Shown here piece by piece: positions 1-64,000 of a stretch of 64,000 nt of DNA (its first letter is position 1; every line of letters starts with the position of its first letter). The notes under the pieces were generated by a model. It was not told where the DNA came from, ran no database searches, and saw nothing but the letters and a program-made list of their open reading frames with translations. Made by a program: the position numbers and the translations under genes. This DNA comes from Neopestalotiopsis rosae (Eukaryota > Ascomycota > Sordariomycetes > Amphisphaeriales > Sporocadaceae): contig JALGAS010000004.1 in NCBI GenBank assembly GCA_023078685.1, positions 558,001 through 622,000 of the forward strand. Reading direction: 5' to 3'.

Positions 1-3000
1 GGTCTCATACGGCTCTGTATGCTGATTGTAAGGCCAAAATCTGATGAAGATGACAATAGAGCTCGTCTGCCGGAAATGTTCGGCCCCGGTGGTTACGCCG
101 TGCCAAGACGACCAATTCGTGTTCTTCTGGCTCGAGACGAAGAAGCAGCGGGCTTGGAAAGTGAGACGACGAAGCTGCAGCCCCCTGCATATGGTCTCTG
201 GAGAGAAAGTGTGGTATGTTCTTGTTTACTTGATGATTTCCAGGAACAAATACTTACAGAATCTAGCGCGTGGACCCAAATCGAATCTATTGGCAGCGCA
301 ATGACGAGCCCCCTTCGAGTGGTGATGCAGTCACGCGCCCGACGACAGCAAATCGGCCACCCTCATATCTTTCAGACGACGGCGTAGAGTACGTGGTTGA
401 AGCCCGGCCAAGGTCAATGGCGCCTCTGTCGGATTTTGCAGCAAATGATGTGTCGCTTCCACCTCATCCCTCCGAAACTGGAAGGTTGCGGTAGTCCCGA
501 GCTGAGTGGTGGTCGTAAAAAGCATTTTGCAAGGAGTTGAGCCATTTAGGTGCCTTATTTGTGTATTCATGTACTGCTAGCGACGGTGTCAAGGGGTACT
601 TTGCTGATGGGTAGAACACCTTTACGTATGTTTAGAGAAGAGAACGCGTCACATGACAGTAATAATCAATTCTGTTGAGTTCAATGGCTAGTTACAGTCC
701 ACGCTAACCAACGAGGTCATTGTAGCAGCCAATGATAGATTCGTCAAATAATTGCAGCCGCCTGAACGATCTATGACCAACATATATTTTCACTCGTCTC
801 ATGTCTCCAGAGGAAATAAGAAACGCCCGTTCGAGTAGCATCACAAGGTCCTTCATAAGATCAAGAATGTTACTGTTCACTCATTTCCATGACATTCATC
901 TCCTTGATAGATTTTGACATGAATGCTTCTTACTGTTCCCTGCAAGTGCCACTCTTTTGTATGAACAGGAAACAAAAAAGTTGATCAAAGGTCTTGAGCT
1001 CGGCATTGTCATCCATTTGAAAGCATGGCAGACCAAAAATATCTCTATCAAGCTTTATTCTATTGCATTGACTGGACCATGTCAACTAGTCCACGACCCA
1101 AAATTCATTCATATATCCCCGCAACGTTTTCTGGATTTCAATGCAGCACATCAGTAGAAGCAACCTCGGCCACGCCATGTATCGACCAGACTCATTCGAA
1201 CATATGTCATCTGTCGGAACGTCGTATTGCCAGCTCCCCGAATGCAGGGCTGGAATGGAAGTTGGTAAAGGAGATTATTGTTCAACAAAGTGCTCTCGAC
1301 GCGAACAGCTGAATTATCTGGCTCCTCCCATGATGGGCGCAACTCTGATCTTTTCAGTCAGTTGCCTTGGTTTTGGCGTAGGACTTTCTTGTTGGGCCGT
1401 CCTTTGCGTAAGCTTGCCGGTGCTTGCTAAGACATGGGTTGGGCGGTAGCAGGCCAAAGCTTGGACTTGATGATTCAATATTGATTTTAATGAAATGTTT
1501 CTTAGCAGCAATGGATTACATTTATGAACAGCCCGACTTCACGGTAATGGCATCTGCTTAGATATGCTGACTGGGGACAAGCTTTGAGAATTGTGATGAT
1601 AATCTCTGTAAAAGCCGCAAAAGAACACACGTGACAAGCAGATTTAGTACCAATTGCGGCTGTATTTCAGTATATATTCCTTCTGACTCCATGGCGAAAA
1701 TCAAAGTCAATGAGAGAACCTATACCGCCTTTGAACCAAGACAATGGCTTGATTGAGTGAATAATGCGCAAGTCTGTACCGGCACCCACTGCTTCTCCAG
1801 GTCATTTGTTAACGTCGCATAGTGACCGGGCTCGAGTTGTCATGGCCCTGCGCAGAAGGCGCTTGTTTTCAATCTGTGTGGCATTCATAATTCAATATTA
1901 GCATTGGTGTTTTGAATTGTAATAATGAACTTTAGATCCTCGTAGATTCAACACAGCTACGCTAAATGCCATGTAACGGTTGACTGTCCAGTCACATGAC
2001 GATGATCCCTTTGATATTGATTCCCTGAGCAATGTCACAGAGCTCGAACTCGTCAAACAGCCATAGACGGTGGATAAAACTGGCAAGGTTCAGTTTTTAT
2101 CGTCGGGCTCGCGCTTTTTTGCAGTTCACGTGGCTTCCAGGATATATCCCACCACAACGCAATTTAGCTTTTGTCGAATCAGATTGCTTTCCTGCGCCGA
2201 GGTTACCGATAGCCTCGATAGCCACTTAGCCCTTACTGTGGAGGTGCGGGCAGGACAGAAATACCCCAGCCGCAGGGTTTTTGAGCGTACGCGCATATGC
2301 AACTCTAGTAATCACAGAGATGCGTACAATGATCGAGTGGATCAGTGTGACGTGACGCAAGACACAACTGCGTATCCGTGATGACGAGCGCAAGGACACA
2401 TACTATGTACTGCCTGGTATTCTCGTGACTAGTGCTTGGATCAGACACTTGAAGGCCAGCAAAGCAATATTAGTTGATGAGGTAGGGACAGGCTGTAACA
2501 AACTGCGTGGGATGGCGAACACAGGTCATCACATCACATGTACGTAAGCGGACTGTGATCACAGCTGCAATGTTCACTGCTTGCACAAGTAGGTAGGCGC
2601 CGAGGGTACCCACGATATACCTACACAAGGGAACGAGACTAGCCCTGGAGACGGGATTGACCCGAGTCGATGGCATGCGAGGCAGCGCAGCGACCGCTGG
2701 GAATGAGCATATGCGCCAATCTGCGAGCTGCGATAGCGACATGCAACTTGCATCAAAACGACGAGATAGTCTCGAGATACTCGTTGACAGAACAGGGTTG
2801 ACAGGGGCCAATTCCTTTTCGTCTGCTTGTCCGTGATTAATATTGGCTCTGACCAAGGCAGGCCCCTGGTTGGCCCGTAACACCACGAATGGATTACACA
2901 TCTGTCCGTGGGTAGACAGATAATACCAAGGGCACAAGATCAAAGTTCATCAGACAATTATTTACACCTTCAGGTACCACCTCCATGCATACTGCTTTGT

Positions 3001-3880
3001 ACATACTTGCCCATTACACAGTACATTCCATGCCGGCAAGGCATGTCCCATTGCGGCAGCATATATTGCAGAAGAAAAGCGTAATCAGCTCATTCCAAAC
3101 TCAAAGAAACCCCCAAAAAGCCTCCCAGAAAAGCCCCTGGAATATACTGGAGGCAATAGTTTTATTTTCATGGACGGGTAAAATTAACTTGTCTCTCAAT
3201 TGAGGACAGATGACACTTGGTCATAACAAAATATTGCTAGGTATCTACATATCTACATACCTCACAATATTACCTAGGCACTGCCGCAAGCCAAGGGAAA
3301 AATACAAAGCCCTTATTCCAGTAGCACATGCGGCTCCACTGAAAAGTTGCTTTTTGGACCTTTACAAGATTTCTTCCGTTGCGCCCGCTTGCCCGCCGCC
3401 GCACGCGCCCCCCATGCCATGCTTGCCATGCTTTTAGCAGCAATATGTAGAACCTAGGTAGGTTAGGTAGGTTAGGTATGCCATACCTACCATACCATCA
3501 TCGTCCATGCCAATGCCATGCCATGCCCAAATCTGACTGATGCTGCGCACACAGCCAAACTAATCCCGCCTTCCCTGCTGGCGTTGGCCGGCTCCATCGT
3601 TCGGGCGATCGTGGGTCTTTCTGCTTAGCCGTGTGTGCTCAAAGTTTTCCTCCCATTTTCCCTGGCCCTTTTCCAATTCTTTCCCCTCCTTACAATTTTT
3701 TTTTTTACAAAAGTGTGCCATCTCCCCCCTCATCGGCCACTAGAGAAATTCTTTTTTTGATCAATCCTTTCTTCCGGTGATCGCAGAAGCGCAGACGTTG
3801 CTTGGAATCTAAAAGGTTGCAGCCCGCATCGTGCAGTACAGGGTATCAAGCGAGCAGGAAACACATTCTATAACTCAAAG
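1..3880. other. Gene-poor stretch left of the zinc-knuckle gene
   Basis: I see no convincing gene here. Open frames are short, lack family motifs and do not join across plausible introns. The right end (about 3640-3780) is strongly pyrimidine-rich with T runs, as in promoters of well-expressed fungal genes, and probably belongs to the promoter of the zinc-knuckle gene. Around 3450-3500 there is a short run of TAGG/ACCTA-type repeats, a common low-complexity motif in these genomes. Confidence 0.5.
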
Positions 3881-4883
3881 GTATGTATGAGTTCTCGTTT
3901 TTCCTCGTTGTCTTTTTAAGCTTCCAAGCCACCTATGTCCCTGATCAGATCTGGACAACATGGCATTCCACGCTGGAGTTTGTTTTTTTTATATTCCGAC
4001 TTGAGCCTTGAAAGGTCGATAGTCCTGGTTTGCGAATGCGACTATATATATGCGACTTGGAATCACCTGGGTACGCACTGTCGTAATAAGCATCGGCGCC
4101 CAGCAACCTGAGTGGCAGTTGTTACTATTCAGCTCGAGCCACCATGACCACCATGCTCGGGAAGCCTGCGCCAGGAACAGAGGCACGCGCCAGTGCGTGA
4201 ACCCGCCCTGCACGGACGATTCTTCAATGCGGCATCTCTGTCGCAACAATGTCGGCCAGGGCAGAGGGTTGCCTGCCAACTCGTGTCTATACGCACCGTA
4301 TCGCATCGCACCGCATCGCGTCGAGTCGTGTCACGATATCCTTCAGGAATGCTCGCCTGAACTCAGACTACCTCGCGTAGGCCGATATCACCAGCTGAAT
4401 ACTGTACCATGTTTTGGTCTCATCCCGTGCTGCCAAGGTCGGACTGCTTGTGAAGACACGGAGCAATAATTGTCCTGGCTCAACAGGCTGACCAGCTTTG
4501 CACCATGCGATACTTTGGCGAATGGTCGCACAAGAGGTCATGCATGCTGCAGGCATCTGGTAATCTAGCCCCACTGGCTTGTGTTACAGTATTCCTTGTC
4601 AGAGCTGAGGGATGACTTGGCAATTGTCGCATTGGATATCACGTTCACATGGAGCTCAAGTTGCCCACCGGCGACGAAGATCCCAGGCACATGGTAGTAC
4701 GTAGTCGTACTCTGGCCTGGTTTGCGATGGGACAGCTATAGAAAGTCTTTAGGCTGTCGGACAATCCCTCACCCAGTTATTGTCCTCTCAGTTCCATGAG
4801 GTGCTAGACTTCTGCTAGGACTGGGCACACTTGCACGCACAAGTCTTCTGGTTGACGAGATTCACTAACATATGAACTTGTAG
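3881..4883 (+). other. Possible long 5'-UTR intron of the zinc-knuckle gene
   Basis: A GTATGT donor at 3881 follows a pyrimidine-rich promoter-like tract. A strong acceptor (CACTAAC branch sequence, then TTGTAG ending at 4883) lies 20 bases before the ATG at 4904. The acceptor is convincing; the donor is only the best-looking candidate, so the 1003-nt length is uncertain. Frames inside (for example 4050-4469) look non-coding. Confidence 0.4.
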
Positions 4884-4903
4884 TTTTTCTCAAATAAGTC
4901 AAA

Positions 4904-5620
4904 ATGTCGTCACTATCGCGTCGGGCTTGCTACAAGTGTGGCAACGTAGGCCACTATGCCGAGGTCTGCTCGTCGGCCGAACGTCTTTGCTACAACTGCA
5001 AGCAACCAGGTAAGATGCGGTCGACACCATTCCTCTCGCAATTAGCTCATCACGATCATTCAGGCCACGAATCCAACCAGTGCCCCCTCCCGCGTACGAC
5101 TGAGGCCAAGCAGTGCTATCACTGCCAGGGACTTGGCCACGTTCAGGCCGACTGTCCTACTCTGCGCCTCACTGGTGCCGGTGCCAGCGGCCGTTGCTAC
5201 AACTGCGGTCAGCCCGGTCACTTGGCTCGCGCATGCCCCAACCCGGCCGCGGTCGGCATTCCCAGGGGTCCTCCAGTCGGCCGTGGAGGATATGGCGGCG
5301 GCTTTGGACGTGGAGGTTTTGCTGGAGGCGCCCGTCCTGCCACCTGCTACAAGTGCGGTGGACCTAACCACTTTGCTCGGGACTGCCAGGCACAGGCCAT
5401 GAAGTGCTACGCCTGCGGAAAGCTTGGCCACATTTCCCGCGATTGCACCGCGCCCAACGGTGGCCCGCTCAACACTGCTGGCAAGACCTGCTATCAGTGT
5501 GGCGAGGCCGGCCACATTTCTCGTGACTGCCCCCAGAAGGCTGCTACCGGAGAGATTGGCGTCGTCCCAGCTCCCGTTGACGTGACCCCTGCTCCCCAGG
5601 CTATCCCACCCGTTGCCTAA
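4904..5620 (+). CDS. Seven-knuckle CCHC zinc finger protein (Gis2/Byr3/CNBP type)
   Basis: A single-stranded nucleic-acid-binding protein of the Gis2/Byr3/CNBP family; known members bind mRNA and act in translation and stress granules. Exons are 4904-5009 and 5064-5620, giving 220 aa. Seven C-X2-C-X4-H-X4-C knuckles are visible. A Gly/Arg linker resembling an RGG box lies between knuckles 4 and 5, and the tail is Pro/Ala-rich. Knuckle 5 has GPNH in place of the usual GH pair. The 54-nt intron (5010-5063) interrupts knuckle 2. Splicing joins CYNCKQPG to HESNQC and restores a perfect knuckle, which confirms the junction. The intron length is a multiple of three and has no stop, so retention would insert 18 residues and destroy that knuckle. 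The start is the first ATG after the UTR acceptor, with A at -3. Confidence 0.93.
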   Translation: MSSLSRRACYKCGNVGHYAEVCSSAERLCYNCKQPGKMRSTPFLSQLAHHDHSGHESNQCPLPRTTEAKQCYHCQGLGHVQADCPTLRLTGAGASGRCYNCGQPGHLARACPNPAAVGIPRGPPVGRGGYGGGFGRGGFAGGARPATCYKCGGPNHFARDCQAQAMKCYACGKLGHISRDCTAPNGGPLNTAGKTCYQCGEAGHISRDCPQKAATGEIGVVPAPVDVTPAPQAIPPVA

Positions 5621-7092
5621 GCTGCCCAAGACTCGGGGGCATCAATTGCCCTGACGGTGCCGGCACGGGAGGATGGTAGAAGAAGGAAGCACGCTGACGA
5701 CGTTATGAATCAACTCTCTGTCCGTGGACACTGGACAGAGCGGACGGTCTTGAAATGAACGATACCACCCAACAGCTAATCTGCATGGCTTCACGCTGGG
5801 CCTGGCGATATCCAGGCCCGGGAAGAAGACATGATCGACTGCCGGACCCTGAGTTTCCGCATCACAACAACTTCCCTTTGTTTTTACCCACCAATTATTT
5901 CTTCATGGCCGTCCACCAAGACGGCACTTGTACCTCGGCTTATTAGTACACGATACTGGAGCCGAAGCACGGTCAATGTGCTTGTGCACTCAACAGGCAA
6001 TCATGTTCAAGTGGGCCAGCCTCTTGTCACTGCTGAAGCTTTCACACCAAGGTCAGACGTGGTTTCTGGGCACCAACATGACTTGTCGGATCTTTGACGA
6101 TACCTATTTACTGGAATACCAGCTTTCCCCCCATTCCCCCCCTTTGAATCATTTTATATATTCTCCTATTGTATTTTCTTGGCAACATCATCATCACCAG
6201 AGTACGAAGACCCCGACCCGACACGACACGATTGACGCGCAAACGACGCCACAACTCACGAGAGGAAGAAAGCCACAAACTTGACAGTTGCAGCAGACGT
6301 GGTTGGACTCGCACGGTTAAAGCTACCAAGTGCGAGCGTTGGCGGATGCGGTCTATGCGAGAGTGGAGTGAGAGAGAGCGCGTGGTGTGAGGTAGCGAGA
6401 GTAGTGCGTAGCGAGAAGAACAAGACAGTGTGCTGCAGACGAGGTTCCCCATCATCCTTGCTCATCGCGGTTCCTGTGGGCTGGTCTACACGTATCGGCC
6501 AGTTTTACGCTGAAAGGATGTTGCGGTGCTAACGGATGAGCCCAGTCCAAACGCTGGTGGCCTGACGACAAAGCTTTTCCCACAGTGGATTTCGACAACA
6601 GCAGAACTGCTTTACTCTAGGTAAGAAAGCTCCCTTTCCTCATTCTTTCTGATCCCTGCCCAGCTTCGCTGGCCTGGCCCCTTTCCTTATATGATGAGAA
6701 GTTATTAGCTCTAGACCTGAGTCCTTCATGATCGACAACAAACCATGTTACACAGTCTCTGATTTTCTGATATTTCCACCAACATCAATTGGCGAAGAAA
6801 TTATGGCCCAACGCTAACATACGTCGCCGATAGGACTCATCACTGGCCAGTGCTTCGATATATGCGGTAAGTTTCCAATGTCATAGGTAAGTCAACACGG
6901 TTCGATTTGGCATAATGCCATGTGACCATTGAACCGAGGTGAAACATGCACGTATATTGTGTAAATCCCATCGTATTTTGCACCGTCATTTTTTGATAAT
7001 TGTTAGTTGCCTGCGTCTGGCTCTGTACGAGGACTGGCAGTTCCATTAGTGTAGAGGCAAGCATCACCAGTAAGTGGGTGCTATAAGTGGTA
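5621..7092. other. Intergenic region between two tail-to-tail genes
   Basis: This holds the 3' UTRs of the zinc-knuckle gene and of the convergent gene at 7093-8312. No coding gene is supported. Splice-like signals occur on the + strand (donor-like GTAAGA after CTCTAG near 6619, acceptor-like CGATAG near 6833, donor-like GTAAGT near 6868) without an open frame between them. They could mark a non-coding transcript or be chance. Confidence 0.4.
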
Positions 7093-8312
7093 TTATTCGT
7101 CAACAAGAGTTTCCCCTAGGGTCCTACCCAACCAAACTATTGTCTTTTCGTATACCTTGGCAACGCTCATGTGTAATCCGTCATCCTCATCTTCATCTTC
7201 CAGCGCATCTTCTTGGAAATGCTCTTGTTCCAATGTTTGGACCTCATTATCTGATCCAGACACTGGTGTCATTTGCAGGTTTGGCCTTTCAATTGTACTA
7301 CTCACTGCATCGTCGGTCTCGTTGTCATGTTCATCGTCCGAATCTTCCTCCACTGCCCAATGAAATTGACCAGTCCCAGCACTGGCGTCATCAGTAGAAG
7401 CAAGGAGGCTGGTACCTCCCACCGTCGGTGTCATGCTGCCTTCTTGCTTGAAAAGTGGCGTATTGGTGGAAGACAGGTTCGGCGATTCAGTCTTTTGCCT
7501 CTTTGGTGACGAACTTGATCGATCAGATTGTACGACCTCACTCTCAGAATCATCTTCAGCCTTTCGCTTATGTGTCGCTGATATTGGTGCGGGTGTGTCT
7601 GGTTCATCTGGAAATAGAGATGTATCAACCTCGGCCTCGCCACTCATCTTGACCGCGACTAGACTGCGCGTCTCGTCTGCTAAGCTTCTACACCTCACCA
7701 TATCTGTGCGAGTCATGCCTCTGCCCGCGCTGCCTTCGAATCCTGGCAACACCTTTCCAGTCCGTATGTCGTGTCCATATAGTAGACTAGCGAAGCAGTG
7801 GTCTAGCTTTTTGAGCAGGGCAAAAGTCGGGCGGGGCGACGGTGGAAACGCTGGAAGGTACTCGGTAATGGCGAGGGCAACGTTGAGAAGGTAAGGGACC
7901 TGGAGACTTGCTAATAAGAGAAGCAAGTCAGCAAGAAGTTACTCAAAAGATGTCTATCCAAAGAGATGCCATAAGAGCCTATCTACTCACGAGTGCCAGA
8001 AAACCAGAGCACATCAACGACCTCGTCTAAGTCCTTGCAGACCTCGTCGAAGCTCTCGTAGGCCGAGACCAGGTCTTGGGGGTCTGGTATGCTGTGCTTC
8101 TTGACGTAACGTCTAGAAATGTGCAACAGCCTACGGTAAACATATTCTCTGGCATAGTCCTCCTTGCGCGATCCGGGTACAAGAGGTTTTGACCTGGGTA
8201 GAGGCAGTCCTGCTGCGGCGCGACTCGATGCTGTGCTGGGTGCGGGCGACGGGAGCGACGGAGGGAGAAAGCCACCGGCATTGGCATACGCTGAAGGTGT
8301 AGCTGCCATCAT
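7093..8312 (-). CDS. Conserved fungal protein, unknown function, likely nuclear
   Basis: Exons are 8312-7991 and 7910-7093 (379 aa). The junction reads ...WFSGT-P-SLQVPYLL and restores the frame exactly. The N-terminal half (about residues 40-190) is an ordered, helix-rich region that includes a YVYRRLLHISRRYVKK stretch and a segment ending in LPGFEGSAGRGMTRTDMVRCRSL. It looks like a family I have seen in Pezizomycotina, but I cannot name its function. The C-terminal half is low complexity, rich in Ser/Asp/Glu, with two basic clusters (HKRKAED and SPKRQKTE) that look like nuclear localisation signals. Either of two adjacent ATGs (8312 or 8309) may start translation. An upstream in-frame ATG at 8360 is less likely because the residues before MMAA look like leader sequence. 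Confidence 0.75.
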
Positions 8313-8749
8313 GTCTGTAATGCGCAGGGTCGGAGCGGGTACTTGAAGCCAAGCGATCAATCGCGCAAGAAAGCAATCAAAGACTTAATCAACGACAAAG
8401 GCCATTGGAAATGGGAATCAACACCAATGGCCGAAATGTAGAAATCAAATGCGCCCTGTGACGCCATCCAAGCTACTTGAGAAACCTTGGGCTGTACCTA
8501 CCTAAGGTAGCACTGATCGGTAATGTTGGTAGGTCATTTTAGTGGACCCCACTTCTTTTTCTCAGAAGGCCTTGACCTCACGCCGGCCGTCCTATCGGCG
8601 CTTTCAGCCTCGCTGCAACTTTTTCGCGGTCAAATCCAACCTTTACAGTGTCCAACATTTACGTATCGCATTGCCATCATTAGCGATAACGAGCCAACAC
8701 ACTCTTGCGATTAATTCCACCTCGCTGCTATTCACAAGAAATCGCTGAA

Positions 8750-9034
8750 ATGCCTGCCCCCCGCCGCCAGCAGAAGGGTCTTCTCGGCTCGACCTACGAT
8801 GCCGTCACATCCTCAGAGAACGCTGCTGTCGTCAGAAGCGTAGCCGTCTTTGGTGTAGGTGCACAGACACTGAGATGCTCTTGTTCGACAAAGTTGCTGA
8901 CATCTTCTATATAGGCTGCCGTCGCTTTCCTGGCCAGCTCCTGGGCCGAGTTCCTTCTTCCCCCGTATGTGAACCAGAAGCTCCGACCGCGCCCCATCTT
9001 GTCCTTTCAAACTGACATTCCACGCAGGCAATGA
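8750..9034 (+). CDS. Tom6-like small mitochondrial outer-membrane protein
   Basis: Exons are 8750-8854, 8915-8964 and 9028-9034, giving 53 aa. The protein has a basic N-terminus, then a segment of the form YDAVTSSENAAVVRSVAVFG, a single hydrophobic segment (AAVAFLASSWAEFLLPP) and a final Gln. A short basic head, a conserved SENxxVVRS region and one C-terminal membrane anchor are what fungal Tom6 subunits of the TOM translocase look like, and I infer that identity. Both introns have good signals (GTAGGT...TATATAG; GTATGT...CACGCAG). The last exon is only 7 nt and supplies part of Pro, Gln and the stop. If intron 2 were retained, a longer unrelated tail would be read. Confidence 0.68.
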
Positions 9035-10951
9035 ACTGATGCCAATGAAAAGGCATCGCCTATGTACACTCGAAGCGACGAATATGAGAGCCACGAGAGT
9101 GGATTGTACGATACTACAGACGTGTAAAAATAGGCAGGCTGTGCTACGATGTCCCGGTCCTACGCATGAAGCATCGGCCAGTACTATCAGCGGCCACCGT
9201 GGAGAGGAACATTTACTTCTACACTATGAGATCATGGAAGATGAAAAATCAGAAATAATAGACGGCATAGGAAACATGCCACCTCGAACCGTTCAATCAA
9301 ACCCTTCTCGAATTTGATTGCCGAATCTGGAATTTGAGCCAGTCCTTGGCCAGATTCCTGAGATCTACCACTTGTTCCTAAGCCACTGAGATCGATTTTG
9401 ACATCTTCATTCTTCTCTGCACTTTACAACTAGCTGCTCCTCCGAGTTCCTTGTTCTTCCTTGTTTTATACCCTCTGGAAAGGACTTTGGCATATCGACT
9501 TGCGTTCTGGACAGTGACTGTGTCCCAACGTCTCCCGCAGAATGATTCGGGTCTTGTTCCTATACCATCTTGTTCATCGATGAGTTGTGGCATTTGCTAC
9601 TGCGCTGAGTATTTATTGCTTGTCAAGTGATCGCAGTCATCTCAATCAATTTGCCAATCGCGTCAGCCATTTCCCCCATATCTTGATCCTGAGATTGATG
9701 ATCTTAATCGTGTAAATTAGAAGGTGTCATTGCCGTGAATACATGTCATTGATTTCGACGTCGACGATGACTTCCATGCTGACCCACGGTTGTGTATGCA
9801 ATTCTCTTTGGCATTCACAACGTTCACTAAGTTAGTTTTTCTTGTAGTCACTGTCCATGTACGATATACAGGTAGTCGACTACACAGCATCGAAGCCGAC
9901 GAATCCCCGGCTGCCATTTCGGCCCAGACTTTAGTTCCGGGATGATGTTAACATGAAAATGCGATATAACTCACTGTCTGGTCTTGTGAAAAGACCTTGT
10001 GTAACCAATTCCATTACTGGCAAAGGCAATCAACAATGGCACGGCGAACCATTGACAACCCATTTTGTAAGACGGAATACTATACGTGTTTTCCGTACCG
10101 CGTATTACACTGTCCACCAAGCTTCGGCTTCGCGCTGCCGCTTCATCCCTGCATCCCAACTCGATGCAAGAGACGGGTAAACAGGGTCTTGTCAGCGAAC
10201 GACAATGTTCAGACTCGGCAGTCATGATGACATTGAAATCCTTTCTCCTGCCATCGTCATCAATATTGACTAGCTCTTGAACACGCAACTCCTCAAGGCT
10301 AGGACGAGACAATGTTCAATGTTGCAGTATGTTTATCAAAGAGACGATAGTTTGACTAGCTTGAAGCTCTCGATTTAAGCAGTCTTTGGAGCTCGAGTCC
10401 CCCAATGGCCTTGTTCTTTCTCAGAATAAAAATCTTCAGCATTGACAAGCTTATCAGTTTGCAGTCGACATGACATTGGCGTTTTGTTTCCATCTCCTTG
10501 TATTTCGGTAAACCCACGAGTCGAGTGTATTTCGGGAATTGGCAACCACAGGACCACGGACTATACTTCCACAGCCGGCATAGCCTATCTGCAGTTACCG
10601 GGGAGAGCAGCTGAGGCGTGCTGGGGGGACAACCCCACAATCCCCAATTCCTGGCGCTGCTATGATATCGTGACCATATCTGACAAGCATGATTTGCAGT
10701 CTAATTTCTCCGCAGCTGGGGTTTGGATTTGTTGTGCGACCATGGCGACAAGATGCGCTTGAAGGGGTGTTGTGGAGGTTAGTTCCTTCGTGCCAACGAT
10801 GAAAGCCTGGGGGAGGAGAGGCGATCCGAGCGGCGGGTTTGGAGCCGCTGGACAAGACTCGCCATGGAAAGTTTCCTTATGAATAGTGCGGCTCTCTTGA
10901 GTCAGAAGTAACAATGTTTCCTCTCGAACCTCATCCCTACAGCCCGAATTC
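9035..10951. other. Intergenic, nothing recognised
   Basis: About 1.9 kb with only short, motif-free frames on both strands. The right end must hold the promoter of the carboxylesterase at 10952. Confidence 0.5.
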
Positions 10952-12685
10952 ATGATGCGCGTGTCTCGTATTGCGTGCGTGGCTTCGGCGATTGTGCTAG
11001 GAGCCACTCCATCCAATGGCTCACCAGCCAAGCGATCGTGCTCTCAGGCTGACCTCACCGTCAAGTTGGATGCTGGAGTCGTTCACGGCACCGTGGAGGC
11101 AGCCAATCCAGACGTGCGTCAGTTCCTGGGTATCCCTTATGCCAAACCGCCCGTGGGAGATCTCAGGTTCGCACCTTCTGAGCGTCTAGAGTCTTTTGGC
11201 GAAATCACGGCCGATACTCTGCCACCGAGCTGCATGCAGTACTTGACCAGTCTTGCCAGCATCTGGACGAATGATGTTCTACAGTTCAACGAGGCCGGAC
11301 TGAATGCTACCGGGCCACAGTCGGAGGATTGCTTGACCATCAGTGTTTGGGCGCCGCGAGGTGCCAAAAAGGACCTCCCTGTTCTCCTTTGGATATACGG
11401 AGGCAGCTTCAAAACCGGAGGGGAGGATGTCCCCTATCAGATACCTACCCAATGGGTTCAGCGTACGCAAGACCACATTGTTGTGTCTTTCAACTACCGA
11501 GTCAATATCTTTGGCTTCCCAAATGCCGCCGGACTGGACGACGACAAGCAGAATCTAGGTCTGCTAGACCAGCGTCTGGCTGTCGAATGGGTCAGGGATA
11601 ATATCGCCCAATTTGGAGGCGATGTGAATCGGATTGGTGAGTGCAATGACCATGCTTGAACTCTGCGTCTTACGTTTGGCATCTGGGCCTGGTGGTGACT
11701 AATCTTGACCGATAGGACTCTGGGGTCAATCAGCAGGAGGCATCAGCGTGGCATACTATAGCTACACCTATCCCGACGACCCCATTGTTTCGGCTCTGTT
11801 GATGAACTCCGGAAATGAGTACCTCGACATCACTTCAGCAGATACCACACACTCAAATTTCACTTTCATGGCTTCCCAGTTTGGCTGCGGCGGCCTCGAG
11901 GCGGATGCCGAATTGGCTTGCATGAGGACAGTCGATGCCTCTGCCATCGAAGATTTCCTGCACATCTATATTGATAACGGAACCACGCCCGCAGTATCTT
12001 TCGCTCCCATTGTGGACGAAAAGACTGTCTTCTCCGACTTTTACGACCGCGCCTTGAACGGGAGCGTGGCGGCCTTGGTGAGTGGGCAAAATGGCGGTGG
12101 TAATTGAATGACGCGTGTGCTAATCGAAGATAGCCCACGATCATGGGTTCCAACTTGGACGATGGTGTTCCTTTCGTCACTTATACCCCAGAAGGAGTCA
12201 ACCAGACACTAGCTTACGAGGTCACAACCGAGTACTTCTTCTGTCCAACGTTCAAGAGTGCCAAGTAAGTAGATTCGATCTCCATTACTGTTTGGTGAAG
12301 AGAATGTCTGCTAATCTGAGGCCAAAGTAATCGCATTGCCGCCGGAGCGCCAGTCTTCCGGTACGAGTACTCGGGTAATTTCAGCAACATCTCACCCAAA
12401 CCATGGATGGGTGCATGGCACAACTCGGAGCTTCCACTCTTGTTCGGCACCCACGCTAATTATCGTGGACCGTCCACAGCATTGGAGATCGAGACGAGCA
12501 TTGCGCTACAGGACGCCTGGCTTTCTCTTGTTGCCGATGGGGCTGCAGGACCCCAGGCGCTTGGCTGGCCGCTGTATGATAGGGATGCCGGCAGCTTCCT
12601 CAGAGAGTTCGGCAAGGGAGTTGCCGCGCAGACAACCACCTTTACTGAGTGGGAGAGTACTTGCCCTGAAGGTCTTCAACCATAA
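10952..12685 (+). CDS. Secreted type-B carboxylesterase/lipase (alpha/beta hydrolase)
   Basis: Exons are 10952-11636, 11716-12077, 12134-12264 and 12328-12685 (511 aa). A hydrophobic signal peptide (about residues 1-23) is followed by the classic type-B carboxylesterase order: the FLGIPYAKPPVGDLRF segment, the EDCLTISVWAPR segment, the oxyanion region WIYGGSFKTGG and the nucleophile elbow GQSAGG (Ser234). The catalytic His is probably in GAWHNSELPLLFG, with the acidic residue in between. Each intron joins motif to motif in frame, for example RIG joined to LWGQSAGG. The expected role is extracellular hydrolysis of carboxylic esters; the substrate cannot be told. It ends 64 bases from the convergent GH5 gene. 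Confidence 0.9.
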
Positions 12686-12749
12686 GTCTAGGTATAAACA
12701 CACATAATATTGAAACAACAGCCACCGCAAGGATATAATGTCTCTGTAC

Positions 12750-14398
12750 CTAATAGAACCAAATGGCCAAAGCGGTTATCAGGCCGAGCCAACCCATGCT
12801 CCAGAGGTTGAAGTTAGGGCGCATAATCACGTTTCCTGCGTTTTCTGAAGTCCCATTGCCCGACGAATTGCTGCCGTTGTCGTTGCTGAGACCTCGCTGG
12901 ATGCCAACAGATGCCAATGTTGCGTCTACGAGAGTGGCAAAGCTCCCATTGATATGTCCCGGAGATCGCCAGCTTGACCAGTCGTGGGATAGCAGGCCCC
13001 ACGATTCGTCGTAATCTTGTACACCTTCGCGTATGTAGTAGCTACCGCCCAAGGACCAAATCATCCAACCAGCTTGCTGATCTGCTAGGAATTCTTCAAT
13101 GCATGAAGCAAAAGTCCCCTGCCAGGTTGTGTCGTCCTGCACGAATCCGAACTCTGTCATCACGACAGGGAACTTATTTGGTGCATCGCTCTGTAGGGCT
13201 TGAAACCCGTCAGAAAGAAGTTCTTCCTCCAGTGCAGTGCAATTGTTAAGTCCGGGCCCCTTGTTTATATTGTCGTAGTTGTGCAGTTCGAGGACAATTT
13301 TGTTTACCGTCGACTCATCAAGCTCGAATCTTCCGGACCCTGGACGTAGGGCGGTCTCATTTGTCACCGGCTCTAGTGTGGTGTCCGATTCCAACCCTGA
13401 CAGGAAGATCAAAACGTCTGCGTTGGCCGAGCTGATTGCCTCCACGCCCTCCTTTACGTATTTGTACCAGTCCTGCCAGTTGTAGGACGTGGCATACAGT
13501 GTCGCATTCCCAAAAGGCTCACGCAGCTCGTTCCTGAGGGACATTGAAATGAAGTTGGGCCATGCGCTTGCCTTTACGACTTGTTAGCCCAGATGCACAC
13601 AAGATCGACACGGGAGAAACCTACATGGTTTGCCATGTAGGAAAGACCTCGAGTCCAATTAGCCACTGGAAAATCAGAGTCCCCCCACCCTGATGAGTAC
13701 TTGTTAGTATATTGTTCAAAACTGTAGCAGGTCGTGTTTACGAACATCCATTGTGATCAAGGGGGGTACAACACCAGCCAGCCTTGGAAAGATGGTTGTC
13801 GAGATGGATAAATATTTCGTTTTGCTGTGCCTCGGCCGCGATTGCGTCAAACACCTAGACCTATTAGCTGGCAATCCACTGTGAGAGTTGCTCGAACCAC
13901 TCACTTCCAATCTTGTCGTATCGTTTGAGAATGACGGGTTCAGAGAAAGCACTTTTTCAAAAATTGCAGTTCCGTTCTCCTGGCCCAATGCGTCTACAAA
14001 AGCCGTTTGAATAGGAATATCCTGGCCGGCATTATCCTCAATCTGATCGATCATTTCAATCGCATATGTTAACCGAATAGAGTTAATGCCTATGCCTTTC
14101 AGCATTGCCATGATGTCGGATATCGAGCGGTATTGTAATCCTTCGGGTATCATGACATCCAAATGACCTGGCCAATTTACACCCGCTAGAAAATATCAGT
14201 ACATAATCTGGCAGTCCACGATCATCCGTTAAACATACCGTACGTGAAGGAATCGCCAGAGGCGTCTACAATATATTGTTCATTGGTTGTAAAAGGCCCA
14301 TTTGGCCATGCATCTTCTCGTGGCGTGACCACAGTAGCACTGCAAATGACTGTCCAAAACCCGACAATCCCGTAGAGTATGTGCGATGGGTAAAACAT
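12750..14398 (-). CDS. GH5-type glucanase, secreted and probably GPI-anchored
   Basis: Exons are 14398-14239, 14185-13905, 13854-13746, 13689-13625 and 13571-12750 (478 aa). A signal peptide (FYPSHILYGIVGFWTVICSA) leads into a TIM-barrel hydrolase of the GH5 cellulase type. Visible are the N-terminal GVNWPGHLDVMIPEGL strand, IHLDNH, CCTPLDHNGWWGD, the acid/base motif SLRNE (Glu220) and the nucleophile motif VVMTEFG (Glu345). The C-terminus is a Ser/Asn/Gly spacer followed by a hydrophobic tail (WSMGWLGLITALAIWFY), as in GPI-anchored wall enzymes. Intron 3 appears to use an uncommon GTTCGT donor at 13745; this choice alone gives the HNGWWGDSDF reading. The likely role is cell-wall or plant beta-glucan hydrolysis; exact specificity is unknown. 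Confidence 0.87.
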
Positions 14399-15237
14399 TA
14401 TGACTGCACGCCTTTGTCGGTGCCTGATTGAGAATACAGCCGATGCGACTACAATGAAAAGTGACTAGAAGAAAACAACGCGCATGTGAGGAGGATCGGT
14501 GTAGATGACGAGTCTGGAAATCCAAATACGAGGTCAGAAATCGGTGGTTTCTATTATCCCTGTACTCGAAACGCTTTACGCCCTGTGGTTCCATCGCTGT
14601 AGATCAGTGGCGAGGCAAGTGGGAAGCTTGGCTACCGGGGTTGTTTGACGCCGGGAAAAGAGACGTTGGACTGATGGGCGACGGGCGTACATCTCATCTT
14701 TTCTCCCATTCATAGCTGGGCAGACACAACGAGCCCGGAGAAAGAAATGAGGACTGGTTTTTTGATCAATTCCAATGTGTATGGGGGCACATTGCCTGGT
14801 CCAACTTCGTCTGCAGGTGTGTAAGGAGGTGGCATTGGATTCTGCTTGCACCTCCACTGTTCTGAGTTTCTCCAGCTGAGCACCCCTGACGTAGGGGTCA
14901 TGCTATGTATTGACGGCTGAAGGCTGTCATGGGTGACCAGGCTCATACACTAGTAAGGCCTTTTGGTGCGAACAAAGACCAGGAGACTTGATAAATCAGC
15001 TCAAACTTTTAATCCAGGCTCTGATAAATTCCGCTGTTGTCTGTATGTCTTCCATTATTCGGCTTGTCCATGGCGGCGAATATTGTAGCAAGTACATGAC
15101 CAGACACCACGCTGCCTAATGGGTGGGGACTCACCATCGGCGCCTTGCTAGTGGAAAAGACATGGAAGTCAATAAGTACAACGAATCAAAATATAGGTTT
15201 ACTGTAGTATATTGCCCACGGGTTCTGACATCTCAGT
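14399..15237. other. Intergenic between GH5 and MFS genes
   Basis: Holds the promoter of the GH5 gene (read leftwards) and the 3' end of the MFS porter. No supported gene. Confidence 0.5.
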
Positions 15238-17242
15238 TTAACCCGATTTTACCTCATTGAGCGGCGATAGCTTTTCAACTCTTGTTCCCTGCATATTATT
15301 CTCAATATCCTGCTGACGTTGACTCTCATCCACCACTCCAAATAAAACGTCCATCTGCTCCAACGATAGATCCTATATTGAATGTTAGACCAGATACCTA
15401 CTACAGACTGAGAGGAAAACGAGGCAACCGACCTTGGTTTCAGGGAGTAGCCAGGCAAATATTGCTGCAACAGCATTCAAGGTACCAAAGACCTATCAAA
15501 TGTCAGCTGGTGTGCGTCACTCTAAATTCGACCACAATCACTTCATAGAATCATACCATCCAAGTTTTCCAGCCGATATTCAGGATTGAAATCGGAGTGA
15601 TCTTTGAAACCACAAAATTCCAGAGCCAGATGTTCGCTGCGCCGATACCCATGCCATAGTCGCGGATGCGTGTTGGGAAGATTTCGCCAATGTATATCCA
15701 TTGTAGAGGTCCCCACGATACGGAATATGCCACGACGAAGAGATAAATCAAAGCCATCATGCCTTGTGCAGAAGCGGAACCGGCACCGTTGCCTGGCTCG
15801 GATGGAGGATGGGTCTTGAGCACCGCTCCGAGCCCAAACAGGAACACGCCCATGAAAAAGGCGCCGAAAACCATGAGAGTTTTCCTCTTGAATATGTGCA
15901 CACCGCCAACGATGAATACGACTGTGCTGGCGAATTTAATACATGTGAACACTCCTGATGCCATGAGGGCAGCATTCTGTCCCGTATAACTGGAAAAAGG
16001 TTAGTTTATGGTCCGGACTCACAGCTTCCATTCCTAGGGCGAAAGTCTTGCTGTAGTTACTGAGAGGAATAAAGCATTTCAGGAATTCTTACCCAATCTG
16101 CGCAAAGACAGTCGGCCCATAGTATAGTATGGCGTTATGTCCGCACCACCTATACTTTAATTAGCTGTCTGAACGAATTCAATGGGTTATTTGCAGACTT
16201 GCATGGCGAATAAACCAACACCGAGCGCCCACATCAGTCTGGCCAGGTTCTTCGACTCGAAAAGCTCTCGTATGGTGCGACCTTGCGTTTGGGCCATCTC
16301 TTCGTGTATTTGAGCGCGAATCTCTGCCATTTCACCAATTATCTCGGGACATTCAGCACTCGCACTCCTCAGATAACAGAGGCTCCTTGTCGCTTCATCG
16401 TATCTGTCTTGCTTTGCCAACCAGCGAGGGGATTCGGGGATGAAGAAGGTCATGATAATGACTAGCGCTGCGAGTATGATTTGAAGCGACAATGGAGTTC
16501 GCCATTGCACTGCACTCGGCTCGAGATGGACTGAGCAGCCGTAGGTCGTCCAATAAGCCAGCATGCCCCCACTAACGAGGAACATTTCGAAAAGCGACAT
16601 CTGTTTGCAACGAATTCGTGTAAGTACCCGGTTTCATCGCCCGATGAAGCAGACAAACAAAAATAAACGAACCATGATACCACGAAGATGTTTCGGGGCA
16701 GCTTCTGCAACGAAAACGGGAGCGACATTCGAAATCATCCCAACCCCAAGCCCGGCGACGATTCTTCCAGCATAGATCAGGGCCAAAGTCGGACCTGAAG
16801 CGGCCACTTGGAGTATACCCCCCACGAGAAAGAAGGCCCCCGCAATAGCCAGAAGTTTCTTACGACCAAGGTATGTGTTCAGCATTGGCGGTATAAAAGT
16901 TCCAAAGAAGGCGCCAGCGTTGAGAAGGGCAATGATATTAGACGATGCCTCTGCGTACACAGCCGTCGATGATGCCAGATTGAACTCGGTTTTGAAGCTT
17001 TTCAGCGCCACGACACCTCCAGCGACACCCGTGTCGAACCCAAAGAGGCACGAACCGACATTGCTGCGAGAAAAGAAATTAGCATACGTTATTCGCCGCA
17101 ATATGAGCCCTAAGATCCAGATACAGTATGGACCTGTAATTGACTCTGCCGTGACCATGCGATGACCATTGAACACTTACACAGCTGCTGAGACGGCAAT
17201 CGCCGCTCGATTTTTCCAGAGGCTCTCGATTATCGTCATCAT
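15238..17242 (-). CDS. MFS sugar/quinate-type porter, first gene of the catabolic block
   Basis: Exons are 17242-17181, 17063-16673, 16600-16199, 16154-16093, 15989-15557, 15492-15433 and 15372-15238 (514 aa). This is a sugar-porter-family transporter with 12 expected membrane helices. Signatures are LFGFDTGVAGG in helix 1, the loop YLGRKKLL, AGRIVAGLGVGMISNVAPVFVAEAAPKHLRG after helix 4, PESPRWLAKQDR at the central loop, GEIFPTRIRDYGMGIG after helix 10 and PETKDLSLEQMD after helix 12. The intron between exons 2 and 3 seems to use a GTTCGT donor, and the exon 4 acceptor (ATTAAAG at 16155) was chosen because the nearby TATAG acceptor gives a stop. The family includes quinate and aromatic-acid permeases as well as sugar carriers. 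Its position beside the ACMSD-like gene suggests uptake of the pathway substrate, which is inference. Confidence 0.85.
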
Positions 17243-19096
17243 GGCAATCAATTACTGCAGAAATGTGACTCTAGCACTTTCAGCTGGAGGCACTGAACAA
17301 GTTTAGAGATAATGGAGCAGGATTGGACAGGGTGGGAAATTCATAATATCCTCCAAATCAGCACGTAGCCATAATCACTTGCATTTTCCCACGAGTCTCG
17401 GTCTATGCATATGCAGCTAAGTGCTGTGTTGATAGCGTCTGTATTTTGCGATCGATAACATTGGTTCGACGTCGGCAAATTCAACCCGACGGGCAAATTA
17501 AGTGATACGGGCGCAAGGTGGCTATGGAATGATTCAGGTCAGGCCAATGATAGGAGTCAGTATAGCGAAAGGAGCAGCCCAACTCCCGTCTGTATGCTTT
17601 CTTCACAACATAAGCTGCCTAGGAGGCTTATGTTGACTAGGTCTGACCTGTAGGTAGTTTTAGATGCGCGAGTAGATAAGGCGCTTGGCTAGGGGCATAT
17701 GTTTCCTGGGGCTCGGGAACGGGCCGAGATAATCTTTCCAGCTGAGTGGAACACCATGATAAAACAAACAAAGTCCAAGGAGGAAACATATATCTGCATC
17801 TGCGCCTAGTTGATTGGTGGATACCAGCCGGATAACACTATCTAGATCAATATCCCCGCAAATGCCTTGTCGTCCTCGTTGCTTCATATCGCTTCTTGCT
17901 GATATGAAAGACTAATTGTGAGAGTATCTCCTTAACCTGTCAAAGCTCCACTATCTTGTACAGCTTTGCACACTTCTCTGGCGGCAGACGGCCACTTAGG
18001 TCCAGCATTGAGAAGCGAAGCGTCTGTAGCACGCTAATATGATCTTGTACAACTGGTTTGGCCGATGTTTACTACGTATACTTGTGTTGCGCTGACTCAT
18101 TCCCTATACGCCAACCACAAGCTATAGTTGATTTGCGGAGGGCGCAGATATAACTGGGACCCCGTCTATCGAAATGCTTGAGACCATGGTAGCATTGACA
18201 GCCTCACATGTGCTACAAGCATCAGTGGTGGAAATTTGGCTACATGTTGTGAGTCGAACGGCGAACGGATGGTCGGCAGTGCTGGAATCCAGACTTGCAG
18301 TAGATAGGACCACAAGTTTGTCAGCCATCTAGCAATCCATCAATCCAAGGTACAACTTTGTTTCGAGGCAAAAAGGTCCTTGTCCGTTCCTCGCGCAAGC
18401 ATATAAGCCAGCGCTGAAGAAGACATGGCGATGGAACACATTAGGATAGCAAGCTTGGAAGCAGGACGTTCTTCGCAACCACCACTAAAAGGAGTGCCCC
18501 GCATTAGGGATGTCACTGGACTCGGCATCCAATTCTGCCCCCGAAGCTCCTGCAAACGGCAAACTGGACCGCAATAAATATCTCTTTCAACGGGCCTGTC
18601 TCCCAAACCAGGCAATGCACACATCAAGCATCGTTCTCTTTTGCAACAAGATTCACCGATGATCCTCAAACTCTGTGTGAACCGCGCATTGTCGGACCTA
18701 GCAATGATTGGGCGCGCACCAGTTTTCGGATGTTCTGGCGGATGTGAGCCGGAGCGGAAGACGGATAGGGAACGGACACTGTGCTCATTGGTCGGCAGTC
18801 ACCTGGGAAGGTTTGAAGACCCGAAGCTAGCAACGTCAGCGTACATTCTAGGTCCATCGTATATGGCATTCGAGAGAGGCATATGTCTTTTTGGCTTGGG
18901 TTTGCAAGTGGTTCTTTGCTTCAAGTTCATAATTCCTCATTTGTGTGATTTGACCACAGTTTCAGATTCAACCAAAGCTCCGGGTAACTGGAATACAACC
19001 TATTCAATTTCATCAATACGTTTGCCTACCTAGTCAATAATACCATTGATCCTTTTTTTCCAGACTTCAGGATATCGTTCCTAGTGGATTTTCAAG
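17243..19096. other. Divergent promoter region with a near-perfect inverted repeat
   Basis: This 1.85 kb separates the divergently read MFS porter and ACMSD-like gene. I see no gene I can support: frames at 18122-18328 and 18340-18669 are short and motif-free. The notable element is the 30-bp inverted repeat at 17606-17635. Confidence 0.5.
17606..17635. repeat. 30-bp inverted repeat upstream of the MFS porter
   Basis: Arms CAACATAAGC and GCTTATGTTG are exact complements. The 10-bp centre is TGCCTAGGAG, itself containing CCTAGG. Over the whole 30 bp only two symmetric base pairs fail to match. It could be a binding site for a dimeric regulator or a hairpin; the sequence alone does not decide. 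Confidence 0.6.
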
Positions 19097-20445
19097 ATGG
19101 CGCCTTCACGTATCGCAGATTCTAGCAGCGAGCCCAGTGATCATAGTGACCATGGCGATCACAGCGACTTGAGTGATGACTGCAGCTGCACTGCCGGCCT
19201 CTCACACAGGCCCGTCCGCAATGTTCCCGTTACAGACGGCTCATCTCTTTACCGCATCGACACACATACGCACATCATGCCATCCGAACTCCCAGATCTT
19301 TCTTCGTTTCCCACCAACTCGAAATCTAGCCCGTGGTTGGACTTGAGGCCATCGAAAACAGGAGATACCGACCAGATCGACATGTATGTTGGGGACGTCT
19401 TTTTCCGGACAGTCGAGCCCAATTGTATCCATGCAGAGACGAGGATAGCAGAAATGGATGCTGCCGGGGTTGACGTTCAGATCATCAGTACTGTGCCCAT
19501 TCTGTTCTTCTACGACGAGCCAGCAGAACCAGTCACAATTCTTGCCCGGGCGCTCAACGATCACATTGCGGGGGTCTGCTCGCAGTACCCAGACCGCTTT
19601 GTAGGACTCGCGACAGTTCCTCTCCAAGACGTGAGCGCGTCAGTGGAGGAGCTCAAACGAGCAAAATCTCTAGGTCTGAACGGAGTCGAGATCGGCACGA
19701 CGATTGGGGAGACCAATCTTGATGATCCTGTCCTTGACCCGTTCTGGGCGGCCTGCGAGGAACTGAACATGCCCGTTTTCGTGCATCCCCTAGGATACTC
19801 CTTGTCGAAAGAGAACAGCAAGAGATGGGCAAAGTACTGGGGTTCTTGGCTGGTGGGCATGCCATCCGAGACAGCGCTGTCCATCTTGGCTCTCACCTCC
19901 TCCGGCACCTTGTTGCGGCATCCCCGATTGAAACTCTGCTTTGCACATGCTGGTGGCGCTTTCCCAGCGCTTTTGGGCAGAATCCAGCATGGTTATGACT
20001 GCCGACCAGATCTCCTTGCCGGCGATGCTGGCGGTGTTAGCCCTTCGGATCACATGTCAAGGGGCGGTTTCTGGGTGGACTCTCTGGTGCATGATCCAGA
20101 TCTTCTCGAGTTTCTATGCAAGAAGATTGGCCCGGAACGGATTGTCATGGGAAGTGACTACCCATTCCCATTAGGAGGTAAGTCACGACTTTCGAGATGT
20201 AGAGATGAACATGGACTGACAGTATCATAGAAGTACCGGTCGCAGGAAAAATGCTCTGCACGGAGGAGAAACTGGACAGCTTTCTGACGTGGAACCAAAG
20301 AGCAAATATGTTGGCGGGAAACGCAATCAAGCTGTTCAACTTGGGACCAAGTTTTCAAAAGTCTTTCCAGCAAAGACTGACTGTTTTTGCCAAGAAGTCA
20401 AATCCAGCGGGACACGTTAAAACGGAGTCATTGATACCAAACTAA
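19097..20445 (+). CDS. ACMSD-type decarboxylase (2-amino-3-carboxymuconate semialdehyde)
   Basis: Exons are 19097-20177 and 20231-20445 (431 aa). An amidohydrolase-superfamily metal-dependent decarboxylase. After a Ser/Asp/His-rich N-terminal extension of about 45 residues come the metal motif DTHTH (His57, His59), [52 protein letters not shown] and GSDYPFPLG. This chain of motifs matches true ACMSD, as in the animal kynurenine pathway, more closely than the related 2,3-dihydroxybenzoate or resorcylate decarboxylases, as far as I can judge by eye. The known reaction removes CO2 from ACMS to give 2-aminomuconate 6-semialdehyde, which is the substrate of the ALDH encoded at 30447. The 53-nt intron junction PLG/EVPVAG keeps the family reading. 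It lies 53 bases from the 3' end of the regulator gene, tail to tail. Confidence 0.87.
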
Positions 20446-20498
20446 AAACAAATGATAATAATATGTATTTTTACTATCGACATTTGCTTTTTGCTTTT

Positions 20499-23275
20499 TT
20501 AAAAGAATGAATTCTGCCCGTGATCTGGAGATGGAAACGCCATACCGGACGAGCTGAAACCCATGTCTGATGGGAAGTCAAGCTGATATGGCATCTCCAT
20601 ACTCGAGTCCATTGCGCCAAGGAAGTTGTTTATTGTGTTGTCGAAAAAGCAAGACTCTTCAGATACCGTCTGTGGAATGTTGGTTTGTTGCGAAACCGGC
20701 AAATGCATGTTTTGAGATCCAATGCACTCTGTGCGGTCCTCGGAAGGTGCCGACGAGCTATACATCTCTGCTTGTTGTGAAGAGCCATGGAAAAATGGTT
20801 TCTTCGGTGCGCTACCATTGGCCGAACTGCTTGCCTGTCGCTTTTCCGGGATTGATTTCCTTGTATCGTGAGAGGGACAGCCAAAGTCATGTTCGTCGAA
20901 ATGGCATTTGCGATCGCCCCGAAGCACCTGAAATGTAAATTCGAGGTATTCTTCAACGGTGCCTCGACACTTCTTGGCGCCTTTCCATGACGACTCGAGA
21001 TTCTGCAACACCTGCATCGCCTCTTCCACATCGCGAAGTGCTTGGTAGACAAACTTGGGATCGTCGCTCCAACGTGCGCAGGAGAGAAGGATCAGGGCAG
21101 AAACGAAAACGTATTGACCATGAAAAACCATGAAATGCGTCTTTGCCACGGACTCGAAGCATTCGGTCGCACCCCTGATGCAGTCCGTCGCGGCTTTGGC
21201 ACTTTTCAATTGGGCCCAAGAGCCTGCCAACGGGCTAGGTCGATGGGGATTGCGGATAAAGGCACGGTGTAATAACATGACGGCAGAGAAGAAGGACGAC
21301 AAGGCCACATGCTTGAGAGCCAGGGATTTTCCAGAGTTGGCCGTCTTGATGTGAGCGGGAACCATGTCCCTCGCCCATATATGCAGTGCTTCGTTGGCGT
21401 CCCGTACACGTGTCCGCAGTTCATCTCTCTTTCCGTTGACGGCTGCATTGGACCACGAGTTTGCATTTCTGACTGAATTCACCACCTTGAGGATGTCTCC
21501 AATAATCCGGTATAGATGAATCATGCTTATGAAGCCGGCTTCATCCATATTCCCCGAATCACCACAGCGTGGCATATCGGCGTCGCAGTCCTCATCATTG
21601 ATGGAGAGGGGCCGACCCAAGGCTATGAAAGATCGTTAGAAGGTGAAATCTGTGGTAGATGTGGTGGGTGACTCACCAGTACAAAGCTGCCTTTCCAGGA
21701 TATATAGGCACCACCAAGTATTGGTACGTCTATCCCATTCATCTCGAGGCAGTCGTAGCTTCTCGGATGAGCGGTGGAGGCCAATGTCCTGAGCTATCCG
21801 GATTGCTCGACCTATAGAAATCCACGCTTCCGCTTGCGAACCAGTCTCTGTCAAATACACACTCAAGAGCCCCAGTGCTGTGACCATGTCTAATCTTCTT
21901 CCTTGACGTTGCGCCTGTTTGCTCGACGGCGTATTCACAAAATGCATGGCACGGTTGTAAAACAAGGGACCTGCTGACGCCCAGTGCCTGCCGACAGTGT
22001 TGAAAATAACGTCTTCGGATGACACTAGCGGTATCGAAACAGCAAGCAGTGCATAAAAGACCGCAGCGTGGCCAGGATCCCAGGTGTCTAAACTGCTCAG
22101 CTTTTGGTGGATGTGCCGAATTTCGTGCTCAGTTGTGATAGGGAAGAGGTGTTCAAGATTCTTGGCGTATGTACAGACCAGGACATTAACCAAATCCGTT
22201 GGAGGCAGTTCGAGTGTTGCGGCTGACGGTTTTGACAACCCACCGGTCGTGTCATCAATATGTGTCGCTTCGAGGCTAGTAAAGAAGCTCTCCTCGGTTT
22301 CATAGCCTTTTCGTTCCAAACCTTTGGTGATATATCTCCGCAGCCCGATGCAATTCTCTACGGCAACACTCACGGTAGATCCGAGGCCGATATAACGCAG
22401 TTGACCGTGACTGTCCGCATCCAACTCACCAAAACCATCCGCATAACGGCGCCCACTCCCGTCGTGCCCACTGGGAGAGATTCGAGTCTCGGAATGAGCG
22501 TTGTCTCTGGCGGATGCTCCTTGATTGCTAATATCAGGATCATGAATCTCGTTATCGGATCCTGGAGGTTTGAGGACTCCTGCATCCTGATTCGTTTGGT
22601 TCGAATGCCGCCGATCTCCTCTATCGATGGTTGAAGAGGCCGGGGCGCCAGAGGGATTGTGAGAACGACATTCTTCCTCAGCCAGCGCAGTCTGATCCGA
22701 GTCGCAGCCGAGGTGTTCGAGGCTTGTGGCTTCTCGCTGGCCAAGATCGGTATCTTTGCGCATCGATACGGGTCCTAGCTTGTCCTCGATCCTTTGAAGC
22801 TGATCAAAATATCCTCCAAACATTTGCTCCATCTGTGCGATGCGTAATTCCAGTCTTTCCATCCTACTATCAACCATTTTCTTTTTCAGTTTGATATTCC
22901 AGGTTCAACTCATAACCCCAAGGACACTGCTTACCTCATGTCTGTAATATTTATATTCTTAACGGCTGTTCCGGTGAACTCGACGTATTCGCAATTTGTT
23001 TTATAGGTAATGCAACGGCCACAAGTCTCTGCACCATCACACTTTACTTTCTTGGTCCGGCACTCGATACAAGCTCGCCGCACTCTCTGTCGCATATTGG
23101 CAGAAGGTGCATTTCTTTGCTGTAGCGGAGAATCCGACGTCCGTGGAAGTAGAGGAACGTAGTGCACGGAAGCTTCATCTTGCTGACATGTGCTGGAAGT
23201 GCCAGACGATCGCGGGTGGTCTGACTGGTCGTCTAGTGATGCAATGACGCCGCTGCGAGCCACGGGTGCTGCCAT
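20499..23275 (-). CDS. Zn2Cys6 transcription factor, likely cluster regulator
   Basis: Exons are 23275-22935, 22863-21677 and 21622-20499 (883 aa). A binuclear zinc cluster (C69-X2-C72-X6-C79-X5-C85-X2-C88-X6-C95) is followed by a short coiled-coil-like segment (MERLELRIAQMEQMFGGYFDQLQRIEDKL), a Ser/Asp-rich linker and the fungal_trans domain (about residues 290-640, including WWCLYILERQLCTALGRPLSI across the second junction). The C-terminal 200 residues are Ser/Pro/Gln-rich and could be an activation region. Intron 1 has tandem acceptors three bases apart (ends at 22867 or 22864), so isoforms differing by one residue are possible. Lying in the middle of the catabolic block, it is the natural pathway-specific regulator. 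That is inference from position. Confidence 0.9.
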
Positions 23276-23801
23276 TGTTCGAGCTACGGTCTACCTAGCC
23301 TGAGAACGAAGATGGACCTGTTGCGCAATGCAATGCAAGGTTTGAAAACAATGGAGCGCGCGTATCTGAATGGGTTCAAAAGTGATCACTGTCAAAGCAA
23401 TCGCACTCTTGAATGCTACAATGAATTGACTTATCTTGATCGACTGCTCTTGACAGTCTGCCAAAGCCTGTGCAGTGTAGCTTGCCGCAATGCTGGGGAG
23501 ATACAGGTAGCAATGCCCCCCAACTAATCGGATGGCCCGATCCGACAGCGGGGTATTGCGCTGAAGTCAAATGCCACCAAAGCATCAGCGTAGATAAGGA
23601 TATCACAAGGAATAATGTCACCTATCGCTTAGAAACCTATCTGGCTCATCGCTTTGTCTGTTGAGTCTGCCATTGATTAAATATGGTACAGATCACGTTT
23701 TGTTTATTGAAGCCGTCTATGCGGCCGATTGAATAACAGATACAACACGATGCAGAAAATGAGGAATTGTTCAGAACTGTCATATCCATATCTTGATCTC
23801 T
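23276..23801. other. Promoter of the regulator and 3' end of the bicupin gene
   Basis: About 0.5 kb, no supported gene. It is upstream of the Zn2Cys6 gene and downstream of the convergently ordered bicupin gene, both read leftwards. Confidence 0.5.
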
Positions 23802-24996
23802 TCAAGTTCGTGATCTCCAGAACCCAAGCGCGACTTGCATTGGCTTGTCCGAGAAGCTGAACAAGTAAACATCTTCATCTTCGGCAAACACCTGAAAGCG
23901 ATGCCACGAAGGAATGCAGAAGCTGTCGCTCTTGGTCCACCGCAGTGTATACTTTTTGTCGTATGGATCAAAGACCTCGGTGTAGCCCCGACCAGCATGT
24001 ACCTGGAAGATGTAGCTCGCCGTCTCCTGAACCGGGAGGGTTGCCTGACCGGCAGCCACACGAGTTGCATACGCGCCAATGGTCGTTGACACCGACTTGC
24101 CACTTGGCAATAGATATTCCATGCTCGAAAAAGTGCCTCCGGCAGCGTCCAGTTTCTTTTGCATATTCGTCCACGGAAATTTCATGTCTGCCGCCTCAGC
24201 ATCTGGAACTACCTTGGATTCGTGAGTGGTTGCACCATATTCTTCGTCTTTGTTTCTGTTAGCCTCTTTGCTGCACGTGTCTACTCATGATGCTTACCGT
24301 AATGCTCGGTAAAGTCTACCGGAATGTGCTTGAAGAGAGGAATGTTCAAGCCGTCGAGCCAGATGACGTTGGTCTGGCCCTCGTTGCCATGGTCATGCCA
24401 GTTCCATACTGGCGTTATGATCAAGTCACCAGGCTTCATGAACATTTTCTTTCCCGATATGGCGGTGTAACCTGAACCATGTCAGTATGGGCCTTGGAGA
24501 TGGTTTCGTGGCGTTGATCCCTTACCAGAGTCACCGTCAATGAGGAATCGCACTGCAAAAGGCGTGTGCCTGTGACATATTGCCTGCTCGCCGGGGATGA
24601 TGAGTTGATGAGCCGCTAACAAGGTATCCAAAGTGAATGGAGGCTGCTTTGGACCCGGGTTGATCATCAAGACAGCCCTTCTCTCTGCCTCTTTGGCATC
24701 TACAAGGTCTGCTGCTCTGAGTAGAAGACTCTTGGTCTCTTCATACTTCCACACGGCAGGGATGTGCTTGCTATGCGGAATGGGAGCGCTGGGAGGTGCA
24801 CCTTGGAAGATATGAGTATCATGTAATTGAATTCATCTGCATGTCACATACCGGTGTTCCACAGGGGAACCAACTCATGGTCGCGGATCGTCGTCTCAAG
24901 TCCTTCCTTGGAGTTCACGTTGGACTTGAGTTGACCATAGAAGCCTCCCTTCTCCGAGATGGAGTCTTCTGGGATTTGTGCGATAGAGGGGGCCAT
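23802..24996 (-). CDS. Gentisate 1,2-dioxygenase-type bicupin ring-cleavage enzyme
   Basis: Exons are 24996-24852, 24801-24526, 24471-24298 and 24241 (or 24247)-23802 (344 or 346 aa; two in-frame acceptors six bases apart). The order of motifs follows gentisate/salicylate/hydroxynaphthoate dioxygenases: VPLWNTG near the N-terminus, EAERRAVLMINPGP, the first cupin with PGEQAICHRHTPFAVRF (His125, His127), then GDLIITPVWNWHDHGN (His166) and WLDGLNIP. A second, more degenerate cupin (FQVHAGRGYTEVF...DSFCIPSWHRFQVF) follows. Family members are Fe(II) enzymes that open an aromatic ring next to the carboxyl group. They are different from the much smaller 3-hydroxyanthranilate 3,4-dioxygenase that would be expected upstream of ACMSD. 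The substrate is therefore the main open question; a hydroxylated anthranilate is my guess from context. Confidence 0.88.
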
Positions 24997-25718
24997 GTTG
25001 CTGAAAAAAGTGACTACTACGTATCACTCTGGTGTCTCCAAATTTTCTGTCCTCGGCCTCGATATATAAAGTTTTAACCTTGGCACACAATCCGCTTTGG
25101 TAAACGTGTGCTGACTTCTGACACGGAATCTATCAACTCCGTCTGCGAGATGCATCAATATGAAGAAGTCGATGACAACGAGAGCGCTTGAAACCCCGAC
25201 ATGGCGGCAATGGCCAAATCTGAATTGGCTGTTTGCTCGGAATGCCGGTCTACAAGAGATCGCTTGACTATAATTGGCTGCTGGATCCGGCCCGGCACCC
25301 GCCTATCAAGAGTCAATCTGGATCGGATGTGCTTTGCCGAGTCTGACCAGTAGAATATTGTCTGCAAGTGATGGCAAATGAAGCATGCGGTATCTAGAGA
25401 TCTTGATAGGTTTGTCCAATACTTCTCGGCCGGCTCCAATATCTGGTTCGTCTTGGGTCGGACGCTGTCCAAGCGACGAATCTACGAGCCCTACTACTGT
25501 AGGTGGAGAAGTCGTGTTATACTGCAAGACCGTGGCTTATGATACGCTGACCAGCGCTTAACACCCAAGCTAGCTGTCGATCAGCCTAGAATTGTAACAA
25601 CCGAATTCGATCGGGATTGTATTTGGAGCAAGGCATATGGCACAATTTTGGGAATGAGAATGCTTGCTCTGAAAAAAGAGCAATGTGGAATGAGGCTACA
25701 CTGAAATATGCAAATAGT
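24997..25718. other. Intergenic between bicupin and FAD hydroxylase genes
   Basis: Promoter of the bicupin gene (read leftwards) and the 3' end of the hydroxylase. GC-rich patches with CGGCCG and CCGGCCCGG occur near 25285 and 25427 and could be Zn2Cys6 sites. No gene. Confidence 0.4.
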
Positions 25719-27166
25719 CTAGTTGAAAGCAGAAGCTGGCGCCGTACGTGCGCCAACAACTGGTGAATCCATGGTGAGCTGATCCCATTCATGGGCGACC
25801 AGAGCCGCAGCACGACTCTTCAGTACCGCCTCGTGAGTTCTCGGTCTCATCTCCGCTTCGTAGGCATCAACAGCCACCTTTTGATCAATTGTTCCCTTGT
25901 GTATCTTTTTCAACTCATCCACCAACAGAGCTGCGTCCAAGATTCCATGATTGGCACCCTCGCCCCTGTACATGGTCATTGCATGAGCTGCATCACCAGC
26001 CAGCGTGATTCGGCCGTTGCGGTTATCCCAATCCTGACACGGGAAGTCGCCCAAGCGCAGAGGCGTGGTGTAGTCCAGGTCATCGGGGATATCCATGACA
26101 ATGCTACGAAGCGGTTCGGCAAAGTCTTTGGCTCGCTCCTTCATCATGGCAATGCGCTCGGGATTTGTTCGAGGAATCGCATCGGCGACTGCATCCTTCA
26201 TAATCCAGGAAATGATGACCAGGCAGTCAAAAGACAGCTGGCCGTCGGGTTCCGTGAAGCATTCCTGTAGACTGTGTGAGATTCGTCTGCCCAAGATGTC
26301 CGATTTTTCTTCATACCTGAACGGAATACCAAAGGTAATTTTGCGTCTTTGGGTGCAGAGCCTGGAATAGTAGTGGGTCAAGAGCTCGCACGGGGGCAGC
26401 TTGCTCTGGCGTGAAATGTCGCACAACGCCGACGAGATGCACAGGCAGCTTGGTGAGCTCGTGATGCTCTGGCATTAAGTGTCTGCGAACATTGCTGTTG
26501 TTCCCGTCTGCCCCGACAAGAATCGTTCCGTCTGCAAATGTGCCATCCTCAAAGTGCGCGCGCACGCCGCCCTCGATCTCTTCTACTCTCACGAGATATT
26601 TCCCGTCTTGAATGTTCAAGCCATCAGTGAGCACATCACGAAACTTTTGACGGTGCAGGCGAAGTCTTCTCTTTGATGGCGGAATTCTGAACCGCGTCTC
26701 GCTGGAAGCTATATCAGCAACAATACGTGCAAATAACATGGGGAAATGAACTTACCAGGTTTCGGCATTGAGAAACAAAAAGTTACCTTGATCCTTTCTA
26801 AGAGTCGAATCTACAACCGCCTTGAGATTCGTCAGCTACAGATGATTTGACAGGCAAGATTTTCAAGGTTTACCTTGGGCAGTTTTGCGGCTCTTTCTGG
26901 GCCGATGGTGCGCTCAAGAGCGTCTAGCACCCAGTGCAGTGTCAGAGCCCATCCATGCCGGCGGCTCTCTGAGTAACTATCAGCATCAGTCTTCCTGGAC
27001 GTGCAAGGTTTCACTGCCGCCACGCACCGTCAGTGTCGCGCTCGAACACCGTGTACGGGATGCCATTCTCGCGGCATCCTTGAGCGATGGTTAGCCCTAC
27101 AATGCCTCCACCGGCAATCAATACATGCATGGGTCGTTCAGTCTCGGGCGAAATGTAAGAACCCAT
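25719..27166 (-). CDS. FAD-dependent aromatic hydroxylase (salicylate hydroxylase-like)
   Basis: Exons are 27166-27028, 26968-26874, 26820-26756, 26701-26317 and 26264-25719 (409 aa). A group A flavoprotein monooxygenase. It has the N-terminal FAD dinucleotide motif VLIAGGGIVGL (residues 15-25), the middle DG motif ILVGADGNNSNVRR, and the GD motif ITLAGDAAHAMTMYRGEGANHGI. The start at MGSYIS was preferred over an upstream ATG because the FAD motif then sits about 15 residues in, as usual. The fourth intron (52 nt) resolves an apparent frame change near 26316: it joins YSVQ to ECFTEPDGQLSF. Family members hydroxylate aromatic acids with NAD(P)H and O2. Here it could make the hydroxylated substrate for the bicupin, for example from anthranilate. 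Kynurenine 3-monooxygenase is a more distant relative and less likely. Confidence 0.88.
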
Positions 27167-28016
27167 TTTTGAACCACTGCTTGTCTTGCGGTCTGGTGAA
27201 TATTGGTATGGAATGTGTAAATGTGATAATAGGTGATAAGCGACCTGATAAATATTCGCAGCAATAGGCCTCACAGACACAAATGCTCGTCGAGAAGCAA
27301 ACCGAGGATCCAGACAAAGATATGCAAGCAGTCAGCTGATTGACCGTCGTTCTATGCGCAGAGTCAACGCAGCTGATGCGACCATAAGATAGCCCTTGTA
27401 ATTCGCCCGGGTCCCCGGACCGGCTAGCGGGGGCATCGACCTGGAGGGACAAAATCCCAGATATGAGATTGCTCAGGTATGTACGAGTTCGGTTTACTGT
27501 AAAGTATTCTTTTCTTATCATTCTATTCGATGAAATTGACGTTCTATTGTTTTTTTCAGGTCATGAAAAATAGCACACGATTTGCGGAAAAGGAGACACA
27601 AATTTTGTTGTGTAGAACCAGCGGGCTTGAACATCATTGATTTAGATGCTAGAAATACTCTATTCTGGCAAAATAAAAACTCCATATGCTAATTGGAATT
27701 TTTGTGTCCCGCAAAGATGGCCAATCCCCGAATCAATTGAGATGAAGTTTTGAAGCTCAGAGATTAGAACCTTTCGTCGTGGCCAAGTTGCGCCGTGGAA
27801 GACCTCACTGCCCAGGAATTGCGCATGCAAAATGGCGTATAGAGAGGCCTGCTGGAAGAATGCGTCGCCTGATTAGGGCCCTGCGGTTTGCTGATGATTG
27901 AATGTGCTAACAGCCCCCGCGACATGCTAATCCCAGTACGCCGACGGGGCCCTGCTGCGACGACTATTTGCTGCAAGTGGACGATTTCTGTACCGCAATT
28001 GATGACCCGATCCATC
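27167..28016. other. Promoter region of the FAD hydroxylase
   Basis: About 0.85 kb with no supported gene. Part of it is AT-rich (27530-27700). A GC-rich island at 27405-27440 contains CCGGACCGG followed by CTAGCGGGGG, a plausible Zn2Cys6 target about 250 bp upstream of the ATG. Confidence 0.5.
27416..27422. promoter_or_regulatory. Candidate Zn2Cys6 site CGGACCG
   Basis: Inverted CGG half-sites with a one-base gap (CGG-A-CCG), embedded in the symmetric CCGGACCGG, 250 bp upstream of the FAD hydroxylase ATG. The same arrangement on the other strand (CGGTCCG) is at 30136-30142 in the divergent promoter of the hydrolase and ALDH genes. Binding by the cluster regulator is inference. Confidence 0.3.
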
Positions 28017-28490
28017 TCAAGAAGCTTCACGATAGAGAGCTGTACACTTGATCTCCACGTTCAGCCTGACGTTGGGCAGAGCTGCTACTTGAACACATGT
28101 TCTAGCCGGTGCCTTGGTCTTCTCTGGCCAGACCTTGTTCCACTCCTCATTCATACCGGCGTAGTCCTTCATGTCAGTGAGAAAGACTGTCGCGTCGACC
28201 ACGCTCTCGAGACCTGCGGCGCCGTTGGTGGCTCCTTGAATGATGGACCCAATGTTTTCGAGGACGGCCTTTGTCTGCTCGCGAACGTCGAGCGTGTGGT
28301 TGCCGTCGGCGTCTGTAGTGCACCCCGCGTACGTCCCGTCACCCCGCCGCGACGATGTGCCCGAGACGTACAACGTCTTTTGTGTGCCCGGGGCAATGCG
28401 CGCATGTGGGTAGTTGGCGAGTCCTTGAGCTCTTCCTGCTGGCAAGAAGAACGACTCGCCGTTTGGTGAGGTAGCTGACATGGTGGGCAA
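28017..28490 (-). CDS. RidA-family protein, 2-aminomuconate deaminase type
   Basis: A single-exon gene of 157 aa (or 154 from the second ATG). The RidA/YjgF fold is recognisable from VSGTSSRRGDGTYAG, REQTKAVLENIGSIIQ, LESVVDATVFLTDM, PARTCVQVAALP and LNVEIKCTA. The SGTSSRR stretch and overall layout resemble bacterial 2-aminomuconate deaminases (AmnD type) rather than general RidA enamine deaminases. The arginine in PAR-T, used by RidA proteins to hold the substrate carboxylate, is present. In the proposed pathway it would convert 2-aminomuconate to the oxo acid with release of ammonia. It lies between the hydroxylase and hydrolase genes, all read leftwards. Confidence 0.85.
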   Translation of the reverse strand: MPTMSATSPNGESFFLPAGRAQGLANYPHARIAPGTQKTLYVSGTSSRRGDGTYAGCTTDADGNHTLDVREQTKAVLENIGSIIQGATNGAAGLESVVDATVFLTDMKDYAGMNEEWNKVWPEKTKAPARTCVQVAALPNVRLNVEIKCTALYREAS

Positions 28491-28923
28491 GTAGTAGAAA
28501 GACAGTCTAACTTGGCGGTGGTGTGATAGATCGATGGAGGGTTTTGGAAGACTGCAATGTTTATCTCAGTCGTAAATCACATGAGAGCTTCAAAATTTCG
28601 AAGAACACAGAATGCAATGAGCGATGCAAGTGATTTCGTAATTGCATCGTCGTTCCGTTCCGATGATTAGTTTCGGATCTTGGTCTTGTCTTTCCGGCCA
28701 TGGGCGGATGTGCAGGCGCCGCTGCAAACCTTGTGACCCCGCGCCTGTACAGTACAGTACTCAATGATGCCGGCTATCCTGGCATTTGATCACCGACTCA
28801 ACCCGCCGTCTATCGGCCTTGGGAGGGAAAACTGAGTACACCATTTATATATTTCTTAACATCTCTGCGGAATAATTCAACATTGACCGGAGTCGGTAAA
28901 ATCTGGCTTGTACAAACGACCTA
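28491..28923. other. Promoter of the RidA-type gene
   Basis: About 0.4 kb with no gene. It contains repeated CCGTTCCG/CGG elements around 28652-28680 that could serve as regulator sites. Confidence 0.4.
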
Positions 28924-29956
28924 TTATTGACCCAAAAAGGCCAAGATACGTTTTCCAACTGCGTCACCTGGGAGGCCGATGGCTAGAATATTCGATATGT
29001 GATTATGACCTGCCATGACCTCAAACAATGGCATCCTGCTGTATTTTTTTCTGTATGCATCGACGAATCTCAGGTTTCCGTCCACGATCTCATTGGAATC
29101 GAACTCGGCAACCATGAGCAAGAGGCGTGGTTCTTCAGTAATGGCGCTGTTCTGGAACACGGATGCACCGGCTTTTCCCAGTATGTCCTCTTCCTGTTCC
29201 GACTCGTGATAAAGCACCATATTCTCTCGTCTTCTTGCTTGCTTCAAGTCATACCATAGTGGTGGACTCAGAAGCACCAACCCATCAAGCTTGACGCCAG
29301 CTTCGGCCAGGAATCCCGCCCAGGTAGCCGACGCTAAATGGGCGCCGCCAGCGGACTGACCCACGGCGATCATTTTTGCCGCATTGCCTCCATACTCGGC
29401 TGCGTGGTCTTGAACCCAGCGCAGTGCTTGAGCAGTGTCTCTGCCGCCAGACGGATATCGTGCTTCAGGCAGGAGGCGGTACGTTGCAAGAATGCAAACA
29501 CATTTATTGTTTGCAAAGTAGTTGCCTTATTAAATCGCATGAGCACTACTCAACCCATTCGAGTTGCTCTGGAAGATGCACTCACCAATGTGGCCATGCA
29601 TGGACGGCGTTATATCATTGTCACCAGATGTGAATCCGCCTGCCCAACAACTCTTAGTATGAAGCCCTTCAATTGTCAATGTGGATGTCATGGCAAAGCA
29701 TACCTCCATGGAAGAAGACAACGACCGGCAATTGCTCATTCTGATCCAATGAGGCTGGGTGGTAGATATCTACCCTATGCCTTGCGTGATCACCATATTT
29801 GATGCCCTTTTGCACTTTGACCGTCTGCGTAAAGTTTTTGGCTTGTCCAGCGTGAAGGGGCTCGTACAACTCGTTCATTTCTGAATTTGTCTTGAGAGTC
29901 CATACGTTGCCATGTCTGGCTATTGCTTCTTGAATCTTTTCCATCGTTTCAAACAC
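28924..29956 (-). CDS. Alpha/beta hydrolase, kynurenine-formamidase/BD-FAE-like
   Basis: Exons are 29956-29704, 29639-29586 and 29525-28924 (302 aa; 298 if the second ATG is used). The HGGG oxyanion motif is completed across the first intron (FFHGG/GFTSGD). The nucleophile elbow is GQSAGG (Ser160), the acid is probably in MVAEFDSNE, and the His in AGHNHIS. The short form with HGGG plus GxSAGG is typical of the esterase family that contains kynurenine formamidase and bacterial BD-FAE-type hydrolases. In this cluster it could remove a formyl or acyl group from an anthranilate or kynurenine derivative, or open a lactam/enamine intermediate; neither is proven. It shares a 490-bp divergent promoter with the ALDH gene, which suggests co-regulation. 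Confidence 0.82.
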
Positions 29957-30446
29957 TTGTTAGTTACTGAGGAGATTGGGTTCTGCATTCACAACAATTG
30001 CTTGACAAGATGTGTTCACTTTCATCGCTCGCATCCAGGGCCGCTTTCGGGCATTGCGCTCGGGATATCACGAAGGTTTGGCGGGGTAGCAGGACACGCT
30101 ATAGGAACTGATAGAGCTGGGGGTCGCTTCAGTTACGGTCCGTCCTATCAGAGCCAATCATGACCGCTTCCGCTTCCGACATTCACCTTCTAGGTTGCCA
30201 GGGATGTGTGTGGCCCTGGAGCGTACCGCCGCACAGTGCCGGCTCTAGGCGAATCCAGCACAGAGGGTACACTAGAAGCAGCCAGTCCAAGTGGGGTTAT
30301 TGATTGCTGTTGTGAATCTACAGAGTACGGATCTGTACAGTCGCTGGCCTCGAGCATCTCTCAAAACACGTGCAGTACCTCTGCAAGTCTCCCTTTGCCA
30401 GCACAACGAAAGATTCGTACCATAAGGAAGGCTGTCATCTGAAATC
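29957..30446. promoter_or_regulatory. Divergent promoter, hydrolase and ALDH genes
   Basis: The two start codons face away from each other across 490 bp. Inside are CGGTCCG at 30136-30142 and GCCAAT at 30153-30158. The CGG-N1-CCG form is shared with the FAD hydroxylase promoter (27416-27422). No gene fits inside. Confidence 0.55.
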
Positions 30447-32079
30447 ATGGGATCAATAGCGACAGAAGTCAGATGTAAGGCCATCTGCGAAGCTTGGAAC
30501 TGCAACTCGTTGGAAAAGGCAGAAGGCTTCTTGTCCAGTCAAGCTTCCAGAGCAGCGCCGCTAGAGCTGGAGAACTTTGTCTCCAACCAATTCAGCCCTT
30601 CAACACAACACCTGGATGCCGTCAACCCCAAAACCGGCAAGGTCTTTGCCAGAGTGCCCGTCAGCAGTGCAGAACAAGTGGATGGGGCTGTCAAAAGTGC
30701 CACTGAAGCGTTCAAGACATGGAGCAAGACGACCGTGGCAGTGAGGTCAAAGCATCTGCAAAGGATTGCGCAGCTTATACAGGAAAACCATGAGCTGTTT
30801 GCAGTGTGGGAGAGCCTCGATCAAGGCAAGACTCTAGCCCGTGCAAGAGTGGAAGTCGACCGCGCCATATCAAATTTCAAGTAAGACTTTTTTCTTGTTT
30901 CACAGGTGTTGGTAGACTAATTGTGTGCTCCGTTAGCTACTTTTCCACATTTATCCTGCATCAAGAGACTGCTGCGAGGATGATTGATGGAGTTGCCTTG
31001 ACCTACGAGCATCGTTCTCCCGCAGGTGTCTTTGCCCTCATCTCGCCCTGGAACATGCCACTGTACTTGCTGACGTGGAAAATCGCACCGTGTCTTGCTT
31101 TCGGGTGCACCGCCGTGGCAAAACCTTCCGAAGTCACATCCATGTCGGCTTTTCTGCTGTGCGAGGTGTTTCGCCAAGCCGGGTTGCCGTCCGGCGTCAT
31201 CAATGTTGTTTTCGGAGATGGTCCCACTACGGGATCGGCTTTGGTGAAATCTCCCTTGGTGAAGGGGGTGAGCTTCACGGGCGGCACCGCCACCGGCATA
31301 CAGATCAGAAAGGATACTGCCGACCAGATATACAAGCACCTATCACTTGAACTTGGTGGCAAAAACCCGACACTGGTTTTTGACGACGTGGATTTGACGA
31401 AAGCAGTCGAGACAGCAGCCATGGCAGCCTTTGAGAATCAAGGAGAGGTATGTGCAGAACAGATTGCCAGGAGCTGTGACATCAATCTAACTCATTCCAG
31501 ATCTGCCTCTGTGGCTCACGCATCTACGTACAATCAAGCATCTATGATCGCTTTGTCTCGTCTTTTACTTCCTACGTAAAGGACAATTACAAGAGAGGAG
31601 GGAGAATGGGAGCGGTGGTCTCGCTACCCCATTATCGCAAGATCCGATCCTATCTCGAGCTCGCTGCCTCAGAGAAGGCCAAGTTCGTCATTGGAGAAAT
31701 CCCAGTCGCCGATCCTACAGATGGTCTCTGGATCGATCCCGTCATCCTCACTGGCGTTTCCACGTCCTCGAGGGTGATGAGGGAGGAAATCTTTGGACCC
31801 GTGGTCACAATCGCCAAGTTTGAAACAGAAGAAGAAGCAATTGAACTTGCCAATGACAACCCAAATGGACTGGCAGCTGTATTACTGACAAAGGATGGTG
31901 CCAGGATGCGGAGAGTAGGCGAGCAGATCGAGGCAGGCTTGGTCTGGGTCAATTGCTGGCTCGTTCGAGAACTAGGCACTCCTTTTGGTGGTATGAAGAA
32001 CTCTGGTACGGGAAGAGAAGGTGGCGAGTATAGCAGAGATGTCTTTACTGTTGTCAGGACCTTGCATATTCCCATGTAA
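30447..32079 (+). CDS. 2-Aminomuconic semialdehyde dehydrogenase-type ALDH
   Basis: Exons are 30447-30880, 30937-31447 and 31501-32079 (507 aa). An NAD(P)-dependent aldehyde dehydrogenase with ISPWNMPLYLLTWKIAP, AKPSEVTSMSAFLLCE, the general base motif SLELGGKNP (Glu283), the nucleophile motif NQGEICLCGSR (Cys317), EEIFGPVV and GLVWVNCWLVRELGTPFGGMKNSGTGREG near the end. These segments match the ALDH8A1/2-aminomuconic semialdehyde dehydrogenase branch, notably NCWLVREL. The expected reaction oxidises the semialdehyde left by ACMSD to 2-aminomuconate. After KDNYK the usual stretch of roughly eight residues before MGAVVS appears to be replaced by GGR. The active-site residues are intact, so the enzyme should still work. 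Confidence 0.9.
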
Positions 32080-32253
32080 ATTTCCGCGATCAATAAACTG
32101 TGGGTAATTTATTAATGAGAATTCACGGCAATGGAAATCATGACCAAGATATTGGAGGAACAAATATCAGGTTAATGTCCAGCCGGAGATCCTATGTGCA
32201 AATCCAAGGAACTACCACAAAAGATAACTAACACGCAAGATCTATGCTACAAA

Positions 32254-33739
32254 TTAATAGTCGTTGAGTCCCAATTGAATGCCAAAATACTTTTTGCATT
32301 CAACCAGACTCGCCTTTTGCAGTTTCTCATATGTTTGTATCTCGTCCAGGATTGGCATGCCCAAAGACTCCTGTAGTTTGTCCCGGCTAGCGCCACTCGC
32401 TTCCTCTAGACAAGAGTTGTCCTGAGTGGATGTCTTGAGATTGCTGCGAAATATACCGGCAGCGCTGAGTGGCAAGAAATCTTCATATGTCATGGGCTCG
32501 TAGCATATCAATCCTTTCTGGATGAGGTCGTCCACTGTCATGTTTGACTGGCCACCTTTCAGACTGGCGTTGTCTGGCGACACGTAGTACTTGAACCACG
32601 CGAGACCGTACCGCCGCAGTTCCTCCCAGGTATCAGGAAATGCGCGAAACAGGTCCGCGTATGCTTCGGGATCTTGTGGTGTCACACCGTTCTTCCAAGC
32701 TTCCTTGACGAGATGATCGTACAGCGCTCGGCCCTTTTGCGTCAGAGCGACCCCGCGCTGCTCAATCTCGCCGAAACGGGCTGTATGGCTGCCGAGAACC
32801 ATGTCATTCTTTGATCCCGCTTGCTCGAGATTAATAGGGAAAAAGACACCCTCTTTCAAAGCTTTGAAGCTGGTCTGTCGCAAAAGAATGGGGCAGTTTC
32901 TGGCCGGTGGTCCTTCAATTATTTCTTTCAGAGGTATGCCTTGCTTTTCCATCTGTCGTTGGACCTCGTCGATATCTAGTGTCCGGGGAGTCAAATGGTT
33001 GATGTGAGGGCCGGGAAACGCCACAATGTCTGCCAGCAACGGATTCTCTTGCTGCAGCTCTTGATATTCAGAGAGGGACACGGTGGCTGAGCCTCGCCAT
33101 TTGAACGTCTGGATTCCTTCGGCAATAAACTGATCAGCTTGCTCGGCAGTCAGACCGCCCATCTTTTCGGCCAGAGACACGAGCTGAAGACATTGATCGG
33201 AGAATATCTGACGTCGGGATAGGATCTCGAGGGCCTTTGAACGTAGTTGTACAGAGATACATTCTGGACGCAAAACAGAAACAAAAAGTCTGAAGGGGTT
33301 GATCGACAAGGACTCGAGGTCGGTGCATCGAAAACATGTCGCATGAATCGGCAAGCATGCTGGCGGCTGTGCGAGATCGTAGTAGCCCACTGGTTGCATG
33401 CCCATGACGGCCAGAAACCGTGCCATTAACCTCATCTCCTCGGCAGTGCCGAGGCGGATTGCGCCATGCCTCTCATAGTGCAGTCTTTCGAGTTGTTTTG
33501 TTTCCCGCATGGTCTCGCGAAGAGTGGGACGGGAATCAAGAAAGGTTTTGTTGACATCTGATACAAGCCCGAGGAGATCGGAATACAAGGGCACCTCGTT
33601 TCTATAGACTTGAGACTAATGGTGTGATCAGTTTATCTCATCGTGATACAAGAGTCAGTTGATTGCTTACCATTTCAATCGAAAACTTGTGCCGAATAGC
33701 TGTCGGCGACAGTTTCTCGCTGCTCGAATTCACGTCCAT
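32254..33739 (-). CDS. DUF1338/HglS family, 2-oxoadipate dioxygenase/decarboxylase
   Basis: Exons are 33739-33671 and 33615-32254 (476 aa). Family hallmarks are the N-terminal FSIEMSQVYRNEVPLY segment (across the intron), HGAIRLGTAEEM, CFRCTDLES, PHINHLTPRTLDID, IEGPPARNCPILLRQTSFKAL and GSHTARFGEIEQRGVALTQKGR. Characterised members (HglS/YdcJ and plant homologues) are VOC-like Fe(II) enzymes that convert 2-oxoadipate and O2 to D-2-hydroxyglutarate and CO2 in lysine breakdown. In this cluster it would take the six-carbon oxo diacid formed after deamination of 2-aminomuconate, provided the double bonds have been reduced. No reductase for that step is visible in the window. The intron between EM and SQVY has good signals, and the ATG at 33739 has A at -3. 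Confidence 0.87.
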
Positions 33740-35719
33740 TGCTTAGGTTTAGTTTCGGAAATGGTTTACAGGATTTGAGATGATGCGCAGCAGCGTTGTA
33801 CAGAGTATACACAGGCCAAACACATGAATGATATTGCAAATGATGCCAGAATCATCAATTTGACGGGCTTACAGTTGAGATGTTGGGATCTGGCAACCTA
33901 GATTTGAGTGATGGACTCCCGAGCTTTCCCGGCTTATAATGGCCCATCACAAAACACGAGGCGAGAAGCCGCCAATAGCATCATATGGTCAGAAGGCATG
34001 CTCAAAGCGGATAGTTGATCTGTAAGTTTAGGCGAGAAGCGGTGCGGATACCGGATACAGGCTTCTTATTGATTGGCGGATAGCGGGCGGCCCGCTAACA
34101 GACACCTAATTGTTTGTCGCTACAGGCCACTGGACTGCCACTTGCGGAAGCTCAGTCAGTGCACCTGTCACATGTGTCTCTGAAGCTACACCTTGACACC
34201 ACTCAAACAGAGATAATGCCAACATTAGAGATAGTGCCGGGTTTTGTCGGCTTTGTACGGTTGATTGATTGATTTCTGGGCAGGGAAACAAACAACAAGG
34301 TGGACAGGTAACGTGAATCCTATCTTGAAGGAAGCAGTCCGTCGTTATTGTTAATGGATTCATCTTCCCTGAGGCCAAGCTAGTCTTCATTAGCTGGTGA
34401 CTGAAATCGATGTCATTGTATAGGACGAACTACATTTGGGCATTTTGAGATTGCGTCGGGGACATGAAATGGGTAGCAAGGGAGCTGCGATGTGCAGGTT
34501 CGACTGAAGATATTATCCACGACATATATGAATAATCTGAGATGTGACTCTTCTTTTTATCAATGTCATGTCAACGAGAAGTCGGGCAGACATTGTTGAG
34601 CACATCTCCCTCCAGGAGGACCGCATCATCAATCACAAGCTGATGCCCACATGTCATGGTTCCGATAAGCTGGTCTGCATTGTGCTAAGGTTAGTGGCGT
34701 AGCGAATCGGCTGCAGCTGCTGATAAGATCAGCGCGCATACAATACAGGCATGGTCGATAGTATTCATGAGCATGGAATTGTTTCATTCGCGAACGATGA
34801 ACGCATTTTGATGTCGCGAATCGGGCTCAACCGACATCCAGGACGACTAGTAAATGAGGGACAGATGGAGTCCTCTTGAGTTCGGTTTGTCGTTTCTCGT
34901 AGGTGAAAGCAACTCCTGGATCTGAAAAGTTAGTGGACAGGTTGCACTGATGTAGCGTATTGTCATGTTGTACTTAAGCGCTCTAGGCGATGCAGGGGGT
35001 TCTAAGAATACACTAGGCTACTGCGCTGAGCCGGAACTTTTGGCCTTATCAGATTGGGCAGTGCTTCGTACTACCCCAGACTATGTGATATATATATACA
35101 TAGGTAGGTAGCCAAGAGCGCCGACAAACAAATCACAATGCCATGAGGGCCCTTGTCCTGGATTGATGACGGAGGTACAGGAATTCGTGATCTGTCAGTG
35201 CAGAACATCGACCATTCATGACTCTCCCTTGTTGCTCCAGAGTCTAATATGCCAAGTGTCTGAAATGGAAGAGAAAGGATGATCTGCCACTCACCGTGGC
35301 TCAATAGGGGATGCATCAACAATAGCAATGTGGGCCAAATGTCAAAGAAGGAACGTGCAACAAATCAGTTCGCAAATTTTCATGATCTGACAAGATTTTG
35401 TGTTTGATGTGATTGGGTGTATTGGCCAATTGGATTTGCTCAGCGTCTGTCGAGGATCATAACATCATATCATGCAAGTGATATCCGAGGCTTTCGTGCG
35501 GCTCAGCAAAATCCCACATCAACATGAGTTATGCCTCGAAAATACCTTGTTCAGTTGCGAGTAGTGCCTTATGAATCCGATCATCCGAAGTGCGCGTCAT
35601 TAGCTCTCTCTCTCTTTTACCCGTAACCGTTATTTGTCCCTTTGCTTCTCGGTCAAAAACGTTGTGTAAACTCTTTACTTGCTCAAGACAGTGGGCGACG
35701 CCCACCGAGTCGTTCTGGG
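33740..35719. other. Gene-free 2 kb, right border of the catabolic block
   Basis: No gene supported. The first 400 bp are the promoter of the DUF1338 gene, with CGGATACCG at 34045-34053 and a perfect 17-bp inverted repeat at 34081-34097. The rest is AT-richer with an ATATAT/TAGG run near 35090. Confidence 0.5.
34081..34097. promoter_or_regulatory. Perfect inverted repeat TAGCGGGC-G-GCCCGCTA
   Basis: Two exact 8-base arms around one central base, about 340 bp upstream of the DUF1338 ATG. CGG half-sites in mirrored arrangement fit a dimeric Zn2Cys6 protein. A CTAGCGGGGG sequence at 27424-27433 in the hydroxylase promoter resembles one arm. The function is inferred. Confidence 0.45.
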
Positions 35720-37354
35720 ATGGCAATCACTTCTATGCTGCCCTTTGGTTGGCTATATTTTATCGAATTGATCACACTGGCTGCTGGTGAGTATATAAAC
35801 TCTCGAAGTCAACAATTGGTGTTTAGGTCGTGGAAGGCGCTTTCGTGACTGACACCATTTACACGCGCAGCTGCCGATGGAATATGCACACCCTCATACT
35901 CGAATATCGACGGTGTCATCAACTTCACGGGATATTGCGGCGGAAACAATACCTCGAACACTCCTGGAAATCAAGTCATCTTCCCGAAAGATGTTACGTC
36001 CCTGGTCGACTTGACGATTACCAACGATGGCGACTTGCTAACTCTATCGGCGCCAGCACTGACAAGCGTCAACAACTTCTCCCTATCGAATGCAGCCAAT
36101 CTTTCATTTATCAATTTTCCTCAACTCAAGGATATCGTTGCATTAGAGTTCGCTTCCATCGGAAATCCCAAAGGAGTCGGTGAATGGAACATCACAGGAC
36201 TCACACACGTCTCTATCTCGGATACAGCTCTCCCAAACTTGGACTGGCTCGATCTGGGAACGCTCAAGTATTTCAGTCTTGTTAGGAATGCGCAGATCTC
36301 CAGCCTGGAGAGTTCAGCAACGTCGATAAACGGAGAAATCATCGTACAGGAAAACGCGGATAATTTCGTGGCCAACTTTCCATCCCTGGTGAATGCCAGT
36401 CAGATCTCCTTCACGAGGGTAACCAATGTATCTCTGCCGGCTCTGGAGCGCATCGTAAATGGTTTATCGGTGACCTCTTCGCATTTAACCAACCTGTCGA
36501 TGCCACAATTAACGATGACTGGCGACATTACCTTTACCGACAACAATATGAGCAGACTGGAGATCCCCCAATTGACCGTATCCAATGCGTCAATTGTGGT
36601 AATCAATAACACTGGACTTCGGAATGTCTCCTTTCCCAAATTGGAGACAGTTCAAGGCTCAATCCTCGTCTACGGCGAGCTTCAAAATGTCTCAAGGTAC
36701 AAAAAGCTCCCCACCTGGAGCAATCCGTCGCAACATAAGGCGCGACAGCAATAAGCCGGATCAAAAAGCTGACATAAATGTTCTAGTGTATCATTTCCGT
36801 CCTTGAAGCAAGTGACGGGAGATGTCTACGTCAACGGCTCGTCAAACCTGAACTGCTCATCCCTCCAGACTCTGGCGACGAGCGGCGCCGTCGGTGGCAA
36901 TGTGACTTGCGCAGGCACCGTTCTTCGAGCACCGACACAAGGGGGGACCGGCCTCAATAATGGGGCAAAAGCTGGCATCGCTGTAGGCGTAGCTGTGCCC
37001 GTTCTTATGGCCGTTGTAGGTGGCGCATTGTGGTGGCGCCGGCGAAAGCGACCGGGAAGGGCGTATCAACCTGCACCTGCTGTATCACCCGACTCGACAC
37101 CCCTCGCGCCCGCGCCCGCGCCCGCGATCAGCGAAAAACCAGAGCTCCATGGACACAGCTCTGCCCATATAATGTCCCGGCAGGAAATTGATGGTCAGGG
37201 CCTAAGTCAGTTGGATGCAGGCCCTCGATCGCCCGTTGAGCTGCACGGTCGCGCGATGGAAAGCGAGGTCGACAGTCCTGGCTTGAGAAACGGATCGCGC
37301 AATGTTGCTGGACGACATGGACAGCTACAGGATCCAAGATTCGAACTGGCATAG
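35720..37354 (+). CDS. Ecm33/Sps2-like surface protein with a transmembrane anchor
   Basis: Exons are 35720-35786, 35871-36696 and 36787-37354 (486 aa). A signal peptide (MLPFGWLYFIELITLAA) is followed by a receptor-L/LRR-like beta-helix region with irregular repeats (LTSVNNFSLSNAANLSFINFPQL; FPSLKQVTGDVYVNGSSNL) and many N-glycosylation sites, as in Ecm33-family wall proteins. The difference is the C-terminus. Instead of a GPI signal there is one membrane helix (AGIAVGVAVPVLMAVVGGALWW), a basic stop-transfer RRRKR and a cytoplasmic tail of about 110 residues with an Ala-Pro repeat. It looks like a type I membrane protein, possibly a wall sensor or receptor; the function is not known. Confidence 0.8.
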
Positions 37355-38060
37355 CTGTTGAAAGTGGCGATTTGACAGAAATGACATATCGTCCTACACC
37401 TGCGCAGAACCCGTTGCGCTGTTTCTCAGCGACAGGACGGTGCCTGATGCAAACATGGCAATCTGAATACTTGTACTACGTCTACCTTGATTGATTTGTG
37501 GCGCTGTACTCCGTACAGTGAGTACAAGTTCCCCACGATCGTTATCTACATACCCTGGGTATACAACTGCCACCCAACAGCCGGGGGTGTTTAGCGCCAA
37601 GCCCGGAGCGTATGCGGCACTCGGTGAACCAGCACAAGGTCCCTCACAGTGAAGGCCTCACTGTACAGATTGCCATTGTCTAGGCGAGCTTAGGAGGCAA
37701 GGAACGAAATACCCACTTGTGAGAATGATTTGGTAACCTCACAAACTGCCGGAGGTAGAATTGACAGGGTAAAGCGACCAATTTAGTATGATTCACCCTT
37801 TTCAGCTTTCAGGGGACCCTTGTGCCTCCGGGGGCAAGTCTTCATCCGTAAAACAGGTGAAGAAAGTCTAAAGTATGGGACCGCGTAGAAATGTATCCAA
37901 GGCCTAGACGCAATCAATGCTACGCATCCCAAGCCTATTTTGAAGCTCCCACCTATATATGGCAAGTTGCAAATAGACTTTCTAGTATCGAGCAATAGAA
38001 TCTCAATTACCGTTGAGTGTGTTTTTCAGTCTAGGATATTGGCACTTGTATCAACAAAAG
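37355..38060. other. Intergenic, left border of the polyketide locus
   Basis: About 0.7 kb, no supported gene. It contains the promoter of the hydrolase at 38061. Confidence 0.5.
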
Positions 38061-39183
38061 ATGTGCGACTTTTCAAAATATGGAACACCGAGTCAAGAAT
38101 GGATAGCTGGGGCCTCAAACGTGCCATCATTTCTACCCCAGGTCGAATCCATTGTCGAATGGCGGAAAATCTTCAATGCGCAACGCGAGGCAACGGTGGC
38201 CGAGGAGTACAAGAGCGTAAAGGCGCAGGTCCGAACGCAGGACTATGAAATACCTACCCGTGATGGTGACATTATCGGAGGGAGGTGTTATTGGCCCAAG
38301 AGCTTTTCAGAACCGGGCGACAACAATACCTTGCCCGTGTATATGCATTTGCTCGGCGGCGGATTCATCTTTGGCACGCTGGCGACCGAGGATGCGATAT
38401 GCGCCCGCATCGCTATCAACACGCAGGTCATAGTGCTGAGCATAGAAGCCCGCCACAGTCCCGAGCACAGCTATCCCATAGCCTGGAACGACACGGCCGA
38501 CGCCTTCGACTGGCTTCACGACCATATTGAAGAGCTCGGCGGCGATGCGGAGAAAATCATTGTGGGTGGCCAGTCCAGCGGTGGCCAGCTGGCTGCGTCC
38601 TTGTGCCTCCAGAAGAATCTCGAAAACGACACGGAACGACCTGCGATCGCGGGTCAATTATTGATGGTCCCCTGTCTGGTCAGCATGTCTTGCTACGCGC
38701 CACAGCTGGAAAAGGTGGCGAGCAAAGACGTTAGCTCGTACGAACAGAACAGATTTGCGCCGCTCGCACCACTTGCTGTTGTTCGCTTCTTCGAGGAACT
38801 GTTGGATATTGATGACCCACAGGTCGATGATATCGAGCTCAATCCAGGAAATGCAACACCTGATCAAGTGGAAGGACTGCCCCCGACAGTATTCCTCGTT
38901 ACGGGATGGGATCCGATGAGAGATGAGGGATTATTATACGCAAAGATGCTCGTAGAAGCAGGGTAAGCACAAATATCACAAGATCAGCTCATTGCCATCG
39001 GCTAATTAATCTTGCAGTGTTGCTGTGGATGTTCACATATTTCCGGGCCTACCACATAACTTCAGGAGAATTTTGAACAATGTTCCCGAAGCCGCTCGAT
39101 GGGACCGCACTATTGAACGAGGCATACAGTGGCTTCTTTCCAAACCGGTGGCTACCGGTACGTTTGAGATTAAAGACAAATGA
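38061..39183 (+). CDS. Alpha/beta hydrolase (HSL type) beside the PKS
   Basis: Exons are 38061-38962 and 39018-39183 (355 aa). An in-frame ATG at 38013 would add 16 residues; MCDFSKYG is preferred because AAG precedes it. The oxyanion motif is HLLGGGFIFG, the nucleophile elbow GGQSSGG (Ser172), the acid in TGWDPMRDEG and the His in PGLPHNF. This is the hormone-sensitive-lipase-like group, in which many members sit in fungal polyketide clusters and release or hydrolyse products. It ends 190 bases from the 3' end of the PKS, tail to tail. Because that PKS has no release domain, this enzyme is a reasonable candidate for offloading or ester hydrolysis of the product. Confidence 0.85.
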
Positions 39184-39373
39184 AGTAGAGCATAGATACA
39201 TGTATATATATATAGTATATGAGAGTCACAGGATGGTAACTTGTACGCGTGAGATGGTGTCACACTGAATATCGAAAGAATTTGATGAACTGTATATAAA
39301 ATATAGCCTGATCTGGGGCGGAACAGATTACCTTCCAGGCGCATAACTCTAGAGGTCTCTGTGCATAGTCGAG

Positions 39374-42300
39374 CTATTGAACTGCCTTCAATCTATCCAC
39401 CACGGTCTGACCCAGTGCGTTCAGTGTCCCCTTGCCCATTATTTCAAAAACACTGATCTTGAAACCAAAGGTAGCTTTCCACCAATCTCGCAACTCCATG
39501 GCCACCATTGAGTCCATGCCAAATTGACTGAGCCCAACTGTAGTGTCGATATCTTGATCCGTCTTGAGGAGTAAGGTGAGCATCTTCTCTCCAATTCCTC
39601 GCGCGATGACCGTCACCGTCTCGGGCTTTGCTAATTCATTTGGATCGTCTTTGATCAACCTAAGAAAGCCTGCCAAGCTGTTATCATCAGAGCTCGTAGA
39701 CTGTCCGGCGATCTGAGACGCAGCGTGTGCATTGTGGTACATGGACATGCGGATGTCTCTACGCTGTCGCGCACTGCTCTTGGGATTGCTAAGAGGGACA
39801 GTCGGCTTGATTCCAAGCATAAAGTTGCTTGCATGGTTCTGATACAGCTGGTATTGGGTCGCTCGTGGTTGCATTGCAACTCGCAGTGCGTTCAAGAGCT
39901 CGGCTTCACGAACAGGCCGCCACCCGGTACCTTTCATTTTGCGGAACAAGTCATCATTTTGAGTCAAGTATCCCACGTCATCCATGGCGCCGATTGCAAT
40001 GGACGTACACGATAACCCCCTTTCCAACCGGTATCGTGCAAAGGCGTCGAGGAACGTATTGGCCGCAGCATAATTGGCTTGGCCGGGCTGTCCCATGATT
40101 CCGGATAGCGAACTAAAAAGAACGAAAAAGTCCAGCGCATCCCCGCGGGATGAAGTGACTTTGTGCAGATTCCATGTACCTTGGATTTTTGGCTTGACTG
40201 CGTCGTTCCAATCTTCGATCGACATGCGCGAGAAGTTCTCATCACGTAGCACCATGGACATCTGTATGATGCCCTTCAATGGGTACCTGCTAGCCTCTAC
40301 GGCGCGAGAGACGTCCCGAATGTCTGTTACACTGCCGCGAATCAGTGTAGCAGAACACCCCATGCTCTCCAGTTCATGCGCAAATTCTTGATCTTGCTCT
40401 GAGGCGCCTGCACTCCGGGACAGGAATGTGAGGTGGCGGGCACCACGTTCGACCATCCACGTCGAGACCGAACGGCCTAGTCCTCCAAGTCCGCCAACAA
40501 GAAGATACGATGCTGAGCCGTCGAGTCGAAGTTCTCCTTGTCTTGTTGCGACAACATTACCAAGTTGCAATGCACCTGAGCTGTCGCGCACTTCTACCAC
40601 AATTTTGCCAATATGGCTGCCCTGGGCCATGAATCGGAATGCCTCTTCGACGTCGGCCGCGCTGGTGAGCTTCGCTACTGGTATAGGCCGTATCCGGCCT
40701 TGGCGGAAGTAGTCCATCATAGATCCCAGAACCCTAGCATATGAACTCTTGTTAGTGGAAAGGTCTCCTTTTAGAAAAAAAAAAAAAAAAAAAAAGCAAT
40801 CTTCACTCACTTGGCGAGCTGCTTTGGTCTCTCGGCACGCATCTGGTCAATATCCACACAGCAGTAATTCCGATTGTCCAGAAACATGTCCATGTCCAGC
40901 TTCCCTGCGCCGAGTATGTCTCTTTTGCCAATCTCGACCATTGTCCCAAATTTGGCTGCACATCTCCAGGTCGCGTGTAGTAGTTCGCCAGACAGCGAGT
41001 TCAAAATGACGTCGACTCCTCGATTGTTCGTCTGGCGCATGATCCCTTCGACGAATGTAGTGCTGCGCGAATCAAAGATGTGACTTCTGGGGATTCCAAA
41101 GGTTTTCATCAGATACTCTGCTTTAGCCTCGCTACTGACAGTGGTATAGATCTCGGCTCTGACCATTTGTGCTATCTGGATGGCAGCAAGGCCGGCACCA
41201 CCGCAACCGCTATGAATGAGCACCGACTGCCCCTCCTCGAGGCGACCCATGTTGATCAAGGAGTGGATCGCCGTTCCAAAGACGAGAACCATGGTCGACG
41301 CATCGATAAACGACAAGTTGTCGGGAATCTTGACAAAAAGTTCTTGCGTGTCCGTCACCCAGGTGGCAAAGGTTTTGGTTCCAATGAGGCACACGCGATC
41401 TCCGATCTTGAACCTGGTTGCATCGGGACCAAGCCGACGAACTATGCCGACTGCTTCGTAGCCAAGTTCATCCTTGGGAAGATCAAGAACACCTATAGCA
41501 ATGAGAACGTCCTGAATCGGAGAAAGTTAGCACGGCCGTAATACAGCTCACGTCTTCCGGAAGACTTACCCTAAAATTCAGTCCGAGTGCGTGGACTTCT
41601 ATCTCAACCTGGTCACCTTGGGGAGGCAAAGCTGTCCGAGCCAGCCAATGCAATGAGTCGAGACGGCCCGGGCGACCGACATTGAGAACCGCGTCGCTTT
41701 CCTCTTGAGCTACCTCGCTGTGACCATCGAGAGAAAAAGGAAAGAAACGGTTTACACGAACCACACCGTGGGAAGAGACGGAATATTCCAAGTCTGGACC
41801 CATGGCGTCGTCGCCTCGCCGCGCATGAAATTTGTCGAACACATCAGCCACCGCGGAAACGGATGTCTCCGGACTCTCGATCTCGCAGACAGCAAAATCG
41901 ATGGCAGACTCAGACCGAATGGTACGTGCTAGTCCGAAAATTTGCCCGTAGGTAGGATCGCGACAATCCCCAGACTGTGATGCACGGGTGATCCAGAGAA
42001 GTCCAGCGTCGCCGATACGACCCACGAAATGTTTCAGATCATCCAACCGTCCTGCATCCATTTCGCTCAAGAACGGCGCGTCGTCGTCGAGAAGAGCAAG
42101 AATGTCTTGTCCTGGTGTTGGCTCATCTCTCAGCGTACATCGGGATATCTCGTAACCACGTGCTTGCAGTTCTGCTTCCAAGCTGCTCCGTTCGCTTGTC
42201 GCGCTGCCTTGAACAAGCACAGTGACTGTACCTCTTTGCAATTTGCGCACGGGCTTGGCCACCAAGACTGTGTTTGTATGTGATGCTCCCTGATAGTCAA

Positions 42301-45300
42301 TCTCGAACCCATTGCTCCGAAGTTCTCCTTCCAGCGCCGCCTTATCAACGTACGGCCCATCGGATCGAGTATCTTCAAAGCCCTTCCACCAGGTCGAGAG
42401 TGTACCGAGAACGTACTTCACCCATGCCAGCCCCGGCATCGTCTCCTGAATGAGTAGCCTGCCGCTGGGGCTCAATAGCGTCTGCAAATGTGCCAGGCTC
42501 TTCTTGAGATTGGGCGTGGATGTCAGGACTCCAGATGCAATAATCAGATCAAACTGAGAAAATGGGAATTTTTGCTTATTGGGGTCTTTGCCAATATCTA
42601 GTGAAGCGAAATAGATATTCGGTGTGCTCGTGTACCTGCTTTTGGCTGCCTTGACTACATGCGGCGAAGGGTCGGAAAAGACATATTGTGAGTAGAGTCT
42701 TTGGCCGTTTGCTTGCGTCAGATGGCCCAAGTAGTCGTCTGTCGCTGTGCCTTCCCCAGCACCGAGTTCGAGGACTTTAAGGTTTGGCGTATTCATTCCT
42801 AGGCGTCCAAGGAAAGCTCCGCTGTCGTATTTGTTCACAAAAGCCAGAAATTTGCCAAGCGTGCCGTCTTCGTTCAAGATCGCGAGTGGATGCTTGGTGC
42901 CACTACATAACACGGCTGCATTGGCACAGACCTTTGATACAGCAATGGCTGCAACGTAAGCCGGAGTGTCACTGAGTGACATGATGCGCGCATCGAGCTG
43001 GTCCCGTAGCACAGCAATGTCTTCTTCTAGCAAATCTGACTTCTGAGTATCCAGCCATGCCTTGTACCTTCGCATCGACGTTACTACCTTTGTCTCTGGC
43101 TGGACGCTCATCCGGGAGATTGTGGATGCCAAGTGTGCAATCTCATCCAGAGCATCGCCGTACGAGCGTTGCCAATCATTGGCATGGACGAGCTCATCCG
43201 TAGTGCGAAAGTCAATGTGTTGTATCCACTCGGACCGGGCGGTGATGGGGATATTGTCGTCCAGTTCCTCATCGACTGGGTCGTCGAGGGGAATCATGTT
43301 TGCACCCGAGACCTTCAATACCACTCTATTGTCTGCAACACAAAGACCTTCGCCAGTGACCCCCGCAGCAGTCACATCAGCAGACGCCGACACCGTGATG
43401 TCATCCATGACGGAGCGAAACATTGTCAGAGATGCGATAGTTGTGGGCAGAACTTGCCGGTAGTCTCGCGCGGAGCCGTGCCAAGCTGCGCAGCTAAGAA
43501 GTTGAAAGTAAGCGTCCAAAATGACCGGATGTAAGTGATAATTGGCTTCATCTCCGTGCCAATTGTTACGCACGCTGGCTATGCCTGAGCGGGATGACGA
43601 CGTCGAGGTTGATATTTTATCCAAACAGGTGAAATGATGACCATAGTCCAGGCCCTTTGCCCGCACAGTCTCGTACCATTTGGATGGTTCGACTCTACGA
43701 GGAAGACCAGTTTGCAATGCTACTGTCCCAGCATCCACGTCCGACTCAGCCTTGACCTCGCCAGTACAATGCTTCGACCAAGCATGACCGTTGTACGATG
43801 ATACCGAGAACTCCCACCACTGGCTGTTCAGTGTATCTGTGAGACGATGCTGCCTCATCGTTGTGATGATCTCCGTGGGCTTCTCCTGGTTCACGATCAT
43901 TGCCTTGCTCACTATAATCTTTCGAAGGCTGAACCCAGCCTCAATGTCGGTGACTTGCCGTACGGCCTCACCGGCAATCGCTACGTAGCCGGCAAATGGG
44001 AATATGACATCCTGCTTGATCTTATGATCTCGAACCCATGATGCGTTTTCCAGATGGAAGAGATTTCTCCAAACCGGTTCCGAGTCCGTACTTTCGGGTA
44101 TTTTTGCTCCCAGAAGATCATGATGTGGATGACGCCTCAACCTCCACTCCTTCGTAGCTCTCGTCTCAAACCAGTGGCTTTCTTGATGATTCCATGGATA
44201 TCGAGGGAGATCTCCGAGGCATTTGCCCCCTGGAGACAGTGACTTGAAATCGACGGGGACGTGCAAGGTGAAAAGTGTGCCCAGTAGAGAGAGAAAAGTG
44301 TTGTAACTGTTTTGATCTCGTACTTGCGCAGGGATGATTGGTGCTTCGCTCGAAAACTGCGTTCGAATCTGCCGTAAAGGTCCGGAAAGCGCTGAGTGTG
44401 GACCTATTTCGACAAAGACTGGATTGGGCAGCAGGTCTCTGCGAGCCAAGATATCCGAAACGGCAGCCCGGAAATACACTGGAGACTCTAGATTGGTCTG
44501 CCAATACTTAGGGCCCAGATGTGTTGCTTCGGGACTCTCCAGAAGTGCTCCTGCCACGCTGGAGAAGAACAGCTTCGAAGGAGCTCTGGAATCTACTTTG
44601 GCGTTCTCCATAGATACGTGGTAGTCGCTACCAATTTCAACCATGTGGTGCGAATGGTAAGCCTTATCGACTTTTAAAACGGTGGCAAGGGTACCTGGAC
44701 GTGCCTCCTTGACAGAAGCCACAACCTGTGCCACCCCCTCTGTATCTCCTGAAATAGTCGTGCTGCTTGGCGAGTTGTCACAAGCCAAGACCACGGAAGG
44801 GACCAAAACCTGGCGGCTTTCTTCCCAACTCAGACCGAGTGCTGCCATTGCGCCAGTCTTTGCTTGTCTCGTCGACAACAGGCCACGATAATATGCTATG
44901 ATGATGGCGTCTTCCCGAGTCAGTGCGCCGGCAGCATAAGCAGCGGCAATCTCTCCACTGGAGTGACCAACTACCGCCGCAGGTGCGACCCCAACTGAGG
45001 CAAGAGTGTCAACCAAAGCCAGCTGAAGCGCAGTGCAGAGCGGCTGAGAAAGCTCTGCCTCGTTCACACGGCTTGTGCTTGCTGGCTTGGCCAACTCTGC
45101 CTCGATGGTCCAACCTGGCGCGGCGACCGCTTGCAAATGTGCATCAAGATATTTGATGGTATCTCTGAATACCGAATTTGAATACATCAGGTCGCAGCCC
45201 ATTCTAGCCCACTGAGCACCCTGCCCTGTGAACACCATAACGAGAGAAGACTTTTGACGTGGCTTTGCGAAAGAGATCGGCACAGACATAGCTCCTACAT

Positions 45301-47027
45301 CTGTTTGGTTAGTCACGACGAAGGACCGATAAGGTAGGTGTTCCCGTCTGTTCGCAAGAGTGTATGCAACATCTGACAACAGGCTGGGGTTCTGTTTGAC
45401 AAAAGTGTCATATCTCTCGACTAATGGCTTGGAGGATGCGGTGGTGTTTGCTGAGAATAGCAATAGTTCTGATGTCTCTTGTTCCTGGATTGCAGCTTGG
45501 TGTCGTGATATGCCAAAGCTGTTTGCCGAGTCGAGAATCACGTGTGCGTTCGTGCCACCGATTCCAAAGGAATTCTTGCCATTGTTAGCAAGTATAGGGA
45601 GTTACAACGGATATGTGTACCTACAACACTGACACGCTCCTTGCAATGTGAAGGCCAATCCAAAGATTCAGTTGGGACACTCAAACGGCCGCGTTTCCAG
45701 GGAATTGCCGGGTTTGGTGGGTTGGACTTGATCTGGGGCGGAATTGTTCGATGTTCCAAGGCAAGGACTGCCTTCAGGACGGACGTCAGACCAGACGCTC
45801 CCTCAGAGTGACCCAAATTTGCCTCGAGATAACGTCAGTATGAAGGCATATCTAAAAACAAATTAAATACTAACCTTGACTGAGCCGATATGTATACCAC
45901 AATGCCCGAAAACTCTAGCCACCGCCTCGGTCTCGATCGGATCTCCAACTGGTGTTCCGGTTCCATGACATTCGAAAAATGCCGTTTGTGACAGGTCTGA
46001 GATCTGCGCCATGTGATATGCTCTTCTTATGAGCGCCTCCTGCGAGTCAGTGCCGGGAACAGTCACTCCTTGAGTCTTGCCGTCATGGTTTACGGCTGAT
46101 CCACGTATCACGGCTCTGACTGGATTGCCATCACGCAGGGCGTCATGTAGTGGCTTTATAAAAATAGCCACGATTGCTTCTCCTCTTGCATATCCGTCGG
46201 CATTAGCAGAGAACGTCTTGCAGGATCCATCTGGATTCAGTGTGCCAAGTTCCGACATGGCGGTCGTCAAGCCAGGAGCTAGGATGAGATTGGTGCCTCC
46301 AATAATTGCAGACTTGCAATCACCTCTTTCCAGAGCCATGCATGCTTCATTCAGGCCAACCAGGGCAGCTGAACAGCCGGTTCGTATTGTCAAGCTGAGT
46401 TCGTCCTTAGCTTACAATCACCGGCGTCCTAGAGTAGGGCAGATACTCTTACCTTGGACCACGCAGATCCATCTCATACGATATACGGTTGGAAAGCATG
46501 AAATCGTGGTTTGCAGTGACTTGATACCTGCTATACTTTTGCGAGTCATGGACGGAAACATCGTACCAATCCTGGCCATAGCTTCCAGCATATACTCCAA
46601 TATCTTGCCCACGCCAGTTGATTTCGCCTGCGTCATCAAGAGCCTCTCGTGACACCTCTAGAAGCATCCGGTGCTGTGGATCAACACGCTCGATCTCAGA
46701 CCGAGGCATGGAAAAGAACGATGTGTCAATGGCGCCAATGTCAACATCTTCGCCCAAGAAATATCCAAACTCCGCTTTCGTAGTGCCTGGCTTTCCTCCC
46801 GGGGATTGATACGCCGACAAATTGTAGCGGCTTTCAGGCACCGGCGATCGTGCGTCTCCTCCGTCCAAGATGAATTCCCATAGTTCTTGTGGAGTGTGTA
46901 TGCCTCCTGGGAGACGACATGCCATGCCGCAGATAGCGATGGGAGTGAAGGGTTTCTCCTCAGAATGTATCCCGTTTTCCTTAGGGACACCTCCCCCGAT
47001 TAGAGGACTATCACTAGATGCAGGCAT
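39374..47027 (-). CDS. Highly reducing polyketide synthase, KS-AT-DH-CMeT-ER-KR-ACP
   Basis: Exons are 47027-46453, 46394-45875, 45822-45625, 45574-41570, 41511-40811 and 40733-39374 (2452 aa). KS: Cys199 (RTGCSAA), His335 (ECHGTGT), His370 (NLGHSEG). [14 protein letters not shown] and GHSSGE (Ser636). DH: WVRDH (His948) and HPVILD (Asp1118); the base motif reads [10 protein letters not shown], with Gln where Gly is usual. CMe[10 protein letters not shown] near residue 1370 and [15 protein letters not shown], so methylation is likely. [32 protein letters not shown] and [25 protein letters not shown] (Ser2408). Nothing follows the ACP, so release must come from elsewhere. The fifth intron holds a run of 21 T on the coding strand. 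The start at 47027 was chosen over 47093 for its AATT-ATG context and usual KS spacing. The expected product is a reduced, C-methylated polyketide; its structure cannot be predicted. Confidence 0.95.
40775..40795 (+). repeat. Run of 21 A inside a PKS intron
   Basis: A homopolymer of 21 adenines on the + strand lies within the PKS intron at 40810-40734, where it reads as poly-T on the coding strand. It sits between donor and acceptor, so length changes should not alter the protein. It does create a false open frame beginning with a run of Phe. Confidence 0.9.
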
Positions 47028-48624
47028 AATTGTAGACTTTTGATGATCTGTGCAGGCGTTGCGCAAAGCACGAAAGGGCACGAAATATGTCAAAGGAAAA
47101 TGTTACGACGAGTCGTCGACGCAGTCACCTGGTTCTATCTTGATTCATAAGAACAAACTGCTTGTATGTCGAAGATACATGGCTAAAGTGGGAGAGTATG
47201 TATCTTGCCGAGGCAACCTCTAATCAGCTTGATATGACAGGCATGGAATCCGAACCAGGAGACCCTGAAAGCTAGAATGTTGAGCCGGCACAATTAGGTT
47301 TCGGCAGCGTTCTTACTATAGAAAACTCCACTCTCGTTGAAGGTCGCCACACGATGCAGGTACAGAGCAATCAATCGATCGTGCACGATGCGGGCGTTCC
47401 CGAGACTGCCTAACTTAGTACTGCCGACCGGTCACTTACTCCAGTACTCTGGGAGAATTGCTATTCGTACGAGTATTTCAATTATTCTCGTGCTTCCTGG
47501 CAGAACCATTACATCAATTCAACAACTGCCAATTTGAATATTTCTAATCATCATACCATCCTTTTCATCGGCAAAGCGGGATTTCCTGTTCGCTACCATG
47601 GCAAGTTCACACGGCAGATGAGATTCCAAACCTGACGGGAACTAAAAATGGCGGATCTTTCTGGATCTGGGTAACGACAAGTGCCGTGCTGATAACAGTG
47701 GAGTTGCTGAAGACTTGGAAACACCTCAAATTGTCCAAGAGGAACAGCCAAGCCTGCTTAGTCAAGCGTTATGAAAAAGATACAGTGTCGCTAACCTAGG
47801 TATATAAGGTTTATCCCCTGCCCCCCTTGATTTAGTGCTTCTGGGGCTCTACTACTGCACGTACATCGGTGTCAGTCCCCAGGGAGCTAGTGGACGAGGC
47901 CCGACAACCGATAATTTGGGGGGCTTTTTGCTTGCACTGTCCCAACTACACTATTAACGAGATCCAATTCAAACACCATTGGCTGTTCCAAGACTTTTGC
48001 ACCCCATTGTATTGCTACCCATTTATATCAAAGTTCAGGGACTGCCCGCGTGATGCTACCTGACCACGCTCGCCACATGCATGATAGGAACGGTGCGGCA
48101 AGCCATGTTTTCCAGGGTTAGAAACAAGGTTATGTGACAGGAGCTGTGCAGTGATTAAACTTCACTCCGATTATTAATACCGGATTCCAAAGGATCATCG
48201 AATTTTGCTTTGAAAATCTATGCGATTTCAGTATAGGCTTGTGATCCCCCTGTTAGTTGTGACGGGAGCTAGAGTAGTTGCGCGGAAGCTTTGGATCGAG
48301 CTGATCAGGACAGGCAAAATCTAACTTCTCTCTAACACGATCAAAGGCTCATGCAAAATCACTAAACATCACTGAACTCGATGACTTTGACACAGAGGCC
48401 GATGTACATGGGCAGCACACGCCCAGTCATTTCTGTCGAGACCCTCATATGCGCGTGTTCTCGGCACATGAGAACCCTTCAGCCTGGAACTCATCGTCGC
48501 TTCTTGATTCTGCTCAACCCCCACAGTCCCATCGGTACTCTCTAGAGACGTTCCTTATCTGCCAAAGGAAGAGAAACATTGCCGCGCATATTCGATGCGA
48601 AACACCTTTTTGAGTACAGCAGCG
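47028..48624. promoter_or_regulatory. Divergent promoter region, PKS and MFS exporter
   Basis: The PKS reads left and the MFS exporter right from this 1.6-kb region, which suggests joint control. No gene is supported inside: frames at 47337-47537 and 47869-48063 are short and motif-free. No clear repeated regulator motif was found by eye. Confidence 0.4.
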
Positions 48625-50457
48625 ATGTCAAACATACAGATATCGAAAAGTTCTGATCTGTCTGACGACTCGCCCGCCACTCAACCATCGCTTGTAGCAG
48701 CTACGGATGAAGCTGGTCCTACCGTCCCTATGCAGAATGGCGATTGGTCCATGGATCCGCGCAATCCCAAGACTTGGAGTCTGGGCAGTCGGGTCTTTCA
48801 TACGGGCATTCCGGCATTATATTGTTTTGTAGCGTAAGTCCGAAGTCCTCGTTGTGGCACTCAGCAATAGAGTGCTGTGCTTAGTTGTGACCTCCAGAAC
48901 GTTCAGCACCTCGGTATACGCACCGGGCATCTACCAGCTAGCCAGCCAGTTCAACACAAGCGAAACCCTCGCAATCCTAGGACTGTCTATTTATCTTTTT
49001 GGTCTCGGTATGTGTACAACACCAAAATTCCATAGTGATCTCATGCCTGGAACAACAGCGCTCATGACTATGTGCAGCATTCGGACCCATGATCGGGGGC
49101 CCCATATCTGAAACCTATGGCCGTAAGCCTGTCTATCTATACACCCTCCCAGTTTTCATCCTCACGAAAATGGGAGCTGGTCTTGCCAAGAATGTAGCCA
49201 CATTCGTCGTCTGTCGATTTCTTGCCGGCCTGGCAGGTGCGTCCTGTCTTGCCGTCTCAGCGGGCACGGTAGCTGACGTGTGGGATATGCAACATGGCGG
49301 TGGCCTCGCAGCTGTTCTGATTACGCAAATGGGATTTTCTGGAGCATCCATAGCTCCTCTCGTAGGCGGCTACATCATCCAGACTCGCGACGACTGGCGC
49401 TGGACCATGTGGGCTGTCCTGATGATGACAGCTCCCCTCGTAGTGGCCGTCCTGTGCTCAAAGGAGACATCCAAAAAACAAATTTTGAAGCACGACAAAA
49501 AAGAAGGAGTGGAACTGTCGCCTCAGCAGAAACTCCAATTAGGAGTCATTCTCCTTCGCCCTTTCATGATGCTCTTCACAGAGCCAATTGTGGGTACGTG
49601 TGAAAGAGGACTACTTCTGAGGCTTGATACTGCCTCTTGACTATTTGATCACTGACTCATGTTTCGTGTAGTGAGTAATACTTCATGCAGAAGAATCGGA
49701 GTTATTTCGATCTAGAGCTTTTAACAGCAGCGATATTAACTCCTGAAATCACATAGGCATCGATAACAGTCTACAACGCGTTTGTGTCTGGTATCTTCTT
49801 CGCCTTTTTCCACGGTTACACATATGTCTTCGGGAGAGTATACAAGTTCACAAGCGCCGAGGTTGGATTGACTTTTATTGGAATATTTCTCGGGGTCACT
49901 TTGGCTGGACCGACATTTATTGTCGTGAACAAGACTCTTTACGCAAAGGCCAAAGCAAGGGCACCAGATGGAAGGCCGCTGCCAGAAGAGAGGCTCTACA
50001 GCTCAATACTGGGTTCTGTAGGGATATCGATATCCCTGTTCTGGTTCGCATGGACGGCACGGCCTGACGTTCACTGGATGGTTCCTACCGCTGCCGGAGT
50101 ACTGTTCGGCTGGGGTATCGTTTCCTTATTTGTGAGTCTTTTACCACAACCCTTTCTCAGATGCTCAATCATTTCTCACAATTCTAGCTTGGAATGGTGA
50201 TCTACTTGATCGAAACTTATCAGGCTAATTACGGGGCATCTGCCAACGCTGCCCTCACGTTCCTTCGCTTCTGTGTGGGTGCCGGCTTTCCCCTCTTTGT
50301 GATACAAATGTACGAGAAACTTGGAATTTCGTGGGCCATTAGTCTCGTCGGTTTTATCAGTGTGGCCATGTTACCCATTCCCTGGGTTTTGTATCGATGG
50401 GGTCCCTTTCTGAGAAGCAGAAGCGCTTTCGGGCCTTCTCAACCTCGTGCTATCTAG
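48625..50457 (+). CDS. MFS drug/metabolite exporter (DHA1-like)
   Basis: Exons are 48625-48833, 48898-49007, 49078-49589, 49757-50131 and 50188-50457 (491 aa). The pre-helix-1 motif NPKTWSLGSR, the loop motif GGPISETYGRKPVY (motif A), RFLAGLAGASCLAVSAGTVAD in helix 4, LVGGYIIQTRDDWRWTMW and a multi-helix C-terminal half fit the 12-helix drug:H+ antiporter-1 group of fungal exporters. The end of exon 3 is uncertain. A GTGGGT donor at 49590 keeps the frame, while the stronger GTACGT at 49594 would need an unseen micro-exon. The 167-nt intron there is longer than its neighbours. A second ATG at 48595 would add 10 residues. Divergent from the PKS, it may export the product or give self-resistance. 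Confidence 0.82.
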
Positions 50458-53154
50458 TATTTCAATGTAAATATCAATGTCACACAGACACAGTACTGTA
50501 GCTACAGTCAGCATGATAGAATTATACTAAATAAGACAATACTAATCATACTTCTTTTTGGATGCATCTAAAACATGTGCTGTTGACGTATCTTCATTCG
50601 ATGTCTCACATTGAATTTTGCTTTCAGGCTGGGTCTTGATTTATTGCGACACGTATTTTCTGGAGATATGTGGCCGGAACATTCTATTTTTGTAATCCGG
50701 CAAAGTTGTGATAGATATCACGATATCTCCACGTTTAGCAAGAAGAAGCAGAAGACGAACATGGGGGCCGAGCTTGCCACAGCTGCAATGGCCATATACC
50801 TCATGGTATCGCTACACTGAAGATGGACTTATATTAGTATAGTATCCTTTTTAGGGCGAAAGACGTGATACTTACGGCTGCAGTGATTGTCATTCTCTCA
50901 ATGGAGCCCCAGTCATGTAGCACACCCTAAAATGAGCTATAGACCGCTCCTATAATGGCTGGATACGTGCTAGCAGGCATGTACTCCATGAAGGTAACAG
51001 GAAAAAGTGATTGTATGTAGCCCCCGACGCGGTGATGCTAATAGCTTGATCAGTAAAGCAACAAAGCTGCAAGATGCCGGTGACCTGCCCAATGTCAGAC
51101 TACGGGACCGTCGATTGGGCGGCAGGTAGCAGGAGAGTCTCCATGATACCTGCACCGATGCGCTGATTAAACTGGACACCAAAAGATCCCCGCAGCGCTG
51201 TTTTGTGCGCCTCGTAGTCATTGTCAGCACATGTAGACCAGCTAAAACTGTAGTAAATACACTCTAATGCGGCACGAGCCTATGGCACACACACGCTCCA
51301 TGTGGCAATTGTTCGATTACTACCCGACCAGAGTGCATATAATGCCCAGCGAATGAATTTCCGAAAAGCTTTAGAGCGATGGTCCGATCTTCCAATACAC
51401 GCACGAATGGCCTGGCTCCTTGTTCGGAGAGTGCTTGTTTTCACAAAGCGGTCAAGGACCCTTGGCTTAGAAGTTTACAACCTTGAATAAACGAAATGGT
51501 GCAATGGCAGTAAGGTTGATTTAATTAAAGAAGGATAAATAAATGTGTTTCTTTTTCTTTTTTTTTTTTGATGCTTGAACTTTGCCAGAGATCGCGACAT
51601 GAACGCGTGAACTGCTTACTTCTTAAGGAGATTGGATTCGGACAGTAATACTTGTGTGTTTTGTGTCAATTCATCGGGACACAAAGGAGGGATTGAAGCA
51701 CTGTTAGCTTTGACAAAATGAAGATGTCGACGAACGTCTCCACTGACCCCGAGCTCTTTCCGCAATGATTGAAGGACGCTGGGTGTAGAAGACTTTGCAA
51801 ATAGAAGAAGGAATTGTGGCATGGCACTATCCCAGGCTGGATATTTGAAGGTTCATAGACAATACGGCCCCAAACCAATGACAGCTACGGCGAACATGTG
51901 ATCATCTGATTTACCAGGGACCAGGGAATTGTTGCAACATAACCATGAGCTGATACTTAACTAATGATCTTGCTTATCGAGATGCGAACTTCAAATGCGA
52001 GATGTGGAGTCGGATGCATCCAAACAACCTAATTTATACGCTTAGAACTATAGACAGCGGGCGAGGCGTTGCATTTGGTAAAGCTTATCTCTATCGAGGT
52101 TCATTTTTAGAAGTTTTGAGGACCCTGCGCATTCATCCCTGTTAGCCCAAGAAACGGTTCGGCAGGAAGAACAAAAGCTTGAATACCTGGGCAAACTCTT
52201 GTCTGTGGTATGAACATGATATGCCGGATCTCAGAATTGTACGTTTGCCGAAGGAAGTGCATCTTGACATCGATATCCAATTACGAGAAGAGACTACCAC
52301 TTCTTCAAGCAGTCATAACTCAAAGCACTTCCACCCTGTTCTCCAATTCAACAGGCGATGGAAACCACCAATTGACTACCTGAATTTTATAGGCGTGTAA
52401 GCCATCACTTGGAAGTTCTCTAATCCCTATCGATGATGAGCAGATATTGCCCAGGGGCCTGCATTCGACATTATGTCTTGCAGCGATATGAATGGACAGT
52501 GGATTCAATAGTAGACTTCCCCTGGGTGACGCGCGTCTGGCTAGCGAAGCGCAACGTGGGTACCGAACCTTGATTTTATCCCCGCTGTACACACCTAAAA
52601 TAGTGCCGCCGCCCCAAGTCCACGGGTGTCGTGAGTTCGGCAACACACTCCAAAGGCCATAGAAACCTTTGCCGTAAACCATCGTGAGAAATTATTCAGG
52701 CACTGGCCCGAAAGGTCCAGGCTCTAATCTTCAGCTTCCTCATTTCACAACCATGCGAAGGATTCTGGATATCATACTAGCCTTTGTCAATATCCTCGGC
52801 CTGGGCGTCGGTATCAAGACTAAAATGACCCCAAGTAGGCTCTAGACAAGGACATATGTCCACTACCAAAAGAATTATCTTGAGATAACCAACAGCGAAG
52901 ACTTACGATATCCTATTTTTGGACATTTACTCCCAGCAATGGAGATACTGAGAGCCTGACTAGTCTACGGTCTAGCAAAAAGAGTACCATGGCTTCATGG
53001 AGCCTTTGATGAAGCCTCGGGATCAGGAGCGCGACGATTTGGCGAGCGGTCTCAGTCTGCGAATCCGCAAGCTGAGGAAACTTATATATACGCCATCTCG
53101 CATGTCATTCATCAAGATCACAAAGGTATCTACAACTCCAGACCAACAGTCACC
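50458..53154. other. Gene-poor 2.7 kb between polyketide locus and GH71 gene
   Basis: Relatively AT-rich, with short frames and no family motif. The only hint of a gene is the small spliced frame at 52753-52951. The right end (53000-53154) is the GH71 promoter. Confidence 0.5.
52753..52951 (+). CDS. Possible 45-aa spliced small ORF
   Basis: The ATG has CACAACC before it. Exon 1 (52753-52834) codes for a short hydrophobic start (MRRILDIILAFVNILGLGVG). An intron with a GTAGGC donor and an AACCAACAG acceptor leads to exon 2 (52896-52951), which ends in TGA after QQWRY. It could be a membrane or secreted peptide, the remains of a larger gene, or chance. No family recognised. Confidence 0.2.
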
Positions 53155-56100
53155 ATGAAGCTCTGGCATGCGGTTTTGCCGCTTTTCGCGGCTTGTCGCA
53201 CGCAAGCAAAGGCCGTCTTTGCTCATTTCATGGTATGCTAAGATACTGGTTCATACTACGATTTCTCAAACAATACTAACCTAGCTACTCTAATAGGTCG
53301 GTAACACTGCAGACTACACTTCGGATACCTGGTCGGACGACTTCACTCTCGCTAAAAATGCGCACCTCGACGCCTTTGCTCTCAACATGGCATATGGTGA
53401 TACCCTCCAACGATGACCAAGTCCCAACTGCTTTCTCTGTCGCAGAGAGCCTGGGTTTTCAGCTCTTCTTTTCCTTCGACTATGCTGAAAATGGCGCCTG
53501 GCCAGAAGCCGATGTCAAGTCCATGATTGAAAAGTATTCCTCCAGCTCTGCATACTTCTCAGAGGGAGGCAAACCCTTGGTCTCTACCTTTGAAGGTCCT
53601 TCCAACGCAGACGACTGGACCAGTATCAAGTCATCCACCGGTTGTCTTTTTATCCCCGACTGGTCATCTCTCGGTGCCAAAGATGCAACTGCCCTGGGTG
53701 TGGCTGATGGTCTGTTCAGTTGGGCCGCATGGCCCACCGGCCCAAACAACATGAACACCTATATTGATGCATCATGCGAGGAGTTTATGGATTCCTCCAT
53801 GCCCTACATGATGGCCGTATCACCGTGGTTCTACACCAACTTGCCCGGCTACAGCAAAAACTGGCTCTGGCGTGGTGATTCCTTGTGGAATGACCGGTGG
53901 ACCGAAGTCCTCTATTGGCAGCCTGAGTACGTCGAATTGTTGACCTGGAACGACTATGGCGAGAGTCACTACTTTGGACCTATCCGCTCCAATACCGTCC
54001 TCGATGTCGGGAAAGCGCCATTTGACTACGTCTCCGACATGCCCCACGACGGCTGGCGAGCGCTACTGCCCTTTTGGATCGACATGTACAAGACGGGCAC
54101 GGCAAGTGTGTCTGAAGAGGTCCTCGTCACCTGGTACCGTGTCAACCCAGCGTCTGCATGCTCTAGTGGTGGTACCAGCGGCAACACGGCCAGTCAGTTC
54201 CAGGTGGAATACCCGCCCAGCGAAATCGTGCAGGACCGAGTTTACTTTAACGCCCTCTTGACATCCGAGGCTTCGGTCTCCGTTACCATTGGCGGTACAG
54301 CAGTGACCGCAGAATGGTCATCCAAGCCTTGGGATGGTGTCGGCGTCTACAATGGCAGTGCGCCCATCAATGGCTTGACTGGTGCAGTTGTAGTGACCGT
54401 CAATGGCATGTCCGTCACGGGCAAGGCGATCACGACGAGCTGCACTGATGGTTATTCCAACTTCAACGCCTGGGTGGGGTCAACTACCAAGAGCGTCTCT
54501 GCCGTCTCGCCGGAAATGAACCTGTCTGAGCAGAACTGCACCAGTGGATGGGCAGTTGGTAACTTTGAGGGCCTCTGTGCCACATCGTGCTATTATGGAT
54601 ATTGCCCTTCTGGAGCATGCCTATGTACGTCCATGGGTCCGCTGAATGAATCACCTGAATCGACTGGTGTCAAAGGCTACCCGATCGCTGGCGAAGGTTC
54701 CAGTTACAGTGGTCTCTGCTCCTTTGACTGCAACATTGGCTATTGTCCGGACACTGCATGCGGAACCACCGAGGTAGCGTTGGCAGAGCCTACAGTCTCT
54801 CCATTCACTCCCGCTGCCTGCACATCGGGATCATACACGTCGGATCCAAATTACGCAGGTCTCTGTTCATACGCCTGTAACTACGGCTTTTGTCCCATTT
54901 ACCAATGCTCCTGCGACAGTACTGGTACTCTTGTCCTACCGCCCGACATTGAGGGTGGTGAGTCGGGCGAGCCTGTCGAGTCGACTGATCAGAGCGGACT
55001 GTGCGAATTTGCCTGCGCCCGCGGCTATTGCCCCGCTGGCGCATGCACCTACACTGGCGACGACGACACCTATGTTGACGACACGGGTATTGTCAAGCAC
55101 CAGACTGGAAGTGACTCCACCGTACTACCAATTGACTCCAATACTTGTCCTTACCTCAGCGAATGGAGCACGCTCTATTTGGCCACGGACGTCGGCCTCA
55201 TCTCTTCAAAATATTCGGCAAGCGAGCGATGGGACAATGCATACGCCCAGCACGCTTACCTTTGTTTTGAAGGTTGGTACCTTGAAGCCGAAAAAGTGGA
55301 TGAGCTTGGATTTTTCGAGAGCTGGGAATCAACTATGCTTTACTACATGGGCTGTGATGGCTATCAGATGCGATGTCTGATAGGTTCGGGCATCAATTGC
55401 GATGCAGACATCAGCTGCCCCAGCACTCAGAACGTCACTTTGGCCGGGTACCTCGTGTCAGGCTCAATGGTGCGGATGACGAAGTTTTACACTCAGTGGT
55501 TTGACGCTTTAGACCAAGTGTTCGCCACATTCGATTCAACAGCAGTAAGTACCCAGAGTCTTTATTGTCCTCCGTCATTTTCGAATTATCATTGACTTCA
55601 ATATATAGTTCAAAGAAGCATTTGCCAATGGAGAAGAAGATTCTGTTGTGGACCAGCTTGAAAAATGGGCACTCGGCATGATCTTCGAGGCAGTCGGCAG
55701 TCTCATTTTCAAAGGTGTCAAGACTTCGTTTGGGTCGTCAGCGGGAGAAAAGGCAGAGGGATTGCTCGGCAGTAGCTACGAGACTTTTACGGAGTGGGCC
55801 GTGGATAAAATCGTTCCTTCACCAGATGAGGGAGTCGATATTTCCGTAATCGACGGATTGCTGAACCAAACAATCCTAACACAACAGAATGCCCTCGAGG
55901 ACTACGTCACGGAGATCTTCAATGGTAGTGATACCAGCATGGCGCATCTCTACAACCAGATAGACGGTGGTACTTGGCTACACATTGACAACGAACAGAT
56001 GAGCGACATTCGGGAGACCACCAAAAAGTTCGTCATGAGCCAGGTCATTCCAGCTGTCTGGGCCCTGGCTACAGACCCTCACATTGTCATCATTGTGTCA

Positions 56101-56625
56101 GACGAAGAAGACGACACCAGCAACCCCTTTTCCGGCGGTGGACTGAATTCAGACGAGGCCGAGAGCGTGCGGTACAGCTACGACGGGCAGACTTTCTGGC
56201 TTGTGCGTTTGCAGCACTGTACCTACTACGCAGGCCACGCTACTGCATGCGGTTCTGACCCTTGGGCTCCCGTCCACGGACATGCGGCCATTGAGACTTC
56301 AGATGCCTGGGCCCTCAACAAGACCGATATTATCGTCAGCTCCAACGAGGGCAAGAAACTCAACGGGGGCGAAAACGGCTACGTCCTCAGAGACAACGCA
56401 GACGGCTCGTACTTTATCAATGGTGACGGCGACAAGTCGGACTGGGTCTACGACAAGGGTGTGCAAACGCCAGGCGTGTTTTCGTATCCCATTTGCAGCT
56501 ACGATCTGGCGCACCTCAACTGGGCGACGATTAACAAGCAAGCTAGCACGGTGGAGAAGTGCAGCACGTATCCGTGTTGCTCGTGCGATGAGCTGGGCTT
56601 GGATAGCGACGAATGCTCAACCTAA
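53155..56625 (+). CDS. Modular GH71 alpha-1,3-glucanase (mutanase) with an apparent frameshift
   Basis: Exons are 53155-53232, 53297-55544 and 55609-56625, giving about 1113 aa if one surplus base near 53402 is ignored. A signal peptide is followed by a GH71 catalytic region: AHFMVGNTADYT, DAFALNMAYGD, FQLFFSFDYAENGAWP, VSTFEGP, DGLFSWAAWP, SPWFYTNLPGYSKNWLWRGDSLW and WNDYGESHY. Next come a beta-sandwich-like stretch, four Cys-rich repeats of the form GLC-x3-C-x2-GYCP (about residues 450-640), then about 400 residues of unrecognised sequence. The reading frame slips between MAYGD and NDDQVPTAF: dropping one A restores GDPSNDDQ, as expected from the family. A 49-nt intron (53396-53444) would also keep a frame but would delete a conserved helix. 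So it is either a sequencing error, a recent null allele or an unusual splice. Confidence 0.85.
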
Positions 56626-56772
56626 GACAAGGTCTTGCACTAGCAGTAAACTTCTATGAGATAATTGATTACAGATTCGGCGATGCCCGTTAAAATCGGC
56701 TGCTGGCACTCAACTTGGTATAAGCTTTGTACATACACTTTATGAAATAAATCAGAATACAGTTTTCAAACT

Positions 56773-59160
56773 TCAGACTGTGATGATGAAAAGGTTTCCG
56801 ATTCCTTTTCCAAACCATGGCTGGATGCAACAAGTGTAACATTGAGAGTCTGCCAAGACCACATCCTTCTTGAGATGAGTAGCCACGATAATTGCTGCCG
56901 CTTTGGCAATGTCCGTACTGTACTTCGGGGATAACACGCCTAAGGAGAAGAAATACTCGCGTTTCCCTGATTCTGTAAGACGAAGTCCCCACGGGATTCC
57001 CTGGCCACTTTCGTTCTCGCGGACCTCATATCTCAACTTGACCTCGAGGCAGGGAGCCAATCTTGGCGGGTCAGATATATTCCATGATTCTTGCCCCAGC
57101 TCCATCTCAAAAGTTGTAGTTATGCAGGGGGCAGAAGATCTTTGACAGAGGGCAGCAGTGCCTCTTGCCTTAAGCGCAGCGGTGATCAGTGATGCTGGTC
57201 CAACCGCCAGCGCACTGGTGATGGAGTTATCCCCAAGTCCGAATTGGAACTCAATCTGGAGAGACTTGACTTGCTGGGTCACACCAAGGTTGACCGAGAT
57301 CATTGGTTGTAGAGATTGGACTGGTCCTGGCATAGACGATATGTTGAACCTATCTTGGATGCAAGGATACGAGCTGCCATCCCACTCAATATGACCTGGG
57401 ATTATGCTAATACGCCCCAAGACCTCTCTGTCGAGGACGAATTCCTGGAGAACTGAATAGAATGAACACACACCGCCATGAGAGAAGGCGTTGGCTTCAT
57501 CCTCATCACTTGTTTTTCTTCCTGCGAAAAGCATCATGCAGCCCAAGAAGTCATTCTCCACGAATGCAGGGTTCACTATACGATTGATCTCAGTCTGACG
57601 TATGAGATCTTGCCCTGGCGTCCCGCACCTTTTAGGCGTGTCCGCAATGGCGTTGTGGGCATTGTGGTATACCCAGATCAAACCGTCTCGCCTCAATCCC
57701 ATCTTTGTAGTCATTACGGTGGCTGACAAGATCTGACAGATGATGATTATGGACTCGAAGATCGCAAGCTTGCAAAAGCTGTTGGTACTAGCAGAATCGA
57801 CATGCGGTACGCAGCAGCTACACCTACAAATCATTCGAATCTCGAATATGGCTCGTATGTACTCAATCTGTGCCTCCTTGAAGGTTCGGTCGAGCTGTGC
57901 GTAGGTGATATGAGCAAACGACTGGAGTTCTGGAAATAGCCCGAGGGAATTGCGAATGAACCCACGGCCGCCAGACTCTGTGAAGTAGTGCTTGTGCTGT
58001 GTTGCTTGGTACAAGTCCACGCCCGGGGCCTCAAAATTCATTATACCAGTAAAGATGCGGGCTGCGCAGCCAAAACCGGTTGAGAAGGTTTTCTCAAGCT
58101 GCATAAGCTCGGCGAATTCCAGTCCAAATGCTTCCCGGAAGCACTCTTCCCAGGGCAATCTTCCGCCGTAGAATGGAGGATCGCTGATTGAAAGTAGCTT
58201 CATGATGCCAGGTCGGTCGCGAAGGCTGAAAGTCTTGCTAGAAACCGCCAGCGTCGAGTCTCTGGTTGCGATTGTAGCAGGAGCGGAGTCAACATCCAAT
58301 TGAATAGTCAAGCCAGAGCGCGAGACACTGTCTGTGGTCTGGTATATCGTCATGCCTTTTGCGTCGATGATGCTGACACTGAAGCCATACAGCCATTCGC
58401 CCATGGCAGCTAGCCAACCAGTGCCGACTCCTCCTTTAATCGTGACTTCCTGATAACGATTTCTGGAGAGCATGCCCAGCGCGAGAAGCGTAACACTCAG
58501 GTCACTTGGATTGGGGCATGATACGTCTGCGATTTGTCCTGACCGGCGCGCATGGAGCTTTTGCTGCAATTGTCTTTGTTTGGGGCATAATCTGGTGAAA
58601 GAGCCGACCAAGATTGGGAACTTGCTATGCGCAAGGACTCCAGTACAGGCCTTGACTAGCGTCTGCCACTCCTTCAATGATGGCATAAATCCTGAAGGAG
58701 GATTGTACGACGCCGTCATGGAATGAAGGACGCTGGCGGCAAAGTCCTCATGGAAGCTTTCGCCGAGCGCCGCACACAAGGCGACTAGACCTTTACCTTC
58801 CGTCGTGGACCCCAGAATGCGAACCAGGCTGCGGAGGCCGAAGCCGAACCAAATCACATCGCCAAGTCCACGATAGGTCTGCAGGCTGTTAAGCGCATTA
58901 TGGATGTTGTCTTGGCCTGTAGCAGAAAGTCTTAGGTTCTTTGCGAGTTCCTGTCCGACCATGATTGTGAAGGGTTGGACTCCTGCAGCCATGTATCGAC
59001 CAAGAATATCAACTGTGAAAGCGACAGAGCTGCGCGACAGGCCGACCCAATCTAGTGAGCCTTGCTGTGCAAAACTATTGCCAGAAGCATTGGCAACTGT
59101 CCCATCTGAAGAGCCCCCACCGTTTTCCATAATGAAGATAATGATGATGCAGACAGTCAA
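56773..59160 (-). CDS. Large unrecognised protein, 795 aa
   Basis: One open frame of 795 aa, or 785 from the second ATG at 59130. The latter seems the better start, since the first residues (MTVCIIIIFI) come from an ATGATG-type repeat and look like read-through of the leader. Segments such as LGDVIWFGFGLRSLVRILGSTTEGKGLVALCAAL resemble fungal hypothetical proteins I have seen, but I cannot name a domain. A Cys cluster (MICRCSCCVP, near residue 440) and one hydrophobic stretch (FESIIIICQILSATVM) are visible; no signal peptide is convincing. It ends 148 bases from the GH71 gene, tail to tail. Function unknown. Confidence 0.75.
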   Translation of the reverse strand: MTVCIIIIFIMENGGGSSDGTVANASGNSFAQQGSLDWVGLSRSSVAFTVDILGRYMAAGVQPFTIMVGQELAKNLRLSATGQDNIHNALNSLQTYRGLGDVIWFGFGLRSLVRILGSTTEGKGLVALCAALGESFHEDFAASVLHSMTASYNPPSGFMPSLKEWQTLVKACTGVLAHSKFPILVGSFTRLCPKQRQLQQKLHARRSGQIADVSCPNPSDLSVTLLALGMLSRNRYQEVTIKGGVGTGWLAAMGEWLYGFSVSIIDAKGMTIYQTTDSVSRSGLTIQLDVDSAPATIATRDSTLAVSSKTFSLRDRPGIMKLLSISDPPFYGGRLPWEECFREAFGLEFAELMQLEKTFSTGFGCAARIFTGIMNFEAPGVDLYQATQHKHYFTESGGRGFIRNSLGLFPELQSFAHITYAQLDRTFKEAQIEYIRAIFEIRMICRCSCCVPHVDSASTNSFCKLAIFESIIIICQILSATVMTTKMGLRRDGLIWVYHNAHNAIADTPKRCGTPGQDLIRQTEINRIVNPAFVENDFLGCMMLFAGRKTSDEDEANAFSHGGVCSFYSVLQEFVLDREVLGRISIIPGHIEWDGSSYPCIQDRFNISSMPGPVQSLQPMISVNLGVTQQVKSLQIEFQFGLGDNSITSALAVGPASLITAALKARGTAALCQRSSAPCITTTFEMELGQESWNISDPPRLAPCLEVKLRYEVRENESGQGIPWGLRLTESGKREYFFSLGVLSPKYSTDIAKAAAIIVATHLKKDVVLADSQCYTCCIQPWFGKGIGNLFIITV

Positions 59161-59710
59161 ATCTATAAGAACAAGGCGCCATGATTCTTTCGGGGAAACT
59201 TGATATGGGTAAGAGTCAGGGCAAGGAGGCTGAGTCTGAGCAGAATGTAGTTCTTGCCTCCCGATCTGTTATCTACCCAAGTACTTGGGCACCTAGTCCA
59301 AAGCAGTATACAGCCACTGCAGCTGAAAGCGTCTCCAGTTCAGCTGAAAGTGCGGGGCAGCGCGCCAAGTGACTGTCTCGTATAGGTGCTATCAAAGTGA
59401 AAATGGTCATCACCCCATTGCATCGTGTCTGTCTACGGCGTAGCTCCCGCAAGGCGGGATCTGATCGTCAAGAACTCTGTATAACAGTAGTTAGGACAAG
59501 TACGAAAATACGCTTACTTGAGCGCGGCCAGTGAACGTTTACCCCAGGATGAATATGAGCCATCCGTGGTTGACCATATCCTCCACGGCACGGCGCTGAA
59601 CCTTGCTGCCCAGCGTTGATCCCTGCCAGTGCGCGCAACACACCTCGAATCCATCCCCTACAACGTGCCACTACCGAACAAACACCTCGTTTGGTCAAAA
59701 CACCAAAGGA
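59161..59710. other. Intergenic between unknown gene and P450
   Basis: About 0.55 kb, no supported gene. It contains the promoter of the 795-aa gene. Confidence 0.5.
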
Positions 59711-61489
59711 CTATTGACCTCGCGGAGTGACCACGACGTCAAATCCATGCATCAGATAAAAGCCGGCATTTATGATATCTGCAGGATGTACAGGGTCCAC
59801 AACAGCGAATTCGTACCGACTCAAGAGCTGGCATAGCATCAGCGATCAAATTTCGCAACTTTCTGGTATGGGAACCTACCTCGGACAAAGTCTTGTTCAT
59901 CTCCATAAACACCAATGGTCTGCCCAAGCACTGGTACCTGCCATATCCAAATTGAACGTCGAGGTTTTCGGTCATGGCGCTCAGTCTCGCATCCGGCTGG
60001 TCCAACCACCTCTCGGGCCGGAACTGATCGGCGTCCTCGCCCCAGAACTGCCTGTTCCGCAGGGCGCCCCACGCGTCTACGCCGACTTGCGTACCGGCGG
60101 GTAGTCTATAGCCGGCGACCGTATCTCCCCCGGCTGGCACCTCTTTGAAGACGAGTGGCACGTTGCCGGGATATATGCGCAGACCTTCTCGGACAACGGC
60201 CTGTAGATACGGCAGCTGCTTGGCTTGTGACATTTGAATCGGCATGTCAGGGCTTGTGATGCCGTCGGCTTTCGCCTTGTCCAGTTCTGCCAACAACTTT
60301 CTGTAGACTCTTGGATTCGAAGTCAAGTACAGAATAGTCATGCGAATCGCCGTCGCAACAGAATCAGTGCCAGCGACACTTTACAGTTGGTCAGTGTCTA
60401 ACGTTTCCGGGGTGGTATTTACCAAGAACGTCACTCACACAGATACCAAAGATTGGTTCACGGCTTGTTCTTTAGTAACGCCCATCTTCATGAACAGGCC
60501 TACCAGGTCCTTGCGACCGTCGGGGCCTGCTGCATAACGAGCACCAATAATCTCTTCGCTATGTCTGTTTTTCTTGTTTTAGCATCTAGCTGGCAATCAA
60601 CAGAGCTCCCACGACGCATGTACTCACCGAATGAAACGACCCAGACCAACAGGGTCAGTCAATTTAGGAAGCGCTTCACTAAATGGCCATAATTGCGTGA
60701 TCCGCGCCAGACTCGGCAGAACGGCTAAGACGGATGCGATGGTGAAGAACTCATCATTCCACTTTATGAAACCATAAGCGTCGTTGCCCTCGTCCAGGAA
60801 CCCGAAGTCTTTGCCGAACGTGACATCACCCACGAGATCCAACGCGAACAGGTGCGTGATGGTGGCAATGTCCATCGTCTGAGCTGGAGTCGTCTTCTCC
60901 TCGTCAGAAGAGCTTGCACCAACGCGCGCAACGAACTTCCTCTCAATTAGATCCACTAGACGGCCAAGTTGACGGTCGACGGCTTGCTCCACGTCGGCAG
61001 AACCGCGGTACCCCGGTGCAATCTTATTCCTGAACGCAGTGTGGCTGGGCTCATGGACCGTGGAAAAGGAGTGGTCTTGGCCCTTGATGAAGCGAAATGG
61101 ACGATACCAACCTCCTTTCTTGTAAGGTGACTTGACTGCGGATATCCTCTGGACCGTCTTGACATCACTGGTGATGACGGAATTTGGTCCGACTCTGATC
61201 AAAGGGCCTTATGGTGACGTTTAGCCTTGTTGGGGAAAGGAAAGACATATTGATACTCACCATATCTTTTTGTCCAGCTCCAAATCTCAGAATGCGGGCT
61301 GCCGTCCAGATGCGTTTTGAGCAACCCAAGCGAGGAGACAGATTGGAAGAGCGGTCCTGGAATATGGCTCAGACGCACATAGGAACGAATGCTAGCAAGA
61401 ACGTAGACGAAGATGCATATACCAAGCAAAACTTTCCAATCGGTTAGGAGCTCAGCAATCAAGCTTGATGAGTGTTCTTCGAATGCCAT
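59711..61489 (-). CDS. Cytochrome P450 monooxygenase (microsomal, fungal)
   Basis: Exons are 61489-61261, 61207-60628, 60558-60439, 60378-59880 and 59827-59711 (514 aa). An N-terminal membrane anchor (VLLGICIFVYVLASI) and the hinge HIPGPLF come first. The I-helix oxygen motif is VAGTDSVAT, the ExxR motif VVREGLRIYP, the PERF-like motif FRPERWLD and the heme loop FGYGRYQCLGRP (Cys460). The N-terminal half (KRYGPLIRVGPNSVITSD...SPYKKGGWYRPFRF) resembles pisatin-demethylase and related P450s that act on phenolics or polyketides. The last intron joins KTLSE to LLSRYEFAVVDP, giving the normal family C-terminus. It could tailor the nearby polyketide, but three unrelated genes and about 12 kb lie between, so that link is weak. 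Confidence 0.9.
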
Positions 61490-62471
61490 GTTGTTAGCAT
61501 ATGCAAATGGGCGACTACTGCGGTAACCTTAGGTGCGCTGATACATGGAATGGTTTGAGGAGATTCTGGTGCTGTCGGCTCGCAGATTGAAACCCACAAA
61601 AGCATAGAAATACGTCTTCGACTATGTGTAGGGCCGAGTACGACTCCAATTGATGCGATGCAACAGAAAAACTGACTATGCCGTACATGGCCCGACTGAC
61701 CGGGTTGTCTGCATGTCTATACAAGGTATACACGAGTGGCACATCCTCAATTCCCTATATTCTAATAAGGAATAATATCTGCCGAAACGACATTGATTGC
61801 TGTCGGGAACCATGATCCGTCTCTGCAGAACGAGTGACCTCTCAGATTCACGGAACTTGCAGAGTGGTTGCACGGGGATCGATAAACTCTTGTGCAGATT
61901 TAGCTTCCTTGCCAATAAGGCTGATGAACAATAGGCAACCAACCGACTACCTAGGTAGTCTTGACGGAACTACCCACACATGATATTATGTTGGAGACTA
62001 TTCGTGGACATGCCCCATGTGGACTTTGCGGAAAGCAAGCAATTGAGGATCGCTGCTCCCGAAATCAAAAGGCTAGCTGTGCAAATGGTACCATAGGTGC
62101 AGACGGTTTGTGGGACTTTGTCCTCCATCATGTCATTCGTTTTTCCGCTGGATATCCACTTTTTGAGATGCAGGTGAAATATTACAGATGCGCTTACAAT
62201 CACTATTCATTTGCCCAAAGTCTCGACGGTTTCCCATTCTTTTGCCCGTGAATCTACCTCAAGTCTACTCCTATCTGGGTTGGAGTCTCGTCTACACTGC
62301 TCGACTTGTATTTCTCTTGCCAGCTCTGCCTCAACAACCCTGCCGCCTCCACAGTGAAAGAAGCATAGCCCAAGCAATCCGGAAATATTCAAACTAATCG
62401 ACCATGCCGTTTTATTAATACTATGAATACATTGAGGGGGTTCCAGATATGCCATAGTTCATACACTCCAA
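61490..62471. other. Intergenic between P450 and TPR genes
   Basis: About 1 kb with no supported gene. It includes the P450 promoter and a short TACCTAGGTAG palindrome near 61950, a recurrent motif in such genomes. Confidence 0.5.
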
Positions 62472-64000
62472 TTACCCTGGGGGAGAGAAGATCTCTTTGC
62501 TGGCAACCGTGTCTGGATGCTCCGCGCCTAACACCTTGGTACGGAGCTCTAATACCTGCTGGCGTAGTTCTTCAGCTTCGGGAAAGCGTCCTTGGGAGGC
62601 CAACGTTGCCGCAACGGCAAACATGCTAGTAAGGGTTTCTGGATGCTCTGGGCCGACCACTTTGATGCTAAGCTCGAGCTGCTCTCGGTGCATAGCTTCG
62701 GCCCTAGAATGATTCCCTTGAGAGGCGACTGCTAACGCGACGGCATACATACTATTAACCGTTTCCGGATGCTCTGGGCCGATTATTTTAGTACGAAGCT
62801 CAAGCGCCTTTCGGTGCATAGCTTCGGCCCTAGAATGATTCCCTTGAGATGCGACTGCTTTTGCGACGGCATATATGCTACCAAGTGTTGATGGATGCTT
62901 GGGGCCGAGCACTTTGGTATAGAGCTTGAGCGCCTCTTGTTGCATAGCCTCCGCGTGGGAATAGTGACCTTGAGATGCGACTGCTTTTGCGACGGCATAC
63001 ATACTATCAAGTGTGCATGGATGCTCTGGGCCGAGCGCTTTCGTTCTGAGCTCAAGCGCCTCTCGGTGCATAGCTTCCGCGTCGGAATAGTGGCCTTGGA
63101 ATGCAACCGCTTTTGCGATGGAATTTATACTACCAAGTGTGGATGGATGCTTTGGGCCTAGCACTTTAGCACGAAGCTCAAGCGCCTCTCGGTGCATAGC
63201 CTCTGCATCGGAATAGTGGCCTTGGGAGTTAAGCGTTGCCGCAAGTTCACTCAAGCTGACAAGTGTGTCCGGATGCTCAGCACCTAATACCTGAGTACGG
63301 AGCTCTAATGCCCGTCGACTTATTACCTCTGCGTCGGAATAGTGGCCTTGACAGCTAAGCGTTGTCGCGAGTTTATCCATGCTGAAAAATGTATGCGGAT
63401 GCTCAGCGCCTAATACCTTAGTACGAAGCTCTAATACCCGCCGATGCATTGCCTCAGCGTTGCGATAGTGGCCTTGGGAAAGGAGCGTGTTACCGAGCGA
63501 ACACATACTTGTAAGTGTATCTGGATGCTCCGCGCCATATATCTTAAGGAGAAACTCAATTTGTTGTCGATACATTGCCTCGGCTTCGGAGTAATGGCCT
63601 TGATGGTCGAGCACTCGCGCAAGATTGTACATGCTGAGGAGTGTGTCCGGATGATCTAATCCGAGCAGCATCTTCCCATTTTCGAAGCATTCTTGGAATA
63701 TTTTCTTGGCCCTACTATGTAGCCCTTGCGCAATAATGACTTGGCCAAGCTTGGTCATTGCTAGCAGGGTCATTTTGTGTGACTTGCCGTAAAGTGTTTG
63801 GCAACGGCCTGCCAACGCCTTGAAGATTTCTTCTGCAGAACGATATCTCCCTTGATCGTAAAGAACGTCGCCTAGCTTAAATTCGATGTCTAGGGCATCA
63901 GATCTCTCGGAATCCGACCGTTCGCTGCAGCGGGAAAGCTGAAGGCGAAGCTGGGCCTCTTCCTCTGACTTGTATGAATGTGTTGGTGTGTCGTCATCTG
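62472..64000 (-). CDS. Tetratricopeptide-repeat protein, N-terminus cut by window end
   Basis: The frame is open from 64000 down to the stop at 62472 (at least 508 aa), so the gene starts outside the window. From about 63830 on it consists of roughly ten 42-residue TPR units of the kinesin-light-chain type, each with the pattern GHYSDAEAMHREALEL-x-KVLGxxHPxTL. Neighbouring units are nearly identical at DNA level. The upstream part (DALDIEFKLGDVLYDQGRYRSAEEIF) is one more diverged unit. In filamentous fungi such arrays usually form the C-terminal sensor of NLR-like (NB-ARC or NACHT) or phosphorylase/hydrolase fusion proteins of the innate-immunity type. The expected N-terminal domains are not visible here, so this is inference. 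The short tail ASKEIFSPPG may reflect an unseen 3' intron. Confidence 0.85.
   Translation of the reverse strand, partial: DDDTPTHSYKSEEEAQLRLQLSRCSERSDSERSDALDIEFKLGDVLYDQGRYRSAEEIFKALAGRCQTLYGKSHKMTLLAMTKLGQVIIAQGLHSRAKKIFQECFENGKMLLGLDHPDTLLSMYNLARVLDHQGHYSEAEAMYRQQIEFLLKIYGAEHPDTLTSMCSLGNTLLSQGHYRNAEAMHRRVLELRTKVLGAEHPHTFFSMDKLATTLSCQGHYSDAEVISRRALELRTQVLGAEHPDTLVSLSELAATLNSQGHYSDAEAMHREALELRAKVLGPKHPSTLGSINSIAKAVAFQGHYSDAEAMHREALELRTKALGPEHPCTLDSMYAVAKAVASQGHYSHAEAMQQEALKLYTKVLGPKHPSTLGSIYAVAKAVASQGNHSRAEAMHRKALELRTKIIGPEHPETVNSMYAVALAVASQGNHSRAEAMHREQLELSIKVVGPEHPETLTSMFAVAATLASQGRFPEAEELRQQVLELRTKVLGAEHPDTVASKEIFSPPG
62690..63490. repeat. 126-bp tandem repeats coding for TPR units
   Basis: Units of 126 bp repeat head to tail. 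Each contains blocks such as GCATAGCTTC, GAATAGTGGCCTTG and GGATGCTCTGGGCCGA. The two units around 62700-62870 and the three around 62940-63240 are closest to each other, which points to recent duplication or gene conversion. Confidence 0.8.

Follow-up and report, generated by a model that had tools for sequence, protein, structure and literature searches.

A nine-gene cluster in Neopestalotiopsis rosae that joins ACMSD-type core enzymes to a gentisate/salicylate-class bicupin and HglS

Gene content of the locus

The window analyzed here, a 64,000-nt stretch of Neopestalotiopsis rosae DNA, holds nine genes between positions 15238 and 33739, bounded by the stop codon of an MFS transporter gene, which ends at 15238, and the start of an HglS gene at 33739. 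In order, they encode an MFS transporter of the sugar/quinate type (15238..17242, minus strand), an ACMSD-type decarboxylase (19097..20445, plus; 431 aa, two exons), a Zn2Cys6 regulator (20502..23275, minus), a bicupin ring-opening dioxygenase of the gentisate/salicylate class (23802..24996, minus; 346 aa, four exons), an FAD aromatic hydroxylase family protein (FMO; 25719..27166, minus; 414 aa, five exons), an intronless RidA-family protein (28017..28481, minus; 154 aa), an HSL-type alpha/beta hydrolase (28924..29944, minus; 298 aa, three exons), an AMSDH-type aldehyde dehydrogenase (30447..32079, plus; 507 aa, three exons) and HglS, a DUF1338 protein of the 2-oxoadipate dioxygenase/decarboxylase family (32254..33739, minus; 476 aa, two exons). 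The corresponding Pfam families are Sugar_tr (PF00083, 115.9 bits, main exon), Amidohydro_2, Zn_clus and Fungal_trans (PF00172, 39.9 bits, and PF04082, 53.6 bits, in separate open frames), Cupin_2, FAD_binding_3 (PF01494, 70 bits), Ribonuc_L-PSP, Abhydrolase_3 (PF07859, 82.1 bits), Aldedh and HGLS. Full gene models were built for seven of the nine (all but the transporter and the regulator), with introns of 38–64 nt where present; the transporter model is partial, with introns of 117 and 72 nt and a start and stop placed by hand.

For the same seven proteins, the genome (53.8 Mb, 17 contigs) has no close copy besides the one in the cluster. The next-best match to the decarboxylase scores 82 bits (33%), and the best other matches reach 38% for RidA, 42% for the bicupin (an ordinary gentisate dioxygenase), 43% for the aldehyde dehydrogenase, and 50% and 44% for HglS. 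For the FMO and the hydrolase they reach 34% and 30%, short fragments having higher identity but low scores. The original observation of nine genes at these coordinates is thus upheld.

To the left of the cluster, positions 10901–13583 carry carboxylesterase and GH5 cellulase-family open frames. To the right, an open frame with no Pfam match (35849–36751) is followed by a polyketide synthase region (37986–45601) with acyltransferase, dehydratase, methyltransferase, ketoreductase and carrier domains and an Abhydrolase_3 gene alongside, and farther on by a GH71 glycosyl hydrolase (53280–55592) and a piece of a cytochrome P450 (59742–60380).

The best solved relative of the FMO is an uncharacterised monooxygenase (4hb9, 102 bits), and that of the hydrolase is an esterase (4zrs, 133 bits). 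The hydrolase had been taken for a formamidase-like enzyme, a label that its matches do not support: the rows shown are general HSL/Abhydrolase_3 matches to alpha/beta hydrolases of the hormone-sensitive-lipase type. Plasmid searches with the FMO and the hydrolase returned no match that names a substrate.

A motif scan found CGG-N-CCG palindromes, weak candidates for regulator sites, at 17720, 25288, 27416, 30136 and 34088 (17720..34094), in five of seven cluster promoters. Only one of 300 shuffles was equally good, with 63 patterns tried; the genome count (8853 in 53.8 Mb) corresponds to about 0.9 expected in the 5.5 kb of cluster promoters. Being striking against the rest of the window and the shuffles, weak against the genome, and one of 63 patterns, the sites were rejected as proof of co-regulation. 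Shared promoter words of 7–8 letters did no better than shuffles, and a 10-letter word found in three promoters was equalled by 8 of 100 shuffles.

The core enzymes and their linkage in other genomes

The decarboxylase scores 261 bits against human ACMSD (2wm1), versus 98 bits for the first different family. By hand count on the alignment, its R104, H230, W251, H284, R295 and D354 correspond to human R47, H174, W191, H224, R235 and D291, and all six are invariant in 11 of 11 rows (the window protein, first exon, and ten fungal relatives). The available text of PMC11650718 names the residues that contact zinc and both carboxylates; these, the zinc ligands and Arg51, Arg239, His228 and Trp194 (P. 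fluorescens numbers), are all present. The protein shares 96% identity with P. fici PFICI_02126 and about 60–70% with the Aspergillus and Fusarium proteins among the matches listed. The family named in the original prediction is the right one. Every active-site residue checked is retained, and bicupin-linked ACMSDs fall in more than one supported group (see the tree below), so the enzyme probably acts on the usual ACMSD substrate.

The aldehyde dehydrogenase, originally described as ALDH8A1-type, falls in the AMSDH family: each of its seven best PDB matches is a 2-aminomuconate (or -muconic) 6-semialdehyde dehydrogenase, and R139, R471 and C317 (positions by hand count) match Arg120, Arg464 and C302. 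The two arginines are strictly conserved in the AMSDH/HMSDH family and absent from other aldehyde dehydrogenases, according to the available text of PMC4286809. The RidA protein has 2-aminomuconate deaminase (6izh, 68.2 bits) as its best solved relative, the next scoring 48.8, which agrees with the AmnD type predicted for it; it is likely a 2-aminomuconate deaminase. Judged by family and residues, the predicted core steps, which lead from ACMS to 2-aminomuconate and then deaminate it, are well founded.

Bacterial loci support this middle part of the route. The best 80 of 230 ACMSD loci in GTDB genomes were searched with seven window proteins and the fungus's own 3HAO exon (tblastn, E 1e-6). 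A 3HAO was found at at least 44 of the 80 loci, an aldehyde dehydrogenase at at least 34 (30 of these scoring roughly 300 bits or higher) and a RidA protein at at least 25, these counts being lower bounds because many of the loci are short. The FMO was matched at one locus (53 bits). Among these 80, many of them short, none had the bicupin, HglS or the hydrolase. The bacterial loci thus resemble the cluster where they pair ACMSD with an aldehyde dehydrogenase or RidA, and differ from it in that many have 3HAO and none of the 80 has the bicupin or HglS.

Might the substrates be hydroxy rather than amino compounds? The same enzymes could act on 2,3-dihydroxybenzoate, giving 2-hydroxymuconate semialdehyde, with the RidA protein merely clearing reactive enamines. 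2-Hydroxymuconate semialdehyde is a further substrate of the P. fluorescens AMSDH (PMC4286809, available text), and the best NCBIfam model for the window enzyme is 2-hydroxymuconic semialdehyde dehydrogenase, at 444.9 bits, below the 693 cut-off. However, the closest solved relative of the RidA protein is 2-aminomuconate deaminase, RidA recurs at the bacterial ACMSD loci, and it recurs also in the fungal clusters described in the available text of PMC7842363. We regard the hydroxy analogue as distinctly unlikely.

Linkage in other fungi was followed by protein searches with the bicupin, ACMSD and HglS, with 120 matches listed per search, a shared contig being called where the records give an identical number of bases. 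Among the matches listed, the bicupin and ACMSD share a contig in at least four fungi: Acephala macrosclerotiorum (186,455 bases, ids 715846 and 715845), Xylariales sp. PMI_506 (867,148 bases), Sporothrix thermara (194,650 bases, together with HglS; ACMSD and HglS assigned by equal size alone) and, as a weak case given the length of the contig, Capronia coronata (4,430,949 bases). The bicupin and HglS do so in at least three of the fungi listed, including Coleophoma cylindrospora (BP6252_03869 and BP6252_03868) and the owner of a 1,906,144-base contig, and ACMSD and HglS likewise in at least three, including Pleurostoma richardsiae (452,132 bases) and P. fici. In P. fici, the tags PFICI_02119 (HglS) to PFICI_02126 (ACMSD) span exactly the eight genes expected from the order in the window; no P. 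fici bicupin was among the matches listed. Overall, the bicupin shares a contig with ACMSD or HglS in at least 5 of 13 named species. Thozetella is a counter-example in which different contigs carry the two genes for bicupin and ACMSD; the other seven species have no linkage call among the matches listed. The linkage foreseen for related species thus recurs, pairwise and in sparse sampling, in several Pezizomycotina.

A tree of the window ACMSD and 30 of the 120 matches listed spreads the bicupin-linked ACMSDs over more than one supported group, several forks being weak. PMI_506 and S. thermara fall within the window's ten-row group (99/97), Capronia pairs with F. oxysporum (96/93), Acephala is unplaced, and the Aspergillus rows form a group of their own.

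Unrelated genes might also lie side by side by chance, and the FMO, hydrolase and aldehyde dehydrogenase families do have many members in this genome. Three of the genes, however, share contigs in other fungi, and the P. fici tag interval fits the order in the window, which makes a chance neighborhood highly improbable.

The ring-opening bicupin

How is the ring opened? The bicupin retains the three-histidine iron site and the Arg/Gln/His/Asp substrate contacts of the salicylate and gentisate 1,2-dioxygenases (class III ring-cleaving bicupins) in 20 of 20 rows, and it shares their fold. In contrast, Trp/Tyr104, Gly106 and Ile/Leu107 of those enzymes are replaced by Leu, Ala and His in 20 of 20 rows of its clade and in 0 of 12 picked others. 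The Tyr/Trp104 that contacts the 5-hydroxyl in gentisate dioxygenase is thus absent along with Gly106, their places being taken by Leu110 and Ala112. The bicupin belongs to a distinct subclade of the gentisate/salicylate class in which residues aligned with the substrate pocket are changed. The TIGR02272 model was dropped as a divider from the gentisate dioxygenases: the bicupin scores 226.6 bits against a cut-off of 442.1, and ordinary fungal relatives (P0048, P0051, P0074 and P0077) fall below it too, at 222–268 bits.

The ring-opening dioxygenase of the original prediction stands as to its class, but it is not a 3HAO. That identity was ruled out since there is no PF06052 match and the site has three histidines, the Glu position of the 2-His-1-Glu site of 3HAO being missing. 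(A fold search with the bicupin listed no 3HAO among its matches, which is uninformative on this point.) A search of the genome turned up a single PF06052 gene, outside the cluster at 426 kb on contig C11.

Herein lies the main conflict. The unchanged-looking ACMSD asks for ACMS, yet a 3-His bicupin of this class should break the bond joining the carbon with the carboxyl group to the carbon with the hydroxyl group, and on chemical reasoning such C1–C2 cleavage of 3-hydroxyanthranilate is not expected to yield the substrate of ACMSD. The class of the bicupin is read from the sequence; its substrate, and that it supplies ACMS, are things we infer.

One way out of the conflict is to suppose two joined modules. 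The housekeeping 3HAO on C11 would make ACMS for ACMSD, AMSDH, RidA and HglS. A different, salicylate-type ring would be opened by the hydroxylase, hydrolase and bicupin, its products merging later. The retained iron histidines and Arg/Gln/His/Asp contacts fit this arrangement, as do the presence of one 3HAO gene elsewhere in the genome and the separate contigs in Thozetella. However, the pairwise contig sharing of the bicupin, ACMSD and HglS in several fungi suggests a single pathway, and no FAH-type hydrolase for a gentisate-like product is found among the nine genes, whereas a gentisate-like locus on contig C16 has one (by ORF reading). We consider two modules rather unlikely.

That locus lies at C16:1762790-1777005 and comprises an FMO, the FAH-type hydrolase and an ordinary gentisate dioxygenase, about 8 kb from a second HglS gene, which is itself grouped with regulator, dienelactone-hydrolase-like and quinone-oxidoreductase-like genes (names partly from ORF reading). 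It was considered as a copy of the same system and rejected, being a gentisate-like locus beside a separate regulator/dienelactone hydrolase/oxidoreductase/HglS group.

HglS and the proposed route

The DUF1338 protein scores 576.7 bits on NF049974, above the HglS equivalog cut-off of 550, and its H73, R77, H230, E306 and S407 correspond to H70, R74, H226, E294 and S403 of the reference HglS, the key residues being those given in the available text of PMC7286885. The HHE metal triad and the specificity Arg are kept in 26 of 26 rows and the Ser in 25, the exception being a piece of one of the fungus's own paralogs that ends before it. The original assignment of DUF1338 to the family that converts 2-oxoadipate to 2-hydroxyglutarate is accordingly supported. 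The triad and the specificity Arg are shared with the HglS of Pseudomonas putida D-lysine catabolism and of plant lysine catabolism (PMC7286885, available text); the window enzyme differs in sitting in an ACMSD cluster and in having Leu for Val402, as does its C16 paralog.

A tree was built from the window HglS, 23 of the 120 matches listed and both of the fungus's own paralogs. Every HglS in it that shares a contig with a bicupin or an ACMSD falls with the cluster HglS in one 12-row clade (100/98), which also holds further rows, such as F. avenaceum. Both own paralogs and a RidA-adjacent HglS of Aspergillus parasiticus lie outside it. In A. parasiticus, RidA and HglS adjoin and are annotated as one 642-aa protein (P0273, BDV34DRAFT_231841); a true fusion was rejected, and the case is counted as adjacency only, since the junction reads as a merger of two neighboring gene models. 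Linkage, this adjacency and the specificity Arg support a role for HglS as the sink of a C6 2-oxo acid.

We favor, with moderate confidence, the view that these co-localised genes serve the breakdown of an aminohydroxybenzoate; the simplest candidate is 3-hydroxyanthranilate derived from an anthranilate. Going by family alone, the transporter would import a precursor, the hydrolase might release it from an ester or amide, the FAD enzyme might hydroxylate it, and the Zn2Cys6 protein might control the gene set. The bicupin would open the ring in place of the 3HAO of published clusters, ACMSD would decarboxylate the product, AMSDH would oxidise 2-aminomuconate semialdehyde to 2-aminomuconate, and the RidA protein would deaminate the latter. 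HglS would then consume the C6 2-oxo acid to give 2-hydroxyglutarate, provided that an unlinked reductase first makes 2-oxoadipate. Derivation of the starting compound from an aromatic amino acid is plausible.

The pathway to 2-hydroxyglutarate as originally joined holds for its ACMSD, AMSDH, RidA and HglS families, which fit, but no reductase for 2-oxo-3-hexenedioate to 2-oxoadipate was found among the cluster genes, so the path has a gap. This gap, the cleavage expected of a 3-His bicupin, the separation in Thozetella, the seven bicupin species with no linkage call and the lack of a P. fici bicupin among the matches listed, the position of the RidA-adjacent A. parasiticus HglS outside the 12-row clade, and the 0 of 80 bacterial loci with HglS or the bicupin all count against the proposed route.

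The gap would vanish if HglS acted directly on the unsaturated acid. In this more radical proposal, the bicupin would found a new kind of aminohydroxybenzoate ring opener that displaces 3HAO, and HglS would take 2-oxo-3-hexenedioate, the deaminase product, itself: decarboxylation would give bound glutaconate, and hydroxylation at C2 the enol of 2-oxoglutarate. We hold the combination to be unlikely; if true, tryptophan-type aromatics would join the TCA cycle in one step, without a reductase, CoA or a 2-hydroxyglutarate dehydrogenase.

How much of this is new? The original prediction knew of no described fungal cluster with this set, which holds only in part. A '3-hydroxyanthranilate catabolic cluster' that combines 3HAO with ACMSD, AMSDH and, as a recurrent member, a putative 2-aminomuconate deaminase of the RidA type is described for Ascomycota, including A. 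terreus, in the available text of PMC7842363 (2021), where the A. terreus cluster is also noted to have an FAD monooxygenase nearby. That cluster resembles the present one in uniting ACMSD, AMSDH and RidA, and differs in that its ring opener is a 3HAO, which the present cluster lacks. With that core already in print, only the bicupin and HglS, along with the hydrolase, transporter and regulator, are new to the set. The papers listed in the literature searches, mostly without subscription papers, showed neither HglS nor a gentisate-class bicupin as a member of a cluster of this kind. The locus is a genuine cluster whose linkage recurs in other fungi; the core is known, and the entrance (the bicupin) and the exit (HglS) are new.

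The bicupin subclade, with its clear sequence marks, offers a new target for work on ring-opening dioxygenases. In their available text, PMC7842363 leaves open the steps after 2-aminomuconate and 2-oxo-3-hexenedioate in fungi (a term search of its main text found neither DUF1338 nor hydroxyglutarate), and PMC7286885 defers the question of what HglS does in fungi to later work. Two published gaps, the fate of fungal 2-aminomuconate and the role of fungal HglS, meet at this locus, and since HglS recurs on both ACMSD and bicupin contigs, each may answer the other.
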